A stretch of DNA of 64,000 nt from NCBI RefSeq assembly GCF_030705305.1, contig NZ_JAUZEE010000004.1, positions 248,001 to 312,000 of the forward strand, given 5' to 3'. This DNA is from Leptothrix discophora. GTDB taxonomy: Bacteria; Pseudomonadota; Gammaproteobacteria; Burkholderiales; Burkholderiaceae_C. Below are positions 1 through 64,000 of the stretch, piece after piece; within the stretch, counting starts at the first letter, position 1, and each line of letters begins with the position of its first letter. The notes under the pieces are model-generated. The model searched no databases. It was not told where the DNA came from and was given only the letters and a program-made list of their open reading frames with translations. The position numbers and the translations under genes are program-made.

Positions 1-483
1 GATCTCGACGCCGCCGCCGGCCCGACCGGTGTGCAGGCGCCAGGCCCGCGCCGGACGGCCGGCCAGGCCACCGCGCTCCGGTCGGCAGGTGCCGGGATAG
101 GGCCGTTCGCCATGTCGTTCATGGACCCAGCCGGCCTGCGCGGCAGCCGCCTCGATGTCCTTGCGAGTGCAGGCGCAGGGATAGGCCAGGCCGGCGGCCA
201 CCAGCTGTTCCAGCGCGCCTGCATAGGCCGCACCGCGGCGGGACTGCCACCACGGTGGCTCGTCGCCGACCAGGCCGCAGCGGTCGAGCTGTCGCAGGAT
301 GTCCTCGGCGGCGGCCTCGCTGCAGCGCGGTCGGTCGACGTCCTCGATGCGGACACGCCAGCTGCCGCCGCGGCTGCGGGCGTCCAGCCATGAGGCCAGC
401 GCGGCCACCAGCGATCCGGCATGCAGCGGACCGGTCGGCGACGGCGCGAAGCGGCCGTGCACCGGCCGGTCCGGGCGGTTCAC
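1..483 (-). CDS. gluQ: Glutamyl-Q tRNA(Asp) synthetase, partial (C-terminus off left edge)
   Basis: Paralogue of glutamyl-tRNA synthetase that lacks the anticodon-binding domain and attaches glutamate to queuosine 34 of tRNA-Asp. The N-terminus carries the class I HIGH-like motif in the context [14 protein letters not shown]. It is followed by RIEDVDRPR and by a zinc site made of CAC near residue 100 and YPGTCR near residue 125. The frame stays open to base 1, so the KMSKS region lies outside the window. The GTG start overlaps the TGA stop of the LysR gene (GTGA), which indicates translational coupling. A second GTG seven codons further in, just before the HGRFAP stretch, is an alternative start. 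Confidence 0.93.
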
Positions 484-1610
484 AGGACCAGGCCGGCGTG
501 CTGTTCGAGCAGCGCCTTGCGCGTCGTCGGTCGTTCGAGCTGGGCCAGCCACCAGGTCAGGCCACGGCCCTGCGCCGCGCTGCGTCGCCAGGCGTAGTGG
601 AGCTGGATCTCGCGGGCGCTGTCCTCGGTCTCCAGCACGACCAGACGACCGGCCTCGGCATGGCGGCGCACCAGGTTCTCCGGCAGGCGACCGCAACCCA
701 GGCCCCGCAGCTGGGCTTCGACCTTGGCGGCCAGCGATGGCACGGTCAGCACGTCCTGGCCGGCCTGCACGCCGACGGTGACCGGCTCGAAGCGCTGCGC
801 GGTGTCGGCGATGGCGACGATGCGATGGCGCGCGATGGTCTCCCAGCTCACCGGCTGCTGCTCGCGCGCGAGCGGGTGATGCGGCGCGACGGCCAGCACC
901 ATGTGCAGCTCGCCCAGCGGTGCGGTCTGGATGTCGTCCAGCGCCGACGCTTTCGGCGCGACGCCGATGGCGAGGTCGGCCTGGCCGGTCACCAGCGCCT
1001 CCCAGGTGCCGGCGAGCACCTCGCTGCGCAGCTTCAGGCGGGTCGGCGGACAGGTCGACAGCGGCAGGTGGACCGCGCCGGCATGGGCCGGTGCGCGCTC
1101 GGGCAGCGCATCCCGGATCGGCTCGATGGTCTGGGCGTAGAAGGCGTCGATGAGGTCGAACAGCGCGGCCGGCGCGATGATGTTGTCGACCGCGATGGCC
1201 AGCTCGGCCTCCCAGCCGGTGGCCACGCGCTGGACCCGGTTGGCGACGGCGTCGATCTGCTGCAGCAGGCGGCGGCCCTCGCGCAGCAACTCGTGGCCGG
1301 CGGGTGTCAGCTGGGCCTGGCGCGAGCGGCGGTCGAACAGCAGCGCGTCGAGCGCCTCCTCGAGCTGGCGCACGCTGTAGGTCAGCGCCGACGGCACCTT
1401 GCCCAGTTCGCGCGCGGCCGCGGCAAAGCTGCCGGTGCGGGCGATGGTGTCCATCATCTCGAGGGCTTCGGGGGTGAGGGCGAGTCGGCGTTGGGGCGCG
1501 GTCACTGCGGCTGCGATCGGGGTCGTGGCAGGTGGAACGGGTGACGACCGATGGGTCGTCGGAGCGGGCGAGCCGGGGCTCACTTCAAGCCGCTTGAATG
1601 ATGCCATCAC
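480..1610 (-). CDS. LysR family transcriptional regulator beside pirin
   Basis: LysR-type activator or repressor. The winged helix-turn-helix lies at about residues 44-105 ([27 protein letters not shown] pattern, split here as [13 protein letters not shown] and [14 protein letters not shown]), followed by a substrate-binding domain to the C-terminus. The protein is 376 residues from the ATG at 1610, longer than the usual 300. The first 35 residues are Ser/Pro/Thr-rich and look uncoded or disordered. A GTG at 1505, just before the conserved N-terminus, would move the perfect palindrome at 1584-1598 out of the coding region and is a reasonable alternative start. A roughly 20-residue Ala/Pro-rich insertion follows residue 175. 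The arrangement next to a divergent pirin gene recalls yhaJ-yhaK of Escherichia coli, so it probably controls the pirin gene and itself. Confidence 0.85.
1584..1598. promoter_or_regulatory. Candidate LysR-type operator between lysR and pirin
   Basis: The 15-base sequence TTCAAGCCGCTTGAA is a perfect inverted repeat of seven bases around one central base and contains the T-N11-A pattern typical of LysR binding sites. It lies 74 bases upstream of the pirin start. Whether it is coding depends on which lysR start is used. Binding by this particular LysR protein is an inference. Confidence 0.45.
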
Positions 1611-1671
1611 GCCGGCTCAGACCTGGACGGGGCGCAACTGGCCATGATCGAGCCATCCAACGGAGAGTCCC

Positions 1672-2388
<717 letters not shown>

Positions 2389-2433
2389 GGTCACGCCGGC
2401 CAGGCCGGGAGCGGCGCTTGCTAAAGTGACCAC

Positions 2434-3156
2434 ATGCGCGGCCTCACCGATCTCCTGACCTTCCTGCCGCTGGCCGACTGGCTGGCCTTGATCTGGTTCT
2501 TCTGTTGCTGGATCGGCTACGTGCTGTTCGCCCGGCGTCGCGCCGGCATCGACGGCTCACTGCTGGCGGCCTCGAACGCCTTCCGGCATCGCTGGATGTA
2601 CCAGACCGCCGTGCGCGAGAACCGCGTCTTCGACGGCGTGGTGTTGCAGAACCTTTCCAGCTCGCCCGCCTTCTTCGCCTCGACGACGATCTTCATCATC
2701 GGTGGCCTGATCGCGGCGATGGGAACCTCCGACAAGGCCAGTGACCTGGTGCGCGACCTGCCCTTCGCGGCACGCACGACCGCGCTGGTGTTCGAGCTCA
2801 AGCTGCTGCTGCTGACCGGCATCTTCGTCAGCGCCTTCTTTCGCTTCACCTGGGCGATGCGCCAGTACGGCTTCGTGGCGCTGGTGATCGCCTCGGCGGC
2901 CGAGCGCGAGACCTACCAGGCTGACGACGAGATGCGCCGCAGCTTCGCCCACCACGCCGGACGCATCGTCGCGCTGGCGGCCGACACCTTCAACAACGGC
3001 CTGCGCGCGATCTACATGAGCTTCGCGGCGGTCCTGTGGTTCATCTCACCAGCGGCGTTCGCGCTGGGCAGCGCGGGCGTGATCTGGGTGCTCTACCAGC
3101 GCGAGTTCCACTCCGACATCCGCGCGCTGCTCAAGGAAGCCGCAGCGTCGCGCTGA
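2434..3156 (+). CDS. DUF599 family membrane protein
   Basis: Integral membrane protein of 240 residues. Hydrophobic segments lie near residues 13-32, 80-97, 120-140 and 195-220, with a conserved loop VRENRVFDGVVLQNLSSSPAFFAS that is characteristic of DUF599 (read here as VRENRVFDGVV then LQNLSSSPAFFAS). No enzymatic motif is visible and the family function is unknown. It lies 45 bases after the pirin gene and ends convergently with the CobD-like gene 13 bases away. The Shine-Dalgarno sequence is weak. Confidence 0.8.
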   Translation: MRGLTDLLTFLPLADWLALIWFFCCWIGYVLFARRRAGIDGSLLAASNAFRHRWMYQTAVRENRVFDGVVLQNLSSSPAFFASTTIFIIGGLIAAMGTSDKASDLVRDLPFAARTTALVFELKLLLLTGIFVSAFFRFTWAMRQYGFVALVIASAAERETYQADDEMRRSFAHHAGRIVALAADTFNNGLRAIYMSFAAVLWFISPAAFALGSAGVIWVLYQREFHSDIRALLKEAAASR

Positions 3157-3169
3157 GGCGGTCAGGGCC

Positions 3170-4162
3170 TCAGCCGAGCAGGTTGGCGAGCGACATCAGC
3201 GCCAGCAGCAGCATCCACAGCACGACCGAGCGCCAGACCAGGCCGACGACCGAACGCAGGTGCGAGAACTGCGGCGTCGCGCCGGGCGTGCTGCCCTCCG
3301 CCGCCACGTCCTCGGCACCGGCTTCCAGCGTGCGCGCGGTCTCGGCAGCCTGGGTGCCGGCACCGGGCGCGTGGGCGCCGCCCAGCGACAGGCCGACCGC
3401 ACCGGCGGCGGCCGCCAGCAGCACGCCGTCGTTGGACTGCTTCCACAGTCCGGCGTGGCGACGCCAGCAGTCGACCGCATCCTCGAAGTTGCCGACGATG
3501 GCAAAACCTGCCGCCGTCAGCCGCGTCGGCACGTGGTCGATGACGGAAAAGGCCTGCTGCGAACGCAGCGCCAGCCGCTCGTTGGTCGGCGCACCCAGCA
3601 CGCGGCTCTTGTAGGCCCAGTACCGGGCGCAGAAAGCCGACATGCGGTAGACGACCGCACCCATCGGGCCCAGGCCCAGGGCCGAACCCAGCACGAACCA
3701 GAAGAACACGCCGAAGACATGGCGGTGGGCCGCCACCAGCGCATGCTCGATAACGTGGCGCAGCAGCTCGGTGCGCGGCAGCTCGCTGGCATCGAGGTGG
3801 CGCCAGGCCTGAAGCAGCTCGCGGGCGCGGTCTTCCTGGCCGGCCTCGAGCGCGTCGCGGATGTCGGTGAAGTAGTGGCTGAACTGGCGAAAGCCGAGCG
3901 TCACATAGAGCACCAGCAGGTCCCAGGCGAGTGTCAGGAGCAGGCTGAACTCGGACAGCCCCCAGTGCACCGCAAAGACCAGCAGCGCCGGCGCGAACAC
4001 CGTCACGGCCCAGACGACCCAGGCGTGGTGCTCGCGTCCAGCATCGAAGTTGCGCCCGGTCCAGCGGGACCAGGCCACCAGCCCTTCATGGACCGGATTG
4101 CCCTGCGGCAACGGTCGCAGTTGTTCGATCACGAGGGCGAGCAGGACCGCGAGGAAACTCAT
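3170..4162 (-). CDS. CobD/CbiB-like membrane protein
   Basis: A 330-residue membrane protein with the cobalamin-synthesis CobD/CbiB fold signature: an N-terminal VIEQLRPLP, a central HVIEHALVAAHRHVFGVFFWF segment (HVIEHALVAAHRHV then FGVFFWF), and a region around residue 200 resembling the family loop ending in IDHVPTRLTA. Burkholderiales commonly carry such a paralogue away from cobalamin genes, next to a Nudix CoA hydrolase as here. No cobalamin gene lies nearby, so a role in cobinamide synthesis is not supported by context. The C-terminal 70 residues include an Ala/Gly-rich linker and a last hydrophobic helix. Confidence 0.82.
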   Translation of the reverse strand: MSFLAVLLALVIEQLRPLPQGNPVHEGLVAWSRWTGRNFDAGREHHAWVVWAVTVFAPALLVFAVHWGLSEFSLLLTLAWDLLVLYVTLGFRQFSHYFTDIRDALEAGQEDRARELLQAWRHLDASELPRTELLRHVIEHALVAAHRHVFGVFFWFVLGSALGLGPMGAVVYRMSAFCARYWAYKSRVLGAPTNERLALRSQQAFSVIDHVPTRLTAAGFAIVGNFEDAVDCWRRHAGLWKQSNDGVLLAAAAGAVGLSLGGAHAPGAGTQAAETARTLEAGAEDVAAEGSTPGATPQFSHLRSVVGLVWRSVVLWMLLLALMSLANLLG

Positions 4163-4229
4163 CCGGCCATGATACCGGCGGCCTCTGGTGGCTCAAGCCG
4201 CGACCCCGCGGCGAGCGACGGGGCGGCGG

Positions 4230-4946
4230 TCAGGCCGACAGCAGGTGGTAGAAGTTGCGCAGCATCGCGGCGGTCGCACCCCAGATGAAGTACTCGCGTG
4301 GCGGAGCCTGAGGGTCGAGCGGGTCCGTTCGCAGCCAGGGCATCGACAGGAACTGGCGCGAGATGCCGTCCGCTTCATGGCGATGGCGGCGGTGATGGGC
4401 CGGCGTCATCAGGAAGGCCAGGGGCACCTCGAAGGCCTCGGCCACTTCCTGCGGATCGATGCGCAGTTCGAATGGCGGATGCACGAGCGCCACCACCGGC
4501 GTCACGATGAAGGACGTCACGGTGCGGTAGACCGGCATGCGGCCGATCAGTTCGACATGCTCGGCGCGCAGGCCGACCTCTTCCTCGGCCTCGCGCAGCG
4601 CGGTGATGGCCGCGTCGTGTTCACCGGGTTCGGTGCGCCCGCCCGGGAAGCTGATCTGGCCCGCGTGGTCCTTGAGGTGATCGGTGCGACGGGTCAGCAG
4701 CACGTGCAGCCCGTCGGGACGGTCAACCAGCGGCACCAGCACGGCAGCATGGGACGGTTCGCGCGTCGTGCCGAGCCGGGCGGCATCGCCCGCGTAGGCA
4801 GGCGTCCAGGCCGGCGGAGAGGCCAGACGCTGGCGCAGGGCGGGGATCGTCAGGCGGTCGGCAGGCACGGGCGGCAGGTGCGCATCGGTGCCGATGATGG
4901 GAATGCCGCGCGGATCGCGGATCAGTCCAGAAGGCGGAGAAGACAT
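4230..4946 (-). CDS. Nudix hydrolase, CoA pyrophosphatase type
   Basis: Nudix hydrolase of 238 residues that probably cleaves CoA or its derivatives to phosphopantetheine and 3',5'-ADP. The Nudix box starts at about residue 100 as GGRTEPGEHDAA and ends REAEEEVGL, with the REXXEEXGX metal-binding core intact. The stretch LLTRRTDHLKDHAGQISFPG just before it is typical of the NudL/CoAse branch. The C-terminal motif EYFIWGATAAMLRNF also fits that branch. It lies downstream of rplS on the same strand but beyond a terminator, so it has its own promoter. Confidence 0.9.
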   Translation of the reverse strand: MSSPPSGLIRDPRGIPIIGTDAHLPPVPADRLTIPALRQRLASPPAWTPAYAGDAARLGTTREPSHAAVLVPLVDRPDGLHVLLTRRTDHLKDHAGQISFPGGRTEPGEHDAAITALREAEEEVGLRAEHVELIGRMPVYRTVTSFIVTPVVALVHPPFELRIDPQEVAEAFEVPLAFLMTPAHHRRHRHEADGISRQFLSMPWLRTDPLDPQAPPREYFIWGATAAMLRNFYHLLSA

Positions 4947-4969
4947 GCCGACAGCTTAGGCCCAGAACG

Positions 4970-4990
4970 ACAAAACCGCCCGAAGGCGGT
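4970..4990 (-). terminator. Rho-independent terminator of the rpsP-rimM-trmD-rplS operon
   Basis: Read on the minus strand: ACCGCC, loop TTCG, GGCGGT, followed by TTTG. It lies 85 bases after rplS and just before the Nudix gene. A second perfect inverted repeat, GACGTGCGG/CCGCACGTC, lies at 5009-5027 between rplS and this hairpin. Confidence 0.8.
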
Positions 4991-5075
4991 CTTGCTGGGA
5001 GCGGAGGCGACGTGCGGTCCGCACGTCCACTTTCCACGCCGATCGGCACGCCCGGTCGCGTGGACCGGGGCTGGC

Positions 5076-5429
5076 TCAGGCCAGCTTTTCCTTGATGCGC
5101 GCCGACTTGCCGCTGCGCTGGCGCAGGTAGTACAGCTTGGCACGGCGGACGTCGCCGCGGCGCTTGACCTCGATCGTGGAGATCAGCGGGCTGTAGAGCT
5201 GGAAGGTCCGCTCGACACCTTCGCCGCTCGACACCTTGCGGACGATGAAGTTGCTGTTCAGGCCGCGGTTGCGGCGAGCGATCACGACGCCTTCGTAGGC
5301 CTGCACGCGCTTGCGGTTGCCTTCGACGACGTTGACGCTGACGATCACCGTGTCGCCGGGGGCGAAGTCGGGGATGCTCTTGTTCAGGCGAGCAATCTCT
5401 TCTTGCTCGAGTTGGCGGATCAGGTCCAT
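5076..5429 (-). CDS. rplS: 50S ribosomal protein L19
   Basis: Ribosomal protein at the 30S-50S interface, 117 residues, last gene of the rpsP-rimM-trmD-rplS operon. The family pattern is clear: [20 protein letters not shown], then the [21 protein letters not shown] block ([21 protein letters not shown]) and a basic C-terminus [15 protein letters not shown]. The ATG at 5429 matches the usual L19 N-terminus [12 protein letters not shown]; an upstream in-frame extension to 5501 has no similarity and is rejected. It is separated from trmD by 133 bases. Confidence 0.97.
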
Positions 5430-5562
5430 GGGTTCACTCCAGACGATCATGCCGACACATGGGGCCGCAGCTTGCCGGCACCGACAGCCGGTACCCGCCA
5501 ACCTTCGAGCGGCACGTCCCGGGATCGGGGCGGAAAGCTCGGCAGAGGATCAAAGCCAAAAA

Positions 5563-6312
5563 TTATAACGCGTTCTCGCGCAGCCAGCGCTCGTCGGTCG
5601 CGCTCAGTTGACCAGCGGCGCGCGCGGCCGCGATCAGATCGGGGCGACGGCGGGCCGTCACGAGCAGCTGCTGCTCGCGGCGCCAGCGGGCGATGCGACC
5701 GTGGTGGCCCGACATCAGCACCTCGGGCACGGCGTCGGCTGGCTCGTCGCCGAGCTTCTCCGGGCGGCTGTAGTGCGGGCAGTCAAGCAGGCCGTCGGAG
5801 AAGCTGTCCTGCTGGTGCGAGGCCGCGTCGTTGAGGACGCCCGGCTGCAGCCGCGTGACGGCATCCAGCAGCGCCAGCGCCGGCAGTTCGCCGCCGGACA
5901 GCACGAAGTCACCGAGGCTGATCTCCTCGTCAACATGGCGCGAGATGAAGCGGTGGTCGATGCCCTCGTAGCGACCACACAGCAGCACCGCGCCGGGCCC
6001 GGCGGCGAGCTGGCGCACGCGCGACTGGGTCATCGGCGCGCCCGCCGGGCTGAAGTGGATGACGGGCAAGCGCTCGGGCTGGTCGGCCTGGACGGCGGCG
6101 AGCGCACGCTCGAGCGGCTCGACCAGCATCACCATGCCCGGCCCACCGCCGTAGGGACGGTCATCGACGCGGCGGTAGTTGTCGTCGGCGAAGTCGCGCA
6201 GCTGCCACAGCCGCACGTCGACCTGGCGGCTATCGTAGGCACGGCGGGTCACGCCGTTGCGCAGGAAAGGCTCGAAGAGTTCGGGGAACAGCGTCAGGAC
6301 GTCGAAGCGCAT
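5563..6312 (-). CDS. trmD: tRNA (guanine-N1)-methyltransferase
   Basis: Methylates G37 of tRNAs with S-adenosylmethionine and so prevents frameshifting. It is 249 residues, the normal length. Visible family blocks are [16 protein letters not shown] at the N-terminus, [11 protein letters not shown] near residue 57, [13 protein letters not shown] near residue 110 (part of the trefoil-knot cofactor site) and [15 protein letters not shown] near residue 130. The start at 6312 gives the canonical N-terminus. It lies 34 bases after rimM in the same operon. The TAA stop is embedded in a TATAAT string. Confidence 0.97.
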
Positions 6313-6346
6313 GGCGATGGGCGCAGCGCCCGGGAGGCGTCGTGCC

Positions 6347-6958
6347 TCAGTAGTCCAGGCCCCAGTCGACCAGGATGCGCCGGTTGGCGATCTCCACGGC
6401 GTCGACATAGGCGGCCACAAAGGGAATCAGGCGCTCGCCGTCGGTGGGCTCACCCTGGTCATCGACCGACGGGTAGCGCAGACGCAGCACGCTGTGCGGA
6501 CCGGTGTCGAGCAGGTCGGCGACCGTGCCCAGCGATTCGCCCTGACGGTTGAAGACGTCGAGGCCGATCAGGTCGATCCAGTAGTACTCGCCCTCGCGGG
6601 CGGTCGGGAAGCTTGATCGCGAGACGAAGATCCGGGCACCCTTGAGGGCTTCGGCCGCATGGCGGTCGGGCACTTCCTGGGCACTGGCGACGACGCCTTC
6701 GCCGTGTTCGCGGGCCTGCGTGATCTTCAGCAGGCGGGGCAGCGGCGGGCCGTCGCGGCGGGCCGGCTTGCCTTCGGGCGGCTCGAGGAACCAGCGGCGG
6801 GAGGAAAACACCGCCTCGGGATCCACCGCATAGGTCTGGACGCGGAAGGCGCCCTTGATGCCCCAGGCATCGATCACCCGGGCGACCTCGACGAGGTCGT
6901 CCGGGCGGGTGGTGTCGTCGTCCTGCGTCAAGGGTTCAGCGCGTGCGGCGTTGGACAA
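6347..6958 (-). CDS. rimM: Ribosome maturation factor RimM
   Basis: 16S rRNA processing factor that binds S19 during 30S assembly. It is 203 residues. The N-terminal RimM domain starts at [18 protein letters not shown] and the C-terminal PRC barrel contains [14 protein letters not shown] and ends ILVDWGLDY. The reading frame has no ATG: TTG at 6958 is the longest start and TTG at 6931 is possible, so the first ten residues are uncertain. It sits between rpsP (29 bases upstream) and trmD. Confidence 0.95.
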
Positions 6959-6987
6959 GGCGGGGCGACGACAACCGGGTCCAGCGA

Positions 6988-7251
6988 TCAGGCGGCAGCC
7001 GGAACGGCCTTGGCCTTGGCTTCCTTGACCAGGCGGGCGACCGTCGGCGACAGCTGGGCGCCGTGGGCAACCCAGTGGTCGACGCGGTCCAGCGCGATGC
7101 GCAGCGATTCGGTGCCTTCCGGCGCGACCGGGTTGTAGAAGCCCACGCGCTCCAGGAAGCGGCCGTCACGGCGGTTGGCGCTGTTGGCGGCGACCAGGTT
7201 GTAGAACGGGCGACGCTTGGAGCCGCCGCGAGAGAGTCGAATCACGACCAT
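6988..7251 (-). CDS. rpsP: 30S ribosomal protein S16
   Basis: First gene of the operon. It encodes 87 residues with the standard S16 N-terminus [20 protein letters not shown], followed by [13 protein letters not shown] and a variable Ala/Lys-rich C-terminus. The ATG at 7251 is fixed by homology. The frame runs open upstream to 7476 but that portion has no S16 character. Confidence 0.97.
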
Positions 7252-7616
7252 GATGTATTCCAGACTGTCAGTGACCGGCTGCAGGCTTCGGAGCGACAAG
7301 GGCTGCACAGGCAGCCTGCAGGGTCTACATGGAGTGATCCGCCCGACCGGGAGACACGCGGGCCAGCAGATCATCGATCGGGCTCGGCGGGCGGTTACCC
7401 GTCGCGCGTCACCCGTGCGTTCGTGCGTCTCGTTTCCGGCCCCGTCAGATACGTGCTGCGTGGGCCATGTCTGCACGACACGAACCGATCAGCCGTCACC
7501 GGAAAACCCAAGATTATAAACTGCTGCGCTTCGCGGTGGGACACCGACTTGCTTGCACCATGCAAGACGCCGCCCCGCCCTTCCCTGAACACGGCGCCTG
7601 ACGCCAAGGCCTGCCC
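7252..7616. promoter_or_regulatory. Divergent intergenic region with rpsP operon -10 candidate
   Basis: These 365 bases separate the rpsP operon from the TM2-like gene. On the minus strand a consensus TATAAT occurs at 7513-7518, about 260 bases before rpsP, in an AT-rich pocket. I could not find a good -35 hexamer 17 bases upstream, so it is a candidate only. The long leader between this site and rpsP shows no gene. Nothing else is recognisable here. Confidence 0.35.
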
Positions 7617-8081
7617 ATGACACCGACCAAATCGAAGACCCTCGCCACCTGGATCAGCCTCGTTGGCGGCCCGATCGGCCTGCATCGCTTCTACCTGCAC
7701 GGCCTGAGCGATCCCTGGGGCTGGGTGCATGCCTTGCTGACCTTCCTGGGCGCGCTCGGGGCGCAGCGCGTGCTGGAACTGGGCCAGGACGATCAATTCG
7801 CCTGGGTGCTGATGCCGCTGGGCGGCCTGTCCATCGCCGCCGCGATGGGCACGGCGATCTTTCACGGACTGCGCGGTGACGAAGCCTGGAACGCGACCCA
7901 CAACGCCGACGCGCCGGCCTGCGGTCCGACCGGCTGGCCGGCGGTGCTGGGCGTCGTCGCGGCGCTGCTGATCGGCGCGACCGCGATGCTGTCGGTGATC
8001 AGCTTCAGCCTGCAGCGCTACTTCGAGTTGCAGCGCGACGAGGCAACCGCCGCCGCGCAGGTCGACGGCAACCAGAAATGA
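7617..8081 (+). CDS. TM2-like small membrane protein
   Basis: A 154-residue membrane protein. The N-terminus has the TM2/NINE pattern GGPIGLHRFYLHG near residue 18, a helix around residues 35-48, then hydrophobic segments near 62-80 and 108-130. TM2 proteins are small membrane proteins of unknown role. It stands alone between the divergent rpsP operon and the convergent pit gene, and a strong terminator follows directly. Confidence 0.75.
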   Translation: MTPTKSKTLATWISLVGGPIGLHRFYLHGLSDPWGWVHALLTFLGALGAQRVLELGQDDQFAWVLMPLGGLSIAAAMGTAIFHGLRGDEAWNATHNADAPACGPTGWPAVLGVVAALLIGATAMLSVISFSLQRYFELQRDEATAAAQVDGNQK

Positions 8082-8083
8082 AC

Positions 8084-8109
8084 AAGGCCGGCACACCGGT
8101 GCCGGCCTT
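8084..8109. terminator. Bidirectional terminator between TM2-like gene and pit
   Basis: Eleven-base stem AAGGCCGGCAC/GTGCCGGCCTT with a four-base loop. It has A bases on one side and T bases on the other, so it can serve both convergent genes. It begins three bases after the stop codon of the TM2-like gene. Confidence 0.85.
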
Positions 8110-8139
8110 TGCCGTTGACACGCGGCGCGCGCGCCGGGT

Positions 8140-9150
8140 TCAGAAGAACTTGAAACTGACCAGGTAGGCGGCCGACGCCACCGCGGCGGATGCGGGGATC
8201 GTGAAGATCCAGGCCCAGACGATGTTGCCCGCCACGCCCCAGCGCACCGCCGAGGCTCGCTGGGTCGAACCGACGCCGACGATCGCGCCGGTGATCGTGT
8301 GGGTGGTCGACACCGGGATCCCCATCGCGGTGGCGATGAACAGCGTCATCGCGCCGCCGGTTTCCGCGCAGAAGCCACCGACCGGCTTGAGCTTGGTGAT
8401 CTTCTGGCCCATGGTCTTGACGATGCGCCAGCCGCCGAACATCGTGCCCGCGCCGATCGCCAGGTAGCACGACCAGATCACCCACGAGGGCGGCATCTTG
8501 TCGCTGGCCGAGGCATAGCCGGTCGCCAGCAGCAGCATCCAGATGATGCCGATGGTCTTCTGCGCGTCGTTGCCGCCGTGGCCCAGGCTGTACAGGCCGG
8601 CCGAAACCAGCTGCAGGCGGCGGAACCACTTGTCGATGCGCTTGGGCGACATGCGCCGGAACAGCCACGACACCGCCACCATCAGCAGCGATCCGAGCAG
8701 GAAGCCGAGCGTGGGCGACACGAAGATGAACAGCACCGTCTTCCAGATGCCCGCACCGATCAGCGCGGTCGCGCCGGCCTTGGCAACCACCGCACCGACG
8801 ATGCCGCCGATCAGCGCATGCGACGAGCTCGACGGGATGCCGTACCACCAGGTCACGATGTTCCAGGCGATCGCCCCGACCAGCGCGCCGAACACGACGT
8901 GCTGGTCGACGATGCCCGGCTCGACGATGCCCTTGCCGACGGTCGCGGCGACCTTGAGCTGGAACACCATGATGGCGACGACGTTGAAGAACGCCGCGAA
9001 CAGCACCGCCTGCTGGGGCTTCAGCACCCCCGTGGACACGACGGTCGCGATGGAGTTCGCGGCGTCGTGGAAGCCGTTCATGAAGTCGAAGGCGATGGCC
9101 AGCAGCACCAGCATCGCGACAACCCAGAAACCGGTCTGGACGGCATCCAT
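8140..9150 (-). CDS. pit: Low-affinity inorganic phosphate transporter (Pit family)
   Basis: Inner-membrane phosphate permease of 336 residues, about ten hydrophobic helices. Both PiT signature repeats are present: FDFMNGFHDAANSIATVVST near residue 20 and SLGHGGNDAQKTIGII near residue 190. The stretches GIPSSSSHALIGG and GIPVSTTHTITGA are the paired family loops. The ATG at 9150 gives the usual short N-terminus. It is 14 bases downstream of the PhoU-like gene, the common DUF47-pit pair, so the two are co-transcribed. Confidence 0.95.
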   Translation of the reverse strand: MDAVQTGFWVVAMLVLLAIAFDFMNGFHDAANSIATVVSTGVLKPQQAVLFAAFFNVVAIMVFQLKVAATVGKGIVEPGIVDQHVVFGALVGAIAWNIVTWWYGIPSSSSHALIGGIVGAVVAKAGATALIGAGIWKTVLFIFVSPTLGFLLGSLLMVAVSWLFRRMSPKRIDKWFRRLQLVSAGLYSLGHGGNDAQKTIGIIWMLLLATGYASASDKMPPSWVIWSCYLAIGAGTMFGGWRIVKTMGQKITKLKPVGGFCAETGGAMTLFIATAMGIPVSTTHTITGAIVGVGSTQRASAVRWGVAGNIVWAWIFTIPASAAVASAAYLVSFKFF

Positions 9151-9164
9151 GGCAGGCCCGCCGA

Positions 9165-9812
9165 TCAGGAGTTCTCGAGGACGATGCCCTCGATCAGGTT
9201 GGCGACGTCCTCGCACTTGTCGGAGATCGATTCGAGCTGCTCGTAGATCGCCTTGAGCTTGATCAGCTCGCGGATGTCCTGCTCCTCGCGGAACAGCTTG
9301 GACATGGCCGAGCGCATGACACGGTCGGCGTCCGATTCGAGCCGGTCGATCTCCTCGCAGGTCTTGATCGTGGCCTCGGCCACGCCGTTCTTGGACAGCT
9401 GCGGAAGCAGGCTGACCGCATGCGCCACACGCTCGCAGCACTTGGCGGAGATGTCACCCAGGCGGATCACCTCGTCGGTGATGCGGCGCACGTCATAGAG
9501 CGACAGCGTCTCGGTGGTGTCCTGCAGCAGGTCGAGGATGTCGTCCATCGCGTTGATCAGCGAGTGGATCTGCTCGCGGTCGATCGGCGTGATGAAGGTC
9601 TTGTGCAGCAGGCGGTTGACCTCGGCCGTGATCTTGTCGGCGGCATGCTCGGCACCGTCGACCTCGGAGGCGTATTTCTCGCGCAGGATCGGGTCGCCGT
9701 AGTCGTTGAGCATGGCCTGGAAGGACCGCGCGCCCGAGACGATGGCCCGACCGTGCTCGTTGAACATCTCGAAGAAGTTGCCCTCTCGGGGCAGCAGTTT
9801 GCCGAACAGCAT
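9165..9812 (-). CDS. DUF47 / PhoU-like regulatory protein of the Pit transporter
   Basis: A 215-residue, all-helical PhoU-like protein. Family landmarks are the N-terminus MLFGKLLPREGNFFEMF, the acidic heptad-like block EHAADKITAEVNRLLHKTFITP (EHAADKITAEV, NRLLHKTFITP) and PIDREQIHSLINAMDDILD, which carries the metal-binding acidic residues. Such proteins are thought to gate or regulate the neighbouring Pit transporter. The ATG at 9812 fits the family start; an extension to 9881 is not conserved. A Pho-box-like site lies about 140 bases upstream. Confidence 0.92.
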   Translation of the reverse strand: MLFGKLLPREGNFFEMFNEHGRAIVSGARSFQAMLNDYGDPILREKYASEVDGAEHAADKITAEVNRLLHKTFITPIDREQIHSLINAMDDILDLLQDTTETLSLYDVRRITDEVIRLGDISAKCCERVAHAVSLLPQLSKNGVAEATIKTCEEIDRLESDADRVMRSAMSKLFREEQDIRELIKLKAIYEQLESISDKCEDVANLIEGIVLENS

Positions 9813-9951
9813 GGACGCTCCGTGGTTCCGGCCCGCGCCGCCCCGTTCCGACGGAGCGCCGGTGGAAACGTTCACGAACAAGTCAATTTTGTGACGGCCG
9901 GGAGTGTATCCGGGCGCTGTTCCAGCACCGGAACCGGCGAGACACGGTGTT

Positions 9952-9972
9952 GCGTGACGTCATCGTGACGAT
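9952..9972 (-). promoter_or_regulatory. Pho-box-like direct repeat upstream of DUF47-pit
   Basis: On the minus strand two GTCAC units start 11 bases apart (CGTCACGATGACGTCACG), the spacing and core of the PhoB box (TGTCAY repeated every 11 bases). It lies about 140 bases upstream of the DUF47 start. A link to phosphate regulation is reasonable from context but unproven. Confidence 0.4.
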
Positions 9973-10035
9973 GGCGTGTCGGCGACATGAAGGGATCGTG
10001 ACAAGGGTGGACGCCAGCGACGGCAGATCGCCGGC

Positions 10036-10087
10036 CAGTCCAGCCGATCAGTCCAGCCGATCAGTCCAGCCGATCAGTCCAGCCGCT
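10036..10087. repeat. 13-bp tandem repeat at the end of folK
   Basis: The unit CAGTCCAGCCGAT occurs three times in succession, followed by a fourth copy with one change near its end. The fourth copy lies in the last codons and stop of folK. The unit is not a multiple of three, so copy-number change within the coding part would alter the FolK C-terminus. Confidence 0.85.
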
Positions 10088-10574
10088 CGATGGCCTGGTC
10101 GGAAACCGCCGCCAGGTGGTCACGCGCCAGCCCGAGGCCGGGCAGGACCAGTTCGGGCGCGAGGTCCAGCAGCGGCCGCAGCACGAAGGCGCGCAGGTGC
10201 AGGCGCGGGTGCGGCAAGGTCAGGACCGGGTCGTCGATGACGCGATCGCCCCACAGCAGCAGGTCGAGGTCGAGCGTGCGCGGCGCGTTGCGGTAGGGCC
10301 GCTCGCGACCGTGGCGCTGCTCGATGGCCTGCAGCGCGGCCAGCAGCACCCAGGGCGCGCGCGGAGCGTCATCGAGCACCTCGAGCGCGACGACCGAGTT
10401 GAGGTATTCCGGGCCGGACGAGTCGATCGGCGCGCTGCGGTAGCGTGCCGACTCGGCCACCCAGCGGGCACCGGGCAGCTCGCGCAGCGCGGCGCAGGCG
10501 GCGTCGAGCGTGGCGTACAGGTCGCCCAGGTTGGCACCCAGCGCGACGTGGCAGCGCAGCGGCGCACCCACCAC
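10074..10574 (-). CDS. folK: 2-amino-4-hydroxy-6-hydroxymethyldihydropteridine diphosphokinase
   Basis: Folate pathway pyrophosphokinase of 166 residues. It shows VALGANLGDLYATL at the N-terminus, YRSAPIDSSGPEYLNSVVAL near residue 50, and the HPPK signature RPYRNAPRTLDLDLLLWGD near residue 95, followed by LPHPRLHLRAFVLRPL. Two adjacent GTG codons at 10574 and 10571 are the only plausible starts close to the conserved N-terminus. It follows pcnB by 14 bases and is the last gene of the hda-HAD-pcnB-folK group. Confidence 0.95.
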   Translation of the reverse strand: MVGAPLRCHVALGANLGDLYATLDAACAALRELPGARWVAESARYRSAPIDSSGPEYLNSVVALEVLDDAPRAPWVLLAALQAIEQRHGRERPYRNAPRTLDLDLLLWGDRVIDDPVLTLPHPRLHLRAFVLRPLLDLAPELVLPGLGLARDHLAAVSDQAIERLD

Positions 10575-10588
10575 GAGGGGGACGCGCC

Positions 10589-12139
10589 TCAGGCGTCCGG
10601 GCCGGCCGGCGGCGCAGGGGCGTCCGCCGCCGCGCCGTCCACACCGCTGGCACCGGCGGGCTTGCGGCGGCGACGGCGCTTGCGGGCCGGCGCGCCGGGG
10701 GCGGCAGCCGCGCCCGGACCGGCGGCCACGCCGGCGCCGTTGCGCCGCGCCAGATCTTCCTGGCGGGCCTGGTCGAGCAGATCGCCCCGCTCGGTGTCGT
10801 CGGCCAGCGAGTAGTCCTCCCACCAGGCGGCCAAGGACTCATCGACCTCGCCGGCATCGGCCCGCAGGCGCAGGAAGTCGAAGCCGGCGCGGAAGCGCGG
10901 CTGGGCGACCAGGCCGGCGGCGGTCGAGGGCGTGCGTCGCTCGAAGCGCGGTTGCATCAGCCAGATCTCGCGCATGTCGGCGGCCAGCTTGCCGCGCCCG
11001 GAGATGTCACCGATGCGGGCGTCGAAGACCGCATCCGTGGCCTGCTGCAGCGCCGGCAGCGGCGATTCGCCGCGGTGGCGCAGCGCGTCGGCGCGCTTGA
11101 CGACCTCGTGCCAGAGCATGCAGGCCAGCATGAAGCTGGGTGCCACCGGCTTGCCCTCGCCGACGCGGCGGTCGGTGTCGGCAAGCGCCATGTGGATGAA
11201 CTTCTCGTGGCCGTCGTGGCGGTGGGCATCGTCCAGCACCGCGTCGAGGATCGGGAAGACGCCGCGGTGCAGGCCCTGCTTGCGCAGCTCTTCCAGGCTG
11301 GCCAGCGCGTGGCCGGTCTGCAGCAGCTTGATCATCTCGTCGAACAGCCGTGAGGCCGGCACGTTGGCCAGCAGGTCGGCCATGCGCAGGATCGGCGTGC
11401 GGGTCGCGGGCTCGATCTCGAAGCCCAGCTTGGCGGCAAAGCGCACCACGCGGACGATGCGCACGGGGTCCTCGCGGTAGCGCGATTCCGGGTCGCCGAT
11501 CATGCGCAGCACGCGCCGGCGGGCGTCGGCGATGCCGTCGTGGTAGTCGACCACCACCTCGCGGCGCGGGTCGTAGTAAAGCGCGTTGACGGTGAAGTCG
11601 CGCCGCGCGGCGTCCTCGACCTGCGAGCCCCAGACGTTGTCGCGCAGCACGCGACCGCTGGCGTCGACCGCGTGGCTCTTGCCCTGCAGCTCGGCGCGCG
11701 AGGTCTTCTCGTTGCCGCCGACCGCCTCGGCCGCGCTGGCGTCGACCAGCGCGCGAAAGGTCGAGACCTCGATCACCTCGTGCTCGCGGCCACGGCCGTG
11801 CACGACGTGAACGATGCGGAAGCGGCGGCCGATGATGAAGGCGCGCTTGAACTGCGACTTGACCTGCTCGGGCGTCGCGTTGGTGGCGACGTCGAAGTCC
11901 TTGGGCCGGTGGCCCAGCAGCAGGTCACGCACCGCACCGCCGACGATGTAGGCCTCGTAGCCGGCGTCCTGCAGGGTCGTGACGACCTTGGTGGCACGCG
12001 GGTCGATCAGGCTCGGGTCGATCCGGTGCTCGTCGCGACCGACCTCGACACGCCGGCCCGTCGGCAGGCCGGCCGCAGCGGGGCGCTGCTGCTCGCGTTC
12101 GCTCTTGCCGAGCAGCTTCTGGATGAGGTTCTTGATCAT
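10589..12139 (-). CDS. pcnB: Poly(A) polymerase I
   Basis: Adds 3' poly(A) tails to RNA and so promotes decay. It is 516 residues. The nucleotidyltransferase core has AYIVGGAVRDLLLGHRPKDFDVAT (AYIVGGAVRDLLL, GHRPKDFDVAT) near residue 55, including the DXD pair, then RRDFTVNALYYDP near residue 150 and EDPVRIVRVVRFAAKLGF near residue 195. The C-terminus is a Lys/Arg-rich and Ala/Pro-rich tail typical of bacterial PcnB. The ATG at 12139 overlaps the stop of the HAD gene (ATGA). folK follows by 14 bases. Confidence 0.96.
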   Translation of the reverse strand: MIKNLIQKLLGKSEREQQRPAAAGLPTGRRVEVGRDEHRIDPSLIDPRATKVVTTLQDAGYEAYIVGGAVRDLLLGHRPKDFDVATNATPEQVKSQFKRAFIIGRRFRIVHVVHGRGREHEVIEVSTFRALVDASAAEAVGGNEKTSRAELQGKSHAVDASGRVLRDNVWGSQVEDAARRDFTVNALYYDPRREVVVDYHDGIADARRRVLRMIGDPESRYREDPVRIVRVVRFAAKLGFEIEPATRTPILRMADLLANVPASRLFDEMIKLLQTGHALASLEELRKQGLHRGVFPILDAVLDDAHRHDGHEKFIHMALADTDRRVGEGKPVAPSFMLACMLWHEVVKRADALRHRGESPLPALQQATDAVFDARIGDISGRGKLAADMREIWLMQPRFERRTPSTAAGLVAQPRFRAGFDFLRLRADAGEVDESLAAWWEDYSLADDTERGDLLDQARQEDLARRNGAGVAAGPGAAAAPGAPARKRRRRRKPAGASGVDGAAADAPAPPAGPDA

Positions 12140-12846
12140 GGAAAGAGCCGCAGGATGCGCCAGCCGCGTGTGACGGCGATGGCTTCGAGCGCGGGACTCG
12201 GGTTGGTGGCCACCGGGTCGGTGGCGATCTCGAGCAGCGCGAGGTCGTTGGGGGAATCGCTGTAGACGCTGACGCTGGCGAAGTCGCCCGGCGTCAGGCC
12301 CTGCGCGGCGAGCCAGTCGTGCACGCGCACGACCTTGCCCTCGCGGAAAGTGGGTGTACCACGGATGCGGCCGAGCCAATCGCCCGAAGCGCCGCGCTCC
12401 AGATCGACCGCCAGCAGGTGCTCGACGCCGAAGGCGCGGGCGATCGGCGTGGTCACGAAGGCGTTCGTGGCGGTGACGATGGCAACGAGGTCGCCGCGCT
12501 GCTGGTGGTAGCGCACCAGGTCGCGCGCCGCCGGCAGCATCTGCGGCTCGATGACCTCGGCCATGTAGCGCGCATGGGCCGCCTCGGCCTCGGCCAGCGG
12601 GCGGTGCCGCCAGGCCGAGGTGGCGAAGTCGATGTAGGTCGGCAGGTCCAGCGTGCCAGCCTGGTAGTGGGCGTAGAACTCGTCGTTGCGACGCCGGAAC
12701 TCGTCGCCGTCGGCCCAGCCGATGGCCACCATGAACTCGCCGAAGGCATGGTCCGAGTCGATCGGCAACAAGGTGCCGTCGAGGTCGAACAGGCAGAGGT
12801 GGCGTCGCTCGGCCGGCGTGGGCAAGGCGGGGGGGGCGGGGTTCAC
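12136..12846 (-). CDS. HAD-IB family hydrolase (SerB-like phosphatase)
   Basis: A 236-residue HAD-superfamily phosphatase. Motif I is LFDLDGTLL near residue 21, motif II is VTAT near residue 127, and motif III/IV is YSDSPNDLALLE near residue 198. The cap sequence and length match the IB subfamily seen next to hda in many Burkholderiales. The substrate is not determinable. The GTG start overlaps the hda stop and its own stop overlaps the pcnB start, so three genes are chained by four-base overlaps. Confidence 0.9.
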   Translation of the reverse strand: MNPAPPALPTPAERRHLCLFDLDGTLLPIDSDHAFGEFMVAIGWADGDEFRRRNDEFYAHYQAGTLDLPTYIDFATSAWRHRPLAEAEAAHARYMAEVIEPQMLPAARDLVRYHQQRGDLVAIVTATNAFVTTPIARAFGVEHLLAVDLERGASGDWLGRIRGTPTFREGKVVRVHDWLAAQGLTPGDFASVSVYSDSPNDLALLEIATDPVATNPSPALEAIAVTRGWRILRLFP

Positions 12847-13547
12847 GCGGTCTCCGGTTCGTTGAGCACCTGGCGCAGCAGCGGCAGCGTGACGGCGCGC
12901 TGCGTCGACAGCGCGTGGCGGTCGATGCGGTCGAGCAGGTGCATCAGGTGGCTCAGGTCGCGCGCGCAGCGCTTGAGCAGGTAGTCGATCACGTCGTCGT
13001 TGAGCAGCACGCCGCGGCGGTCGCCCTCGCGGCGCAGCAGTGCGCGGACCTGGTCCTCGCTGGGCGGCACCAGCTCGTAGACCAGGCCCCAGCCCAGCCG
13101 CGTGCGCAGGTCCTCGCGCAGCGTCAGGTCGACCGGCGGCAGTCGGCCGGCGGCCAGCACCGGCACGCCGAAGGTGCTGGCCTGGACGAACAGCGCGAAG
13201 GCCGCGCGCTGGCGTTCGGTGTCGTAGCGGTCGCAGTCGTCGAGCAGCAGAAGGCCGCACTGCTCGTCGAAGTCCCACGGCAGCGGCGAGCGCAGGTCGT
13301 GCGCGGCGACGCTCAGGCCGCGTTCCTGCGCCAGCGAGGCGGCCGCGCGCAGCAGGTGGCTCTTGCCACAACCGGCCGGCCCCCACAGGTACAGCGGCGT
13401 CGCGGGCTGCGGCGCCAGCAGCGCGGCCTGGACCTGCGGCCACTGGGTGTTGGCGCCGGGCACGAAGGTGTCGAGCCGCCAGGCGGGCTCGGGCACCAGG
13501 GCCAGCGGGACCTGGCGCATCGGCGGCGGGGAGTGGGTTTCGGCCAT
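12843..13547 (-). CDS. hda: DnaA regulatory inactivator Hda
   Basis: AAA+ protein related to DnaA domain III that stimulates ATP hydrolysis by DnaA together with the sliding clamp. It is 234 residues, with Walker A GPAGCGKSHLL near residue 56 and Walker B LLLLDDCDRYD near residue 98, followed by a sensor region LREDLRTRLGWGLVYEL. The N-terminal QVPLAL resembles the Hda clamp-binding motif. DnaA domain IV is absent, as expected. It starts the chain of overlapping genes leading to pcnB. Confidence 0.93.
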   Translation of the reverse strand: MAETHSPPPMRQVPLALVPEPAWRLDTFVPGANTQWPQVQAALLAPQPATPLYLWGPAGCGKSHLLRAAASLAQERGLSVAAHDLRSPLPWDFDEQCGLLLLDDCDRYDTERQRAAFALFVQASTFGVPVLAAGRLPPVDLTLREDLRTRLGWGLVYELVPPSEDQVRALLRREGDRRGVLLNDDVIDYLLKRCARDLSHLMHLLDRIDRHALSTQRAVTLPLLRQVLNEPETA

Positions 13548-13584
13548 GGCGACGGGCAGGCTCAGCGCAGGGTCAGCGGGGTCA

Positions 13585-14646
13585 TCAACGAAGGTACAGC
13601 GCGCTGGCCAGGTAGGCGCTGCGCACGCGCCGCAGGGCGACCAGCGTCAGCGCGCCCGCCGGCAGCGCGATCAGTACGCCAACGAAGCCGAACAGGTGAC
13701 CGAAGGCCAGCAACGCGAAGATCACCGCGATCGGGTGCAGGCCGATGCGCTCGCCCACCAGGCGCGGCGTCAGGATGAAGCTCTCGATGAGCTGCCCGAC
13801 CCCGTACACCAGCAGCACCGCCAGCAGCCCGTAGAGGTTGGCGAACTGCAGCAGCGCGGCCAGCAGCGCCAGCAGCGCGCCGAGGCCGAAGCCAAGGTAG
13901 GGCACGAAGATGCCCAGGCCGGTGAAGACGCCGATCGGCAGCGCCAGGTCGAAGCCGGCCAGCGCCAGCGTCACGGTGTAGTAGGCCGCCAGCGCGCCCA
14001 TCACCAGCAGCTGGCCGCGCAGGTACTGGCCCAGCACCTCGTCGCATTCGGTCAGGAAGCCCCAGACGCGATCGAGCTGACGCGGCGGCACCAGCTCGCG
14101 CAGCCAGTCGACCAGGCGCGGCCAGTCCAGCAGCAGGTAGAACAGCACGACCGGCAGCAGAACCAGGTTGCCCAGCAGCGCCAGCACGAAGCTGCCGCCG
14201 ATGCGGGCCGAACTGACCAGCGCGGCCAGGCTGTCGTCGACGTTGGCGTTGAGGTACTTGAAGACAAACGCCTTGACGCTGGCGATGTCCAGGCTGACCT
14301 GGATGCCCCAGCCGCGCAGCAGCGGCACGACGCTCTCGTTGATGCGCGCGGCCAGCAGCGGAATCTGCTCGCGCAGCAGCGGCAGTTCGCGCGACAGGAT
14401 GGGCACGATCAGCAGCAGCACGCCCAGCACCAGCAGCAGGGCGACCAGCTCGACGGCGATCACCGCCAGCAGACGCGGCCAGCGCCGCCGCGCCAGCCGG
14501 TCGACCGCCGGCGCGAGCACGTAGGCCAGCACCGCCGCCGTCACGAAGGGCATGAGCACCGGCGACAGCAGCCAGACCAGACCCAGGCAGCCCAGCGCCA
14601 GGGCCAGCCAGGCCAGGGCCATGCGTTGAGCGGGATGCAGGGTCAT
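13585..14646 (-). CDS. AI-2E family transporter (PerM-like permease)
   Basis: Membrane protein of 353 residues, with about eight hydrophobic segments. The pattern of two N-terminal helices, a long soluble loop (about residues 85-160) and a C-terminal block with IFVPYLGFGLGALLALLAAL and ESFILTPRLVGERIGLHP is diagnostic for the AI-2E/PerM family. Family members include autoinducer-2 exporters and Na+/H+ antiporters, so the substrate is open. The ATG at 14646 is preferred over an upstream extension. It lies 37 bases before hda on the same strand, as in many relatives. Confidence 0.9.
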   Translation of the reverse strand: MTLHPAQRMALAWLALALGCLGLVWLLSPVLMPFVTAAVLAYVLAPAVDRLARRRWPRLLAVIAVELVALLLVLGVLLLIVPILSRELPLLREQIPLLAARINESVVPLLRGWGIQVSLDIASVKAFVFKYLNANVDDSLAALVSSARIGGSFVLALLGNLVLLPVVLFYLLLDWPRLVDWLRELVPPRQLDRVWGFLTECDEVLGQYLRGQLLVMGALAAYYTVTLALAGFDLALPIGVFTGLGIFVPYLGFGLGALLALLAALLQFANLYGLLAVLLVYGVGQLIESFILTPRLVGERIGLHPIAVIFALLAFGHLFGFVGVLIALPAGALTLVALRRVRSAYLASALYLR

Positions 14647-14773
14647 GTCGGAGGGTTCGGGTCGACGCGCGGTGGACTTGCCGCGGTGCGGCAAAAGCCA
14701 GCGATTCTAGGAAAAGTGGCCGCCACCCCGCGACGCCGGCGTGGCGACGTCGTGCGCAACGATCGGACCGAGC

Positions 14774-15655
14774 TCAATGCCAGCGCGGCGGACCGGATTC
14801 GCGCAGCGCCTCCAGCTGCGCCTGCACATGGGCCCGGTCACGTCCGCCGCGCTGGTGGCGCAGGTAGCAGGCCAGGTCCTCGATCGCGGCGGCGTTCTGG
14901 CCCAGCCGGGCGAGCGTCTGGCCGCGCTCGCGGCGCCAGCTCCAGTCGTCGGGCAGCAGCGTGACCAGGCGCTGCTGGACCTTGAGCAGCCGACCCCAGT
15001 CCTCGGCCGCGCGGTGCAGCGACTCGAGGTTGCGCAGCATGCGCGAGACGATCTCGCGCGGCTCGGCCGGCTCGATGAAGGGCATCAGCCAGTCCGAGGG
15101 CATGCCCGCACCTTCGAGGCCCCAATCACGGTGCTCGCGGCTGCGCTGCGCGTAGGGCTCGACCAGCGTCTCCAGCTCCTGGCGCGACATCGACTGGCCA
15201 TTGAGCGGGTCGATCAGCGCGTCGCCCAGCGGCAGCCGCAGCCGGATCAGGAAATGGCCCGGGAAGGACACGCCGCGCGCGTCCAGGCCGATCTGTCCGG
15301 CCAGCTCCAGGTAGATCACCGCCAGCGAGATCGGGATGCCGCGGCGCGTGCGCAGCACCTCGTGCAGCCAGCTGTTGGACGGGCTGTAGAAGTCGTTGAC
15401 GTTGCCGCCCAGCCCCATGTCGACGTAGAGGTACTGGTGCAGCGCACGGACCCGCTCCAGCGGCTCGGCGTCGCGGGCCAGTCGCTTGAGCACGGCCTGC
15501 GCATGGGCATCGAGCGTCGCCAGCACGGCCTGGATGTCGAGCGTCGGATCCTCGTCCTGGGCCAGCGATGCGGCCGCCTCGGTCAGCGCGAACTGGTCGT
15601 CATCCGCCACCAGCGAGGCGAAGTAGTCGAGGGGCGTGGGCGCGGTCCAGAGCAT
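14774..15655 (-). CDS. SirB1 family protein (transglutaminase-like with TPR tail)
   Basis: About 293 residues. The N-terminal half contains the SirB1/transglutaminase-like block with YSPSNSWLHEVLRTRRGIPI and SLAVIYLELAGQIGLDARGV, then VSFPGHFLIRL. A Cys/His/Asp catalytic triad is not evident because the usual cysteine is replaced by the SNSW stretch. The C-terminal 90 residues form a TPR-like pair (LHRAAEDWGRLLKVQQRLV and AAIEDLACYLRH). The function is unknown. The ATG at 15655 matches the family start; the frame extends to 15688. Confidence 0.85.
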   Translation of the reverse strand: MLWTAPTPLDYFASLVADDDQFALTEAAASLAQDEDPTLDIQAVLATLDAHAQAVLKRLARDAEPLERVRALHQYLYVDMGLGGNVNDFYSPSNSWLHEVLRTRRGIPISLAVIYLELAGQIGLDARGVSFPGHFLIRLRLPLGDALIDPLNGQSMSRQELETLVEPYAQRSREHRDWGLEGAGMPSDWLMPFIEPAEPREIVSRMLRNLESLHRAAEDWGRLLKVQQRLVTLLPDDWSWRRERGQTLARLGQNAAAIEDLACYLRHQRGGRDRAHVQAQLEALRESGPPRWH

Positions 15656-15749
15656 CGGCCAAGTGTATCGACGCCCGCACTTCCGCATGGGTTTTGAGTC
15701 ACCCCACGGAGACCGGGCTCATCGCCCGATCAGGTCGTGTGGAAGGGAC

Positions 15750-17312
15750 TCAGGCGCGCCGTGCGAACTGGCGCAGGTCGACGCCGGCCAGTCGCAGCGC
15801 ACCGAAATAACACAGCGCGGCGGCCGCCAGCACGCCGGCCAGCAAGGCGACGCGCAGGCCGGGCGTCGAACCGAGCGCGACCCAGTCCCAGTGCCGCGCG
15901 GCGTAGACCAGCAGCGCCGTCATCGCCGTGCAGCCGGCGAGCACCCGCAGCAGGAAGCCGCGCCAGCCGTCCAGCGGCACATAGCTGCCGCGCCGACGCA
16001 GGCCGACCAGCAGCCAGGTCGCGTTGACCATCGCCGCCAGCCCGATCGACAGCGCCAGGCCGGCATGACCCAGCAGCGGCACCAGCGCGAGGTTGAACAG
16101 CTGCGTCAGCGCCAGCACCGTGATGGCGATGCGCACCGGCGTGCGGATGTCCTGCCGCGCATAGAAGCCGGGGGCCAGCACCTTGATGGCGATCAGGCCC
16201 AGCAAGCCAGCGCCGTAGCCCATCAGCGCGGTGACGGTCTGCTGCACGTCGATGGCCTGGAAGCGGCCGTAGTGATAAAGCACCGTCACCAGCGGTTCGG
16301 CGAACACCAGCAGCGCCAGCGCGCAGGGCAGCGCCAGCATCAGCACCAGGCGCAGGCCCCAGTCGAGCAGCGCCGAATAGCGCTCGGTGTCGCCGCCAGC
16401 CTGGGCCGCCGACAGCTGCGGCAGCAACACCACGCCCAGCGCGACGCCCAGCAGCGCGGTCGGGAACTCCATCAGCCGGTCGGCGTAGGTCAGCCACGAC
16501 ACCGAGCCGGCCGGCAGGTGGGAGGCGATCTGCGTGTTGACCAGCAGCGACAGCTGCGCCACCGACACGCCCAGCAGCGCCGGCGCCATCTGGCGCAGGA
16601 TGCGGTGCACGCCGTCGTGGCGCCAGGCCGCGCGCATGGCCGCCACGCTCGCGCCGATCTTCGGCAGCAGGCCGACGCGATGCAGCGCCGGCACCTGCAC
16701 CGCCAGCTGCAGCACACCGCCGATCATCACGCCCACAGCCAGCGCCTCGACCGGCGGCCAGCCGGCGCGCTCGAAGACCGGCGCCAGCCACCAGGCCGCG
16801 CCGATCACGCTGAGGTTGAGCAGCACCGGCGTGGCGGCCGGCACCGCGAAGCGCTTCCAGGTGTTGAGGATGCCGGCCGACAAGGCCACCATCGACATGC
16901 AGCCGATGTAGGGAAACATCCAGCGCGTCATGACGACCGCCTCGCCCTGGGCCGCGTCGGACAGCCCGGAGGCCATCAGCCAGACCAGCACCTGCGCGCC
17001 CAGCACGCCCGCGGCACAGACCGCCACCAGCACCCAGGCCAGCACGGTGGCGACCGCGTCGACCAGCGCATGCGTGGCGGCGTCGCCCTGGGTCGTCCGG
17101 CTGGCGGCCAGGATCGGCACGAAGGCCTGCGAGAACGCGCCTTCGGCGAACAGGCGGCGCAGCAGGTTCGGAATGCGGAAGGCAACCTGGTAGGCGTCGG
17201 TCGAGCTGCTGGCCCCGAAGGCGGCGGCGATGAGCTGCTCGCGGACCAGTCCGGTGATGCGCGACAGCAGCGTGAAGGCCGAGACGACGGAAGCGGAGCG
17301 CAGCAGGCTCAT
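15750..17312 (-). CDS. murJ: Lipid II flippase MurJ
   Basis: Inner-membrane MOP-superfamily protein that moves lipid II across the membrane for peptidoglycan synthesis. It is 520 residues with about 14 hydrophobic helices. The N-terminal SAFTLLSRITGLVREQLIA and AFRIPNLLRRLFAEGAFSQAF (AFRIPNLLRRL, FAEGAFSQAF) are strongly conserved MurJ sequences that contain essential arginines. It is divergent from rpsT with 159 bases between, the usual beta-proteobacterial arrangement. Confidence 0.96.
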   Translation of the reverse strand: MSLLRSASVVSAFTLLSRITGLVREQLIAAAFGASSSTDAYQVAFRIPNLLRRLFAEGAFSQAFVPILAASRTTQGDAATHALVDAVATVLAWVLVAVCAAGVLGAQVLVWLMASGLSDAAQGEAVVMTRWMFPYIGCMSMVALSAGILNTWKRFAVPAATPVLLNLSVIGAAWWLAPVFERAGWPPVEALAVGVMIGGVLQLAVQVPALHRVGLLPKIGASVAAMRAAWRHDGVHRILRQMAPALLGVSVAQLSLLVNTQIASHLPAGSVSWLTYADRLMEFPTALLGVALGVVLLPQLSAAQAGGDTERYSALLDWGLRLVLMLALPCALALLVFAEPLVTVLYHYGRFQAIDVQQTVTALMGYGAGLLGLIAIKVLAPGFYARQDIRTPVRIAITVLALTQLFNLALVPLLGHAGLALSIGLAAMVNATWLLVGLRRRGSYVPLDGWRGFLLRVLAGCTAMTALLVYAARHWDWVALGSTPGLRVALLAGVLAAAALCYFGALRLAGVDLRQFARRA

Positions 17313-17411
17313 GGGCGGCAGTCAGGGTTCGTCAGGAGGCCGCTGGCGCGGCGAAGCGGCGGATTATCGGCGTCGCCCCGCCGTCCGCAGGCCGGCATCG
17401 CTGGCTGGGCA

Positions 17412-17440
17412 TGGACGCCCCCGATTGCCAGTGCTATACT
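17412..17440 (+). promoter_or_regulatory. Promoter of rpsT
   Basis: A -35-like TGGACG (17412-17417) and an extended -10 TGC-TATACT (hexamer at 17435-17440) are separated by 17 bases and lie about 30 bases before the rpsT start codon. The match at -10 is good, at -35 moderate. Confidence 0.6.
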
Positions 17441-17471
17441 TTGAGGCTTTCCACCCGGACTCCAAAACACC

Positions 17472-17774
17472 ATGGCCACCGCTTCCAAAGCCAAGAAAAA
17501 GACGGTCCGCATCGCGTCGGGCCGCAAGCGCGCCCGTCAGGACGTCAAGCTCAATGCAGCCAACACCGCCCTGCGTTCGCGTTTCCGCACCGCAGTCAAG
17601 AGCGTGCTGAAGGCCGTTGCCACCGGCGACAAGGCCAAGGCTGGCGACACCTTCAAGACGGCCCAGGGCGTGATCGACTCGATCGCCGACAAGGGCATCT
17701 TCCACAAGAACAAGGCCGCTCGCCTGAAGAGCCGCCTGTCCGCCAAGGTCAAGGCCCTGGCCCCCGCGGCCTGA
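17472..17774 (+). CDS. rpsT: 30S ribosomal protein S20
   Basis: A 100-residue, helical, lysine-rich protein that binds 16S rRNA. Family features are the basic N-terminus with [34 protein letters not shown], and the C-terminal [20 protein letters not shown]. It is monocistronic, with its own promoter and an immediate terminator. Confidence 0.97.
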
Positions 17775-17798
17775 AGCCATTCCGGGTGGACGTCTCAG

Positions 17799-17824
17799 AA
17801 GGCCCGCTTCGGCGGGCCTTTTGT
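17799..17824 (+). terminator. Rho-independent terminator of rpsT
   Basis: Stem AAGGCCCGC/GCGGGCCTT with a TTCG loop, followed by a short T run. It lies 24 bases after rpsT. A second hairpin, GGGCCTGC/GCAGGCCC, follows at 17833-17852 before the convergent reductase gene and may serve as a backup or serve the opposite strand. Confidence 0.88.
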
Positions 17825-17871
17825 CGTTTGGAGGGCCTGCCGATGCAGGCCCTTCTTGCGTTCAGGCCCGA

Positions 17872-18906
17872 TCAGGCCGCGTGCTTGTCGGCCTCGCTGG
17901 TGAAGGCGTCGGCGTAAAACGCCTCTTCCGGAAGGCCGGCCTGGGCGACGAAGTCGCGCCGGGCAGACTCGACCATGATCGGCACGCCGCAGGCATAGAC
18001 CTCGTGGCCCGACAGGTCCGGCAGGTCGGCCATCACGGCCCTGTGCACGAAGCCGGTCCGGCCGCGCCAGTCGTCCTCGCTGACCGCATCCGACAGCACG
18101 GGCACGTAGCGCAGCCACGGCAGTTCGGCAGCGGCCTGCTCGGCCCAGGCGTGCAGGTAGAGGTCGGCTGGCCGACGCGCGCCCCAGTAGAGCGTCGCCG
18201 GGCGGTGGTCGATGCCCTTGGCGCGCATGTGCTCGATCAGCGCCTTGATCGGTGCGAAGCCGGTGCCCGAGGCCAGCAGGACGATCGGGCGGTCGCTGTC
18301 CTCGCGCAGGAAGAAGCTGCCGTACGGGCCTTCGAGCCGCAGGATCTCCTTCTCCTTCATCGCACCGAAGACGTGATCGGTGAACTTGCCGCCGGGCATG
18401 TGGCGGATGTGCAGTTCCATCGATGTGGGCAGGTCGTCCGGCGCATTGGCCATCGAGTAGCTGCGCCGCGAGCCGTCGCGCAGGATGAACTCGACGTACT
18501 GGCCGGCGTGATACCGGAACACCTGGTTGGCGGGCAGCTGCAACGTCACCACCATCACGTCGGGCGCGACGCGCTGCAGCGTCGACACCCGCGCGGGCAT
18601 CTTGATGATCGGGAACTGGCCGACCGCCGTGACCTGGCGCTGCTCGATCGCGCAGTCGGTCTGCGGCGTCGCGCAGCAGGTCAGGACGTAGCCGGCCTCC
18701 TCTTCGGCAACGCTCAGCGCCTTGAGCTGGTGGGCACCGTGGATGACGCGTCCTTCGAGCAGGCGGCTCTTGCACGAACCGCAGGCACCGTCCTTGCAGC
18801 CGTAGGGCAGACCGATGCCCTGGCGGATCGCGGCGGGCAGGATGGCCTCGTCGCGCATCACCTCGAAACTGCGGCCGGCGGGCTGCACGGTCACGGTCAG
18901 ATTCAT
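17872..18906 (-). CDS. Ferredoxin-type NAD(P)H-flavin reductase (CDP-6-deoxyglucoseen reductase-like)
   Basis: A 344-residue fusion. The N-terminal plant-type 2Fe-2S ferredoxin domain has CKDGACGSCKSRLLEG near residue 37 and a fourth Cys in VLTCCATPQTD near residue 70. A ferredoxin-NADP reductase module follows, with the FAD motif RRSYSMANAP, the phosphate loop GGKFTDHVF and LLASGTGFAPIKALI for NAD(P)H. The layout equals AscD/E3-type reductases and oxygenase reductases. No sugar or oxygenase partner lies nearby, so the acceptor is unknown. The ATG at 18906 gives the standard ferredoxin N-terminus. Confidence 0.9.
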   Translation of the reverse strand: MNLTVTVQPAGRSFEVMRDEAILPAAIRQGIGLPYGCKDGACGSCKSRLLEGRVIHGAHQLKALSVAEEEAGYVLTCCATPQTDCAIEQRQVTAVGQFPIIKMPARVSTLQRVAPDVMVVTLQLPANQVFRYHAGQYVEFILRDGSRRSYSMANAPDDLPTSMELHIRHMPGGKFTDHVFGAMKEKEILRLEGPYGSFFLREDSDRPIVLLASGTGFAPIKALIEHMRAKGIDHRPATLYWGARRPADLYLHAWAEQAAAELPWLRYVPVLSDAVSEDDWRGRTGFVHRAVMADLPDLSGHEVYACGVPIMVESARRDFVAQAGLPEEAFYADAFTSEADKHAA

Positions 18907-18990
18907 CTCGTTATCCTCGGCTGACAGGTCGTCGACAAAGGCGGAATTGTGCCCCGCGCCCCTCGACCGACCTCCCACGACCCCGAGCCG

Positions 18991-19926
18991 ATGAACCGTC
19001 CGAACTCCCCTGCCCGCGCGCCGCTTGGCGCCCTGCCCCGCCGCCTGCGCCGCAGCCGGCTGCTGATCGTCGGCTGTGGCGATGTCGGCCTGCGCGTGGC
19101 GCGCCTCGGCCGCCACGGCGACGCCGGCCCGCGCCTCTATGCGCTGACCTCGCAAGCCGCCCGCCGCGACGAGCTGCGCGGTCTTGGGATCACGCCGCTG
19201 ATCGGCAACCTGGACGAGCCCGCCAGCCTGCGCCGGCTCGCGGCGTTGGCCCCGCGCGTGCTGCACCTCGCACCGCCTCCCGGCCAGGGCGATGGCGACC
19301 CACGCACGCTCGCGCTGCTGCGCGCGCTGTCACGCAGCACGATCGTCCAGCGCCTGGTCTACGCCAGCACGACCGGCGTCTACGGCGACGCCGGCGGCGC
19401 CCGCTTCGACGAGACCCGCGCCACCGCACCGGCCAGCGCGCGCGGCCAGCGCCGGGTCGTGGCCGAACGATCGATCCGCGCCTGGGCGTTGCGCCAGGGC
19501 GTGGTCGCCTCGGTGCTGCGCATTCCCGGCATCTACGCGCTCGACCGCCCCGGCGGCCACCCGCGCGAGCGACTGCTGCGCGGCACGCCGGTGTTGCGTG
19601 ACGAGGACGACGTGCACACCAACCACATCCATGCCGACGACCTCGCGCGGGCCTGCCTGGCCGCGCTCTGGCGTGGCGCACCGCAGCGCATCTACCACGC
19701 CTGCGACGACTCGGCGCTGAAGATGGGGGCGTACTTCGACCTCGCCGCCGACCTGTGCGGCCTGCCGCGCCCGCCACGCATCAGCCGCGAGCAGGCGCGC
19801 GAGCAGCTCTCGCCGATGCTGCTGAGCTTCATGTCCGAATCCCGCCAGCTCGACAACCGACGGCTCAAGACGGAACTGCGGCTCGTCCTGCGCCACCCGC
19901 ACGTGCGCACCGGCCTGATCGCCTGA
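18991..19926 (+). CDS. NAD-dependent epimerase/dehydratase family protein (YeeZ-like)
   Basis: Extended SDR-type protein of about 311 residues. The Rossmann motif RLLIVGCGDVGLRVARL follows the basic N-terminus, YASTTGVYGDAGG lies near residue 125 and VLRIPGIYALDRPGG near residue 175. The usual YXXXK pair is not intact, as in the YeeZ group, where enzymatic activity is undefined. The ATG at 18991 is used; an in-frame GTG at 18949 preceded by a purine-rich stretch is possible. It is divergent from the reductase gene. Confidence 0.82.
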   Translation: MNRPNSPARAPLGALPRRLRRSRLLIVGCGDVGLRVARLGRHGDAGPRLYALTSQAARRDELRGLGITPLIGNLDEPASLRRLAALAPRVLHLAPPPGQGDGDPRTLALLRALSRSTIVQRLVYASTTGVYGDAGGARFDETRATAPASARGQRRVVAERSIRAWALRQGVVASVLRIPGIYALDRPGGHPRERLLRGTPVLRDEDDVHTNHIHADDLARACLAALWRGAPQRIYHACDDSALKMGAYFDLAADLCGLPRPPRISREQAREQLSPMLLSFMSESRQLDNRRLKTELRLVLRHPHVRTGLIA

Positions 19927-19952
19927 GGCGCACGGCAGGGATCCGCGCCGGA

Positions 19953-21161
19953 TCAGATGCCCGTGGCGCGCTTGAGGGTCATCTGCCGATCGACCGTGTG
20001 CAGCACCAGACGCACCACCTCGCCGCCGCGGTTGACCTCGATCTGCACATCGCGCTCCGGTTCGCCACCCTGCCAGAGTCGCCGGTAGAAGGCCGGCAGG
20101 TCGTCCACGCCGGCACCGTCGATGCGCAGGATGCGGTCCCCTTCGCGCACGCCGGCCAGCTCGGCCGGGCTGCCGCGGCTGACCCGCAGCACCGTCAGCC
20201 GGCCGTCGGACTCGGCGCAGCTCAGGCCCAGCCAGGCGCGTTCGCTCGCCTGTGAACGGCCGCGCTGGCGCAACTCGTCGACGATGGGCTTGAACAGGTT
20301 GATCGGCACGAACAGGTTGCCCGGCACGCGCCCGATCGACGGGCCGTCGTCGGCGCTGTCCCGGCGCATCCAGACGCCGGGCTGGCGCAGGTTGGCGCGG
20401 GCGTCGCTGAGCACCAGCGAGCCGATGCCGACCAGCTCACCGTGCCGGTTGTAGAGCCCTGCGCCGCTGTGGTCCGGCCGGGCTGGCGCCGTGAAGAGCG
20501 CGCCGTCGATCAGGTATTCCCAGTAGCCGGCGAACTGGCCGCGCGCCATCAACCGGGCCGGGCTGACCGCCCCACCGGCGCCCCCGCTGACGAACATCAG
20601 GGTCTCGTCCGGACCGATGGCCGACGAGTCGCCCAGCGGCACCGGCTGCAGCGGCAGCGGCAGCAACGACTGCACCAGCCCGAAGCCGGTCGCGACGTCA
20701 TAGGCCAGCGGCCGGGCTGGCAGGACGCGACCGTCGTCCAGCACCAGGTCGACCTGCTCGGCCTCGAGGATCAGGTAGCCGATGGTGAGCACCACGCCGT
20801 CGTTGCCGATCACCACGCCGGTGCCCTTGCGCACCGTCCCGAGCGTCTCGGCCGAGGTCGATCCCTCGACCACACGGACGAGCACGCCGATCGAGGCGTC
20901 GCTGGCGCGCTGGAGTGCCGCCCCCATGGCGCGACGCTCGTCCTCGGACAGGGCGGAGACCGGGCGCGTGTCGACGGCTGGATTCGCCGCAAGGGTGCCG
21001 GCAGGCGTCGCCGCCTCGGCCGGCGTCCACAGGGCGGAACCGAGCGACAGCGCGACGGTGGCCCACCAGACCCAGCGCCACGCCACCGGCGCAATGGCCT
21101 GCAGCGACATCTGCGAACGCCACCAGCGGCTCAACGGATCGGAGCAGACAACCAGCCTCAT
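19953..21161 (-). CDS. HtrA/DegP-like trypsin-fold protein with PDZ domain, catalytic His missing
   Basis: About 402 residues. A hydrophobic N-terminal segment ending in WTPAEAATPAG looks like a signal sequence, so the protein is probably periplasmic. The trypsin-like fold spans about residues 80-300, and a PDZ domain covers the last 95 residues (PAELAGVREGDRILRIDGAG). In the position of the catalytic His motif (usually TNXHV) the sequence reads LTIGYLILEAEQ, so His is absent. The Ser motif is DHSGAGLYN, which keeps Ser. It is probably proteolytically inactive or unusual. The ATG at 21161 is preceded by AGGGGTG. It is convergent with the epimerase gene. Confidence 0.8.
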   Translation of the reverse strand: MRLVVCSDPLSRWWRSQMSLQAIAPVAWRWVWWATVALSLGSALWTPAEAATPAGTLAANPAVDTRPVSALSEDERRAMGAALQRASDASIGVLVRVVEGSTSAETLGTVRKGTGVVIGNDGVVLTIGYLILEAEQVDLVLDDGRVLPARPLAYDVATGFGLVQSLLPLPLQPVPLGDSSAIGPDETLMFVSGGAGGAVSPARLMARGQFAGYWEYLIDGALFTAPARPDHSGAGLYNRHGELVGIGSLVLSDARANLRQPGVWMRRDSADDGPSIGRVPGNLFVPINLFKPIVDELRQRGRSQASERAWLGLSCAESDGRLTVLRVSRGSPAELAGVREGDRILRIDGAGVDDLPAFYRRLWQGGEPERDVQIEVNRGGEVVRLVLHTVDRQMTLKRATGI

Positions 21162-21306
21162 GGTGCACCCCTGCCAGGATCTGATGCCTGGATACCCAAG
21201 CATGAACCGGACCCGAGCCCCCTGCTGATCAGGGGACTTTTCATCGGGTGGAACGGGGCGCGGGGAGCGGCGCGACCCGCCAGATCAACGCCGGATCAGC
21301 AGGTGA

Positions 21307-21909
21307 TCAGCGCCGGCGACGCGGCGGGAACGGCGGCTGACCGCGCCAGAAGCGGATCAGCAGCCAGCCGCCGAGCATGCCGCCGAGGTGCGCGAAATGC
21401 GCCACGCCGCCGTAGGGACTGAAGACGCCCGACAACAGTTCGAGGCCGCCGAACACCGCGACGAAGATCTTGGCCTTCATCGGGATGGGCGGGAACAGCG
21501 GCATGATGGTGCGCTCCGGAAACATCATCCCGAAGGCCAGCAGCAGGCCGAACAGCGCACCCGAGGCGCCCAGCGTCGGGCCGAACTGGCCGATCGCGGC
21601 GGTGAACACCAGCTGCGTCAGGCCACCCGCGATCGAGCTGGCCGCGAGGTACTGCATGTAGCGCCGACGGCCCCAGATCATCTCGATCTCGGCGCCGAAC
21701 ATGTACAGGCCGAACATGTTGAAGAACAGGTGCAGCGGCTCGCCATGCAGGAAGGCATAGGTGAACAGCTGCCAGGGCATGAAGTGCCCGCTGGCCACCG
21801 GCCACAGCGCGAACCAGCCTTCCAGCCAGGGCCCCATCAGCAACTGGACGCAGAACACGGCCGTGCAGATGAGCAGCAGCGCCTTGGTCACGGGTGGAAG
21901 CTGGGGCAT
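21307..21909 (-). CDS. Rhomboid family intramembrane serine protease
   Basis: A 200-residue membrane protein with six hydrophobic segments. It has HLFFNMFGLYMFG (oxyanion helix Asn), the catalytic Ser motif LGASGALFGLLLAF near residue 115 and HFAHLGGMLGGWLL near residue 170 for the catalytic His, all in the correct order. It is close to the minimal rhomboid core. The ATG at 21909 follows a MPQLPPVTKALL start. It lies downstream of tRNA-Leu on the same strand. Confidence 0.92.
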   Translation of the reverse strand: MPQLPPVTKALLLICTAVFCVQLLMGPWLEGWFALWPVASGHFMPWQLFTYAFLHGEPLHLFFNMFGLYMFGAEIEMIWGRRRYMQYLAASSIAGGLTQLVFTAAIGQFGPTLGASGALFGLLLAFGMMFPERTIMPLFPPIPMKAKIFVAVFGGLELLSGVFSPYGGVAHFAHLGGMLGGWLLIRFWRGQPPFPPRRRR

Positions 21910-22007
21910 CTCGACGGGTGGCTGGAAAAACAAAGCCGCACGAGGCGGCACGGGGGGTGGTTCTGCCGAAGCCCTGCAGCAGGGCCCGGACGGCATCGAC
22001 CGCAGGC

Positions 22008-22092
22008 TGGTGCCGGAGGCCGGACTCGAACCGGCACACCTTGCGGCGGGGGATTTTGAGTCCCCTGCGTCTACCGATTTCGCCACTCCGGC
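22008..22092 (-). tRNA. tRNA-Leu (anticodon CAA)
   Basis: On the minus strand the gene begins GCCGGAGTGGCGAAATCGG and ends with the T arm GGTTCGAGTCC and an encoded CCA. The seven-base acceptor stem GCCGGAG/CTCCGGC is perfect. The anticodon stem GGGGA/TCCCC encloses CTCAAAA, giving the anticodon CAA (reads UUG). A long variable arm CGCCGCAAGGTG is typical of leucine tRNA. Length with CCA is 85 bases. Confidence 0.96.
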
Positions 22093-22238
22093 TGCGTCGA
22101 TCGATGCGTCAAAACGACGAGGATTATGGCATGCACCCCCCTGCGTACCAGGGGCTGCCGGCCTGCAAGGCGTCCGACCATGGCATCGACCACGCCCGCC
22201 GCTGGCGACCTGCTGCGACAATTTCGCCAGGAGATGCC

Positions 22239-23162
22239 ATGAGCCAGATTCGACCGATTCCTGCCTACCCGACCATCGAGGACGTCATCGGTCGCACGCC
22301 GCTGGTCCGCCTGCAGCGCGTGCCCGGTGCCGCCAACGATGCCCGGGGCAACGTGATCCTCGGCAAGCTCGAGGGCAACAACCCGGCCGGCTCGGTCAAG
22401 GACCGCCCGGCCATCAGCATGATCCGGCGCGCTGAGGAGCGCGGCGACATCAAGCCCGGCGACACGCTGATCGAGGCGACCTCCGGCAACACCGGCATCG
22501 CGCTGGCGATGGCCGCGGCGATCAAGGGCTACCGCATGGTGCTGATCATGCCGGAGGACCTCTCGATCGAACGGGCCCAGACCATGAAGGCGTTCGGCGC
22601 CGAGCTGGTGCTGACGCCCAAGTCCGGCGGCATGGAGTACGCCCGTGACCTGGCCGACCAGATGGCCCGCGAAGGCAAGGGCCGCGTGCTCGACCAGTTC
22701 GCCAATGCCGACAACCCGCGCATCCACTACGAGACCACCGGTCCGGAGATCTGGGACGACACCCAGGGCCGCGTCACCCACTTCGTCTCGGCGATGGGCA
22801 CCACCGGCACGATCACCGGCGTGTCGCGCTACCTGAAGGCGCGCAACCCGGCGGTGCGCATCGTCGGCGCGCAGCCGGCCGAAGGCTCGCGCATCCCCGG
22901 CATCCGCAAGTGGCCGACCGAGTACCTGCCGCGCATCTACGACCCGGCCGGCGTCGACGAGCTGGTGCTGGTCGGCCAGTCCGATGCCGAGGACATGGCG
23001 CGCCGCCTGGCACGCGAGGAAGGCCTGTTCGGCGGCATCTCCGCGGCCGGTGCCTGCTGGGTCGCGCTGCAGCTGGCCGAGCGGCTCGAGAACGCGACCA
23101 TCGTGTTCATCGTCTGCGACCGCGGCGACCGCTACCTGTCGACCGGCGTGTTCCCGGCCTGA
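22239..23162 (+). CDS. cysM: Cysteine synthase B (O-acetylserine sulfhydrylase, CysM type)
   Basis: PLP enzyme that forms cysteine or S-sulfocysteine from O-acetylserine. It is 307 residues. The PLP lysine lies in NNPAGSVKDRPA near residue 51, the substrate loop is EATSGNTGIALAMAAA near residue 77, and the phosphate-binding loop MGTTGTITGVSRYL lies near residue 185. The RIPGIRKWPTEYLP segment separates CysM from CysK. The ATG at 22239 has CAGGAG seven bases upstream; the frame continues open upstream but is non-conserved and crosses the tRNA. Confidence 0.95.
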   Translation: MSQIRPIPAYPTIEDVIGRTPLVRLQRVPGAANDARGNVILGKLEGNNPAGSVKDRPAISMIRRAEERGDIKPGDTLIEATSGNTGIALAMAAAIKGYRMVLIMPEDLSIERAQTMKAFGAELVLTPKSGGMEYARDLADQMAREGKGRVLDQFANADNPRIHYETTGPEIWDDTQGRVTHFVSAMGTTGTITGVSRYLKARNPAVRIVGAQPAEGSRIPGIRKWPTEYLPRIYDPAGVDELVLVGQSDAEDMARRLAREEGLFGGISAAGACWVALQLAERLENATIVFIVCDRGDRYLSTGVFPA

Positions 23163-23204
23163 TCGGTGCCGCCCGCACGGTGACGCCGGCAAGGTGACGC
23201 CCCC

Positions 23205-23765
23205 ATGAGCGAGACCGCCAGCGACGAGCGCCCACGCGGCTGGCCCGAAGGCTGGCGCCACTGCCCGCGCTGCGCCCATGCGCTCGAATGGCGCGCCGAG
23301 CTGGAGGACGGCGGCCCGACCCACCGCTTGCGTTGCAGCGCCTGCGACTTCACGCACTGGAACAACCCGACGCCCGTGCTGGCCGCGATCGTCCAGTGCA
23401 CCGACCGCGAAGGCCGCATCCTGCTGGCCCGCAACGCGGCCTGGACCCGGCCCTTCCACGGCCTCATCACCGGCTTCATGGAGGCCGGCGAGTCGCCCGA
23501 GGAAGGCATCCGCCGCGAGATCGCGGAGGAGACCTCGCTGCAGGTCGAGGCCCTGACGCTGGTCGGCGTGCACGACTTCCAGCGCATGAACCAGGTGCTG
23601 ATCACCTACCACGCGCTGGCCCATGGCGAGGTGCGGCTGTCGCCCGAGCTGGTCGACTACCGGCTCGTCGCACCGGCCGACCTGCTGTGCTGGCCGGCCG
23701 GCACCGGACAGGCGCTGGCGCAGTGGCTGCGCGGACAGGGCATCGAGCCGCGCTGGCTGGAATAG
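23205..23765 (+). CDS. Nudix hydrolase with N-terminal zinc ribbon
   Basis: A 186-residue Nudix protein. The N-terminus has a zinc ribbon with CPRC near residue 20 and CSAC near residue 45. The Nudix box begins GFMEAGESPEEGIRREIAEE and ends TSLQV, with the REXXEE core as REIAEETS. The zinc ribbon plus Nudix order recalls NudC-type NADH pyrophosphatases but the larger NudC N-terminal domain is missing. The substrate is unknown. It follows cysM by 42 bases. Confidence 0.87.
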   Translation: MSETASDERPRGWPEGWRHCPRCAHALEWRAELEDGGPTHRLRCSACDFTHWNNPTPVLAAIVQCTDREGRILLARNAAWTRPFHGLITGFMEAGESPEEGIRREIAEETSLQVEALTLVGVHDFQRMNQVLITYHALAHGEVRLSPELVDYRLVAPADLLCWPAGTGQALAQWLRGQGIEPRWLE

Positions 23766-23772
23766 GCCAGAT

Positions 23773-23789
23773 GGCTCAGTCGATGAGCC
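23773..23789. repeat. 17-bp palindromic repeat, copy 1
   Basis: GGCTCA-GTCGA-TGAGCC, a six-base inverted repeat with a five-base centre, extended by one more T/A pair on each side. It lies eight bases after the stop codon of the Nudix gene. An identical copy in the other orientation is at 34291-34307 and near-identical copies are at 41431-41447 and 43474-43490. Confidence 0.8.
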
Positions 23790-23826
23790 ACCTGTTGCTC
23801 TCGTATCGCCCAGCATCGCCCACCGT

Positions 23827-23866
23827 TGCACGACATCGGTGCGCATTGATGCACCACCATGGACAA
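23827..23866 (+). promoter_or_regulatory. Two NtrC-like sites upstream of amtB
   Basis: TGCAC-GACATCG-GTGCG at 23827-23843 closely matches the NtrC consensus (TGCACC-N5-GGTGCA). TGCACCACCATGG at 23850-23862 matches its left half plus the GG of the right half. They lie about 270 bases upstream of amtB, a usual enhancer distance. I found no convincing sigma-54 -24/-12 pair between them and amtB, so the assignment is provisional. Confidence 0.4.
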
Positions 23867-23958
23867 GCCACGCACGGCCCCGCAGCAGAGCCGGACTGGC
23901 TCAGGCACTGAGCCCGCACCTGACGCGGGCAGGCGACAGGCGCACCGATGCACCGCGA

Positions 23959-23985
23959 CGGAAGTGGCAACTGCAGCCACTTCCG
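23959..23985. repeat. Ten-base inverted repeat in the amtB upstream region
   Basis: CGGAAGTGGC and GCCACTTCCG flank a seven-base centre AACTGCA. The arms are perfect. It has no T run, so it is not an obvious terminator; an operator or RNA hairpin in the amtB leader is possible. The rest of the 364-base gap (23766-24129) holds repeat copy 1 and the NtrC-like sites and no gene. Confidence 0.5.
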
Positions 23986-24129
23986 CGCCGCCCTCCCCTG
24001 CAATCGAGGGGTGGACCGGCGCGCCGCTGCGTTGACGTCGATCGACCGCGCTGCCTACCGTGGTCGCAGCGCCGGCAGACGCCCCCCGGTTGTCTGCGCG
24101 GTACCCGATCACCACACGTCAACGACACC

Positions 24130-25357
<1,228 letters not shown>

Positions 25358-25368
<11 letters not shown>

Positions 25369-26215
25369 TCCCGCCGCCCACCGCCGCCGCGCCGCGCTGG
25401 CCACCTTCACGCCCGTGCTGGGCGAGGACGCGCTGATGGCCGCGCTGTGGCTGCTGCAGGACAGCCTGCACGGTCACACCGCGCGCGAGATCATCTCGGC
25501 GGTCGACCGCGTGGCCGCCCGCCACGGCCTGGACGCACCAACCTGCAAGCGCCTGTACGAACAGTTCTACCGCGCCCTCAGCCTGTCCGACGACGAGCTG
25601 CCGCTGGACCCCTGGCCGGTGATGCAGTCGCTGCGCCCGGCCACGGCGGCCCCGGTGCGTGCGCCGGCACCGTCATGGCCCCCCGCTGCACCGGCCTGGC
25701 CGGCTGCGACGGGTGCCGGTGCGACGGCCTGGGCACCGGCCGCCGCAGCGATGGCCGCCCAGATGCAGACCGCGATGCCGCAACCGATGCCGGCACCCCA
25801 GCCGATCGCGCCGGTCGCCCCGCCCGAACCACCGGCCGCTCCGGCCTTGCCCGACGCGCCGCCGGCCGTGCTGGTCTTCGAGGCCCTGATCGCCGCCGCG
25901 CTGTCGGACGTGCGCCAGCGCCATCCCGGCGATCTGCACGACCTGCGTGACAGCGCCGTCGCCGGCCTGGACGGCTCGCGCCTGGCCGCGCAGGCGCGTG
26001 GCCAGGTGCGCGCCGCCTGGCAGCGCCATGCCGAGCCCGGCGCCTGGCGCCTCCCGCTCGGCACGGTCGAGCTGGGTGAGCTGGTGCACCTGTTCTATGT
26101 CGCGCTGTGCGAGGCGATCGGCCCGGTCGATGCCGACCAGGTCCTGACCCGCGCGGTGCGCGAGGCCGAGCAGATCCCCGCCGCGCGCCGCCACTCGCCG
26201 CGCCAGTTCCTCTGA
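25358..26215 (+). CDS. Unknown protein overlapping amtB, Pro/Ala-rich linker
   Basis: A 285-residue protein I do not recognise. It has a helical N-terminal region (about residues 1-85), a Pro/Ala/Met-rich linker (about 90-165) and a second helical region (about 165-285), with no membrane segment or signal peptide. The start overlaps amtB by 11 bases and has a strong GGAGG at the right distance, so it is translated with amtB. It occupies the place usually taken by a PII partner, but it shows no PII T-loop or PII-like pattern. A strong terminator follows. Confidence 0.75.
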
Positions 26216-26254
26216 ACGATCGCCGCCGGCGCCTGCCGGCGGACTGAAACGCAG

Positions 26255-26284
26255 AAGCCCCCGACGGTCACCCGTCGGGGGCTT
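26255..26284. terminator. Bidirectional terminator between the amtB and polarity-like operons
   Basis: A 13-base stem AAGCCCCCGACGG/CCGTCGGGGGCTT with a TCAC loop, bounded by T-rich sequence. It separates the amtB pair (plus strand) from the FimV-like gene (minus strand). Confidence 0.88.
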
Positions 26285-26325
26285 GTTGCTGGGGGGTCGC
26301 AGCCGGGGGCCGCAGCTGGGGTCGA

Positions 26326-27495
26326 TCAGCCCAGGCGGGCCGCCAGCTCGACCGCATCAGCCTGCTGTTCGAGGTTGCCTTCGCGGGCGACGGCCGCCAG
26401 CCAGGGCCGGGCCGCGTCACGCTTGCCGACCTCCATCAGCGCGCGGGCCAGGTCCAGCTTCAGGGCGGCCTGGTCACGCAGCTGGGCCACGCCTTCGGGG
26501 ACCGGGGCGGCCACGCTGGCCGAGGTGATCTCGCCGTCCTTGCCGCGCACCAGCCGGGCGGCGGGTTCGAGCGTCTCGACGGTGCGCGCCAGGTCGGCCG
26601 CCGCGTTCGAGATGTCGAGCACCTTCGGGCGGCGGCGGCGCGTCACGCCCTGCTCGTCGACAAAGGTCGACGGCAGCGCGTCCTCGTTGATGCGGCGCGG
26701 GCGCATGCCCCACCACAGGCCAGCGGCCAGGCCGACCAGCGCGATGGCCATGCCGTAGGGCAGCCAGCGCGAGAAACCATCGGTCGCCACGACCGGCGCG
26801 GGCTTCGGGGCGGCTGCGCTGGCGGGAACGGCCGGTGCCGCCGAGGCCACCGGCTCGACCGCCGAAGCCGGCTCGGCCACCGGGGCCGGGCTGGACGCGG
26901 GGACCGGCGCCGGAACGGGTGCCGGAACGGGCGCTGGCGACGGGGCCACTGGAGCCGGAGCAGGGACCGGTGCAGGGACCGGTGCAGGAACGGGTGCCGG
27001 AACCGGGGCGGAAGCGAGCGCCGGCAGGCCCGGCAACGCCTTGCCGCTGGCCAGCGCGTCCAGGTGGATGTCGACCAGCGCGGCAGCACGGCCGGCCGGC
27101 TCGGCGCGCAGCGCGTCGGGGCCGGGAATCTGCAGCGTCACGCCCTTGCGCAGCCGGTGCATGTTGCCGCCCTGGAAGGCGTCCGGGTTGGCGCGCAGGA
27201 TCGCGACCATGACCTGCGGGCGGCTGGGCACCGCACCCGGCGCGACGTTGCCGGCGATGGCCCACAGCGTGTCGTTCTGCACCGTGATGCGGCTGCCGGC
27301 GGCGGAGGAAGCGGCATCGGCCACGGGCGTGCCGGCCGGGGCCGCCGTGGCCGCCGTGGCCGTTGTGGCACTCGCGGCATTCGCGGCATTCGCCGTCTTC
27401 GCGGCTTGCGCCAGCGCCGGCAGCGGCACCGCGGTCCAGCCGGCATAGGCCACCAGCAGCAGCGCGGCCAGCGGTCGGAGGGTCGGAGACGTCAT
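26326..27495 (-). CDS. Small FimV-like protein (LysM region, Pro-rich linker, TM helix, C-terminal TPR)
   Basis: A 389-residue protein with the layout of FimV/HubP in short form. A signal-like N-terminus ends near ALAQAAKT (residue 34). A LysM-like/FimV core at about 70-130 has VQNDTLWAIAGNVAP, AILRANPDAFQGGN and LRKGVTLQIPG. A VPAP repeat linker spans about 164-200, a transmembrane helix WLPYGMAIALVGLAAGLWWG lies near 244-263, and the last 45 residues match the FimV C-terminal TPR pattern (LKLDLARALMEVGKRDAAR). FimV proteins organise cell poles and type IV pili. It is the last gene of the minus-strand operon that starts at bactofilin. Confidence 0.82.
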   Translation of the reverse strand: MTSPTLRPLAALLLVAYAGWTAVPLPALAQAAKTANAANAASATTATAATAAPAGTPVADAASSAAGSRITVQNDTLWAIAGNVAPGAVPSRPQVMVAILRANPDAFQGGNMHRLRKGVTLQIPGPDALRAEPAGRAAALVDIHLDALASGKALPGLPALASAPVPAPVPAPVPAPVPAPAPVAPSPAPVPAPVPAPVPASSPAPVAEPASAVEPVASAAPAVPASAAAPKPAPVVATDGFSRWLPYGMAIALVGLAAGLWWGMRPRRINEDALPSTFVDEQGVTRRRRPKVLDISNAAADLARTVETLEPAARLVRGKDGEITSASVAAPVPEGVAQLRDQAALKLDLARALMEVGKRDAARPWLAAVAREGNLEQQADAVELAARLG

Positions 27496-27570
27496 GGTGG
27501 GCTTCCGCAGGTTCGCAGGTTGGGCATCGGGGACAGGTCGGGTCATCGGGCGACGGCCGGGGCCGGTCGC

Positions 27571-28320
27571 TCAGACCTTCAGCGTGTCCATCAGGTCGAT
27601 CATGAACTCGGTGGCCTCGGCGTCCTGGGCCATGAAGCCTTCCAGGCCCAGCGCCTCGAGCACCGCACGGCCATCCGCGCCGGGCTCGTCCATCGTCGGC
27701 AGCAGCTCGCGCAGCGGCGCCAGCAGGTGGGCCGCACGCGGGCCGGCCAGCAGCACGTGCCGGACGTCGCCGATGTCGCTGGTGACCAGCGGGCGCAGCT
27801 GGCGGCGCACCACCGGGCTGAGGCTGTGCCAGGCCCGCGACAGGAAGAAGCCGGCATCGGCCTTGCCCTGCAGCAGCAGCTTGGCCACCAGCACGTAGGA
27901 GCCGACCATCTGCGTGAGCGTGGTGGACGCGTTCAGGTCGGCGCTGGCCAGCGTGATCATGCCGATCAGGTTGACCACCGGGTCGCTGGTGACGGCCAGG
28001 CGCGTGCCGGGCTTCAGGTCCTCGACCTGCTGCGCGCTGGCGTCCACCGGCACGGCAATGACGACCTCGTCGGGCAGGTTGCGCGGCGCGGCCAGGGCAA
28101 CGAAGCCCTTCTGGCGCACCAGCATCGCGGCGTCGTAGGGATTGGCGTAGATCAGGTCGATGCGATCGGCCTCGATGGCGGCGCGCTGGGCGTCGAAGTT
28201 CTCGAACAGCTCCAGGTGGATGCGCTCGCCCAGCCGGCGTTGCAGCCAGGTGTTGAAGACGTACCAGCCGGCGATGTGATCGGGCGAGAAGTCGGGGCTG
28301 ACGGTCAGCTGCAGGGTCAT
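27571..28320 (-). CDS. PhnD-like substrate-binding protein without signal peptide
   Basis: A 249-residue protein of the phosphonate/phosphite-binding (PhnD-like) fold. The first strand and helix begin at once as MTLQLTVSPDFSPDHIAGWY, and EADRIDLIYANPYDAAMLV near residue 52 and AVTSDPVVNLIGMITLASAD near residue 108 fit the two-lobe ligand-binding pattern. There is no signal peptide, so it is presumably cytoplasmic, and no ABC transporter subunits are nearby. The ATG overlaps the stop of the PAS gene (ATGA), which suggests a joint sensory job. The ligand is unknown. Confidence 0.75.
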   Translation of the reverse strand: MTLQLTVSPDFSPDHIAGWYVFNTWLQRRLGERIHLELFENFDAQRAAIEADRIDLIYANPYDAAMLVRQKGFVALAAPRNLPDEVVIAVPVDASAQQVEDLKPGTRLAVTSDPVVNLIGMITLASADLNASTTLTQMVGSYVLVAKLLLQGKADAGFFLSRAWHSLSPVVRRQLRPLVTSDIGDVRHVLLAGPRAAHLLAPLRELLPTMDEPGADGRAVLEALGLEGFMAQDAEATEFMIDLMDTLKV

Positions 28321-28817
28321 GTGGCGAGCTCCTCGGCTCGCATCCGCGCGTACTGCTCGGTGCAGGCATCGACCTGGCTGCGCGACGGCTTGCGTCGCAC
28401 GGAGGTGTAGCCCACCACCACGCCGCCGCGGATGTTGGGGATCACGGTGGCCAGCACCCAGTAATGGGCGCCGTCCTTGCGGAGGTTCTTCACGTGGCCT
28501 TGCCAGGTCTGGCCGCGCTGCACCGTGTCCCACAGGTCACGGTAGGCGGCGGCCGGCATGTCGGGATGACGCAGGATGCAGTGCGGCTGGCCGATGAGTT
28601 CCTCGCGCGTGTAGCCCGACAGCTCGATGAACGCGGGGTTCGCATGCGTGATGTGGCCGGCGGTGTCGGTGCGCGAGACGATCAGCTTGCCGTCCGGAAA
28701 GGGCACCTCGTGGTCCACGGTACAGACCGTGCGCTCGAAGCCGTCGTGGTAGCGCAGCCGATGCTCGCGGCGCTCGGACGCGCCGGGCACGAGCCAGGCC
28801 TCTTGGAAATCGGTCAT
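28317..28817 (-). CDS. PAS domain protein (Aer-like)
   Basis: A 166-residue protein with one PAS domain at about residues 45-145: VSRTDTAGHITHANPAFIEL, SGYTREELIGQPHCILRHPD, MPAAAYRDLWDTVQRGQTWQ, and KNLRKDGAHYWVLATVIPN. The sequence closely follows the PAS of Aer-type redox sensors, which bind FAD, but no signalling output domain is attached. It may sense redox state or a ligand and pass it to a partner. It overlaps the PhnD-like gene by four bases and lies ten bases after the Roadblock gene. Confidence 0.88.
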   Translation of the reverse strand: MTDFQEAWLVPGASERREHRLRYHDGFERTVCTVDHEVPFPDGKLIVSRTDTAGHITHANPAFIELSGYTREELIGQPHCILRHPDMPAAAYRDLWDTVQRGQTWQGHVKNLRKDGAHYWVLATVIPNIRGGVVVGYTSVRRKPSRSQVDACTEQYARMRAEELAT

Positions 28818-28827
28818 GTGAAACGCC

Positions 28828-29190
28828 TCAGATGACCTTGCTGATCGAGTCGGCGGCGCGCTTGACGTCCAGGAAGATCAGGCCAAGACGGGCATTGGGC
28901 TTGCACAGCGCGGTCAGCACGGCGTCGTTGCCGGCATGGGTCATCAGCACGTAGCCGCGATGGCCCTTGACCAGCACCTGCTCCAGCTCGCCACGGGCCA
29001 GCTCGCGCGAGGTCCGGTCACCGAGCGACAGCATGGCCGCGCTCATCGCGCCGACGCGGTCCTCGTCCATGCCGGCGGGCAGCATGGAGGCCATCATCAG
29101 GCCGTCGGTCGAGAGCACGGCCGAGGCCTCGATGTCGGCGGTCGAGCCGTTGAGTTCGCTCAGGATGGAGTTCAGCAGTTCAGCGCGCAT
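28828..29190 (-). CDS. Roadblock/LC7 domain protein
   Basis: A 120-residue single-domain Roadblock/LC7 protein, the fold of MglB and related GTPase partners. The typical pattern is LNGSTADIEASAVLSTDGLM, then the MSAAMLSLGDRTSRELARGE helix and YVLMTHAGNDAVLTALCKP. Family members act as GTPase-activating or scaffold proteins for Ras-like GTPases. The small GTPase two genes upstream in the same operon is the obvious candidate partner. Confidence 0.9.
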   Translation of the reverse strand: MRAELLNSILSELNGSTADIEASAVLSTDGLMMASMLPAGMDEDRVGAMSAAMLSLGDRTSRELARGELEQVLVKGHRGYVLMTHAGNDAVLTALCKPNARLGLIFLDVKRAADSISKVI

Positions 29191-29260
29191 GGGAGTTCCT
29201 ATGGATGGATCGGGTGGTGTGGATCGGTGGGATCGGGTGGATCAGGACGTCGCCGGCCGG

Positions 29261-29899
29261 TCAGGCCGCGCCGCCGTAGCGCACGCCGAGGGTCCAGATC
29301 AGCGTGGTGTAGGCCTCCTGGTTGAAGCGGGGCTGCCCGCCCACCACCAGGATGAAGTAGTCGTCGCCGAAGTACAGCGGCCAGAAGCCCAGCTCGCTGT
29401 AGCCGCCGGCATTCATGAAGCCCCAGCCGTCGCCGCGCAGCCGCATGTTCCCGTGCAGCAGCTGGGCATGGCGTTCCTGCACCGTGGCCAGGTCGGCGCC
29501 CAGCGCGGCGAGTTCCTCGGACTGTTCATGCGCGAAGCCGGCGGTGCCCAGGTAGAGGCCGCGCTTCTCGGCCAGGATGGCCTTGCCCTCGTCGGACAGC
29601 TGCGCCAGCACCGGCGGCAGCAGCGCCTCGATGCGCTCGGGCGGCACCTCGACCTGCACCGGCAGGCCCTGGATGAAGCCCGAGGACTGCATGCGGTAGA
29701 TGAACTCCAGCGCGTCGTGCTCGTTCAGGCCGGTCCACTGCGCGATCAGCGCGGCGCTCAGGCGCGGCGTGGCCGGCTCGCGCAGCAGGCGCTGCAGGAA
29801 GGTGCGGGCCGGGTCGCGGTCCGGGCGGCTGGCGGCGTAGTACGCGCCGGCTGGCGTCGGATGCAGGTAGTACTCGCCGGTGAGGTTGTAGTGATCCAT
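29261..29899 (-). CDS. Unknown protein between Roadblock and GTPase genes
   Basis: A 212-residue soluble protein I do not recognise. It is helical in the first two thirds, with a winged-helix-like stretch AALIAQWTGLNEHDALEFIY near residues 49-68. The C-terminal third is richer in strands and aromatics (GDGWGFMNAGGYSELGFWPL, YFGDDYFILVVGGQPRFN) and could be a second Roadblock-like fold. It has no signal peptide or membrane helix. It is 77 bases from the GTPase gene and 70 bases from the Roadblock gene, so a partner role is likely. Confidence 0.75.
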   Translation of the reverse strand: MDHYNLTGEYYLHPTPAGAYYAASRPDRDPARTFLQRLLREPATPRLSAALIAQWTGLNEHDALEFIYRMQSSGFIQGLPVQVEVPPERIEALLPPVLAQLSDEGKAILAEKRGLYLGTAGFAHEQSEELAALGADLATVQERHAQLLHGNMRLRGDGWGFMNAGGYSELGFWPLYFGDDYFILVVGGQPRFNQEAYTTLIWTLGVRYGGAA

Positions 29900-29976
29900 G
29901 GTGGCGCGTGGTCTCGCTGGGTGCGCGTCTGGCGGCGCGCGGTTGGCGGGTGGGACGCTGGGTCGGGCGATCCGGT

Positions 29977-30513
29977 TCAGATGACCGGATCGATCGACAG
30001 CAGCATCGCCTGGATCAGCGAGGACACGTCCTCGCGGCGGCGCGCGTCGACCTCGAAGATCGGCGCGTCGATGTCCAGCTCCTTCATCTGCCGGACGTAG
30101 TCGTCCAGCGTCGGCGAGGAGCGCGTGTCCATCTGCGTGATGCCGATGACCAGACGCGTGCTGGAGATGAAGTCATGGAAGGCCTTGACGTAGAACTTCA
30201 TGTCCTCGAACGGCGTCGGGCGGGTGTTGTCCAGCAGCAGGACCAGGCCGATGCCGCCCTGCGTCAGGATCTCCCACATGAAGTCGAAGCGCTCCTGGCC
30301 GGGCGTGCCGTACAGGTGGACCTTCTCGGTCGGGCCGAGCCGGATCATTCCGTAGTCCATCGCCACGGTCGTCGCCGGCTTGCGCCGCGTCGTCATGTCC
30401 GAGGCCTGCTCGTCGGTGCGGATCGGCTCGATGTCGCTGATCGATGCGATCGCCGTGGTCTTGCCCGCGCCCACCGGGCCGGTGAAGATGATCTTGTGGT
30501 CTTTGTGAGCCAT
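29977..30513 (-). CDS. Ras-like small GTPase (MglA/SofG-related)
   Basis: A 178-residue single-domain GTPase. The P-loop GPVGAGKTT is at residues 12-20, a switch I-like threonine lies near residue 48, the G3 region is YGTPGQERF at 68-76 (the usual Asp is replaced, as in MglA-type proteins), and the G4-like TQMD is at 126-129, with Asp retained and Asn replaced. The EVDARRRED segment is the probable G5. It is close to the bacterial MglA/ADP-ribosylation-factor-like group. The in-frame extension upstream to 31128 is not coding; the ATG at 30513 is clear. Confidence 0.9.
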   Translation of the reverse strand: MAHKDHKIIFTGPVGAGKTTAIASISDIEPIRTDEQASDMTTRRKPATTVAMDYGMIRLGPTEKVHLYGTPGQERFDFMWEILTQGGIGLVLLLDNTRPTPFEDMKFYVKAFHDFISSTRLVIGITQMDTRSSPTLDDYVRQMKELDIDAPIFEVDARRREDVSSLIQAMLLSIDPVI

Positions 30514-30578
30514 GGTGTCCTGGAACCTGCGCGCCTGCGTGGCGATGTCGGGATGAATGCGTCGGGGCGGCTGCGGCC

Positions 30579-32822
30579 TCAGGCCTGCAGCCAGCCCAGC
30601 AACCGGGTCAGCAGGCCGCGGTTGCGGGCACCGCGTCGCTGGGCGCGCTTGACCGCGCTGCCGTCGTCGGTCACCAGGTCGGCGGCCGCGGCGGCGCTGT
30701 AGAAGGCGAAGACGTGTCGCTGCGGGATCTTCAGCAGCTCGGCCGTCTCGACCAGACCGGCGCCGCGCGAGGTCCACAGCGCCGCCACCCGCATCGCATG
30801 CGGCGTGCGCTGGATGCGCGTCAGGTTGGGCCAGTGCTTGAGGTAGACCGGGCGATGGAGGTCCACGCCCACCGGCAGCCGGCCCTGTGCCTGCAGCAGG
30901 CCGGCGCGCCAGAGCAGACGGTCCAGCGGCTGCCAGGCCTCGCCCTCGCGCAGTTGCAGCGCGGCCTGTTCGTGGCGGTTCAGCGCCAGCGTCTTGATGC
31001 GCTTGTCCGGCCCGCGGGCCAGGATCTCCGGAAGCTGGTGGTCGTCGAAGGCCAGCAGCACGCGGTTGCGCGGGCTGTCCACGATGACGCGGCCGGCGCT
31101 GCATTCGAACTGCGTCGGCACCTGCCACTTGCGGCCGATCAGGTAGGCCTCGGTCAGCGCGGCGACCAGCGTGTGCGACGGGTCGTGGCGCAGCGTGCGG
31201 TCGGCCTGCAGCTGCTCGATCGTCGCGTCGGCGCGGCTGCCGCAGTAGAGCGCCTCGTCGGCCTGGTCGGCCGGGCTGGACAGGCCGCGCCAGACCACCG
31301 CCGGGCGGCTGGCGGCGTCGCCATCGGACGCCGTTGCGGCCTCGGGCTCGGCATTGGCGGCCGGCGTGCCGGTCTCGCCGCCATAGGGCTCGATGCGCAC
31401 GACCGGCTCGGCTTCGAGCGTGATGACGTCGGCGGCGTCCAGGCCGCTGGCCGCATCCGCGTCGTTGGCGGCCGGCGTGGCGGCACGCGCGGTGGTCTCG
31501 GCCGGGGACTCGGCGGTGTCGGGGGCCTCACTGGCGTCGACGTCGTCGCCCTCGTCACCGTCCTGGTCATCGTCCTGCGCGTCGTGGGCGTCATGGGCGT
31601 CATGGGCGCCCCCACCGTCCTGCGCCGACGGTGCCGCGCCGTCACGCGGACCGTGGACCACCACGCCGTTCGGGTCGACCCAGCGTGTTGGGCCCTTGCG
31701 GCCGCGCTTGCGCACGTGGGTCTTGTTCAGCGGCACGACCACCGGGCGGGCCGCTGCAACCGGCGCCACGCCCAGCACGACCGGCTCGGGTGCCGAAACA
31801 GCAGCCGTCGGCGCGGAAGCGGCCTCGGCCGGCGCAGCGGCGGCCGCGGCGGCCGTGGTCGATGCCATCGCGGCCTTGCCCAGCGGCGACACCGGCGCGA
31901 GGCGAGCCGCCGGGCTGGCGGGGAAGGTGGTGCGAGCCACGGCCGGACGGGCCGCCGCCTGGGCCGGCTGCGCCACCGGCGCCGGGGCGGCACCGAACAG
32001 GCGCTTGAGGAAGCCGCCGATGCCGGCCGGACGTGTTTCCGGCGGCACCCGCTGCGGGGCGCGAAACTCGCCACGCGGCTGCGGCATCGGCTGCGGCATC
32101 GGGGCCGGTGCCTCGGCCAGCGCTGCGGCAGACGATTCGGCTGATGCTTCGAGAAGCGTTTCGGCCGGCGTGTCGAAGGCGACCCGCTCCGGCACGGCGG
32201 CCGGGGCGGGCACCGGGATCAGGACGGGCGCGGTAGCCGGCACCGCAGCGGACGCCGCAACGGCCACCGGCACGGGTCCTGCAGCAGGCGCCAGGGCCGC
32301 TGCGCTCTGCACGATGGGCACGATGGGCACGATGGGCACGATGGGCTCGACCGGCAAGACCGGCACGACAGGCACCACCACCGGGATCGGCGCCGGCGCG
32401 GGCGCTTCGACGATGACCGCCACGGGCGGGGCCACCGGCGCGGCTGCGGGCGGAACCATCGGCGCTGCGGCCTCGGCCGGCGGCCGCACCGGATGCCAGC
32501 GCTGCGCGCTCAGCTCGGCCGCCGCATGCAGCAGCGCGGCCGGCGTGATCGGCTTGCGCACCCAGACCGTGCCCGGCAGTTCTTGCGGCTGGATCGACAT
32601 GGCGATGCCGGGCCGGCCGGTGCCGGCGTGGTAGGCATCCCAGTGCTGGCGCGAGGCCAGCGTGTCCACGTCGAAGATGGCGGCGTGGGCCTGCTCGGGG
32701 TCGGTGACCGCGAAACTGCTGCGGCCGGTGCTGGAGAAGAAGTAGTCCAGCACCGCCTGGGTCCGCGGTGGCAGCGACAGCAGCACCACGTTCAGGCGGG
32801 AAGGCGGCTTGAGGTGATCCAC
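30579..32822 (-). CDS. Large unknown protein with degenerate receiver domain
   Basis: A 747-residue protein with a GTG start. Residues 9-105 look like a response-regulator receiver: AIFDVD gives an Asp near residue 51, GIAMS a Ser at 76 and VWVRKPITPAALL the usual Lys-Pro near 90. The acidic pair after the first strand is missing (VVLLSLPPR), so it is likely a pseudo-receiver. Residues 110-450 are Pro/Ala/Val-rich low complexity, then a His/Asp-rich patch (GGAHDAHDAHDAQDDDQDGD). The last 230 residues form a folded region that ends in a helix-turn-helix-like stretch and a basic tail. It lies between the TPR-like and GTPase genes. Confidence 0.75.
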   Translation of the reverse strand: MDHLKPPSRLNVVLLSLPPRTQAVLDYFFSSTGRSSFAVTDPEQAHAAIFDVDTLASRQHWDAYHAGTGRPGIAMSIQPQELPGTVWVRKPITPAALLHAAAELSAQRWHPVRPPAEAAAPMVPPAAAPVAPPVAVIVEAPAPAPIPVVVPVVPVLPVEPIVPIVPIVPIVQSAAALAPAAGPVPVAVAASAAVPATAPVLIPVPAPAAVPERVAFDTPAETLLEASAESSAAALAEAPAPMPQPMPQPRGEFRAPQRVPPETRPAGIGGFLKRLFGAAPAPVAQPAQAAARPAVARTTFPASPAARLAPVSPLGKAAMASTTAAAAAAAPAEAASAPTAAVSAPEPVVLGVAPVAAARPVVVPLNKTHVRKRGRKGPTRWVDPNGVVVHGPRDGAAPSAQDGGGAHDAHDAHDAQDDDQDGDEGDDVDASEAPDTAESPAETTARAATPAANDADAASGLDAADVITLEAEPVVRIEPYGGETGTPAANAEPEAATASDGDAASRPAVVWRGLSSPADQADEALYCGSRADATIEQLQADRTLRHDPSHTLVAALTEAYLIGRKWQVPTQFECSAGRVIVDSPRNRVLLAFDDHQLPEILARGPDKRIKTLALNRHEQAALQLREGEAWQPLDRLLWRAGLLQAQGRLPVGVDLHRPVYLKHWPNLTRIQRTPHAMRVAALWTSRGAGLVETAELLKIPQRHVFAFYSAAAAADLVTDDGSAVKRAQRRGARNRGLLTRLLGWLQA
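32311..32346. repeat. 9-bp tandem repeat coding for VPI units
   Basis: Four copies of ACGATGGGC in a row within the pseudo-receiver gene encode repeated Val-Pro-Ile on the minus strand. The unit keeps frame. Confidence 0.8.
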
Positions 32823-32880
32823 GGGGTCCGGACTCGGCTAAGGGTGATCAGAAGGCGACAGGGCTCGGGCGCCGCGGCGC

Positions 32881-33579
32881 TCAGGCCCAACCCGCCGGCA
32901 GCTGGCCGTGGCGCGCCTGGAGGCGCTCGGCCATCGCGGTCTTCGCCGCGTCATCCCGGCTGTGCCGGTAGATGCCCAGCAGCTCGTCGCGCACGTCGGC
33001 ATCGCCGGGCTCGTCGAGCAGGGCCTGTTCGAGCAGGTCACGCGCACCATCGAGGTCGCCGTGCTCCAGCAGCGAGATGGCCTGTTCGCGTGCCGACAGC
33101 TGGGCCGCCGCGACGCGCAGGTGATCGACCATGCGGGCGACGCCGACGACGGCCGGGTGGAACAGCGCCCCCGGTGCCGACGGCAGCGCCACCGCGCGGC
33201 TCAGGCCGGCGTCGAGGTGGGCATGCAGGAAGTGCGCGTCCTCCGGCGCCAGCCAGGCCTCGGCCTGCTCCAGCAAGCGGGCCCGCAGCGAGCGGCCACG
33301 CGGGCCGAGCGCCATGAACAGGTCGACCAGCGCGCCGAAGGCGAAGTCCGTCAGCGGCGCGGCACAGGCCAGCCGCACGCGCTGCACATGGGACTCGAGG
33401 TCGAGCGGGTCACGCCCGATCGCCGCACCCAGGTGACGCCACTGCTCGCGTGCGTCGCCCTGGTCCAGCGGATCGAGGCTGCCGGGACGGTGGCGCGAGA
33501 AGACCGGGTGCAGGACCAGCCCGTCGAGGGCGGCCACGGCAGCGGCCGGTGCGGCCTGGCGTGCGGCGTCGAGGCTCAC
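32881..33579 (-). CDS. TPR-like protein coupled to bactofilin
   Basis: A 232-residue helical protein with no signal peptide. The C-terminus carries a TPR-like pair, with AREQAISLLEHGDLDGARDL and LLEQALLDEPGDADVRDELL, similar in style to the FimV C-terminal TPR. The N-terminal 150 residues are not recognised. The GTG start overlaps the bactofilin stop (GTGA), so the two proteins are probably made in fixed ratio. A scaffold or adaptor role between bactofilin and the rest of the operon is an inference. Confidence 0.78.
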   Translation of the reverse strand: MSLDAARQAAPAAAVAALDGLVLHPVFSRHRPGSLDPLDQGDAREQWRHLGAAIGRDPLDLESHVQRVRLACAAPLTDFAFGALVDLFMALGPRGRSLRARLLEQAEAWLAPEDAHFLHAHLDAGLSRAVALPSAPGALFHPAVVGVARMVDHLRVAAAQLSAREQAISLLEHGDLDGARDLLEQALLDEPGDADVRDELLGIYRHSRDDAAKTAMAERLQARHGQLPAGWA

Positions 33580-34016
33580 GCGGCGGCTCCGGCCTGCTTG
33601 TTCTTCACCAGGTGACCGGTGATCTCGGCGCCGGCCTGCATTTCCAGCGCGTCGTAGTGAACGTCGCCGGCGATGCGGGCGTTGGCGCGCAGGTCGACCA
33701 GGCCGGTCGCGTAGATGGTGCCGACGATCTCGCCGTAGACGATCACGTGCGAGACCCGCACGTCGCCCTCGATGCGACCGCCGTCGCCGATCACCAGCGT
33801 GCCGGCCTTGACGTCGGAGACGGTCACGTCACCGCGGATCGCGCCGTCGATGCGCAGGCCGCCGGTGAACACGAGGTCGCCCTCGATGCTGGTGCCCGGG
33901 CCGATCAGGCAGTCGATGCGCTCCTGCAGCGGATCGCCCTTCTTCTGCTTGCCGCCGAACAGCATGGAACGCACACCTTGTGCGGGTGCGGGGACGGGCT
34001 GACGATTGGTGCTCAT
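33576..34016 (-). CDS. Bactofilin (polymer-forming cytoskeletal protein)
   Basis: A 146-residue bactofilin. A short disordered N-terminus is followed by the right-handed beta-helix from about residue 37 to 135, with GTSIEGDLVFTGGLRIDGAI, RGDVTVSDVKAGTLVIGDGG and VDLRANARIAGDVHYDALEM. Bactofilins polymerise without nucleotide on the membrane and position cell-wall or pilus factors. It is the first gene of the nine-gene minus-strand operon. Confidence 0.93.
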   Translation of the reverse strand: MSTNRQPVPAPAQGVRSMLFGGKQKKGDPLQERIDCLIGPGTSIEGDLVFTGGLRIDGAIRGDVTVSDVKAGTLVIGDGGRIEGDVRVSHVIVYGEIVGTIYATGLVDLRANARIAGDVHYDALEMQAGAEITGHLVKNKQAGAAA

Positions 34017-34290
34017 GCGGGGTTCCGTTCTGGATGTGGACGGGGCCTGAAAGGCGGATCTGGCGGGGTCGGACCGATCTGTTCAATCGCGTCCTGGAAT
34101 GGAAATCATGGTAGCCACGCACCCCCCTGCGAACCGTGGCAGGAAGGCCCCGAACCCCTTGAACGGGGGTGAGCCCGCACCCCAAAAAATGCCGATTGCG
34201 ACGGCCTTCCCGCGATCCAGCCGGTCGGCCGGAAATAAGTCACGGCTGCCGTGCGGCCAGGCTCACCGAACGATCCTTTCCAGCCGGGCA

Positions 34291-34307
34291 GGCTCATCGA
34301 CTGAGCC
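34291..34307. repeat. 17-bp palindromic repeat, copy 2
   Basis: Identical to copy 1 when read on the minus strand (GGCTCA-GTCGA-TGAGCC). It lies in the 428-base gap (34017-34444) between the GspE-like gene and bactofilin. Besides the terminator at the GspE-like end I see no gene in this gap; a promoter for the bactofilin operon is expected here but not identifiable. Confidence 0.8.
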
Positions 34308-34361
34308 ATTCCGGATCAAGCCGGGCGCGTCTTCCGCACCACGCCGCGGCCCCCGAACCGG

Positions 34362-34388
34362 CAAAAAGAAACCCGCCAGCGGCGGGTT
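34362..34388 (-). terminator. Terminator of the GspE/PilB-like gene
   Basis: On the minus strand AACCCGCC/GGCGGGTT with a three-base loop, followed by TTCTTTTT. It lies 57 bases after the stop codon and separates this gene from the bactofilin operon. Confidence 0.88.
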
Positions 34389-34444
34389 GCGGGAGGACGC
34401 AGGAGAACGCGTCGAGGGGAGCGGCCGGGGCCGCGCCAGCAGGC

Positions 34445-37411
34445 TCAGATCTCGACCAGGCTGCGCACCTCGTCCAGCGAGATCTGGCCCGCGACCATCT
34501 TGTCCAGCGCGTCCTGGCGCAGGCTGTGCAGGCCCTCGTGCGCGGCCTGTCGCTGCAGGTTCCAGCCCGGCGCACCGGCCCGCACCAGGCGGCGCAGGTC
34601 GCGGCTGAGCGTGAGCAGCTCGTGCACCGCGATGCGCCCACGCACGCCGGTGTGGCCGCAGCGCTCGCAGCCCTGGCTCTGGTAGCGGCGCAGCCGCCCG
34701 TCGCGGCCGTGGCGCTCGACCCAGCCCTTGAGCAGGGCCTCGCGGTCGGCCTGGGCATCCTCGACCGCACCGCCGTGGAAGTAGCCGTCGACCCAGTCGT
34801 CGACCTCGCTGTCCTTGGCCGTGCGGCTCATGCGGCAGGCGTTGCACAGGCGGCGCAACAGGCGCTGGCTGTGGACACCCAGCAGCGCGTCGGCCAGATC
34901 CCAGGCCGGCACGCCCTGGTCGATCAGGCGCATCACCGCGTCACCGGCGCTGCGTGCGGTCATGCCGGCGATGACGAGCCGGCCACGCAAGGCGGCATCG
35001 ACCGCCAGCCGGGCGGTGGCCGCGTCGCCGATCTGGCCGACCATGATCACGTCGGCATCGGTGTTCATCAGCGAGCGCAGCGCCACCTCCATGCTCTGGC
35101 CTTCCTCGGCGCGCACCTCCATCTGGCGCAGGCCGGGCTGCAGGCGCTCGATGCGCTCCTCCAGCGTCCAGATGCGGCGTTCCGGCCGGTTCAGGTGCGC
35201 CAGCATCGCGTGCAGCGTGGTGGTGCGGCCCGAGCGCGCCGGGCCGGCACACAGGATCAGCCCGGCCGGCCGGTCCAGCAACTGGCGCAGCCGCGCCAGG
35301 TCGTCGGTCGGCAGGCCGATGGCCTCCAGCGCAAAGGGCTTGAGCCGCGCCGGCAGGCCCAGCACGACGTCCTCCAGCCCGTCGTGTGTCGGCAGCGTCA
35401 GCACGCGCAGGTCGATGGCGTGCTGTGGCACCAGCCGCGCGAAGGACAGCCGGCCCTCCTGCGGCTTGCGGGTGTCGCTGATGTCGAGATCGGCCAGCGC
35501 CTTGATGCGCGCCAGCAGCGGTCCGCGCCAGGTCGCCGGCAGCTCGCTGTGGGCCTCCAGGCGACCGTGGCGGCGCAGGCGCACCTGCAGCTTGTCGTCG
35601 GTGCCCATGGCCTCGATCTGGACACTGCTGGCCCCGCGCGCCAGCGCGTCCAGCACGATGTTGGACAGGGACTGCAGCAGGGGGCTCTCATGCCGCGCGG
35701 CGGCGGCACGGGCCCGCTGCGACAGCTCGGCCGGATCGGTCGGCCGGGTGGTGGCTTCGACCGGATCGGCGCTCCTGGCGTTCGCATCCGGACCCGGCGC
35801 GAGCACCGGTTCGGAGATCACTTCGGCGACCGGATCGGCGGCCGGGTCGGCGGCCGGGCTGGCCGCCAGGTCGATCACCGCATCGACAGGCGGGACCGTC
35901 GGCACAGCGGTGGCCGATGCCGTCGGGTCGTTGAACACCGGGTCGTTGAACGACAGATCCAGGTCCGGCACCGCGATGCCGGCGTCGATCGTGCGTTCCG
36001 GCGCTGCCTCAACCGGCGCCGCCGCCGTCACGGCGGCCCGGCCCGACCGTGCCGGCGCGCGGCCCGGCGACTGGACCGGGGAGGCACTGCCCAGCCCCAT
36101 CGGCGCGGTCAGCGCGCGATCGGCTGGCGGACGCTGGCGCGTCGCGCGTGTGACCGCCGCCGGCAGGTTGCGCTTGACGATCTCCGCGTTGGCGCGATCG
36201 CGGTCGTCCAGGTCGAAGTGGATGCCATCGCCAGCGCCCCCGTAGGCCCGCTCGATCGCGTTGCGCAACGAACCGCTGCCCGCCAGCGTCGGCGCGATGT
36301 GGGCCTGCGTCAGGCGTTCCAGCTCGGTCACCAGGTCGTGGCGGCTGGTGTCGGTCATGGCCACGACCAGACGGCCGCCGCGCCGCATCAGCGGCAGGAC
36401 CTGCAGCCGGCGGGCATCGGCCAGCGGCAGCAACGCCGCCACGCTGGGTTCGACCGGGAAGCGGTCGACGTCGACCACCGGATAGCCCAGCTTGCGCGCC
36501 AGCGCGACCCGCAGGTGCTGCACGTCGACGACGCCGCGTTGCACCAGCAGCTCGCCCAGCGGCTGGGCCCGTTCAGCCCGCTGCTGGTCGAGCGCCTGCT
36601 GCAGCTGCGCCTCGGTGATGAAGCTGAGCTGGACCAGCGCCTCGCCCAGCCGCACCGTGGGCATGCGGGCCTGCGTGTCGAGCGCGGCCAGCAGCTGTTC
36701 GGGCGTCACCAGCTGACGGGCGATGAGCTGCTCGCCGAGCTTGCGGTTGCGCTGCGCCTGCTGTTCGGCCAGCGCCTGCTCCAGCTCGTCGGAGGTGGTG
36801 GCCATCTGCTCGACCAGCATCTGGCCGAGCGGCTCGCCGATGCTGTGCTGCGTCAGCATCGCGCGTGGCACGAAGATGCGCTGGACCGAGCCCAGCGCGT
36901 CGACCGGCGCGAACAGGAACAGGCCGGCCGGCGTGTCGAGATGGCCGACGGTGCGACCGCTCAGCCGCCCGCCGTCCTGAAGGTGCATCGTGTAGGTCAG
37001 GCTGCGCCGATGGCCCAGCACCTGCCCGATCGCGTCGCCGCTGGCATCGGCCACCATCGCCGCGCTCAGGGGCGCCAGGCTGCGCTTGAGCGTGATCCGG
37101 CGGATCTGGCTGAAGCGCAGCGCCACCGGCAGCTTGTCCGGCGGCAGCAGCACGCGGGCCTGGCCCTCGTCGACGTCGAACTCGACCAGCAGGCCCATCA
37201 TCAGCTGGCCACCCCGCGACTCGATCTCGCAAGGTTCCGGCTCCAGCGACGGCGTGGGCTGCGGATAGGCCGCCAGCGGCGGCGTCGGCCAGGCGTAGGG
37301 GGTCCAGCTGGATGCGGCGCCCGAGGCGCCGACCCCGCCGGAGGTGGGCGATCCAGCGGAGATGACGGCCGGGGTTCCAGCAGCAGCGGCGACGTGGGAC
37401 GGTGGGGACAT
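34445..37411 (-). CDS. GspE/PilB-like secretion ATPase homologue with replaced catalytic residues
   Basis: About 988 residues. An N-terminal 180-residue region of unknown fold is followed by three MshE N-terminal-like segments (LGEQLIARQLVTPEQLLAAL, LGEALVQLSFITEAQLQQAL, LGELLVQRGVVDVQHLRVAL), then a Pro/Ala/Asp-rich linker and a GspE/PilB catalytic region. In that region the Walker A Lys is Arg (GPARSGRTTTL, Arg729) and the Walker B Glu is Gln (VIMVGQIGD, Gln793), which normally abolish ATP hydrolysis; the His box also has Thr in place of His. Two CXXC pairs (CNAC, CERC) of the zinc domain remain. Start ATG at 37411 has GAGG upstream; GTG at 37432 is possible. Confidence 0.88.
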   Translation of the reverse strand: MSPPSHVAAAAGTPAVISAGSPTSGGVGASGAASSWTPYAWPTPPLAAYPQPTPSLEPEPCEIESRGGQLMMGLLVEFDVDEGQARVLLPPDKLPVALRFSQIRRITLKRSLAPLSAAMVADASGDAIGQVLGHRRSLTYTMHLQDGGRLSGRTVGHLDTPAGLFLFAPVDALGSVQRIFVPRAMLTQHSIGEPLGQMLVEQMATTSDELEQALAEQQAQRNRKLGEQLIARQLVTPEQLLAALDTQARMPTVRLGEALVQLSFITEAQLQQALDQQRAERAQPLGELLVQRGVVDVQHLRVALARKLGYPVVDVDRFPVEPSVAALLPLADARRLQVLPLMRRGGRLVVAMTDTSRHDLVTELERLTQAHIAPTLAGSGSLRNAIERAYGGAGDGIHFDLDDRDRANAEIVKRNLPAAVTRATRQRPPADRALTAPMGLGSASPVQSPGRAPARSGRAAVTAAAPVEAAPERTIDAGIAVPDLDLSFNDPVFNDPTASATAVPTVPPVDAVIDLAASPAADPAADPVAEVISEPVLAPGPDANARSADPVEATTRPTDPAELSQRARAAAARHESPLLQSLSNIVLDALARGASSVQIEAMGTDDKLQVRLRRHGRLEAHSELPATWRGPLLARIKALADLDISDTRKPQEGRLSFARLVPQHAIDLRVLTLPTHDGLEDVVLGLPARLKPFALEAIGLPTDDLARLRQLLDRPAGLILCAGPARSGRTTTLHAMLAHLNRPERRIWTLEERIERLQPGLRQMEVRAEEGQSMEVALRSLMNTDADVIMVGQIGDAATARLAVDAALRGRLVIAGMTARSAGDAVMRLIDQGVPAWDLADALLGVHSQRLLRRLCNACRMSRTAKDSEVDDWVDGYFHGGAVEDAQADREALLKGWVERHGRDGRLRRYQSQGCERCGHTGVRGRIAVHELLTLSRDLRRLVRAGAPGWNLQRQAAHEGLHSLRQDALDKMVAGQISLDEVRSLVEI

Positions 37412-37590
37412 GACAGGCCTCGTGAACAGCACTGCCCATCCGAAGACACACGGAGGGGCGATGTCATCCTAGGCAACCCGGCAACACCCCAAACACGAAA
37501 TAGCGGGCGGAAGGCGGTTCACTCGGCACGGTTGGCCGGAGTCCCCTGGGTGCGCACCCATCGGCGGTCACGCCACGGGCACCGGCCGCC

Positions 37591-38781
37591 TCAACGCTCC
37601 CAGCCCCCCATCAGCCCCACGCGCCTGGAACGGGCGCCCGCACCGGGGCGGTCGGTGCCGAAGGCGATGCCGAGGCGGGCACCGGCCAGCTGCAGCAGGG
37701 GACCTGCCTGGATCGCCGCGCCCAGGCGGCGTTCGTGCCAGCCGCCTTCGAGTCGCCAGGTCCAGGTCAAGTCCGGTGCGCTGGCCAGCACCAGGCTGGG
37801 CAGCCGGACGCCGCCCGGCAGGACGCGCAGGTCCACGCCCGGACGGGGTGCTGGCGCAGGAACGCCGGGCAAGGCCCACAGCACGGTGAGGCGCGCGGCA
37901 GGCTCCGCGCGCGACCGTCGGTCAACCCGCGCCTGATGCCCCTGCAGCAACGGCAACAGCGAGGCCTGGCCGTCCACGTCCACGCTGCGGGTGTCGGTCG
38001 ATGCCCGGGCCGTCTCATGCGCCAGCCCGCGCCAGCTCAACCAGCCCAGGTCACGCAGCGACAGCGACAGCTCGGTTCCGGTGGGCCGGCGCCAGCTGGC
38101 GTCCATCTGCAGCAGCAAGGCCTGCCCAAAGGCGGTCACCGGGGGCTGGAAAGGCAGCGCGAGGGTGCTGTCGTGGCGCTCGCTGTCGACCGTGAACCGG
38201 TAGCCACGGACACCGCCCCCTGCCTCGGCCGCGCCGGATCGGCGCGCATCGCCTAGCAGCCGCCGATCGCGCCAGCGGGTCAGCTGCAGCCACTGACCTT
38301 CAAGTCGCCAGCGCAGTTCCGGCCGGTCCGCGACAGGAACCGTGGGGTCGGACCAGACGTCCGACCGGGCGAGTGCCAGGCCTCGACCAATCCATCCCTG
38401 CCACTGCGCATCGACGCGCCAATGCTGTCCTGTCGCATCACCCGGCGCGTCGGTGGCCACGTCGGCGGCCAGTCTCAGCGTGCCGGCGTCGACCCTCAAG
38501 GTCGAACGCGACCGCGCCAGCACGCTCCATTGCCACGCGGCGCGGGTGAAGGACAACCGCGCCTCGTCGTCGATCCAGGCCAGATTCCGGCCGGGCCGTG
38601 GATCGAGCACCGACAGGTCCGGATGCCGATCGCCCAGTTGCCGCAGGCTCAGCGCGTCGGCATGGTGATCGCTTGACAGGACGACGGAAAGCCCGATGGG
38701 AACGGGCTCTCCATCGGTCGACGCCGCCAGCAGGACCAGCGGCGTCCAAGCCAGCGACAGGCCACAGGCCCACCGGATCAC
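37591..38781 (-). CDS. Exported protein of unknown function, possibly outer-membrane barrel
   Basis: A 396-residue protein with a signal-like N-terminus (MIRWACGLSLAWTPLVLLAA). The rest is rich in alternating hydrophobic and polar residues and in Trp/Arg/Leu strands such as LRWRLEGQWLQLTRW and LTWTWRLEGGW, as in beta-barrel outer-membrane proteins, but I recognise no family. The GTG start overlaps the stop of the upstream lipoprotein gene (GTGA), so it is translationally coupled with it. Confidence 0.7.
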   Translation of the reverse strand: MIRWACGLSLAWTPLVLLAASTDGEPVPIGLSVVLSSDHHADALSLRQLGDRHPDLSVLDPRPGRNLAWIDDEARLSFTRAAWQWSVLARSRSTLRVDAGTLRLAADVATDAPGDATGQHWRVDAQWQGWIGRGLALARSDVWSDPTVPVADRPELRWRLEGQWLQLTRWRDRRLLGDARRSGAAEAGGGVRGYRFTVDSERHDSTLALPFQPPVTAFGQALLLQMDASWRRPTGTELSLSLRDLGWLSWRGLAHETARASTDTRSVDVDGQASLLPLLQGHQARVDRRSRAEPAARLTVLWALPGVPAPAPRPGVDLRVLPGGVRLPSLVLASAPDLTWTWRLEGGWHERRLGAAIQAGPLLQLAGARLGIAFGTDRPGAGARSRRVGLMGGWER

Positions 38782-41306
38782 AGGCCGATGTCGAGCGACT
38801 CGAAGTCGCCGTTGACGTAGGTCATCCGGCCATTCGCATGGTCCAGCGTGCCGATCAGGGACTGGTCGTGCAGCAGCTGCGACTGGCCTTCGCCGGTCAC
38901 CACCCGCATCGACAGCCCGGAGGTCGCCTCGCTCAAGGTCACCCGCAGGCGCTGGTCGCTGCCACGTGCCGCCGAGATCTGCAACACCTGCCGGGCGACA
39001 CCGGCCTGCTCCGTCCGCACCGATCCGGTGATCACCGTGGGCTCGCGCAGGTGGGCCGGCTTGCTGCCCGTCAGAACGAGCCGCAGCGTCGGCCGCGCCG
39101 ATGCCTGCACCAGCCCTCCAAAGGCCATCGTCTGCTGGTAGGTGTTGGCCGCCGTCAACGGCTGGCTTGCATCATGGTCGGCATAGCCGCTGGCGTTGGC
39201 CTCGAACTTGCCGGTGATGACCTCGGTCCAGCTGGCACTGGCATCGCTGCGGCTGCTCAGAACACCGCTGAACAGCGTGTTCTGCACCACATGCCGGGTG
39301 CCCGAACGATCCCACACCGGCGTGCTGCCCGTGAGGTTGCCTGACAGCCGCGCGGTCGGCGTGGCCCAAGACACGTTGAGGTTGCCGCTGCCCAAGCCCA
39401 CCTTCGCATCCTGGCCGGTCGTTGGCTTCGAGCCCGTGGCCGACACGGCCAGACCATTCAGGCGCGTCCCCGGCTCCAGCAACAGCGTGCCGGCGACAAC
39501 CTGCGAAGCGTCATTGAACACATCGACCTGGCCGACGATGTCGAGCACGGGCTGAACGCTGGACGCGACGGCCTGGATGTCCCAGCGGTGGTGATGGTTC
39601 AGAAGTGAAGTGCCATCCTCCGTGAAGGCGCCCGGCAGCTCGCCTGCGAGCGTCAAGGCGTTGACGGTCGCCACCTGCACGGAGCCTTGGAAACCCGTCG
39701 CCGTGTTGTCGGCGTTGGTGGGGAAGTTCACCCGGAGTGCCTTCACGTCTTCCAACGACTGACAGCTTGTCGCGGTGAGGAACACGTCGGTGCAGCCGGT
39801 CCAGACGCGGGTGCGACGCGATGCGCTGGCCGCGTAGGTGAACGGTTCGCCGTCGGCAGCCGGTGGCGTCAGCGTGAAGCCGTGGCGTGCTTCCTCGGCC
39901 TTCATCGTGCCGGCAGGTCCGGCAGGCTGGTTGAAGGTGCGGGTGACGTGAACCCAGTAGGTCGCGCGACAGCCCACGAACCGCGCGGTTGCCTTCGACG
40001 TGGCAGGGATGCTGGTCTTGTCATCCTCATACAAGGTGCAACCCACCGCCGGATAGGACGTCGTTCCGTGCCAGGTGCTGGGCCTGCCGGGTGCCTCCAG
40101 CGTCTCGATGCCGATGACATCGCCAACCCCCGCGTTGCGCGAATTCGAGGTCGTTGTGCCGGCGTGGTAGTCCTGGTAGAGCCGGATGCCGAGTTGCAGG
40201 GCCTGCAGGTCACGCGAGGCCAGATTGACCGGCTGCTGGACCGCGCGAGCGGCCGCCTGGAACTTCTGCGCCTGCAGGTTCAGCTCGCCCGTGCCGGCCA
40301 CGCCACCCCGCGTGAACAGGCCGCTCATGTCGGTGCGCAGCCCGGCGAACATCGCCTTGGCAGCGGCGATCGGCGCCACCGTCGACGGGGCCACCGCCGC
40401 GCAGGTATCGGTCAAGGCGCAATCGAGCTTGTTGAGCAAGGTGTCGACGGTGGTCAGCGTGACCTCGGCTTCCTTGAAGGGCGTCGAGCCGACCGTGGTC
40501 GTCACGGCCGCCCGGAATGCGGCCGTCACGTCGACGTTGCCGACATCGGTCAGTTCGACCGTGTCGAGCCGGGTCGATTCGGTCAGTCGCTCGACCACGC
40601 ACTGGATGCGAGCGCCTGCTTGGGTGTCGGAGCATCCCAGGGCCTCGTCCCGGGCCAGCTGCGAGGTCGCCGTGAGCACCACCTGGTAGGCCTGCTCCTC
40701 GACCGACAAGTTGGTGGCCAATGGCTTGATCTCGGTGCCCACCGGGTCGAAGCCCAGCAGCTGCTGCATCGTCGAGTTGGCCTGGGCGATGTTGGTGGTG
40801 CTCAGCTTCGCGGACGACTTCTCGGCCGCCTTCACCGCCATCTCGGTGAAGGGCGTCAGGCTGACCCGGCGCGGCGTGATCTGGTTGCCGACCACGTTCG
40901 GCACGACCGCCGCGCGCAGCGTCATGCCCGTGGGCAAGGTCGTGTTGCCCTGAAGCTCGTCGACGTGCGTGGTGCTCGCGTTCACGCTCACCTCGACCAC
41001 CACCGGGGTGCCGGACGCGAGCTCGAAAGCGGGCAGTGTGTAGGCACCGCCCGCCGTGGACAGTACGCTGGCCAGTGCGGTGCTGCGGTCCACGCTGCCA
41101 TCGGCCTTGACGGCGTAGGCCTTCACGTCGGCGCCCACCATCACGCCCTTCGAGACCACGCCGGTCAGGCTGACCTTGCCGGGCTGGGTGGTCGTGTCCG
41201 GGGACTTGCTGTCGTTGCCGCCACCACAGGCCGACAGGCCGATGGCCAGTGCGGTCGTGCAGACCGCCCGCCAGATGGGCGTTCGATGCCAGATCGATGT
41301 GTTCAT
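38778..41306 (-). CDS. Large lipoprotein of unknown function
   Basis: About 842 residues. The N-terminus has a lipobox LSACGGG after a hydrophobic stretch, so it is a predicted lipoprotein. Residues 40-130 form an Ig-like or carboxypeptidase-regulatory-like domain (GVVSKGVMVGADVKAYAVKA). The remainder has many Thr/Ser and a few Cys (GCSDTQAGARIQC, GCTLYED, GCRATYW, GCTDVFLTATSC), some of which may pair. No catalytic motif is visible. The ATG at 41306 has GGAGAA upstream. It forms a two-gene unit with the exported protein downstream. Confidence 0.78.
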   Translation of the reverse strand: MNTSIWHRTPIWRAVCTTALAIGLSACGGGNDSKSPDTTTQPGKVSLTGVVSKGVMVGADVKAYAVKADGSVDRSTALASVLSTAGGAYTLPAFELASGTPVVVEVSVNASTTHVDELQGNTTLPTGMTLRAAVVPNVVGNQITPRRVSLTPFTEMAVKAAEKSSAKLSTTNIAQANSTMQQLLGFDPVGTEIKPLATNLSVEEQAYQVVLTATSQLARDEALGCSDTQAGARIQCVVERLTESTRLDTVELTDVGNVDVTAAFRAAVTTTVGSTPFKEAEVTLTTVDTLLNKLDCALTDTCAAVAPSTVAPIAAAKAMFAGLRTDMSGLFTRGGVAGTGELNLQAQKFQAAARAVQQPVNLASRDLQALQLGIRLYQDYHAGTTTSNSRNAGVGDVIGIETLEAPGRPSTWHGTTSYPAVGCTLYEDDKTSIPATSKATARFVGCRATYWVHVTRTFNQPAGPAGTMKAEEARHGFTLTPPAADGEPFTYAASASRRTRVWTGCTDVFLTATSCQSLEDVKALRVNFPTNADNTATGFQGSVQVATVNALTLAGELPGAFTEDGTSLLNHHHRWDIQAVASSVQPVLDIVGQVDVFNDASQVVAGTLLLEPGTRLNGLAVSATGSKPTTGQDAKVGLGSGNLNVSWATPTARLSGNLTGSTPVWDRSGTRHVVQNTLFSGVLSSRSDASASWTEVITGKFEANASGYADHDASQPLTAANTYQQTMAFGGLVQASARPTLRLVLTGSKPAHLREPTVITGSVRTEQAGVARQVLQISAARGSDQRLRVTLSEATSGLSMRVVTGEGQSQLLHDQSLIGTLDHANGRMTYVNGDFESLDIGL

Positions 41307-41430
41307 GTGCAAGGTTCTCCGTCGACGTCCGTGAAGGTGGCCGCGACGTTCGCTGTTCGAGAGACAGGCTTCAATGACTCAAACTTGCAGAGTCATCGTC
41401 CACATTGACCAGGAAAGCGAGGCATCGACA

Positions 41431-41447
41431 GGCTCAATCGATGAGCC
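41431..41447. repeat. 17-bp palindromic repeat, copy 3
   Basis: GGCTCA-ATCGA-TGAGCC with an extra CA/TG pair outside, giving an eight-base stem. It differs from copies 1 and 2 at one centre base. It lies in the 226-base gap between the lipoprotein start and the MotB-like gene end, next to a terminator. Confidence 0.8.
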
Positions 41448-41491
41448 TGCGCTGCAGACGGAACCGGCGCGCATCTCACCTGACCACGACA

Positions 41492-41513
41492 AAGGCCCGC
41501 CGAAGCGGGCCTT
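41492..41513 (-). terminator. Terminator after the MotB/SiiA-like gene
   Basis: On the minus strand AAGGCCCGC/GCGGGCCTT with a TTCG loop followed by TTTG. The stem and loop are the same as in the rpsT terminator. It lies 19 bases after the stop of the MotB-like gene. Confidence 0.85.
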
Positions 41514-41532
41514 GCCTTCGATGCTGCGGGGT

Positions 41533-42360
41533 TCAGCGACTGGCCGCAGCCTCGGTCGTCGCCGGCACGAGCGTGATGCGCACTTCCAGTGCCTCGGTGC
41601 CCTTGACGTCGGCGGTCGGGACCGACTGGATGCGCTGCATCAGCCGGTCGCGCGGCACACCGGTCACGCCCATCAGGCGGTTGCGCACGGCGGCGACGCG
41701 GTAGTAGGCCATGCGGGCGGATTCGCTCAGGCCCTCGGCTGCCTCGGCGGTCAGCAGGAATCGCTGGCCCTTGTCAGGCGCGAAATCGAAGTGCCTGGTG
41801 AAGATGTCCGACAGCCGGGCGGCCTCGTCCGCGCTCAGGTCCAGCGCGCCAGGTCGGAAGCGCACCAGCACCGAGGTTGGACGCAAGGAGAACTCCTGCA
41901 CGCCCCGCCCTTCAACGGTCGGCTTGTCCTGCGTGCCTTCCAGGGTCTGGACGCCCTTGGCATCCTTGACCTCCCGCTCCTCCTTGGCCTGCGGCGGGTT
42001 GAGCACCGGCTTGTATTTCTGTTCGGCCAGGAAGAGCTTCTGCTTGAGTTCATCGACCTGCTTGAGCAGGTCCTCGATGGTCGGTCGCTTTGGCTGCCTG
42101 TCCTGCGTGCCCGGCAGGGACTCCTTCTCGCGCGGGAAGAGCAGCGGATCAGGCGTGGGCAACACCGGCTCAGGGGTCTCGATGCCCGTCTGCGACTTCA
42201 TCGCATCGAAGCGGGCCCTGGCCGAGAAGAAGATCACGGCCATCGACAGGATCACGATCAGCAGGATCAGGAACATGACCATGTTGACCAGCGTGTCGAC
42301 GTAGCCCGGCCAGAAGTTCTGTTCTTCCTGGCCGTCGGCGGTGGTGGTTGCAGTTGCCAT
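41533..42360 (-). CDS. MotB/SiiA-like stator protein with OmpA-like C-terminus
   Basis: A 275-residue inner-membrane protein. The single helix near residues 16-46 begins FWPGYVDTLVNMVMFLILLI and contains one Asp (residue 22) at the place of the proton-carrying Asp of MotB/SiiA-type stators. A Pro/Lys-rich coiled linker follows (about 55-150). The last 120 residues resemble an OmpA-like peptidoglycan-binding domain, with AYYRVAAVRNRLMGVTGVPR near the end. No MotA/SiiB partner lies in the window. Such pairs energise or control giant type I adhesins (SiiAB with SiiE), and two giant type I substrates follow here. Confidence 0.72.
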   Translation of the reverse strand: MATATTTADGQEEQNFWPGYVDTLVNMVMFLILLIVILSMAVIFFSARARFDAMKSQTGIETPEPVLPTPDPLLFPREKESLPGTQDRQPKRPTIEDLLKQVDELKQKLFLAEQKYKPVLNPPQAKEEREVKDAKGVQTLEGTQDKPTVEGRGVQEFSLRPTSVLVRFRPGALDLSADEAARLSDIFTRHFDFAPDKGQRFLLTAEAAEGLSESARMAYYRVAAVRNRLMGVTGVPRDRLMQRIQSVPTADVKGTEALEVRITLVPATTEAAASR

Positions 42361-42448
42361 GACGGGTTCTTTCTCGTGTTCTGGGTCAGGCGGCCAGCGC
42401 GAGCTTCGATGCGCTGGCCAGGCAGACGTTCGGCCGGAAGGCCAGGCG

Positions 42449-42883
42449 TCACTTCGAAGGCATGAAGTCGGCGATGCCCTGGTGCGGCATCGGCTGCGGC
42501 AGGCTGCCCGCAGACAGGGGACGCAGGCTGTGGCCTGCCGAGATCGTGACCACCTCGAGCGTGGTGGCGCGGGCCGCCGGCGCGTCGCTCTTGCGTGGCC
42601 GACCGCCCTTCATGCCGTTCAGGCGCGCCGCCACAGCCTTGGCGGGCGACGTGACCAGGCCGCCTCGACGGCCGATCTCGGCCATCCATTCGCGGCTGCT
42701 CGGCTCGACATCGGGCAGCACCAGCTTCTCGGCCTTCTTGCGCAGCGCCTTGGCCGGCGGCATCGCCGTCACGTCGGGTGGTGCGTCCCGGACCCCTTCG
42801 GGCAAGGCCGTGCGGAGACCGAGCAGCGGCCGCGAGACGTCGAGGTGGAGCGGATCGGTGTGCACGATCTGGGCTTCAGGCAT
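42449..42883 (-). CDS. Small basic protein of unknown function
   Basis: A 144-residue protein not assigned to a family. Near residues 68-98 it has REWMAEIGRRGGLVTSPAKA followed by ARLNGMKGGRPRK, a short helix and Gly/Lys/Arg-rich tail motif that recurs in small DNA-associated proteins. The ends look disordered. The ATG at 42883 has a strong AGGAGAG and overlaps the DUF2442 gene by eight bases. Confidence 0.65.
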   Translation of the reverse strand: MPEAQIVHTDPLHLDVSRPLLGLRTALPEGVRDAPPDVTAMPPAKALRKKAEKLVLPDVEPSSREWMAEIGRRGGLVTSPAKAVAARLNGMKGGRPRKSDAPAARATTLEVVTISAGHSLRPLSAGSLPQPMPHQGIADFMPSK

Positions 42884-43511
42884 GGGATCTCTCCTGTGGG
42901 TGGTTCGTCTGATGTGGTGCTTCTTCGGGCACCTCTCCGGTCTTGTCATGGCTCACCTCTGCGGGCGTTTCCAGGTACCGGGTAGGGGGTGGTGGGGCGC
43001 CTCTCGGCGCAAGGTCCAACCCGTTGGACGCCGCTGGATCTGCAGATTCCGATCCACCGGTTCGACCGTGGCTGGCTCTCGCCTTGCGCGCACTGCGACC
43101 GGCGACGGGCATGGGTTCGGTGGACGAGGCCCGCAGGCGGCGCATCCACTCGGTCGAGCCGAACTCGCCACCCATCAAGGACGCCAGCGTCAGGCGGACG
43201 CCCAGGCGTGGCCAATGCAGCAGGGCACCGCCATCGAGCAGTCGAATGCAGCGCAGGTCGACCGAGTGCGCCTGTGCGAAACGCTCGATGCGATCAACCG
43301 GGAACACGAAGGCGCAGCGGTTGTCGAGCCCGATGTGGATGCGCCCCCCGCTCATGTAGCAGGCGAACTCTGCCCTCAGTGGCTTGCGCGCCGCGCCTGC
43401 AGCGCCGTCGATGACCCCATGCTGCGATGCCGTGGCGACTGCCCGCATCGACGTCCGCTCGGCTTGCACGTCAGGCTCCATCGATGAGCCACGTTGCGTC
43501 ACGTCCTGCAT
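42876..43511 (-). CDS. DUF2442 domain protein with long charged tail
   Basis: About 211 residues. The DUF2442 core is at about residues 45-120: RIHIGLDNRCAFVFPVDRIE, then RCIRLLDGGALLHWPRLGVR and LTLASLMGGEFGSTEWM. DUF2442 proteins are often paired with small partners in toxin-antitoxin-like or regulatory loci. The last 85 residues are Ala/Arg/Pro-rich and disordered. Start ATG at 43511 is ten bases after the preceding gene. ATGs at 43481 (inside repeat copy 4) and 43448 are alternatives. Confidence 0.75.
   Translation of the reverse strand: MQDVTQRGSSMEPDVQAERTSMRAVATASQHGVIDGAAGAARKPLRAEFACYMSGGRIHIGLDNRCAFVFPVDRIERFAQAHSVDLRCIRLLDGGALLHWPRLGVRLTLASLMGGEFGSTEWMRRLRASSTEPMPVAGRSARKARASHGRTGGSESADPAASNGLDLAPRGAPPPPTRYLETPAEVSHDKTGEVPEEAPHQTNHPQERSHA
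43474..43490. repeat. 17-bp palindromic repeat, copy 4
   Basis: GGCTCC-ATCGA-TGAGCC, two bases different from copy 1, with one broken pair in the stem. It lies at the beginning of the DUF2442 gene and includes an in-frame ATG on the minus strand, so it is either coding or marks the untranslated leader. Confidence 0.7.
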
Positions 43512-43521
43512 GGCCGAACCG

Positions 43522-43944
43522 TCAGCGCGTGCCGGCCACATGGGCCAGCGCGAGGTCACCGAAACGCCGGTAGTCACCGACGTGGCTGACCGACAGGAAG
43601 ATCCATTCACGGAAGGGTCGACCGGTATCGAGCGGGTCCCACAGTTCGGCATCCTGCCGTTCGCTGATCTGCAGGCGCATGTCCTGCGGCAACTTGAAGA
43701 GCAGGCCACCGCGTCGCAGAACCACGAAGTCCTTGCCGTGGATGGCCAGTGCGCGGCATCCGAAGATCCGCTGACCTGGCAGCGCCCCGTGTTCGGGCGT
43801 GCAGTAGCGCCGCTCAAGGTCATCGAAGGCATCCTCGGCCAGCATCGCCAGCTCGGTGTGGTGGAGTCGCTGGACAACGATCGACATCAACTCAGGCGCC
43901 CGAGAGAGGCTGACCTTGCGGACCGACGTTTTCAGGTGATGCAT
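43522..43944 (-). CDS. YjbR/TfoX N-terminal-like protein
   Basis: A 140-residue protein. RIFGCRALAIHGKDFVVLRR followed by GGLLFKLPQDMRLQISERQD and DTGRPFREWIFLSV fits the YjbR/MmcQ/TfoX N-terminal fold (a small single-domain cytoplasmic fold of unknown role). It is the first gene of a three-gene unit with DUF2442 and the small basic protein. An upstream gap of 378 bases holds its promoter region. Confidence 0.7.
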   Translation of the reverse strand: MHHLKTSVRKVSLSRAPELMSIVVQRLHHTELAMLAEDAFDDLERRYCTPEHGALPGQRIFGCRALAIHGKDFVVLRRGGLLFKLPQDMRLQISERQDAELWDPLDTGRPFREWIFLSVSHVGDYRRFGDLALAHVAGTR

Positions 43945-44241
43945 GGCCGACTCCAGTGGTGCTCGCGCGTTGCGTCGACCCAGCCCTGAAAGCGGGTTGG
44001 GGCCGCAGGAAGCGATGAAGAATTCGGTGCGACCGATAACCAGCGATCAACGGAAGTGCCGATGGATAAAGGCATCTCCGGGATACGAAAGGAACGATCA
44101 GGTCAAAGTCTCTTTGACTTCAAGCACCCATTCAATGGCTGATTTGGGTAGGAATCCGAAGGGTGTCTACAGACTTCTGCGGGTGATCGACACATCGGTC
44201 GACCCGCGAGGGCCAGGGCCCCAGGGCCCCAGAGCCCCAAA
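43945..44241. other. Intergenic region with perfect inverted repeat
   Basis: Less GC-rich than its surroundings and without a gene. GTCAAAG-TCT-CTTTGAC at 44102-44118 is a perfect inverted repeat about 160 bases upstream of the YjbR-like start, a possible operator. No other feature is recognised. Confidence 0.45.
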
Positions 44242-44291
44242 GCCCGTGAGCGCGCCTCAAGCACCGGCCGGAGCCGGGGTCGCTCACGGGC
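44242..44291 (-). terminator. Terminator of the cadherin-serralysin gene
   Basis: Eleven-base arms GCCCGTGAGCG and CGCTCACGGGC separated by 28 GC-rich bases, followed on the minus strand by TTTGG. It lies 31 bases after the stop codon. Confidence 0.6.
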
Positions 44292-44322
44292 CTCTGCCGC
44301 CGATCGACCGCGTGGGAGACCC

Positions 44323-47300
44323 TCAGCCCATCACCTGCATCGTCGCCTGCGTCGTCACCTGCGCGGCAGGATCAAACGTGCCTCGCACGGTCAGGGACCA
44401 GGCCAGGTCGGGCTCACTCGTCACGCGCGACAGCAGGTGAGTCGACGGCTCCCAGTGCAGGTCCGCCGGCGCGATCCCGAGCTGTGACAGGTCCAGCCGA
44501 TCGTCGGTCGAGAAGTCGAGGATCGTGTCACCGTCGATGTGGGCCGCCTTGTCGTACTTCACGACGTCCTTGCCGCCGCCCGTGGCGATCGTGTTGGCGG
44601 CCAGGTTGCCCCAGATCTCGTCATCACCGCCGCCACCCACAGCGTTCTCGATGACCACGCCAAACGCGATGCCCACGTTGTAGGCCATGCTGGCGTCGGG
44701 TACGCCGCCGCTGGGCACCTGTCCGCAGACGAAATCTGGTTGGCCCAATACGTAGCTTCCCTCGAAGAAGAACTCGAAGTCCCCCTTGATCTGGAGCATC
44801 ACACCCGCCGGAAGCGTCGGGTCGTCGTACCAGGTCCAGCGCGTGTCACCGCTCTCCGACTTGCTGACCACGTGGCCACGCGAGGTCACATCAACCTCGT
44901 CACCTGTCGTTGCGTCGGTGTAGACGAACCGCACGTTGGAGACCCTGGCCTGATCGAGCGAGATGCCAAGTCTGCCGATCGCCGCGCGCATTCCTTCGAG
45001 CTTCGACGCCTCCCAGGCGCTCTCCGAGAACGTATAGCTCGCCCCCGTCATCAGGCCCATGCGGCTCATGTGCTCGCCCCCACGCAGATCGATGATGGCG
45101 TCGCGGCTGCCCAGCTGCTGCAGGGTGTCCACCCCCTGGGCATCCCAGAGGGTGTCGAACACCGGCGTGTCGCTGTCGTAGCGGTAGGTGTCGTTGCCTG
45201 TCTGGGTGGTCATGTTGGCGCCGTAGAGGTGCTGCAAGGCCGCCATGTCGTACACACCCAGCTTCCAGGGCGTGTAGCCCTGGCTCTCCAGCAAGGCAGG
45301 CTGGCCACGGAGCGTGACCTTGTTGAAGGCCTGCAGGTAGGTCATCACCGTTTCCTGCGGCGCATCGGTCTGCGGGTTGTCGTAGCCGCCTCCGGTCTCG
45401 TTGCCCACGCGGTTGAGCGTGGTGTTCGTGCCGTCGCCATACCAGAACTTGCCACTCAAGTCGGACTCTTGGAACGGATGGTCCAGGCCCATCGCATGTC
45501 CCAGTTCATGCGTGACGGTGGTGTTTTCACTGCCGTACTCGCTTCGGAAAGCCGTCTCTGCTGATGGGTACGCGCTGGCATCGGTGACCAGGAAGAGGTT
45601 CCCATACGCATCGTCAACCTTTGAATCCACTGCCGTCGGCTGCGTGGCGAAGCCCATGACCGAACGGTCCACGCCCAGGTGATCACCCGTGCCCTTGAAC
45701 AGCCGCAGATCCGCGCCGAGGTAGACCTGCGATGTGTTCTCCGTGAACACCACCTTGCTCACCTCGGCAAAGTGGTTGAACACCTGGCGAACGTAAGCCT
45801 TCTCGGTGTCGGTGTAGGACATGCCGTCCTGGGTGACATGCTCGACGTCGCTCGTGTCCCTGAACAAGGCAACCTGGTCCTGGAAGGCGTAGCTCAGTTG
45901 CAGTGGCGCGGTCATGCTGGCACCCGTCAGGCGCTGCGTGCGGTCGCTGTTCATGCCCAGCCAGGACGCCATCGACGCGGGCGCCGGCATCCCCGCACTG
46001 CCCACATCGTTGCTGATCAGGCTAGCCATGCCCTGGGCATAGCTGCCCGGGTTGTCCAGCGTGACCGCCTGGGGCGCTTCAACTCGGTAAGCCGATGCGG
46101 TGATCCAAGTGGGCACACTCGTGTCGATCGACGTCGTTGAGACGTCGCTCACCGACACATCAAAGCTTTGCGTCGCGCTCAGGCCCCGATGGTCGGTGGC
46201 CGTGACGGTGATGTGCTCCGCCGTGCTGGTGACCAGCGTGGGCGTGCCCGTGATCTGGCCGTCTGCCCCCAGCACCAGGCCCTCTGGCAAGTTGCCCGCC
46301 GTGACCGCATAGGTCAGGGTGTCGCCCGGGTCGCTGTCGGTGAACTTGCTGGCCACGTCGATGGCCGTGATGGCCTGCCCCTTGGTCGCGCTGATGGGCG
46401 CGACCACACCGCTGGTCATGGGCGCATGGTTGTACACCACCTCCACCACGTTGCTGCTGGCACCCGACACGCTGCCCAACACCACCTTGGCGGTATAGGC
46501 GGCGGTGTTGACGGTGCTGCGGCTGTCTTCAAAGCGCCAGCTCACGCCGTCAGCGGCCACGGTGGCATAGCCCAGCGGCGTGGCACCGTCAAACACCTGC
46601 ACTTGCGCACCCGCGACCAAGGCGGCATCCAGATGGCCTTTGACCGTTTGTCCGGCCGGCAACAACAGGCTGCCCACAATGTCATACAGCGACATGTTCG
46701 CTTGCATGACCGGGTCCCAGCCATTGACCACCTTGCTCTCTTCCACCCGCGCATGCAGGCCATCGGCTTGCTGGCTGAAGGTCAGCTTCACGCCCAAAGA
46801 CTTGCCGCCGTGTGCAATCAACCAGACCGACTTGCTGCCGTCGGCGTTGCCGACCACATCGCCTTCTTGAACCAAGCTCATCTCGGCGGTCGACGGACTC
46901 ACGCTTGGAAGCGATGAGATGCCCCTGGCCACCACCTTGAGCGTGCCGAAGTTCACTTGCGACAGGCTCAGCGCCGTGCCGATTTTCCAATCCGCGTTTA
47001 GAGCCAGGTTCGTGCTGCTCAGCGCGGGCGTCGAGAAAGCGCTGTCGATGGTGGGCGGGGTCTCGTTGAAATCGGTCACGCCCAGCGTGTAGGTGGCGCT
47101 CACAGGCGTGCTGCCGGCGACACTGCTGTCTTGTGCCTTCACGGTCACGGCGTAGCCGGTCTTGGTCTCGTAGTCCAACACCGTGCCGGCCTTGAGGTAG
47201 AGCGAATTGCCGTCCAGCTCGAAGCTGGCCTGGTCCGCACCTTCGAGCGTGAAGGTGTTGCTGCCCTGGCCATCGTCGGTCACGGCGATGTCGGCGACCT

Positions 47301-50300
47301 TCAGGCGCGTCGTGATGGGTGTGTTCTCGGCGATCTTGCTGCCGGCAATTGCGCTGGTCAGCGTCACCGCCGTCGGCGCGGCATTGGTTGAGGGGGCGGG
47401 TGTGGTGTCGGCCACATCGGTGATGCTCAGTGTGTAGCTGGCACTCACAGGCGTGCTGCCGGCCACGGTGCTGTCTTGCGCCTTCACGGTCACGGCGTAG
47501 CTGGTCTTGGTCTCGTAGTCCAACACCGTGCCGGCCTTGAGGTAGAGCGAATTGCCGTCCAGCTCGAAGCTGGCCTTGTCCGCACCGTCGAGCGTGAAGG
47601 TGTTGCTGCCTTGGCCGTCGTCGGTCACCGCGATGTCGGCCACTTTCAGACGCGTCGTGACGGGCGTGTTCTCGGCGATCTGGCTGCCGGTGAGTGCGCT
47701 GATGAGCGTCACGGCAGTGGGCGCTGCGTTGGCTGAGGGGGCGGGCGTGGTGTCGGCCACGTCGGTCACGCCCAACGTGTAGTTGGCGCTCACAGGCGTG
47801 CTGCCCGACACACTGCTGTCCTGTGCCTTCACGGTCACGGCGTAGCTGGTCTTGGTCTCGTAGTCGAGCACCGTGCCGGCCTTGAGGTAGAGCGAATTGC
47901 CGTCCAGCTCGAAGCTGGCCTGGTCCGCACCGTCGAGCGTGAAGGAGTTGCTGCCCAGGCCATCGTCGGTCACCGCGATGTCGGCCACTTTCAGACGCGT
48001 CGTGACGGGCGTGTTCTCGGCGATCTTGCTTTCTGCAATTGCGCTGGTCAGTGTCACCGCCGTCGGCGCGGCATTGGTTGAGGGGGCGGGTGTGGTGTCG
48101 TCCACATCGGTGACGCTCAGCGTGTAGCTGGCACTCACGGGCGTGCTGCCGGCCACGGTGCTGTCTTGCGCCTTCACGGTCACGGCGTAGCTGGTCTTGG
48201 TCTCGTAGTCCAACACCGTGCCGGCCTTGAGGTAGAGCGCGTTGCCGTCCAGGTCGAAGTTGGTCTTGTCCGCGCCGTCGAGCGTGAAGGTGTTGCTGCC
48301 TTGGCCGTCATCGGTCACGGCGATGTCGGCCACTTTCAGGCGCGTCGTGATCGGCGTGTTCTCGGCGATCTTGCTTTCTGCAATTGCGCTGGTCAGCGTC
48401 ACTGCCGTGGGCGCCGCGTTGGGAGTGGGGACGGGCGTGGTGTCGTCCATGTCGGTGACGCTCAGCGTGTAGCTGGCGCTCACATGCGTGCTGCCCGACA
48501 CGCTGCTGTCTTGTGCCTTCACGGTCACGGCGTAGCTGGTCTTGGTCTCGTAGTCGAGCACTGTGCCGGCCTTGAGGTACAGCGCGTTGCCGTCCAGCTC
48601 GAAGCTGGCGTTGTCCGTGCCGTCGAGCGTGAAGGTGTTGCTGCCTTGACCGTCGTCGGTGACCGCGATGTCGGCGACCTTCAGGCGCGCGGTGACGGGC
48701 GTGTTCTCGGCGATCTTGCTTTCTGCAATTGCGCTGGTCAGCGTGACAGCAGTGGGCGCCGCGTTGGGTGTGGGGACGGGTGTGGTGTCGTCCACGTCGG
48801 TCACGCTCAGCGTGTAGCTGGCGCTCACATGCGTGCTGCCCGACACGCTGCTGTCTTGTGCCTTCACGGTCACGGCGTAGCTGGTCTTGGTCTCGTAGTC
48901 CAACACCGTGCCGGACTTGAGGTAGAGCGCATTGCCGTCCAGCTCGAAGCTGGCTTTGTCCGTGCCGTCGAGCGTGAACGTGTTGCTGCCCAGGCCGTCG
49001 TCGGTCACGGCGATGTCGGCGACCTTCAGGCGCGTCGTGACGGGCGTGTTCTCGGCGATCTTGCTTTCTGCAATTGCGCCGGTCAGCGTCACCGCCGTGG
49101 GCGCGGCATTGGGTGTGGGGACGGGCGTGGTGTCGTCCACGTCGGTCACGCTCAGCATGTAGCTGGCACTCACGGGCGTGCTGCCGGCCACGGTGCTGTC
49201 TTGCGCCTTCACGGTCACGGCGTAGGCGCGCTGGGTCTCGTAGTCGAGCACCGTGCCGGCCTTGAGGTAGAGCGCATTACCGTCCAGCTCGAAGCTGGCT
49301 TTGTCCGCACCGTCGAGCGTCAAGGTGTTGCTGCCCAGGCCATCGTCGGTCACGGCGATGTCGGCCACCTTCAGGCGCGTGGTGACGGGCGTGTTCTCGG
49401 CGATGTGGCTGCCGGTGAGTGCGCTGGTCAGCGTGACAGCAGTGGGCGCCGCGTTGGGCGTGGGGACGGGTGTGGTGTCGTCCACGTCGGTCACGCTCAG
49501 CGTGTAGCTGGCGCTCACATGCGTGCTGCCGGCCACGGTGCTGTCTTGTGCCTTCACGGTCACGACGTAGGCGCGCTGGGTCTCGTAGTCCAGCACCGTG
49601 CCGGACTTGAGGTAGAGCGCATTGCCGTCCAGCTCGAAGCTGGCCTTGTCCGCACCGTCGAGCGTGAAGGTGTTGCTGCCCAGGCCATCGTCGGTCACCG
49701 CGATGTCGGCCACTTTCAGACGCGTCGTGACGGGCGTGTTCTCGGCGATCTTGCTGCCGGCAATTGCGCTGGTCAGCGTCACCGCCGTCGGCGCGGCATT
49801 GGTTGAGGGGGCGGGTGTGGTGTCGGCCACATCGGTGATGCTCAGTGTGTAGCTGGCACTCACAGGCGTGCTGCCGGCCACGGTGCTGTCTTGCGCCTTC
49901 ACGGTCACGGCGTAGCTGGTCTTGGTCTCGTAGTCCAACACCGTGCCGGCCTTGAGGTAGAGCGAATTGCCGTCCAGCTCGAAGCTGGCCTGATCCGCAC
50001 CGTCGAGCGTGAAGGTGTTGCTGCCCAGGCCGTCGTCGGTCACCGCGATGTTGGCCACTTTCAGACGCGTCGTGATCGGCGTGTTCTCGGCGATCTGGCT
50101 GCCGGTGAGTGCGCTGGTCAGCGTCACAGCCGTCGGCGCGGCATTGGTTGAGGGGGCGGGCGTGGTGTCGGCCACGTCGGTCACGCCCAACGTGTAGTTG
50201 GCGCTCACAGGCGTGCTGCCGGCCACGCTGCTGTCCTGTGCCTTCACGGTCACGGCGTAGCTGGACTTGGCCTCGTAGTCCAGCACCGTGCCGGCCTTGA

Positions 50301-52116
50301 GGTACAGCGCGTTGCCCACCACCTCGAAGCTGTCCTTGTCCGTGCCATCGAGCGTGAAGGTGTTGCTGCCCAGACCGTCGTCGGTCACCGCGATGTCGGC
50401 CACTTTCAGACGCGTCGTGACGGGCGTGTTCTCGGCGATCTGGCTGCCGGTGAGTGCGCTGGTCAGCGTCACCGCCGTGGGCGCGGCATTGGCGTTGGCC
50501 AACGCATCCCTCGTCACGGCGTCAACCAGGGGCCGGCCGTTCTTCACTGCCTGGGTGGCCGCTTCGTTGAGCGCAGCCAGGTTGTCCCGGCTGGCGGCAT
50601 GAATGCCGGCGGCCTGATAGTCCGACACGGTGGGGGCGAACTCGGGCGCGGGATGCATGACATGGTTGGCCACCTTGGCCGCCAGCACCACCTGGCCGAG
50701 GTCGTTGTTGTTGCTCTTGCTCACCTGGTCCAGCAGGAGGTCAGCGGCTTGCGCCTTGTCCGCGGCGGTCGCCTGCGCAGCCTTGACCAGCTCGAACATC
50801 GCCTTGAGCAACTGCCCATAGAGATCGGGCGACGGGGCATCGGCGGCCTTGCCGTCCGGGCCGACCGTCACCGTGGCGGCGGGGGCGATGTGCTCCAGCG
50901 GCGTGGTGCCGTCACCGACGCCGAGCTTCCTGGCAAAGGCGGCGCTGGCATCGCGCAGTTGCTGCGCTGGGGTGTCGACGTCGAGCGTGGCGGCCAGCTG
51001 GCGTGCCAGCAGGTCGGTGGCATGCGTGACGTTGACCGTCGTCTGTCCGCCGTCGACGAAGGTCGCCACCGCACGGACGGTGCCCACGAACTCGGTGAGC
51101 GTCTTGTCCTCACCGATGAAGTCGGGCGTCGCATCGGCCACACCCACCACGTCCACCCGGACCCACGATGAGACGGGCTTCTCGGTGAGCTGGACCACGT
51201 ACCGTCCATCGGGCTGGGCAGCCGCTTCACCGAGCAGCAGGCCCTGGGCATCACGAACCTGGACCCGAAGGTTGTTGCCTGCGATCACCGGGCCGAAGGT
51301 GATGACGCCAGCGACTGTCCCGACCGAGGCGGACTCGGCGGAAGGGCTGCTGTTGTGGCCTCGGGACACAGCCACCGCACCGGCAGCGAGGACGGCGGCC
51401 GGCCAGCCCCACGGGAAGCCGGTGGTCGACGGCTCCGGCGCGGCGGGAACGGTGCCCTGGTGGGCCTGTTGGACCACGCCGGTCGTGGACGGCGAGGTGA
51501 CCGCGGCGTTCGCGGTCTCGCCGCTCAGGGCCTCGGCCAAGCTGGCCGGGCCCTGGGTGGCGACATCGGCACCGGCCGGCTTGCCGGACGCCTCCGACGT
51601 TGCATCCGACGTGACAGGCGACATGGCAAGCGACGGGGCCGGCTGCGGTGCTGACGCCGCCCGGCTGGCCATGTCTGCGGCGGCCTGTGCGAGCGCGACC
51701 AGCGCCTGGTCGGCCCAGGCCTCGTCGTTCGGCTGGTCGTCCGCCGCCCTGCCCTTCTTGCGGCCCTTGGCGGTCGATCCGGCCGCAGCCTCGATGCCAC
51801 CGGGCAAGCGGCCGACCGGCACCTGCAAGCGCGCTTCAAACGGCGGCACATGCGGCGCCGTCATCGTGACGGGTTGCGGCAAGCCGGGCGCGAAGCTCGC
51901 CAGCGGCACGCTGGCATCGTCAAACACGAGGAAGAAGTCCGGCGCGGCGAGCCGCTTGATGTTGGCGCCCTGGAGCACCAGCACGTCGCCCCCCTTGATC
52001 TGCAACAGCAATTCCTGCCCTCGCCAGGTCGCTGCCTGGACGTCACCGAACGAAGTAGCCGTCACGCGAACGGTGGCCTTGGTGATCTCGGAAAGCGAAA
52101 GGGAAGTGGTCTTCAT
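44323..52116 (-). CDS. Giant surface protein: BapA-like N-terminus, ten cadherin repeats, serralysin metalloprotease, RTX end
   Basis: About 2,597 residues. Residues 1-75 resemble the BapA prefix domain (GQELLLQIKGGDVLVLQGAN). A hydrophobic segment WGWPAAVLAAGAVAVS lies near 236-251. Ten cadherin-like repeats of 115 residues span about 540-1680. An Ig-like stretch (LTYAVTAGNLPEGLVLGADG) lies near 1930. The M10 serralysin-type protease has HELGHAMGLDH at 2203-2213 and the Met-turn ETVMTYLQAF with Met2258. A GGGGDDEIWGN calcium-binding end lies near 2490. All zinc ligands are intact. It is probably exported by type I secretion; the transporter is not in the window. The ATG at 52116 is preferred over 52206. 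Confidence 0.88.
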   Translation of the reverse strand: MKTTSLSLSEITKATVRVTATSFGDVQAATWRGQELLLQIKGGDVLVLQGANIKRLAAPDFFLVFDDASVPLASFAPGLPQPVTMTAPHVPPFEARLQVPVGRLPGGIEAAAGSTAKGRKKGRAADDQPNDEAWADQALVALAQAAADMASRAASAPQPAPSLAMSPVTSDATSEASGKPAGADVATQGPASLAEALSGETANAAVTSPSTTGVVQQAHQGTVPAAPEPSTTGFPWGWPAAVLAAGAVAVSRGHNSSPSAESASVGTVAGVITFGPVIAGNNLRVQVRDAQGLLLGEAAAQPDGRYVVQLTEKPVSSWVRVDVVGVADATPDFIGEDKTLTEFVGTVRAVATFVDGGQTTVNVTHATDLLARQLAATLDVDTPAQQLRDASAAFARKLGVGDGTTPLEHIAPAATVTVGPDGKAADAPSPDLYGQLLKAMFELVKAAQATAADKAQAADLLLDQVSKSNNNDLGQVVLAAKVANHVMHPAPEFAPTVSDYQAAGIHAASRDNLAALNEAATQAVKNGRPLVDAVTRDALANANAAPTAVTLTSALTGSQIAENTPVTTRLKVADIAVTDDGLGSNTFTLDGTDKDSFEVVGNALYLKAGTVLDYEAKSSYAVTVKAQDSSVAGSTPVSANYTLGVTDVADTTPAPSTNAAPTAVTLTSALTGSQIAENTPITTRLKVANIAVTDDGLGSNTFTLDGADQASFELDGNSLYLKAGTVLDYETKTSYAVTVKAQDSTVAGSTPVSASYTLSITDVADTTPAPSTNAAPTAVTLTSAIAGSKIAENTPVTTRLKVADIAVTDDGLGSNTFTLDGADKASFELDGNALYLKSGTVLDYETQRAYVVTVKAQDSTVAGSTHVSASYTLSVTDVDDTTPVPTPNAAPTAVTLTSALTGSHIAENTPVTTRLKVADIAVTDDGLGSNTLTLDGADKASFELDGNALYLKAGTVLDYETQRAYAVTVKAQDSTVAGSTPVSASYMLSVTDVDDTTPVPTPNAAPTAVTLTGAIAESKIAENTPVTTRLKVADIAVTDDGLGSNTFTLDGTDKASFELDGNALYLKSGTVLDYETKTSYAVTVKAQDSSVSGSTHVSASYTLSVTDVDDTTPVPTPNAAPTAVTLTSAIAESKIAENTPVTARLKVADIAVTDDGQGSNTFTLDGTDNASFELDGNALYLKAGTVLDYETKTSYAVTVKAQDSSVSGSTHVSASYTLSVTDMDDTTPVPTPNAAPTAVTLTSAIAESKIAENTPITTRLKVADIAVTDDGQGSNTFTLDGADKTNFDLDGNALYLKAGTVLDYETKTSYAVTVKAQDSTVAGSTPVSASYTLSVTDVDDTTPAPSTNAAPTAVTLTSAIAESKIAENTPVTTRLKVADIAVTDDGLGSNSFTLDGADQASFELDGNSLYLKAGTVLDYETKTSYAVTVKAQDSSVSGSTPVSANYTLGVTDVADTTPAPSANAAPTAVTLISALTGSQIAENTPVTTRLKVADIAVTDDGQGSNTFTLDGADKASFELDGNSLYLKAGTVLDYETKTSYAVTVKAQDSTVAGSTPVSASYTLSITDVADTTPAPSTNAAPTAVTLTSAIAGSKIAENTPITTRLKVADIAVTDDGQGSNTFTLEGADQASFELDGNSLYLKAGTVLDYETKTGYAVTVKAQDSSVAGSTPVSATYTLGVTDFNETPPTIDSAFSTPALSSTNLALNADWKIGTALSLSQVNFGTLKVVARGISSLPSVSPSTAEMSLVQEGDVVGNADGSKSVWLIAHGGKSLGVKLTFSQQADGLHARVEESKVVNGWDPVMQANMSLYDIVGSLLLPAGQTVKGHLDAALVAGAQVQVFDGATPLGYATVAADGVSWRFEDSRSTVNTAAYTAKVVLGSVSGASSNVVEVVYNHAPMTSGVVAPISATKGQAITAIDVASKFTDSDPGDTLTYAVTAGNLPEGLVLGADGQITGTPTLVTSTAEHITVTATDHRGLSATQSFDVSVSDVSTTSIDTSVPTWITASAYRVEAPQAVTLDNPGSYAQGMASLISNDVGSAGMPAPASMASWLGMNSDRTQRLTGASMTAPLQLSYAFQDQVALFRDTSDVEHVTQDGMSYTDTEKAYVRQVFNHFAEVSKVVFTENTSQVYLGADLRLFKGTGDHLGVDRSVMGFATQPTAVDSKVDDAYGNLFLVTDASAYPSAETAFRSEYGSENTTVTHELGHAMGLDHPFQESDLSGKFWYGDGTNTTLNRVGNETGGGYDNPQTDAPQETVMTYLQAFNKVTLRGQPALLESQGYTPWKLGVYDMAALQHLYGANMTTQTGNDTYRYDSDTPVFDTLWDAQGVDTLQQLGSRDAIIDLRGGEHMSRMGLMTGASYTFSESAWEASKLEGMRAAIGRLGISLDQARVSNVRFVYTDATTGDEVDVTSRGHVVSKSESGDTRWTWYDDPTLPAGVMLQIKGDFEFFFEGSYVLGQPDFVCGQVPSGGVPDASMAYNVGIAFGVVIENAVGGGGDDEIWGNLAANTIATGGGKDVVKYDKAAHIDGDTILDFSTDDRLDLSQLGIAPADLHWEPSTHLLSRVTSEPDLAWSLTVRGTFDPAAQVTTQATMQVMG
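47068..50500. repeat. Ten tandem 345-bp repeats coding for cadherin-like domains
   Basis: Ten nearly identical copies of a 345-base unit (115 codons), each with NAAPTAVTLTS, IAENTP, TTRLKVADIAVTDDG, TFTLDG, YLKAGTVLDYE and SYAVTVKAQDS in order. They differ only at scattered positions, with recurring variants (TGSQ/AGSK/AESK, DGLG/DGQG, ETKTSY/ETQRAY). Mixed variants in non-adjacent copies suggest gene conversion. The unit keeps frame, so copy-number change would alter length only. Confidence 0.92.
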
Positions 52117-52249
52117 GGCTGTATGGGTGGGAGATCGATGAATGGCTGATAAGGAACCCGGCAACCTCACCTCGCGCGCCCAAAGGGGACACACGAACGC
52201 GCCCACGGCACAGGTGTCGAGGCGATCCAGGGGGCGGGGAAACAGGTCG

Positions 52250-52287
52250 AAGAAAAGGCGGGGTCCGTCGTTCGACAGGACCCCGCC
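52250..52287 (-). terminator. Terminator of the giant LamG/RTX adhesin gene
   Basis: On the minus strand GGCGGGGTCC/GGACCCCGCC with an internal GTCG/CGAC stem, followed by TTTTCTTC. It lies 88 bases after the stop codon. A second hairpin CCTCACCCG/CGGGTGAGG lies closer to the stop at 52293-52313. Together they isolate the two giant genes. Confidence 0.9.
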
Positions 52288-52374
52288 AAAGGCCTCACCC
52301 GAGGCGGGTGAGGATCAGGGACTCCGGCGGATCAACACGGCGCCAAGGGCGCCTGGCGCATCGGGCACTCATGT

Positions 52375-55300
52375 TCAAACCACCAGCCAGGCATTGGCGA
52401 CCCACGTGTCCGGGTTGGCCGTGCCCGCACTCCAGTTGCGGAAGTAGAGGGTCTGCGTGACGGTGCCAGCGCCCGCGCCGTCCACGTCGATCACCATCTG
52501 GGTGGCCGCCGTCGTCGTCGGAAGCGTCGAGTCACCGAACACGCTGCCCATGCTGGTGTTGATCGTTGCCGCCGTCGTGCTGCTGGCGGCGCCAAACGTG
52601 ATGCTGGTGATCCAGTCCTTCAGGTTCAGCGTGCTGCCATTGACGTGGTTCTCCAGCAGGCCTCTGAGGTCAATCGTCATGCCGGTCGCGCCCGTCCATG
52701 GCGTGAAGTCCCGGATCTGGTCAGACGCGCTTGTGCCTGCATCACCGCGCTGCCAATAGAAGACATCGTTGTTGGCACCGCTGACGGCGCCGCCCACGCC
52801 CCACATGACGTCGTTGCCCGTGCCGCCGTAAATGGCGTCTGAACCGTTGCCACCGGCGATCCAGTCGTTGCCCGCACCACCGCAAATGGTGTCAAGGCCC
52901 ACACCGGGGGTCTGGCTGGTGATGGTCAGGTTGGACTTCATGCGGCCCAGCAATCCGTCATACACCACGGTTATCTGGGAATGGCTGTTGTAACCCGTCA
53001 CGGTGGTGTTGTTGAACACCCAACCATTCACGGTCGCTCCGGTGTCCTCAATCACAGCGGCGTTCTGATTGAGTCCACCGTTCCGGACGCCGCCGCCGCC
53101 GCCGCCGACTTGAGCATCTGTGGTTGTGAAGGAAACCCCCGCCATACCCGCACTGGTGTTGCCCACAGTGGCTGCACCGCCCGAGCCCACACCCGCTGTG
53201 GATCCCGGGGCAGCGCCACCGGCGCCACCACCACCCACAGGGGTAGAGATTGGCGCAGCGGTCGCCGCGGTCAAGTTGTTGTAGGAGCCACCGGAACCGC
53301 CGCCACCCAAACCACCTTCTGCCCCGGGTGATCCGGAACCGAAAACAGCGACGGTACTCCCTGAATAGCCGTCACCAAAGAGCAGGTCATTTCCAGCCCC
53401 ACCGTAGATCACGTCGGCCGCTCCACCCGCACTGCCACCGGCCCGTGGAGCTACCGCACCTAAGCCGTACGACCCGCCCCCGCCGGAGCCGTCACCCATC
53501 ACCACGTCATTGCCAGAGCCACCGAGAAGGCTGTCCAGCCCCGCAGCACCGGCCTCGGCGACGACGCCACCGGTTGCGGTGTAGGCGGTGTGTCCGCGCG
53601 CCCCGTTACCGGACGCATCACCATAGATCAGCGCGTTGCTGTTCGTGAAGATGAATGCCAGGCTGCGGCTGTAGTTGACGGCACTGTTCCAGCCGGTCTC
53701 GCTGACGGTGTAGTCGGCCCGTGCAAACGCCCCACTGGTGGTGAAGCTGCTGTCGGCCTGGCTGTATTCGAGCTTGACGATGCCGTCGATCACGTCCTTC
53801 ATGGTGACGCTCGTGGTCTCGCTGGAAACGCCTCCGCTGGTCTTGAAGACTTTGACGTTGCTCAGGTTGCTGAAGGTCAAGGTGACGCTGGCCGGGCTCT
53901 CGACGCCCGACTGCTTGCCCTGCTCCAGGCCCAGGTGCGCCAAGGTCAGCGTTTCTCCTTTGCCGGTGCCTGTGGCGCCGTTGACCAAGGTTCCATCGCC
54001 TGCTGCGTCACCCGATATGGCTGTGGTTCGGCCTGCGTCGGTGCTCCGCACCCCATTGACGCGGATTCCGGTTTGCTCGGTGGCCTTGGTGAACCAGTCC
54101 ACCTCCAAGTTGGTGGGCGTGAAACGGCGCAGGCCGTAGTTGGTGGTGCTTGCAGCGTCTTGGCGCACCAGCACATTGGCTGCGGTGTAGGTTCCTTCGG
54201 CCAGATAGATGCGCGCGGCCGTCGCATCAGCACTGACGCCGGTCCACAAGGTGCTGGCCTTGGTTCCGTCGGTGTCGGTGACGCTCTCCCAGTTGATGCC
54301 GTTGTTCAGGCTGTATTGCCAGCTGGTGCCCAGCCCTCGGACGGCCAGCAGACCCGCAGCGGTCACGCCGTCGCTCTCGGTGCTGCCGATCCGCCCCACC
54401 GAGGCTTCGGTGGTGTCGCTGAACAACGTGATGTACGGCTGCGGAGACACCGTCACATTGATCGTGGCGCTCGCACTGGCGTTGCCGGTCGCGTCCACAT
54501 GGGTGAACGCAAACGTGGGCGCACTTGAGGGCGTCGTTTCAGATGTGGAGAAGGTCAGCGCCTTTTCAATCAGCTGCACCTGGGCAGCCGTGAAGTTGCC
54601 GCCACCGTTCTTGGTGAAGGTGAGCATGCTGCCGTTGTAAGCCCAGTCCACACCGGTCGTGCCGATGGTGGCATTGCTGCCCGACTGTGCGGTGGTGTCG
54701 AGTGTCAGGGCAGTGGCACCCAGGCTCAACACGTCGGTGCTGGCTTTGCCCCCCACAACCAGCGTGATCTTGGCAATGTCGGTCTCGGCAGGCAGCGCCA
54801 TCTTGGGTGCGATGGTGATGTTCAGCGGATCAATGGCGGTGAAGCTGTAGCTGGCTTGCACCGTGTCCACCGAATCATCCAGGTCGACGGCCGGGGCTTT
54901 GGTGTCGATGTTGACGGCGTAGCTGAGGCTTGCCGCTGACATGTTGCCGGCCCTGTCGGACAAGCGGGCGGTGAGGGTGTGGTCACCCTCGGCCAGCGTT
55001 GGGGTGTTGAAGCTCCAGCTGGTGCCCGAGACCACGGCCTCGCCCAGGCGCACTGCGCCATCGAACACCACCACCTTGTAGGTGGCGTCAACCGTGCTCG
55101 AGATGCTGCCTTCCACGGTCTGCGTGCCGTCGTTGCTGACATAGCTGCGGTTGATGGCCGCTTCGGTCACACCGCTCCCTCGGGTCGCGACGGCACCGCC
55201 CGTCACCAGGTTGGTGGTCGAGCCATCCATCAACCACGAGCCTTTCAGGTTCGTGTCGGTGCTGATGACGGTCGTCATGTCCTGCGCGATCTCGGACGCG

Positions 55301-58300
55301 GTGCGCTGGCTGTCCCAGATCTGGACGTTGCCCACCAACCCGTTCAAGCTCTGTCCTGCAGTCAAGTGGTTGCCCAACTTGAGCGTGACGTTCGCCGCGG
55401 CTGGCACTGTTTGCGCACCCGTGACGGTGTTCATGAGCACCCCATTCACAAACAGCTGCCAGGTGCCCGCGCCATCGGTGGTCATGGCGTAGTGTGTCCA
55501 GGCACTCGAGTTGAAGGACCCCATGGTCTTGGCGTACGTGACGCTGTTCCAAGTGACAAGGCTGCCGGCTTGCAGGAACAGCTCCACGTACTTGTCACCT
55601 GCTGGCGTTGCCGAGGTGGGTATGGTGAGCATGAACAAGTCTTGGTTGTTCGTCGACGTGGGCGCATCGGCCTTGAACCAGCCCTCAAAGGTCATGCTGC
55701 CGCCCACCGTTCCGGTCACCGTGACGTGGTTGGTCGACGTGCTCGCAATCGTCGACGCAGCAATGCGTGTGGCCTGCGTCGCCGCGACGGTCCAGAGGAA
55801 CTCCGCCACATCGTCCTTGGCACGGGTCAGGCTGGCCGTGGCGACGGGCCCCACGGTGTCAATGGACTGCGTGTCGAGTGTGGCAAGGCTGGTGCTGGCG
55901 GCCACGTTGTTGCCGAGTGCGTCCTGGAGCTGCACGCCGCCGGCCAGACCATTCAGCGTCAAGAACATGCTGCCGGTGGCGGTCGCGGTGGGCGGGCTTA
56001 CGCTCACCTCGTAGACATCCTGGCCCGAAGCGTTCAGGCCCTTGGCGGTGACGCCCGTGACGCTGCCGCTGCTGGCCGTGAAGTGGCCGGTCCCCAAGGT
56101 GCCCTCCACCTTTTCGCTGAAGGTCACCGTGAAGACAAAGTCGCTTCCGGTCCACGTGTCCGACACGTTGTCGGTGACGGATACCACCGTGGGCGCCTGG
56201 GTGTCCACCACGAGAGCCTTGGCGCCGGCAAGGGTGTTCGCCGTGGCCGTGGGCAGGCCGGACGTCATGACGTTACCCACAGCATCGTTGGTGCCTGAGG
56301 CGACCGTGAAGCTGCTCACGTCGAGGTCGGTGCTGTTCTGACCAGCCAGCACGGTGTAGGTGCCGGTCAGCTTGGTGGCGTCGGTCAAATCACGGGTCAA
56401 GGTCACCGTGCCGCCCGAGTTCAGGGTGGCGGTGATGCTCGCACCCGAGGCCAGGGCCTCGCTGGCGGTGGCCGTGATGTTGATGGTTGTGCCCACCTTG
56501 TAGCTGCCGTCGGCCGTGGTCGAGGTGAAGCTGCTGATGGTGGGCGCCTTCGTGTCCCAGGCCTGCGCCGCTGCGGTTGCGCCGGCGATGAAGCTGTTGC
56601 CAGAAGCATCCGCCACGCCGATGCCGGTGCCGCTTGCCACGCTCACGCCAAGGTCGGTGCCTTCGGTGCCCGAGGGCAGGTTGACCACCAAGGTGTACTT
56701 GGCGTTGTTTGACCCTGCGACCGCGCCGAACGTGCCCTTGGTGCCGTTGGTCAGCGTGATGTCGGCGGCATCGAAGCCGGTGACGCTTTCGCCGAAGTCG
56801 AAGGTGTAGGTCACAGCACCCGAGGCGGTTGCGCTCGTGGTGTCGGTGATGCTCAGCGTGGGCGCCTTGGTGTCGAGCTTGAAGCTGGTGGGCGCCGCGC
56901 TGACGGTGTTGCCAGACGCATCGGTGGCGACCGCATTGACAGTGATGACGCCGTCGCCCAGCGTGGCCACGTCGGCCGTGGTCAGGGCAATGCCCACAAC
57001 GGTCAATCCGTTGCCGACGACGGTCTTGGTGACGGTGCCGCCGCCCGTGCGCGAGAGTGTGACCGTCATCAACGCGCCGGCTTCGGTCGTGATGTCGATC
57101 AGGCGCGTGGTGGCTTCGAGGCTGGTGGCGCCATTCCCTGTGGCGGAGGTGTCGGTAGAGGCACCGCTGCTGCCGCTGACGGCCAAGCCAATGTCGGACG
57201 GCTTGGTGGCGTCTGCGGTGGGCGCGGTGGTGTCCACCACGACGGCGACGCTGCCGCTGGCCGCCGCCAGGTTGCCAGCGGTTTCACGCACGCGGGCCGT
57301 GAATGTGTGTGTGGCAGCACTCAGAGCCGTGGTGGGCGTGAAGTTCCAGCTGAGGTCGGTGTTGACCGTCGCCGTGCCGACTTCGACGGTGCCGTCATAG
57401 ATGGCCAGCACCTCGTTGGCACCGAGCGCGGCACTCACGCTGCCGGTGAGCGTGGGCGTGGGGTCGTTGCTGTTGAAGCTGCGGCCCGCTGCGGCCCCCA
57501 GCGAGACCGTGGCGGCCCCGGCGTTGATGCTGCCTGCGCTGCCACCGCTGACCTGGTTGGCCAGTGTGGTGCCGCTGGCCTCGTCCATGAGCCAATGGCC
57601 CTTGAGGTTGCCGTCGCTCAGGCCCAGGTTGCGCATGTCGGCCAGCACATCGGTGCGGGCGCGGGCGTTGTCCCAGATCTGCACCGGCCCAATCAAGCCG
57701 TTGAGGCCCCAGGCGCGAGCGGCATAGGGCGAGTTGCCCAAGGTCACGTTCATGGTGGCCGCAGCGGACGGGGCCGTATTGAGCGACAGGCTGCCCGTCT
57801 GCTGCACGCCGTCCAGGAAGACCGTGTAGGCGTAGACCGGGTTGAGGGCGGTGCCGGTGTTCACGGCCGACTGCGACACGGCGAGGTGATGCCAGCCAGC
57901 CGACACGACACCGTAGGTGGCGGTGGTGCTGGAGAGGCCTTGCAGGTTGCCAGCGGCGGTGAGAACCATCTCGACCGGACCTGTGCCGAAGATCTGCTGC
58001 GTGACCCCGCCGCCTGCGGCCGGCGCATCGGCCTTGAACCACAGCTCGATCGTGTAGTCGCCGCTGACAGAGGCCGACACGCTGGCCTTGTTGGCATTGG
58101 CCGCACCGGCCGTGCTGCCGATGCGCAGGGCCGTGGCCGGCTGCGTCCAGGTGTAGCTGTCCACGTTGTCTTGCACCGTGGCCAGGCGTGTGGTCACGGT
58201 GGGCACGCTGGCGTCGATGGTGTAGTCCATCGTGCTCTTGCCAATCTCGCCGTCCTGCTTCAACGCGGCCAAGGCTGCCGCTGTCAGCTTGGTGCCTGCG

Positions 58301-61300
58301 GTTGTCACGGTGGACGAACCTGCTGGCTCAGGCTTGGTCAGCACGACCTGCACCGAGCCCGAAGCGTACTTGGTCCCGTTGGCGGTGGTGGCGGCGTCGG
58401 ACAGGCTGATGGTGCCGGTGGTGACGCCCGCTGCCACGGTGCCCTTGGAAGTCCAGTTGGCGCCGTTGTCGGTGCTGAACCACCAGGTGTCGCCGGACAC
58501 CAGGTTGGTGACGGACAGCACATCGGTGCTGACGTTGGTGATGCCGTCGCTGTTGCTGGGGCCCTTGTCGTTCGCCGCGGGCATGCTGATGGCCGGTTTC
58601 AGGACTTCGAGCTGGAGGAATACGTTCTGATTCCAGGTGTCATAGGCACCATACGTCGTACCACCGATGAAGTTGATGTTCGACCAAGTCGAGTAGGACC
58701 CGCTGAAGGACGCGGCGGCGTAATAGATTGAGCCGCTACGCCAGCCTGTTGGCACGACGTTCGCACCCGTCGTGCCGTTGAGCTCATCCCAGAGCGCAGC
58801 GGTGTCGGTCGTGTTGGCCGTGCTGTTGTTGACCAGTGCGACCGCACTTGCGCCGTTCAGCGGGCCGGTCGGCAGCGACAACTTGAAGTTCGGCAAGATG
58901 ACCGTGTTGCTGCGGTTGCTGTCCGAGACGAGCGCCGCTGTGGTTGCCGTGCTGGTGCTGTTGAAGAGCTTGTTGAGTGATGTCGCAAAGGTGGTCGTGT
59001 CGGTGCCGGCGCTGGTGCCATCGCCACTGATGTCCAGGTAGTAGTAGGTCTTCACCCCGGAAACCGTGGTGTAGGGCGCAATCAGGTTCCAGCCCTCTAC
59101 GGACACGCCGTTGTAGTCGCCGTGCAGCGTGTAGCCACGGGTAACGGTGACGCTGTTGGTGCTGCCTGTGCTCAGGTTGCCCGCCGCATCGACGGTGTAG
59201 AGCTTGTAGGTGCCAGCGGCCAGGCCGGTGGTGCTCAGCGAGGTGGCCGTGGCCGCCGCCACGGTGGTCTTGGCCCAGACCTGGCCACCGGTGCCAGTGG
59301 TGGCGTCTGCTGCCAGGGCCTCGATGGCCGCTGCGCTCGTGAAGCCGGTCATGTCGGTGCGCACCAGGTAGGCGGTGCCGGCTTCGGTGCTGGTGACCTG
59401 GGCGTTGTCGCTGTTGTTGGTGAGCGTCTCGGCCACGAGGGTCGCGCCAGGCGCGGTGGTGTCCAACCGGTACTGGAAGTTGCTGGTCGCCACGTCGCTC
59501 TGGTTGCCCGCCTTGTCGGTGATGCGGGCATTGAAGCCGTGGTCGGTGCCGGCGGTGGTGGGCAATGCGGACGGTGTGATGTCCACAAAACCGTCCGTGA
59601 AGTGGGCCGCCGTCAGCTTGACCGCCGCGCCCAATGCCGTGGTGCCGTTGTACAGCTGCAGGGCGTCGTCCACCACGGCGTTGGTGCCCGACAGGCTGAT
59701 GCGCACGGTGGGGGTGGTGTCGTTGCTGGTGACGCCACTGGTGGTGTAGGTCGCCGTGACCGGCAAGGCATCGTCGATCACCGAGATCGTGGGTGCCAGC
59801 GGCTTGGTGGCGTCCAGCGTGAAGGTGACGAGTTGGCTGGCCGTGTTGAGGTTGCCTGCCGCATCGTACTGGCGCACCTCGACCTGGTAGTCGCCGTCGC
59901 TGCCGGGGGCGCTGTAGCTGTCGCTCCAGTCGCTGACAAGCGTGTCGTAGGTGGTGGCCGTGCTGCTGGACTTGCGGCTGACCTTGTACTGGACCAGTGC
60001 ACCCGACTCGATCGTGCTGCCTGAGGTGGGGAAGCTCAAACGGGCGTCGCTGGTGTAGCGGTCACCATTGGTGCCGCCACCGCCTGCTGAGGCGTTGTCG
60101 GTGTCAAGGGTCAAGCCGATGTTGGGCGCGGCCGGCGCGGTGGTGTCCACCATGTAGCTGGCGTTGTCGGCCACCAAGGCATGGGCCAGGTTGAAGGTGG
60201 CCACCTGCCCCACCGCGTCGACGATGCGACCGCCGTTGAGCGTCAAGCCGTTGGCCGCGATGCCGATGCCGGTGACATCGTTCTGGCCCGCCAGAATGGT
60301 GTAGGCGAAGCTCAGGGTGTCGGTGCCACTGCCGCTGGCGTAGTTGGCCTTGGGCGTGGTGTCGGTGCCTACCGTCAGGCCCAGTTGTGGCGTGCCGGTG
60401 ACCCAGACCTTTTCCGAGAACTTGACGGTGATGGTGACCACGTCACCCGCGTTGAGCGTGTTGCTCTGGATGCCGGTTGCCGAGGCGATGACCACGGGCG
60501 TGGCCGTGATCGCCGCACCCGCCACGGCGGGCGCGGTCGTGTCCACGGTGATGCTGAAGTCGGACGAGTAGCTGCTGGCCACGTTGCCCGCCTTGTCTTC
60601 CAAGCGTGCCTTGAACGTGGCTTTGCCCTCCGTCAAGGCCTGCCCTGCGGTGAGTGTGTAGCTCCAATCCCTGCCGCTGACCGTGGCCACACCGAGTCGG
60701 GTGCCGTCCTTGTAGACGACGACTTCGTCGTTGGTGGCCAAGTCCGCGTTCAGCTGCCCCTTGAGGGTGGGCGTGGTGTCGTTGGTCAAGCCATCGGCAT
60801 TGATGGTTTCGTCTGCGGCGCGGAAGCCGGTCTTGTCGAAGAAGTTGCCACCAGAGCGCACGTAGCCACCCGTGCCGCCCGCACCATCGGTTGCGACGTT
60901 GGTGAAGGTGGTCGAGCCTGCGGCTTCGTTGAGCGGTGCGTAGACCACTTGCTCGGCCTTGCGCGTGAGCAGCGGGTCGGCCACCAGCTCGGCTGGCGTG
61001 AGCACCTTGTTCCAGGCCGCTACTTCGGCAATGTTGCCGCCGAAACCGGTGCCCAAGTTGGGGTTGACGCCGGTTCCGAGCGTCAGTGCGTAGGTGCTCG
61101 CGGCAGTACCGAAGTTTCGGTAGCCGATGGTGCTGGCGACCAGGATGCCGTCATAGTAGAAATTCCAGGTCGTTGAAGTACCGACCGTCACCCCTGTGAG
61201 CGCCACGTTGTGCCAGTCGGTGTCGGGCAGGATGCGGGTGGTCACCGTTGTGCCACCACCGGGCGACTGGAGGCTGAGGTAGAGATTCGTGTCGCCAGCA

Positions 61301-64000
61301 ACACCGCTCGTGGCCAGGGTGACATAGGCCATCGTGTTGCCGCCGGTCGGGTTGGGCCCTGTGATGCCGGAGCTCACCGCCAAGTACACGTTGTTGCTGT
61401 TGTAGGCGCCGCTGTCCTTGAACCAGCCACTCGCGCTGAACGTGTTGGTGGTGGTGAAGTTCACCACCGCACCGGCAAAGTTGCCATACCCGACCCCACC
61501 CTGGATGACAGAGAGCGAGTTGGCACCTGCGCGCCAAGGGTTGCCCGTGGCCAAGTTGTCTTCCGCCCGCAAGATGCTGGCGTCGACGGTGGGTGCCACG
61601 GCATCGACCATGTAGGTGGCGTGGTCTGTGACCGCAGCAGAGGTCATGGAGATGCCGGTCACCGAGTTGCCGGCCTTGTCCTGAATGTCCGCAGTGCCCA
61701 GCACCAGCGCGTTGGCGGGGATGCTGACGCCGCTGGTGTCCAGCTGGCCGGTCTTCACCGTGTACTCGAAGGTGAGGGTCTTGAGGTCGGCACCCAGGCT
61801 CTTGAAGGTGGCCGACACGGGGCTGGTGCCGGGAGCGATGAGCAGGTTCAGGGTGGGCGACCCGGTGACGGACACCTCCTCCGTGAGCTTGACGGTGGCG
61901 GTGAGCACATCGCCGGCGTTGAGGAAGTTGTTCTGCGCACCCGTGGCACCGGACAGCGTGATGCTCTCCACCATGGCCGCCGTGGTGTCCAGCGTGTAGG
62001 TGACGGTCTGCTCAGAGCCCACGTTGCCAGCCTTGTCGGTCTGGCGCACCTTGACCGTGTACACCCCATCGGCACCCGATGCGGCCGGTGTCGGGTAGGC
62101 GTTGCTCCACGCCGTGTAGGTGCCTGCGTCCTTCTTGACCTGGTATTCCACCAGGGCGCCCGATTCGAGCGTGGCAGCGGTCGGCCCGGTGACCGCGCCG
62201 TTCTTGGTGATCTTGTCCGTGTCCGAACCGCTGAACGCCGCGTTGCTGCTGTCGGTGGTCAAGCGCGCATCGGGCGCTGCGGGAGCGGTCGTGTCCAGCG
62301 TGAAGGTGATGGTCTGCTCGGGGCCCACGTTGCCCGCCTTGTCGGTCTGGCGCACTTTGACTTCGTACACATCGTCCACCGTGGGTGGGGTGTAGGTCGT
62401 GGTCCAGGCACCGAAGGTGCCCGTGGCGCCCTTCTTGATGCTGTACTCGACCACCGCGCCGGCTTCCAGGCCGGTGCCCGAGGGGGCCGTGATGGCCGAC
62501 ACGTTGGTCAGGAAGTCCGAGGTCGAGCCACCGCCGCCCAGCGCCATGTCGTTGGTGCTGTCGGTCGTGAGCCTGGCGTTGGTCAGGCCCGGCTTGGTGC
62601 TGTCGAGCGTGAAGTCGACCGTGGTGATGCCGCTGGTGTTGCCCGCCACGTCCTTCTGGCGCGCTTCGACCTTGTACGCGCCGTCTTTGGTGGCGTCTGC
62701 GGCCGGGGCGGTGTAGCCCGTGGCCCAGCTTTGGATGACCGAGCCGTCCTTGGTGACCTGGTATTCCAGCGTGGCACCGGGCTCCACGTTGGTCGGTGCC
62801 TTGATGGCACCGCTGTTGGTGAGGCCGTCGCCGGCCGTGCCGGTGCCACCCAAGCTGGCGTTGCTGCTGTCGGTGGTCAGCGCGATGTTGGGCGCAGCCG
62901 CCAACAAGTCGGCGGTGAAGGACTTGGTCGCATTGGACTTGTTGCCCACCGTGATGGAGCCGCCCGCAATCGCCGTGGCCTCGACGTTGACCGTGTAGGT
63001 CTTGCCGTCCTGCAGCTTGCCGCTGGCCACGGAGCCAGTCCAGATGCCGGTGGTGCTGTCGTAGCTGCTGACGGCGGCCGTCACTTCGGGCAAGCCCGCG
63101 CTGGTGAGCGTGACCTTGAAGCTGCCTGCGTTGTAGCTGCTCTTGACACCGCTGTTGCCCGCGATGGAGCCGCTGATGGCAAAGCCCGCCGTGTTCTCGG
63201 CCGCGTTGACGACGTTGTCGCTGGTCACCCCGTCGATGAGGACGTTGGTGTTGGTGGTCTTGAAGTCGTACTCGACGGTGCCCGTGTAGGCGTTGCCCGC
63301 CACGTCGGTGATGGCGCCCGCAGGGATGCTGGCCGTGTAGTTCGTGAGTTTGGCAAAGCCCGCCGTCGGCGTGATCGTCACCTTGTTGCCGCTCACCACC
63401 ACCTGCGCGGTGCTCACGTCCACCGTCACGGTGGGCACGTCTTCTGTGGTGATCGCACCTTCGGCGTCGATGACCTTGCTGCCGGCTGCCGGCGTGAAGG
63501 TGATGCTGCCCGTGCCCTTGGCCACGTTCTCGTTGAAGGTGATGACCACCGAGCCCACCGGCGGCAGCTCGTCGGCCACGCCCGAGTTCTCGCTCTTGTC
63601 CACCGGGCTGAAGCTGTTCACCGTCGGCGCCACGTTGTCGACGACCTGCAGGCCACCCAGGGACTGCAGGCTCGACACGTCAAGCATCGTGTTGCCGGTC
63701 GCATCGGCGGCGCCGTTGGCCACGAAGCCGAGCACCACGTTGCGGGGGTCCAGCCCGGCGTTCGGCCGGACGAAGACGTTCCAATGGGTGCCGTCGACGG
63801 CCACCACGTCGGTGACGGTCGCGTCCGTGGCGGTGAAGTTCGCCGGCGTGAGCGCAACCGCCACGGCTTCGGACAGCTCGACGGTGAACCGGAAGTCGCC
63901 GCGGGCGATGTCCGGCAGGGTCGTGACGTTGTCGGTCACCGAGAGGATGGCCGGTGCCACGTTGTCGATGCGCTGGACCACGCTGGTCAGCGGCGTGCTC
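52375..64000 (-). CDS. Giant Ig-like/LamG adhesin with RTX and type I secretion C-terminus, N-terminus off right edge
   Basis: The frame is open to the right end, so at least 3,875 residues are encoded and the start is not in the window. Many Ig-like domains of about 90-110 residues with the motif TVDTTAPA or TFTLDTTAP alternate with three LamG-like (concanavalin-type) domains near 61.0-61.5, 57.6-58.1 and 55.3-55.7 kb (FSASGWFKDSG, YTIELWFKADAP, MTFEGWFKADAP). RTX nonapeptides lie at about 53.5-52.8 kb (GGSGNDVVMGDG, GGAGNDWIAGGNGSDAIYGG). The end DVFYWQRGDAG plus DQIRDFTPW is the VCA0849-type secretion target. It probably acts as a cell-surface or biofilm adhesin. Confidence 0.9.
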   Translation of the reverse strand, partial: STPLTSVVQRIDNVAPAILSVTDNVTTLPDIARGDFRFTVELSEAVAVALTPANFTATDATVTDVVAVDGTHWNVFVRPNAGLDPRNVVLGFVANGAADATGNTMLDVSSLQSLGGLQVVDNVAPTVNSFSPVDKSENSGVADELPPVGSVVITFNENVAKGTGSITFTPAAGSKVIDAEGAITTEDVPTVTVDVSTAQVVVSGNKVTITPTAGFAKLTNYTASIPAGAITDVAGNAYTGTVEYDFKTTNTNVLIDGVTSDNVVNAAENTAGFAISGSIAGNSGVKSSYNAGSFKVTLTSAGLPEVTAAVSSYDSTTGIWTGSVASGKLQDGKTYTVNVEATAIAGGSITVGNKSNATKSFTADLLAAAPNIALTTDSSNASLGGTGTAGDGLTNSGAIKAPTNVEPGATLEYQVTKDGSVIQSWATGYTAPAADATKDGAYKVEARQKDVAGNTSGITTVDFTLDSTKPGLTNARLTTDSTNDMALGGGGSTSDFLTNVSAITAPSGTGLEAGAVVEYSIKKGATGTFGAWTTTYTPPTVDDVYEVKVRQTDKAGNVGPEQTITFTLDTTAPAAPDARLTTDSSNAAFSGSDTDKITKNGAVTGPTAATLESGALVEYQVKKDAGTYTAWSNAYPTPAASGADGVYTVKVRQTDKAGNVGSEQTVTYTLDTTAAMVESITLSGATGAQNNFLNAGDVLTATVKLTEEVSVTGSPTLNLLIAPGTSPVSATFKSLGADLKTLTFEYTVKTGQLDTSGVSIPANALVLGTADIQDKAGNSVTGISMTSAAVTDHATYMVDAVAPTVDASILRAEDNLATGNPWRAGANSLSVIQGGVGYGNFAGAVVNFTTTNTFSASGWFKDSGAYNSNNVYLAVSSGITGPNPTGGNTMAYVTLATSGVAGDTNLYLSLQSPGGGTTVTTRILPDTDWHNVALTGVTVGTSTTWNFYYDGILVASTIGYRNFGTAASTYALTLGTGVNPNLGTGFGGNIAEVAAWNKVLTPAELVADPLLTRKAEQVVYAPLNEAAGSTTFTNVATDGAGGTGGYVRSGGNFFDKTGFRAADETINADGLTNDTTPTLKGQLNADLATNDEVVVYKDGTRLGVATVSGRDWSYTLTAGQALTEGKATFKARLEDKAGNVASSYSSDFSITVDTTAPAVAGAAITATPVVIASATGIQSNTLNAGDVVTITVKFSEKVWVTGTPQLGLTVGTDTTPKANYASGSGTDTLSFAYTILAGQNDVTGIGIAANGLTLNGGRIVDAVGQVATFNLAHALVADNASYMVDTTAPAAPNIGLTLDTDNASAGGGGTNGDRYTSDARLSFPTSGSTIESGALVQYKVSRKSSSTATTYDTLVSDWSDSYSAPGSDGDYQVEVRQYDAAGNLNTASQLVTFTLDATKPLAPTISVIDDALPVTATYTTSGVTSNDTTPTVRISLSGTNAVVDDALQLYNGTTALGAAVKLTAAHFTDGFVDITPSALPTTAGTDHGFNARITDKAGNQSDVATSNFQYRLDTTAPGATLVAETLTNNSDNAQVTSTEAGTAYLVRTDMTGFTSAAAIEALAADATTGTGGQVWAKTTVAAATATSLSTTGLAAGTYKLYTVDAAGNLSTGSTNSVTVTRGYTLHGDYNGVSVEGWNLIAPYTTVSGVKTYYYLDISGDGTSAGTDTTTFATSLNKLFNSTSTATTAALVSDSNRSNTVILPNFKLSLPTGPLNGASAVALVNNSTANTTDTAALWDELNGTTGANVVPTGWRSGSIYYAAASFSGSYSTWSNINFIGGTTYGAYDTWNQNVFLQLEVLKPAISMPAANDKGPSNSDGITNVSTDVLSVTNLVSGDTWWFSTDNGANWTSKGTVAAGVTTGTISLSDAATTANGTKYASGSVQVVLTKPEPAGSSTVTTAGTKLTAAALAALKQDGEIGKSTMDYTIDASVPTVTTRLATVQDNVDSYTWTQPATALRIGSTAGAANANKASVSASVSGDYTIELWFKADAPAAGGGVTQQIFGTGPVEMVLTAAGNLQGLSSTTATYGVVSAGWHHLAVSQSAVNTGTALNPVYAYTVFLDGVQQTGSLSLNTAPSAAATMNVTLGNSPYAARAWGLNGLIGPVQIWDNARARTDVLADMRNLGLSDGNLKGHWLMDEASGTTLANQVSGGSAGSINAGAATVSLGAAAGRSFNSNDPTPTLTGSVSAALGANEVLAIYDGTVEVGTATVNTDLSWNFTPTTALSAATHTFTARVRETAGNLAAASGSVAVVVDTTAPTADATKPSDIGLAVSGSSGASTDTSATGNGATSLEATTRLIDITTEAGALMTVTLSRTGGGTVTKTVVGNGLTVVGIALTTADVATLGDGVITVNAVATDASGNTVSAAPTSFKLDTKAPTLSITDTTSATASGAVTYTFDFGESVTGFDAADITLTNGTKGTFGAVAGSNNAKYTLVVNLPSGTEGTDLGVSVASGTGIGVADASGNSFIAGATAAAQAWDTKAPTISSFTSTTADGSYKVGTTINITATASEALASGASITATLNSGGTVTLTRDLTDATKLTGTYTVLAGQNSTDLDVSSFTVASGTNDAVGNVMTSGLPTATANTLAGAKALVVDTQAPTVVSVTDNVSDTWTGSDFVFTVTFSEKVEGTLGTGHFTASSGSVTGVTAKGLNASGQDVYEVSVSPPTATATGSMFLTLNGLAGGVQLQDALGNNVAASTSLATLDTQSIDTVGPVATASLTRAKDDVAEFLWTVAATQATRIAASTIASTSTNHVTVTGTVGGSMTFEGWFKADAPTSTNNQDLFMLTIPTSATPAGDKYVELFLQAGSLVTWNSVTYAKTMGSFNSSAWTHYAMTTDGAGTWQLFVNGVLMNTVTGAQTVPAAANVTLKLGNHLTAGQSLNGLVGNVQIWDSQRTASEIAQDMTTVISTDTNLKGSWLMDGSTTNLVTGGAVATRGSGVTEAAINRSYVSNDGTQTVEGSISSTVDATYKVVVFDGAVRLGEAVVSGTSWSFNTPTLAEGDHTLTARLSDRAGNMSAASLSYAVNIDTKAPAVDLDDSVDTVQASYSFTAIDPLNITIAPKMALPAETDIAKITLVVGGKASTDVLSLGATALTLDTTAQSGSNATIGTTGVDWAYNGSMLTFTKNGGGNFTAAQVQLIEKALTFSTSETTPSSAPTFAFTHVDATGNASASATINVTVSPQPYITLFSDTTEASVGRIGSTESDGVTAAGLLAVRGLGTSWQYSLNNGINWESVTDTDGTKASTLWTGVSADATAARIYLAEGTYTAANVLVRQDAASTTNYGLRRFTPTNLEVDWFTKATEQTGIRVNGVRSTDAGRTTAISGDAAGDGTLVNGATGTGKGETLTLAHLGLEQGKQSGVESPASVTLTFSNLSNVKVFKTSGGVSSETTSVTMKDVIDGIVKLEYSQADSSFTTSGAFARADYTVSETGWNSAVNYSRSLAFIFTNSNALIYGDASGNGARGHTAYTATGGVVAEAGAAGLDSLLGGSGNDVVMGDGSGGGGSYGLGAVAPRAGGSAGGAADVIYGGAGNDLLFGDGYSGSTVAVFGSGSPGAEGGLGGGGSGGSYNNLTAATAAPISTPVGGGGAGGAAPGSTAGVGSGGAATVGNTSAGMAGVSFTTTDAQVGGGGGGVRNGGLNQNAAVIEDTGATVNGWVFNNTTVTGYNSHSQITVVYDGLLGRMKSNLTITSQTPGVGLDTICGGAGNDWIAGGNGSDAIYGGTGNDVMWGVGGAVSGANNDVFYWQRGDAGTSASDQIRDFTPWTGATGMTIDLRGLLENHVNGSTLNLKDWITSITFGAASSTTAATINTSMGSVFGDSTLPTTTAATQMVIDVDGAGAGTVTQTLYFRNWSAGTANPDTWVANAWLVV

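Follow-up and report, generated by a model that had tools for sequence, protein, structure and literature searches.

A tight run of genes on the minus strand of this Leptothrix discophora contig raises the question of whether parts known from bacterial polarity systems have been assembled into one operon and, if so, what such an operon would control. The window, meaning the whole stretch of 64,000 nucleotides that was analysed, contains ten minus-strand open reading frames (ORFs) from 37411 down to 26326:

34445-37411, minus strand: PilB/GspE-like ATPase homologue with T2SSE and MshEN domains; outside the operon
33576-34016, minus strand: bactofilin, 146 aa, first operon gene (Pfam PF04519, E 2.5e-26)
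32881-33579, minus strand: TPR-like protein, 232 aa, GTG start (weak TPR matches below cut-off; start overlaps the bactofilin stop by 4 bp)
30579-32822, minus strand: pseudo-receiver/winged-helix protein, 747 aa (from an alignment and a C-terminal model)
29977-30513, minus strand: small Ras-like GTPase, 178 aa (Pfam Ras/ATP_bind_1)
29261-29899, minus strand: predicted winged helix (wHTH) plus cryptic Roadblock protein, 212 aa (from a predicted structure)
28828-29190, minus strand: Roadblock/LC7 protein, 120 aa, MglB-like (Pfam PF03259, E 6.6e-17)
28317-28817, minus strand: Aer-type PAS protein, 166 aa (phmmer to 8dik, E 9.4e-38)
27571-28320, minus strand: PhnD-type protein, 249 aa (Pfam PF12974, E 1.3e-38; overlaps the PAS stop by 4 bp)
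26326-27495, minus strand: FimV/HubP-like protein, 389 aa (TIGR03505 E 7.9e-19 and TIGR03504 E 5e-10, both over cut-off; alternative start 27546)

A sequence-only reading had placed ten genes here with several four-base overlaps. All ten are present about where it put them; the overlaps number two among the nine junctions (bactofilin/TPR and PAS/PhnD). The remaining gaps are 10-77 bp, with the exception of 428 bp between the ATPase homologue and the bactofilin gene, inside which lies a terminator-like hairpin of 8 pairs (34388-34370, minus strand). A second hairpin, read by eye and not flagged by the scan, follows the FimV-like gene at ~26280-26258, and a simple scan of the locus gave no sigma-70-type promoter. 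The Pfam and NCBIfam search found T2SSE and MshEN, bactofilin, weak TPR, small GTPase, Roadblock, PAS, PhnD-type, and FimV core and C-terminal domains. The 747- and 212-residue proteins, examined to E 1 in Pfam and E 0.1 in NCBIfam, matched no family within those limits.

The operon consists of nine genes, 34016-26326 on the minus strand, since a hairpin follows the ATPase homologue gene and the homologues in five genus mates are unlinked. All six genomes of the genus that were searched carry an ATPase-like homologue; of the five mates, four have their best one on a different contig from the module and one, genome G256, has it ~188 kb away. No ORF of the 90 other loci studied, the best 80 of at least 138 relatives included, matched it at E 1e-5. 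Pilus ATPases have the consensus GxxxxGKT and GE; the 34445-37411 protein has GPARSGRTT and VGQIGD at the Walker A and B places, lacking the canonical Walker A lysine and Walker B glutamate, and scores 351 bits against a TIGR02538 equivalog cut-off of 675.65. It has three LGE-type MshE c-di-GMP motifs and looks like a putative c-di-GMP-binding pseudo-ATPase. Its proposed role as the pilus ATPase of a positioning device was rejected on the hairpin, the unlinked homologues in the five genus mates, the degenerate motifs and the missing homologues in the other 90 loci. Of the idea that all functional types sit in one operon plus a flanking gene, the nine-gene operon stands and is conserved; the ATPase homologue falls outside the module. 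A 1255-codon plus-strand frame antisense to the ATPase-like gene (34169-37936) is most likely a by-product of high G+C.

Conservation was followed in 91 loci, the window and 90 others, among them the best 80 of at least 138 relatives. The query was the 212-residue protein, so its own presence in the loci is by construction. Families were clusters of ORFs of at least 80 residues. Their counts are lower bounds because 34 of 86 loci have less than 6 kb on one side and because an overlap rule missed two pseudo-receiver ORFs, in the window and in L025, which were recovered by blastp and stand outside the 83 counted. Within this set (best 80 of at least 138 relatives plus 11), the Roadblock family occurs in at least 90 loci, the GTPase in at least 88, the 212-residue protein in at least 86, the pseudo-receiver in at least 83, TPR in at least 65, PhnD in at least 46, PAS in at least 37, and bactofilin and FimV in at least 26 each. 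Neighbour pairs were defined as same strand, gap up to 300 bp and no conserved ORF between. In the same set they are GTPase-212 (83 loci), pseudo-receiver-GTPase (82), 212-Roadblock (77), TPR-pseudo-receiver (57), PAS-PhnD (37), Roadblock-PAS (31) and c10-pseudo-receiver (15). This order exceeds chance. Synteny of the core extends over Beta- and Gammaproteobacteria; where a class is given for these best 80 of at least 138 relatives plus 11, it is Beta-, Gammaproteobacteria or Acidithiobacillia.

All nine families recur in five other genomes of the genus (L117, L171-L174), with PhnD split in L117 and the FimV match spread over two frames in L174, and the three core proteins of the window are 85% identical to those of Sphaerotilus hippei. 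This identity, together with kinship in the tree, puts the genome in or next to the filament-forming genus Sphaerotilus. Further afield, the 212-residue protein was found in 12 of 150 genomes of the family (two strong matches, both in the own genus, and ten weak), in 11 of 200 genomes of the order (8 of 109 genera, the own included) and, as a profile match, in 40 of 369 genomes drawn from the class. The proposal that Mgl-polarity-like parts share one conserved operon, co-occurring in relatives and keeping their order outside close strains, is borne out: nine genes recur together in five genus mates, the core recurs across the 91 loci (best 80 of at least 138 relatives plus 11), and the order is held in Beta- and Gammaproteobacteria. 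Seven Halothiobacillus-type loci (L034, L037, L038, L041, L054, L067, L069) encode a 152-residue protein, c32, just upstream of Roadblock; it adjoins an extra PhnD-type gene in five of the seven and, in the one member scanned, has no Pfam match. L126 (G654) is a divergent relative with two Roadblock matches near the 212-type gene and a 929-residue pseudo-receiver frame.

Which class of GTPase, then, sits at the centre? Its motifs are GPVGAGKTT, GTPGQ (YGTPGQERF), TQMD and DAR, and by structure it matches Rab best (E 1.3e-9) and MglA at 8.3e-7. Motif definitions for Group 1, Group 3 and the MglB Asp-Gly (coupled to Groups 2-5) were taken from the available text of PMC4316618. The window protein has GTPGQ in G3 and Thr (TT) for Arg in G2; across the alignment 9 of 11 rows have GTPGQ and 2 have GAPGQ. 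Its G4 and G5 read TQMD, off [NT]KxD, and DAR, but across the alignment TKxD is kept in 7 of 11 rows, DAR in 8 and DGR in 3. The Group 1 marks, a G2 arginine finger and TVPGQ in G3, were not found in the GTPase alignment. Because it has GTPGQ and lacks the G2 arginine, the GTPase is not Group 1. Its neighbours are a protein with a receiver-like N-terminus, variable linker and wHTH C-terminus and two MglB-like proteins, the wHTH recognised by weak structural match and the receiver by reading the alignment. A compact set of this kind, a receiver-like/wHTH protein with MglA and one or two MglB, was defined as Group 3 in 2014 (PMC4316618, available text), and its lineages are Beta- and Gammaproteobacteria (PMC4316618, PMC11112851). 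By motifs and neighbours, tree placement among Groups 1-5 aside, the GTPase appears to fit Group 3 MglA. The earlier likening to MglA and SofG fails on those same features, which are Group 3 and not Group 1. The contrast once drawn between scattered parts and a single operon holds for Myxococcus but is limited to it, since the compact Group 3 system has been known since 2014.

The Group 1 system of Myxococcus xanthus, MglA/MglB with FrzS (PMC11580455, available text), SgmX and BacP, has the same types of part: Ras-like GTPase, Roadblock, pseudo-receiver, TPR and bactofilin. The window differs in having its genes in one operon and a GTPase with GTPGQ and without the G2 arginine; its TPR protein and pseudo-receiver are like SgmX and FrzS in type, homology aside. 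With Group 3 systems it shares the GTPase motifs, the receiver-like/linker/wHTH neighbour, one or two Roadblock proteins and the lineages. It differs from them in i) adding genes for Aer-type PAS, leaderless PhnD, TPR, bactofilin and FimV; and ii) carrying a second Roadblock that Pfam misses and that is fused to a winged-helix-like part. The class was described before; what is new here is the set of sensors, the hidden Roadblock, the membrane role read from the tail and the clade accessories. One experimental study of a Group 3 set was found in the literature searched, on the bee symbiont Snodgrassella, which has two coupled mglB genes and one orphan. According to its available text, mutation of the orphan altered soft-agar spreading and gave motile flares, which its authors ascribe to type IV pili (PMC11112851). 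Of 91 papers on Thiothrix, Sphaerotilus or Leucothrix with MglA, bactofilin or Roadblock, none of the 15 with listed titles describes the operon in its title.

Two Roadblock proteins are predicted to accompany the GTPase. The 120-aa protein has an invariant Asp-Gly, a mean column identity of 80% (alignment A3), and is the one Robl_LC7 Pfam match in the whole genome. The predicted structure of the 212-residue protein has a winged-helix-like part (~11-79) and a cryptic Roadblock (~87-210); the fold is present in a model with mean pLDDT 82.9, falling to only 53-59 at ~151-170. Structurally it matches the Streptomyces Roadblock 3kye, and its best profile matches are CvnB5 and Rv3364c. Comparison with the Roadblock alignment by profile gave a probability of 8 only; the structure was needed. 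The 212-residue protein is, on its model, a second MglB-like protein with a Roadblock hidden from Pfam, which is a new assignment. In place of the conserved Asp-Gly of the MglB GAP it has an invariant Gly114, preceded by Asp in 1 of 11 rows (L021), and the turn at Gly114 presumably corresponds to the MglB Asp-Gly turn. A bipartite MglB GAP has been described (PMC9481161, available text). Roadblock-fold partners of Ras-like GTPases also occur in the regulators of Rag GTPases (Ragulator, GATOR1/SEA).

The same matches open another reading, a conservon-like unit whose sensing of redox state and a metabolite would feed into metabolism or second messengers, with no spatial role. Actinobacterial conservons (CvnA-D; mfp in mycobacteria) likewise combine a Roadblock, a GTPase of the GTPGQ/DAR kind and a small accessory protein, so the likeness extends to GTPGQ/DAR, CvnB5, Rv3364c and 3kye, and an Aer-type PAS with a PhnD-type binding fold fits conservon-like sensing. 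CvnC is a DUF742 protein. However, neither it nor the CvnA histidine kinase had a Pfam match among the ten proteins; the window set, having no sensor kinase or DUF742 protein, would sense through its Aer-type PAS and PhnD-type proteins. The bactofilin and FimV/TPR partners point instead to cell position, and a conservon-like unit is considered improbable.

The 747-aa protein consists of an N-terminal pseudo-receiver, a long variable linker, a C-terminal winged helix ('WPNLTRL') and an amphipathic tail. Receivers typically have an acidic pair; in the pseudo-receiver it is unseen, and D51, D53 and K90-P91 are invariant in 8 rows (alignment A4). The C-terminal model has a pLDDT of 93.8, and a fold search with the C-terminal half gave nothing at E 0.001 or better. 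The best, weak structural matches of the wHTH are SEA/GATOR1 chains, which we take to be Npr2/Npr3-type subunits; these are a lead. The hidden Roadblock and this weakly GATOR1-like winged helix bear on the kinship of bacterial and eukaryotic Ras-like GTPases and Roadblock regulators. The protein could also be a transcriptional regulator that binds DNA, the GTPase module then controlling expression: its wHTH-like part resembles winged-helix chains at low Z, DNA-binding ones included, and receiver and wHTH folds were predicted, and transcription control proposed, for Group 3 (PMC4316618, available text). The amphipathic tail is conserved, its moment giving z >1 in 79 of 80 sequences (mean 2.2), which suggests a membrane adaptor rather than a transcription factor; we consider a transcriptional role unlikely. 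A membrane adaptor is the reading followed here.

Two putative sensors are encoded next to each other. The PAS protein resembles the PAS domain of the aerotaxis receptor Aer (8dik) at E 9.4e-38 over 120 residues, a close match that points to an Aer-type, putative FAD PAS domain. In each of the 37 loci with a PAS-family gene (best 80 of at least 138 relatives plus 11), PAS adjoins PhnD. The match and the pairing strengthen the idea, raised from the letters alone, that PAS and PhnD-like proteins serve sensing. PhnD-type proteins begin at the mature fold, and a simple hydropathy test found no hydrophobic leader in 51 of 53 homologues. L049 is borderline, its hydrophobic stretch lying upstream of a plausible ATG, and L062 is a true exception. 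The PhnD-type protein here appears to have no signal peptide, which is new. In the genus mate L117 (G256) the PhnD gene is in two pieces ~1 kb apart (~6790-8690) with a 336-codon frame between, possibly split by an insertion; the PhnD part may accordingly be dispensable. Nine loci (L016, L018, L019, L021, L074, L077, L079, L085, L090) have a gene of the ODP-type metallo-beta-lactamase fold (c19, one member annotated) upstream of the module; in Aquitalea-like and other beta versions this gene may be a further sign of a tie to oxygen.

In other members of the family the gene order is permuted, to Roadblock-PAS-PhnD-TPR-pseudo-receiver-[GTPase]-212. The family search found the set in 30 of 399 genomes, six in the own genus and 24 beyond it. 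Leaving aside G207 (short contig) and G834 (partial match), 22 were read, 11 with the GTPase and 11 without it in the stretch read (L121, L122, L123, L124, L125, L157, L158, L161, L163, L167, L169). A whole-genome GTPase profile search of six of the latter gave no match in G223, G248, G318, G320 and G327 and a match elsewhere in G261. All 11 loci without GTPase retain the 212-type and TPR genes; Roadblock and PhnD are each kept in 10 and PAS in 9, and in L167 and L169 the pseudo-receiver gene is apparently gone too. Sensors and regulators can therefore persist without the switch, which goes against a strictly GTPase-dependent sensor role. The winged-helix end is present in 11 of 11 loci with the GTPase and 0 of 11 without. 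This pattern counts once, because a single change on the tree explains the co-loss, and is a hint that the winged helix may serve the GTPase. The winged-helix model, built from the 11 positives, is narrow, having missed the true winged helix in five genus loci (L117, L171-L174). With wider models, too, the 11 negatives showed no match beyond the middle domain, and the pseudo-receiver ORFs detected in them were short (288-363 residues) or missing.

Of the 91 loci (best 80 of at least 138 relatives plus 11), 65 have the TPR family and 17 more a longer one, c10, which makes 82 with either; the gene stands directly before the pseudo-receiver gene in 57 loci for TPR and in 15 for c10. The single NCBIfam match of c10 is to SgmX, weak at E 7e-4, and in the available text of PMC7519303 MglA-GTP drives pili via the TPR protein SgmX. 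The FimV-like protein has a FimV core, a proline-rich linker and a FimV C-terminal TPR, with a signal peptide and membrane helix recognised by eye, and the genome has two bactofilin matches. Bactofilin and FimV are accessories rather than core, because their linkage is limited to one clade.

That clade was seen in a tree of the joined GTPase, 212 and Roadblock columns (91 rows, 89 of them distinct, 509 columns, quick method; best 80 of at least 138 relatives included). Five Sphaerotilus-type rows join 31 others, most of them named as Thiotrichales (SH-aLRT 99), and lie away from the Aquitalea-like rows, which group with Acidithiobacillus. Bactofilin and FimV are linked to the module in 26 of these 36 rows and 0 of the 55 others (best 80 of at least 138 relatives plus 11), which suggests, as the simplest reading, horizontal transfer. 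A single vertical beta version, in which 18 rows stand together (5 Sphaerotilus-type and 13 others, Aquitalea-like ones among them), was rejected by the AU test (p 4.4e-9) with the group chosen after the tree was seen, some rows and L028 counted as beta by kinship or position, four beta or same-order rows (L015, L017, L023, L049) left out, and long branches present. The window bactofilin is nearer the second bactofilin of its own genome (43%, 94 bits) than the Thiotrichales module bactofilins (28-40%, 54-84 bits), so it may have been recruited separately rather than in one cassette transfer. The Thiotrichales gene lies on the opposite strand to the module. Flanking Thiotrichales modules (L029-L033, L036, L039, L040, L043 and others) are the divergent bactofilin, c9 and c11; among the best 80 of at least 138 relatives plus 11, c9, a small coiled-coil protein that seems to have a membrane helix, is found in 18 loci and c11, an OmpA/BON protein, in 14.

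The Sphaerotilus/Thiotrichales clade holds filamentous genera, and Cocleimonas is filamentous too; Aquitalea and Acidithiobacillus are not known to be. The confinement of the bactofilin/FimV linkage to a clade with filamentous genera would suit a device that serves the filament or sheath and not pili, using bactofilin to mark filament ends, holdfast or division sites in Sphaerotilus and Thiotrichales. Yet the subclade containing Cocleimonas lacks both bactofilin and FimV in the stretches read, and the core module is also found in Aquitalea and Acidithiobacillus. We hold a filament device to be very unlikely.

On balance, the operon is rather probably a sensor-gated Group 3 polarity switch, built on the GTPase, that acts on type IV pili or on some other polar machine. 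Drawn from the gene content, synteny, predicted folds, motifs, tail amphipathicity, missing signal peptides and phylogeny observed here, the scheme would run as follows. The GTPase would be the switch. The Roadblock with Asp-Gly and the wHTH-Roadblock without it would interact as a two-part GTPase regulator, the former being the likelier catalytic (GAP) subunit and the latter an adaptor or brake. The activity of this regulator would be set by the Aer-type PAS, in response to redox state or oxygen, and by the PhnD-like protein, which would sense an anionic metabolite in the cytoplasm. The pseudo-receiver protein would hold the GTPase at the membrane through its winged helix and amphipathic tail and pass its state to the TPR protein, in an SgmX-like role, and to a FimV-like/bactofilin scaffold. 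Together these would position or switch on an envelope machine, type IV pili being the likeliest, at a pole or at filament end cells. The earlier picture of a sensory-controlled device for positioning an envelope machine gains on its sensory side, and its role in positioning remains putative. The connection to pili is indirect. All 40 class genomes that carry the 212-type protein encode a PilT-type ATPase (E 2.4e-125 or better), versus 309 of all 369 over the cut-off, an association confounded by kinship and genome size, since small genomes tend to miss both. None of the 20 annotated neighbouring cluster representatives is a pilus gene.

A bolder and tentative extension sees the set as a portable, membrane-tethered switch gated by redox and metabolite, with the pseudo-receiver as an adaptor with a GATOR1-like helix rather than a transcription factor and the Roadblocks as a heteromeric regulator. 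It would have moved between filamentous Gamma- and Betaproteobacteria and gained a bactofilin and FimV hub, perhaps twice, as a cell-pole or filament-end cassette; this is possible though doubtful. Operons of this kind are widespread yet little studied: Group 3 spans Beta- and Gammaproteobacteria, and 40 of 369 class genomes carry the 212-type protein. They probably govern the place or the timing of a surface machine's work, pili being one example. The operon yields concrete predictions (the likely GAP, the adaptor, the sensed signals and the site of the complex), and it would make bacterial small-GTPase polarity testable in culturable filamentous bacteria.

Downstream, a plus-strand gene for a 285-residue protein without a Pfam match (25358-26212), beside an ammonium transporter, converges on the FimV-like gene. 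Its cluster, c52, stands at the same place in Sphaerotilus-type loci (4 loci among the best 80 of at least 138 relatives plus 11).
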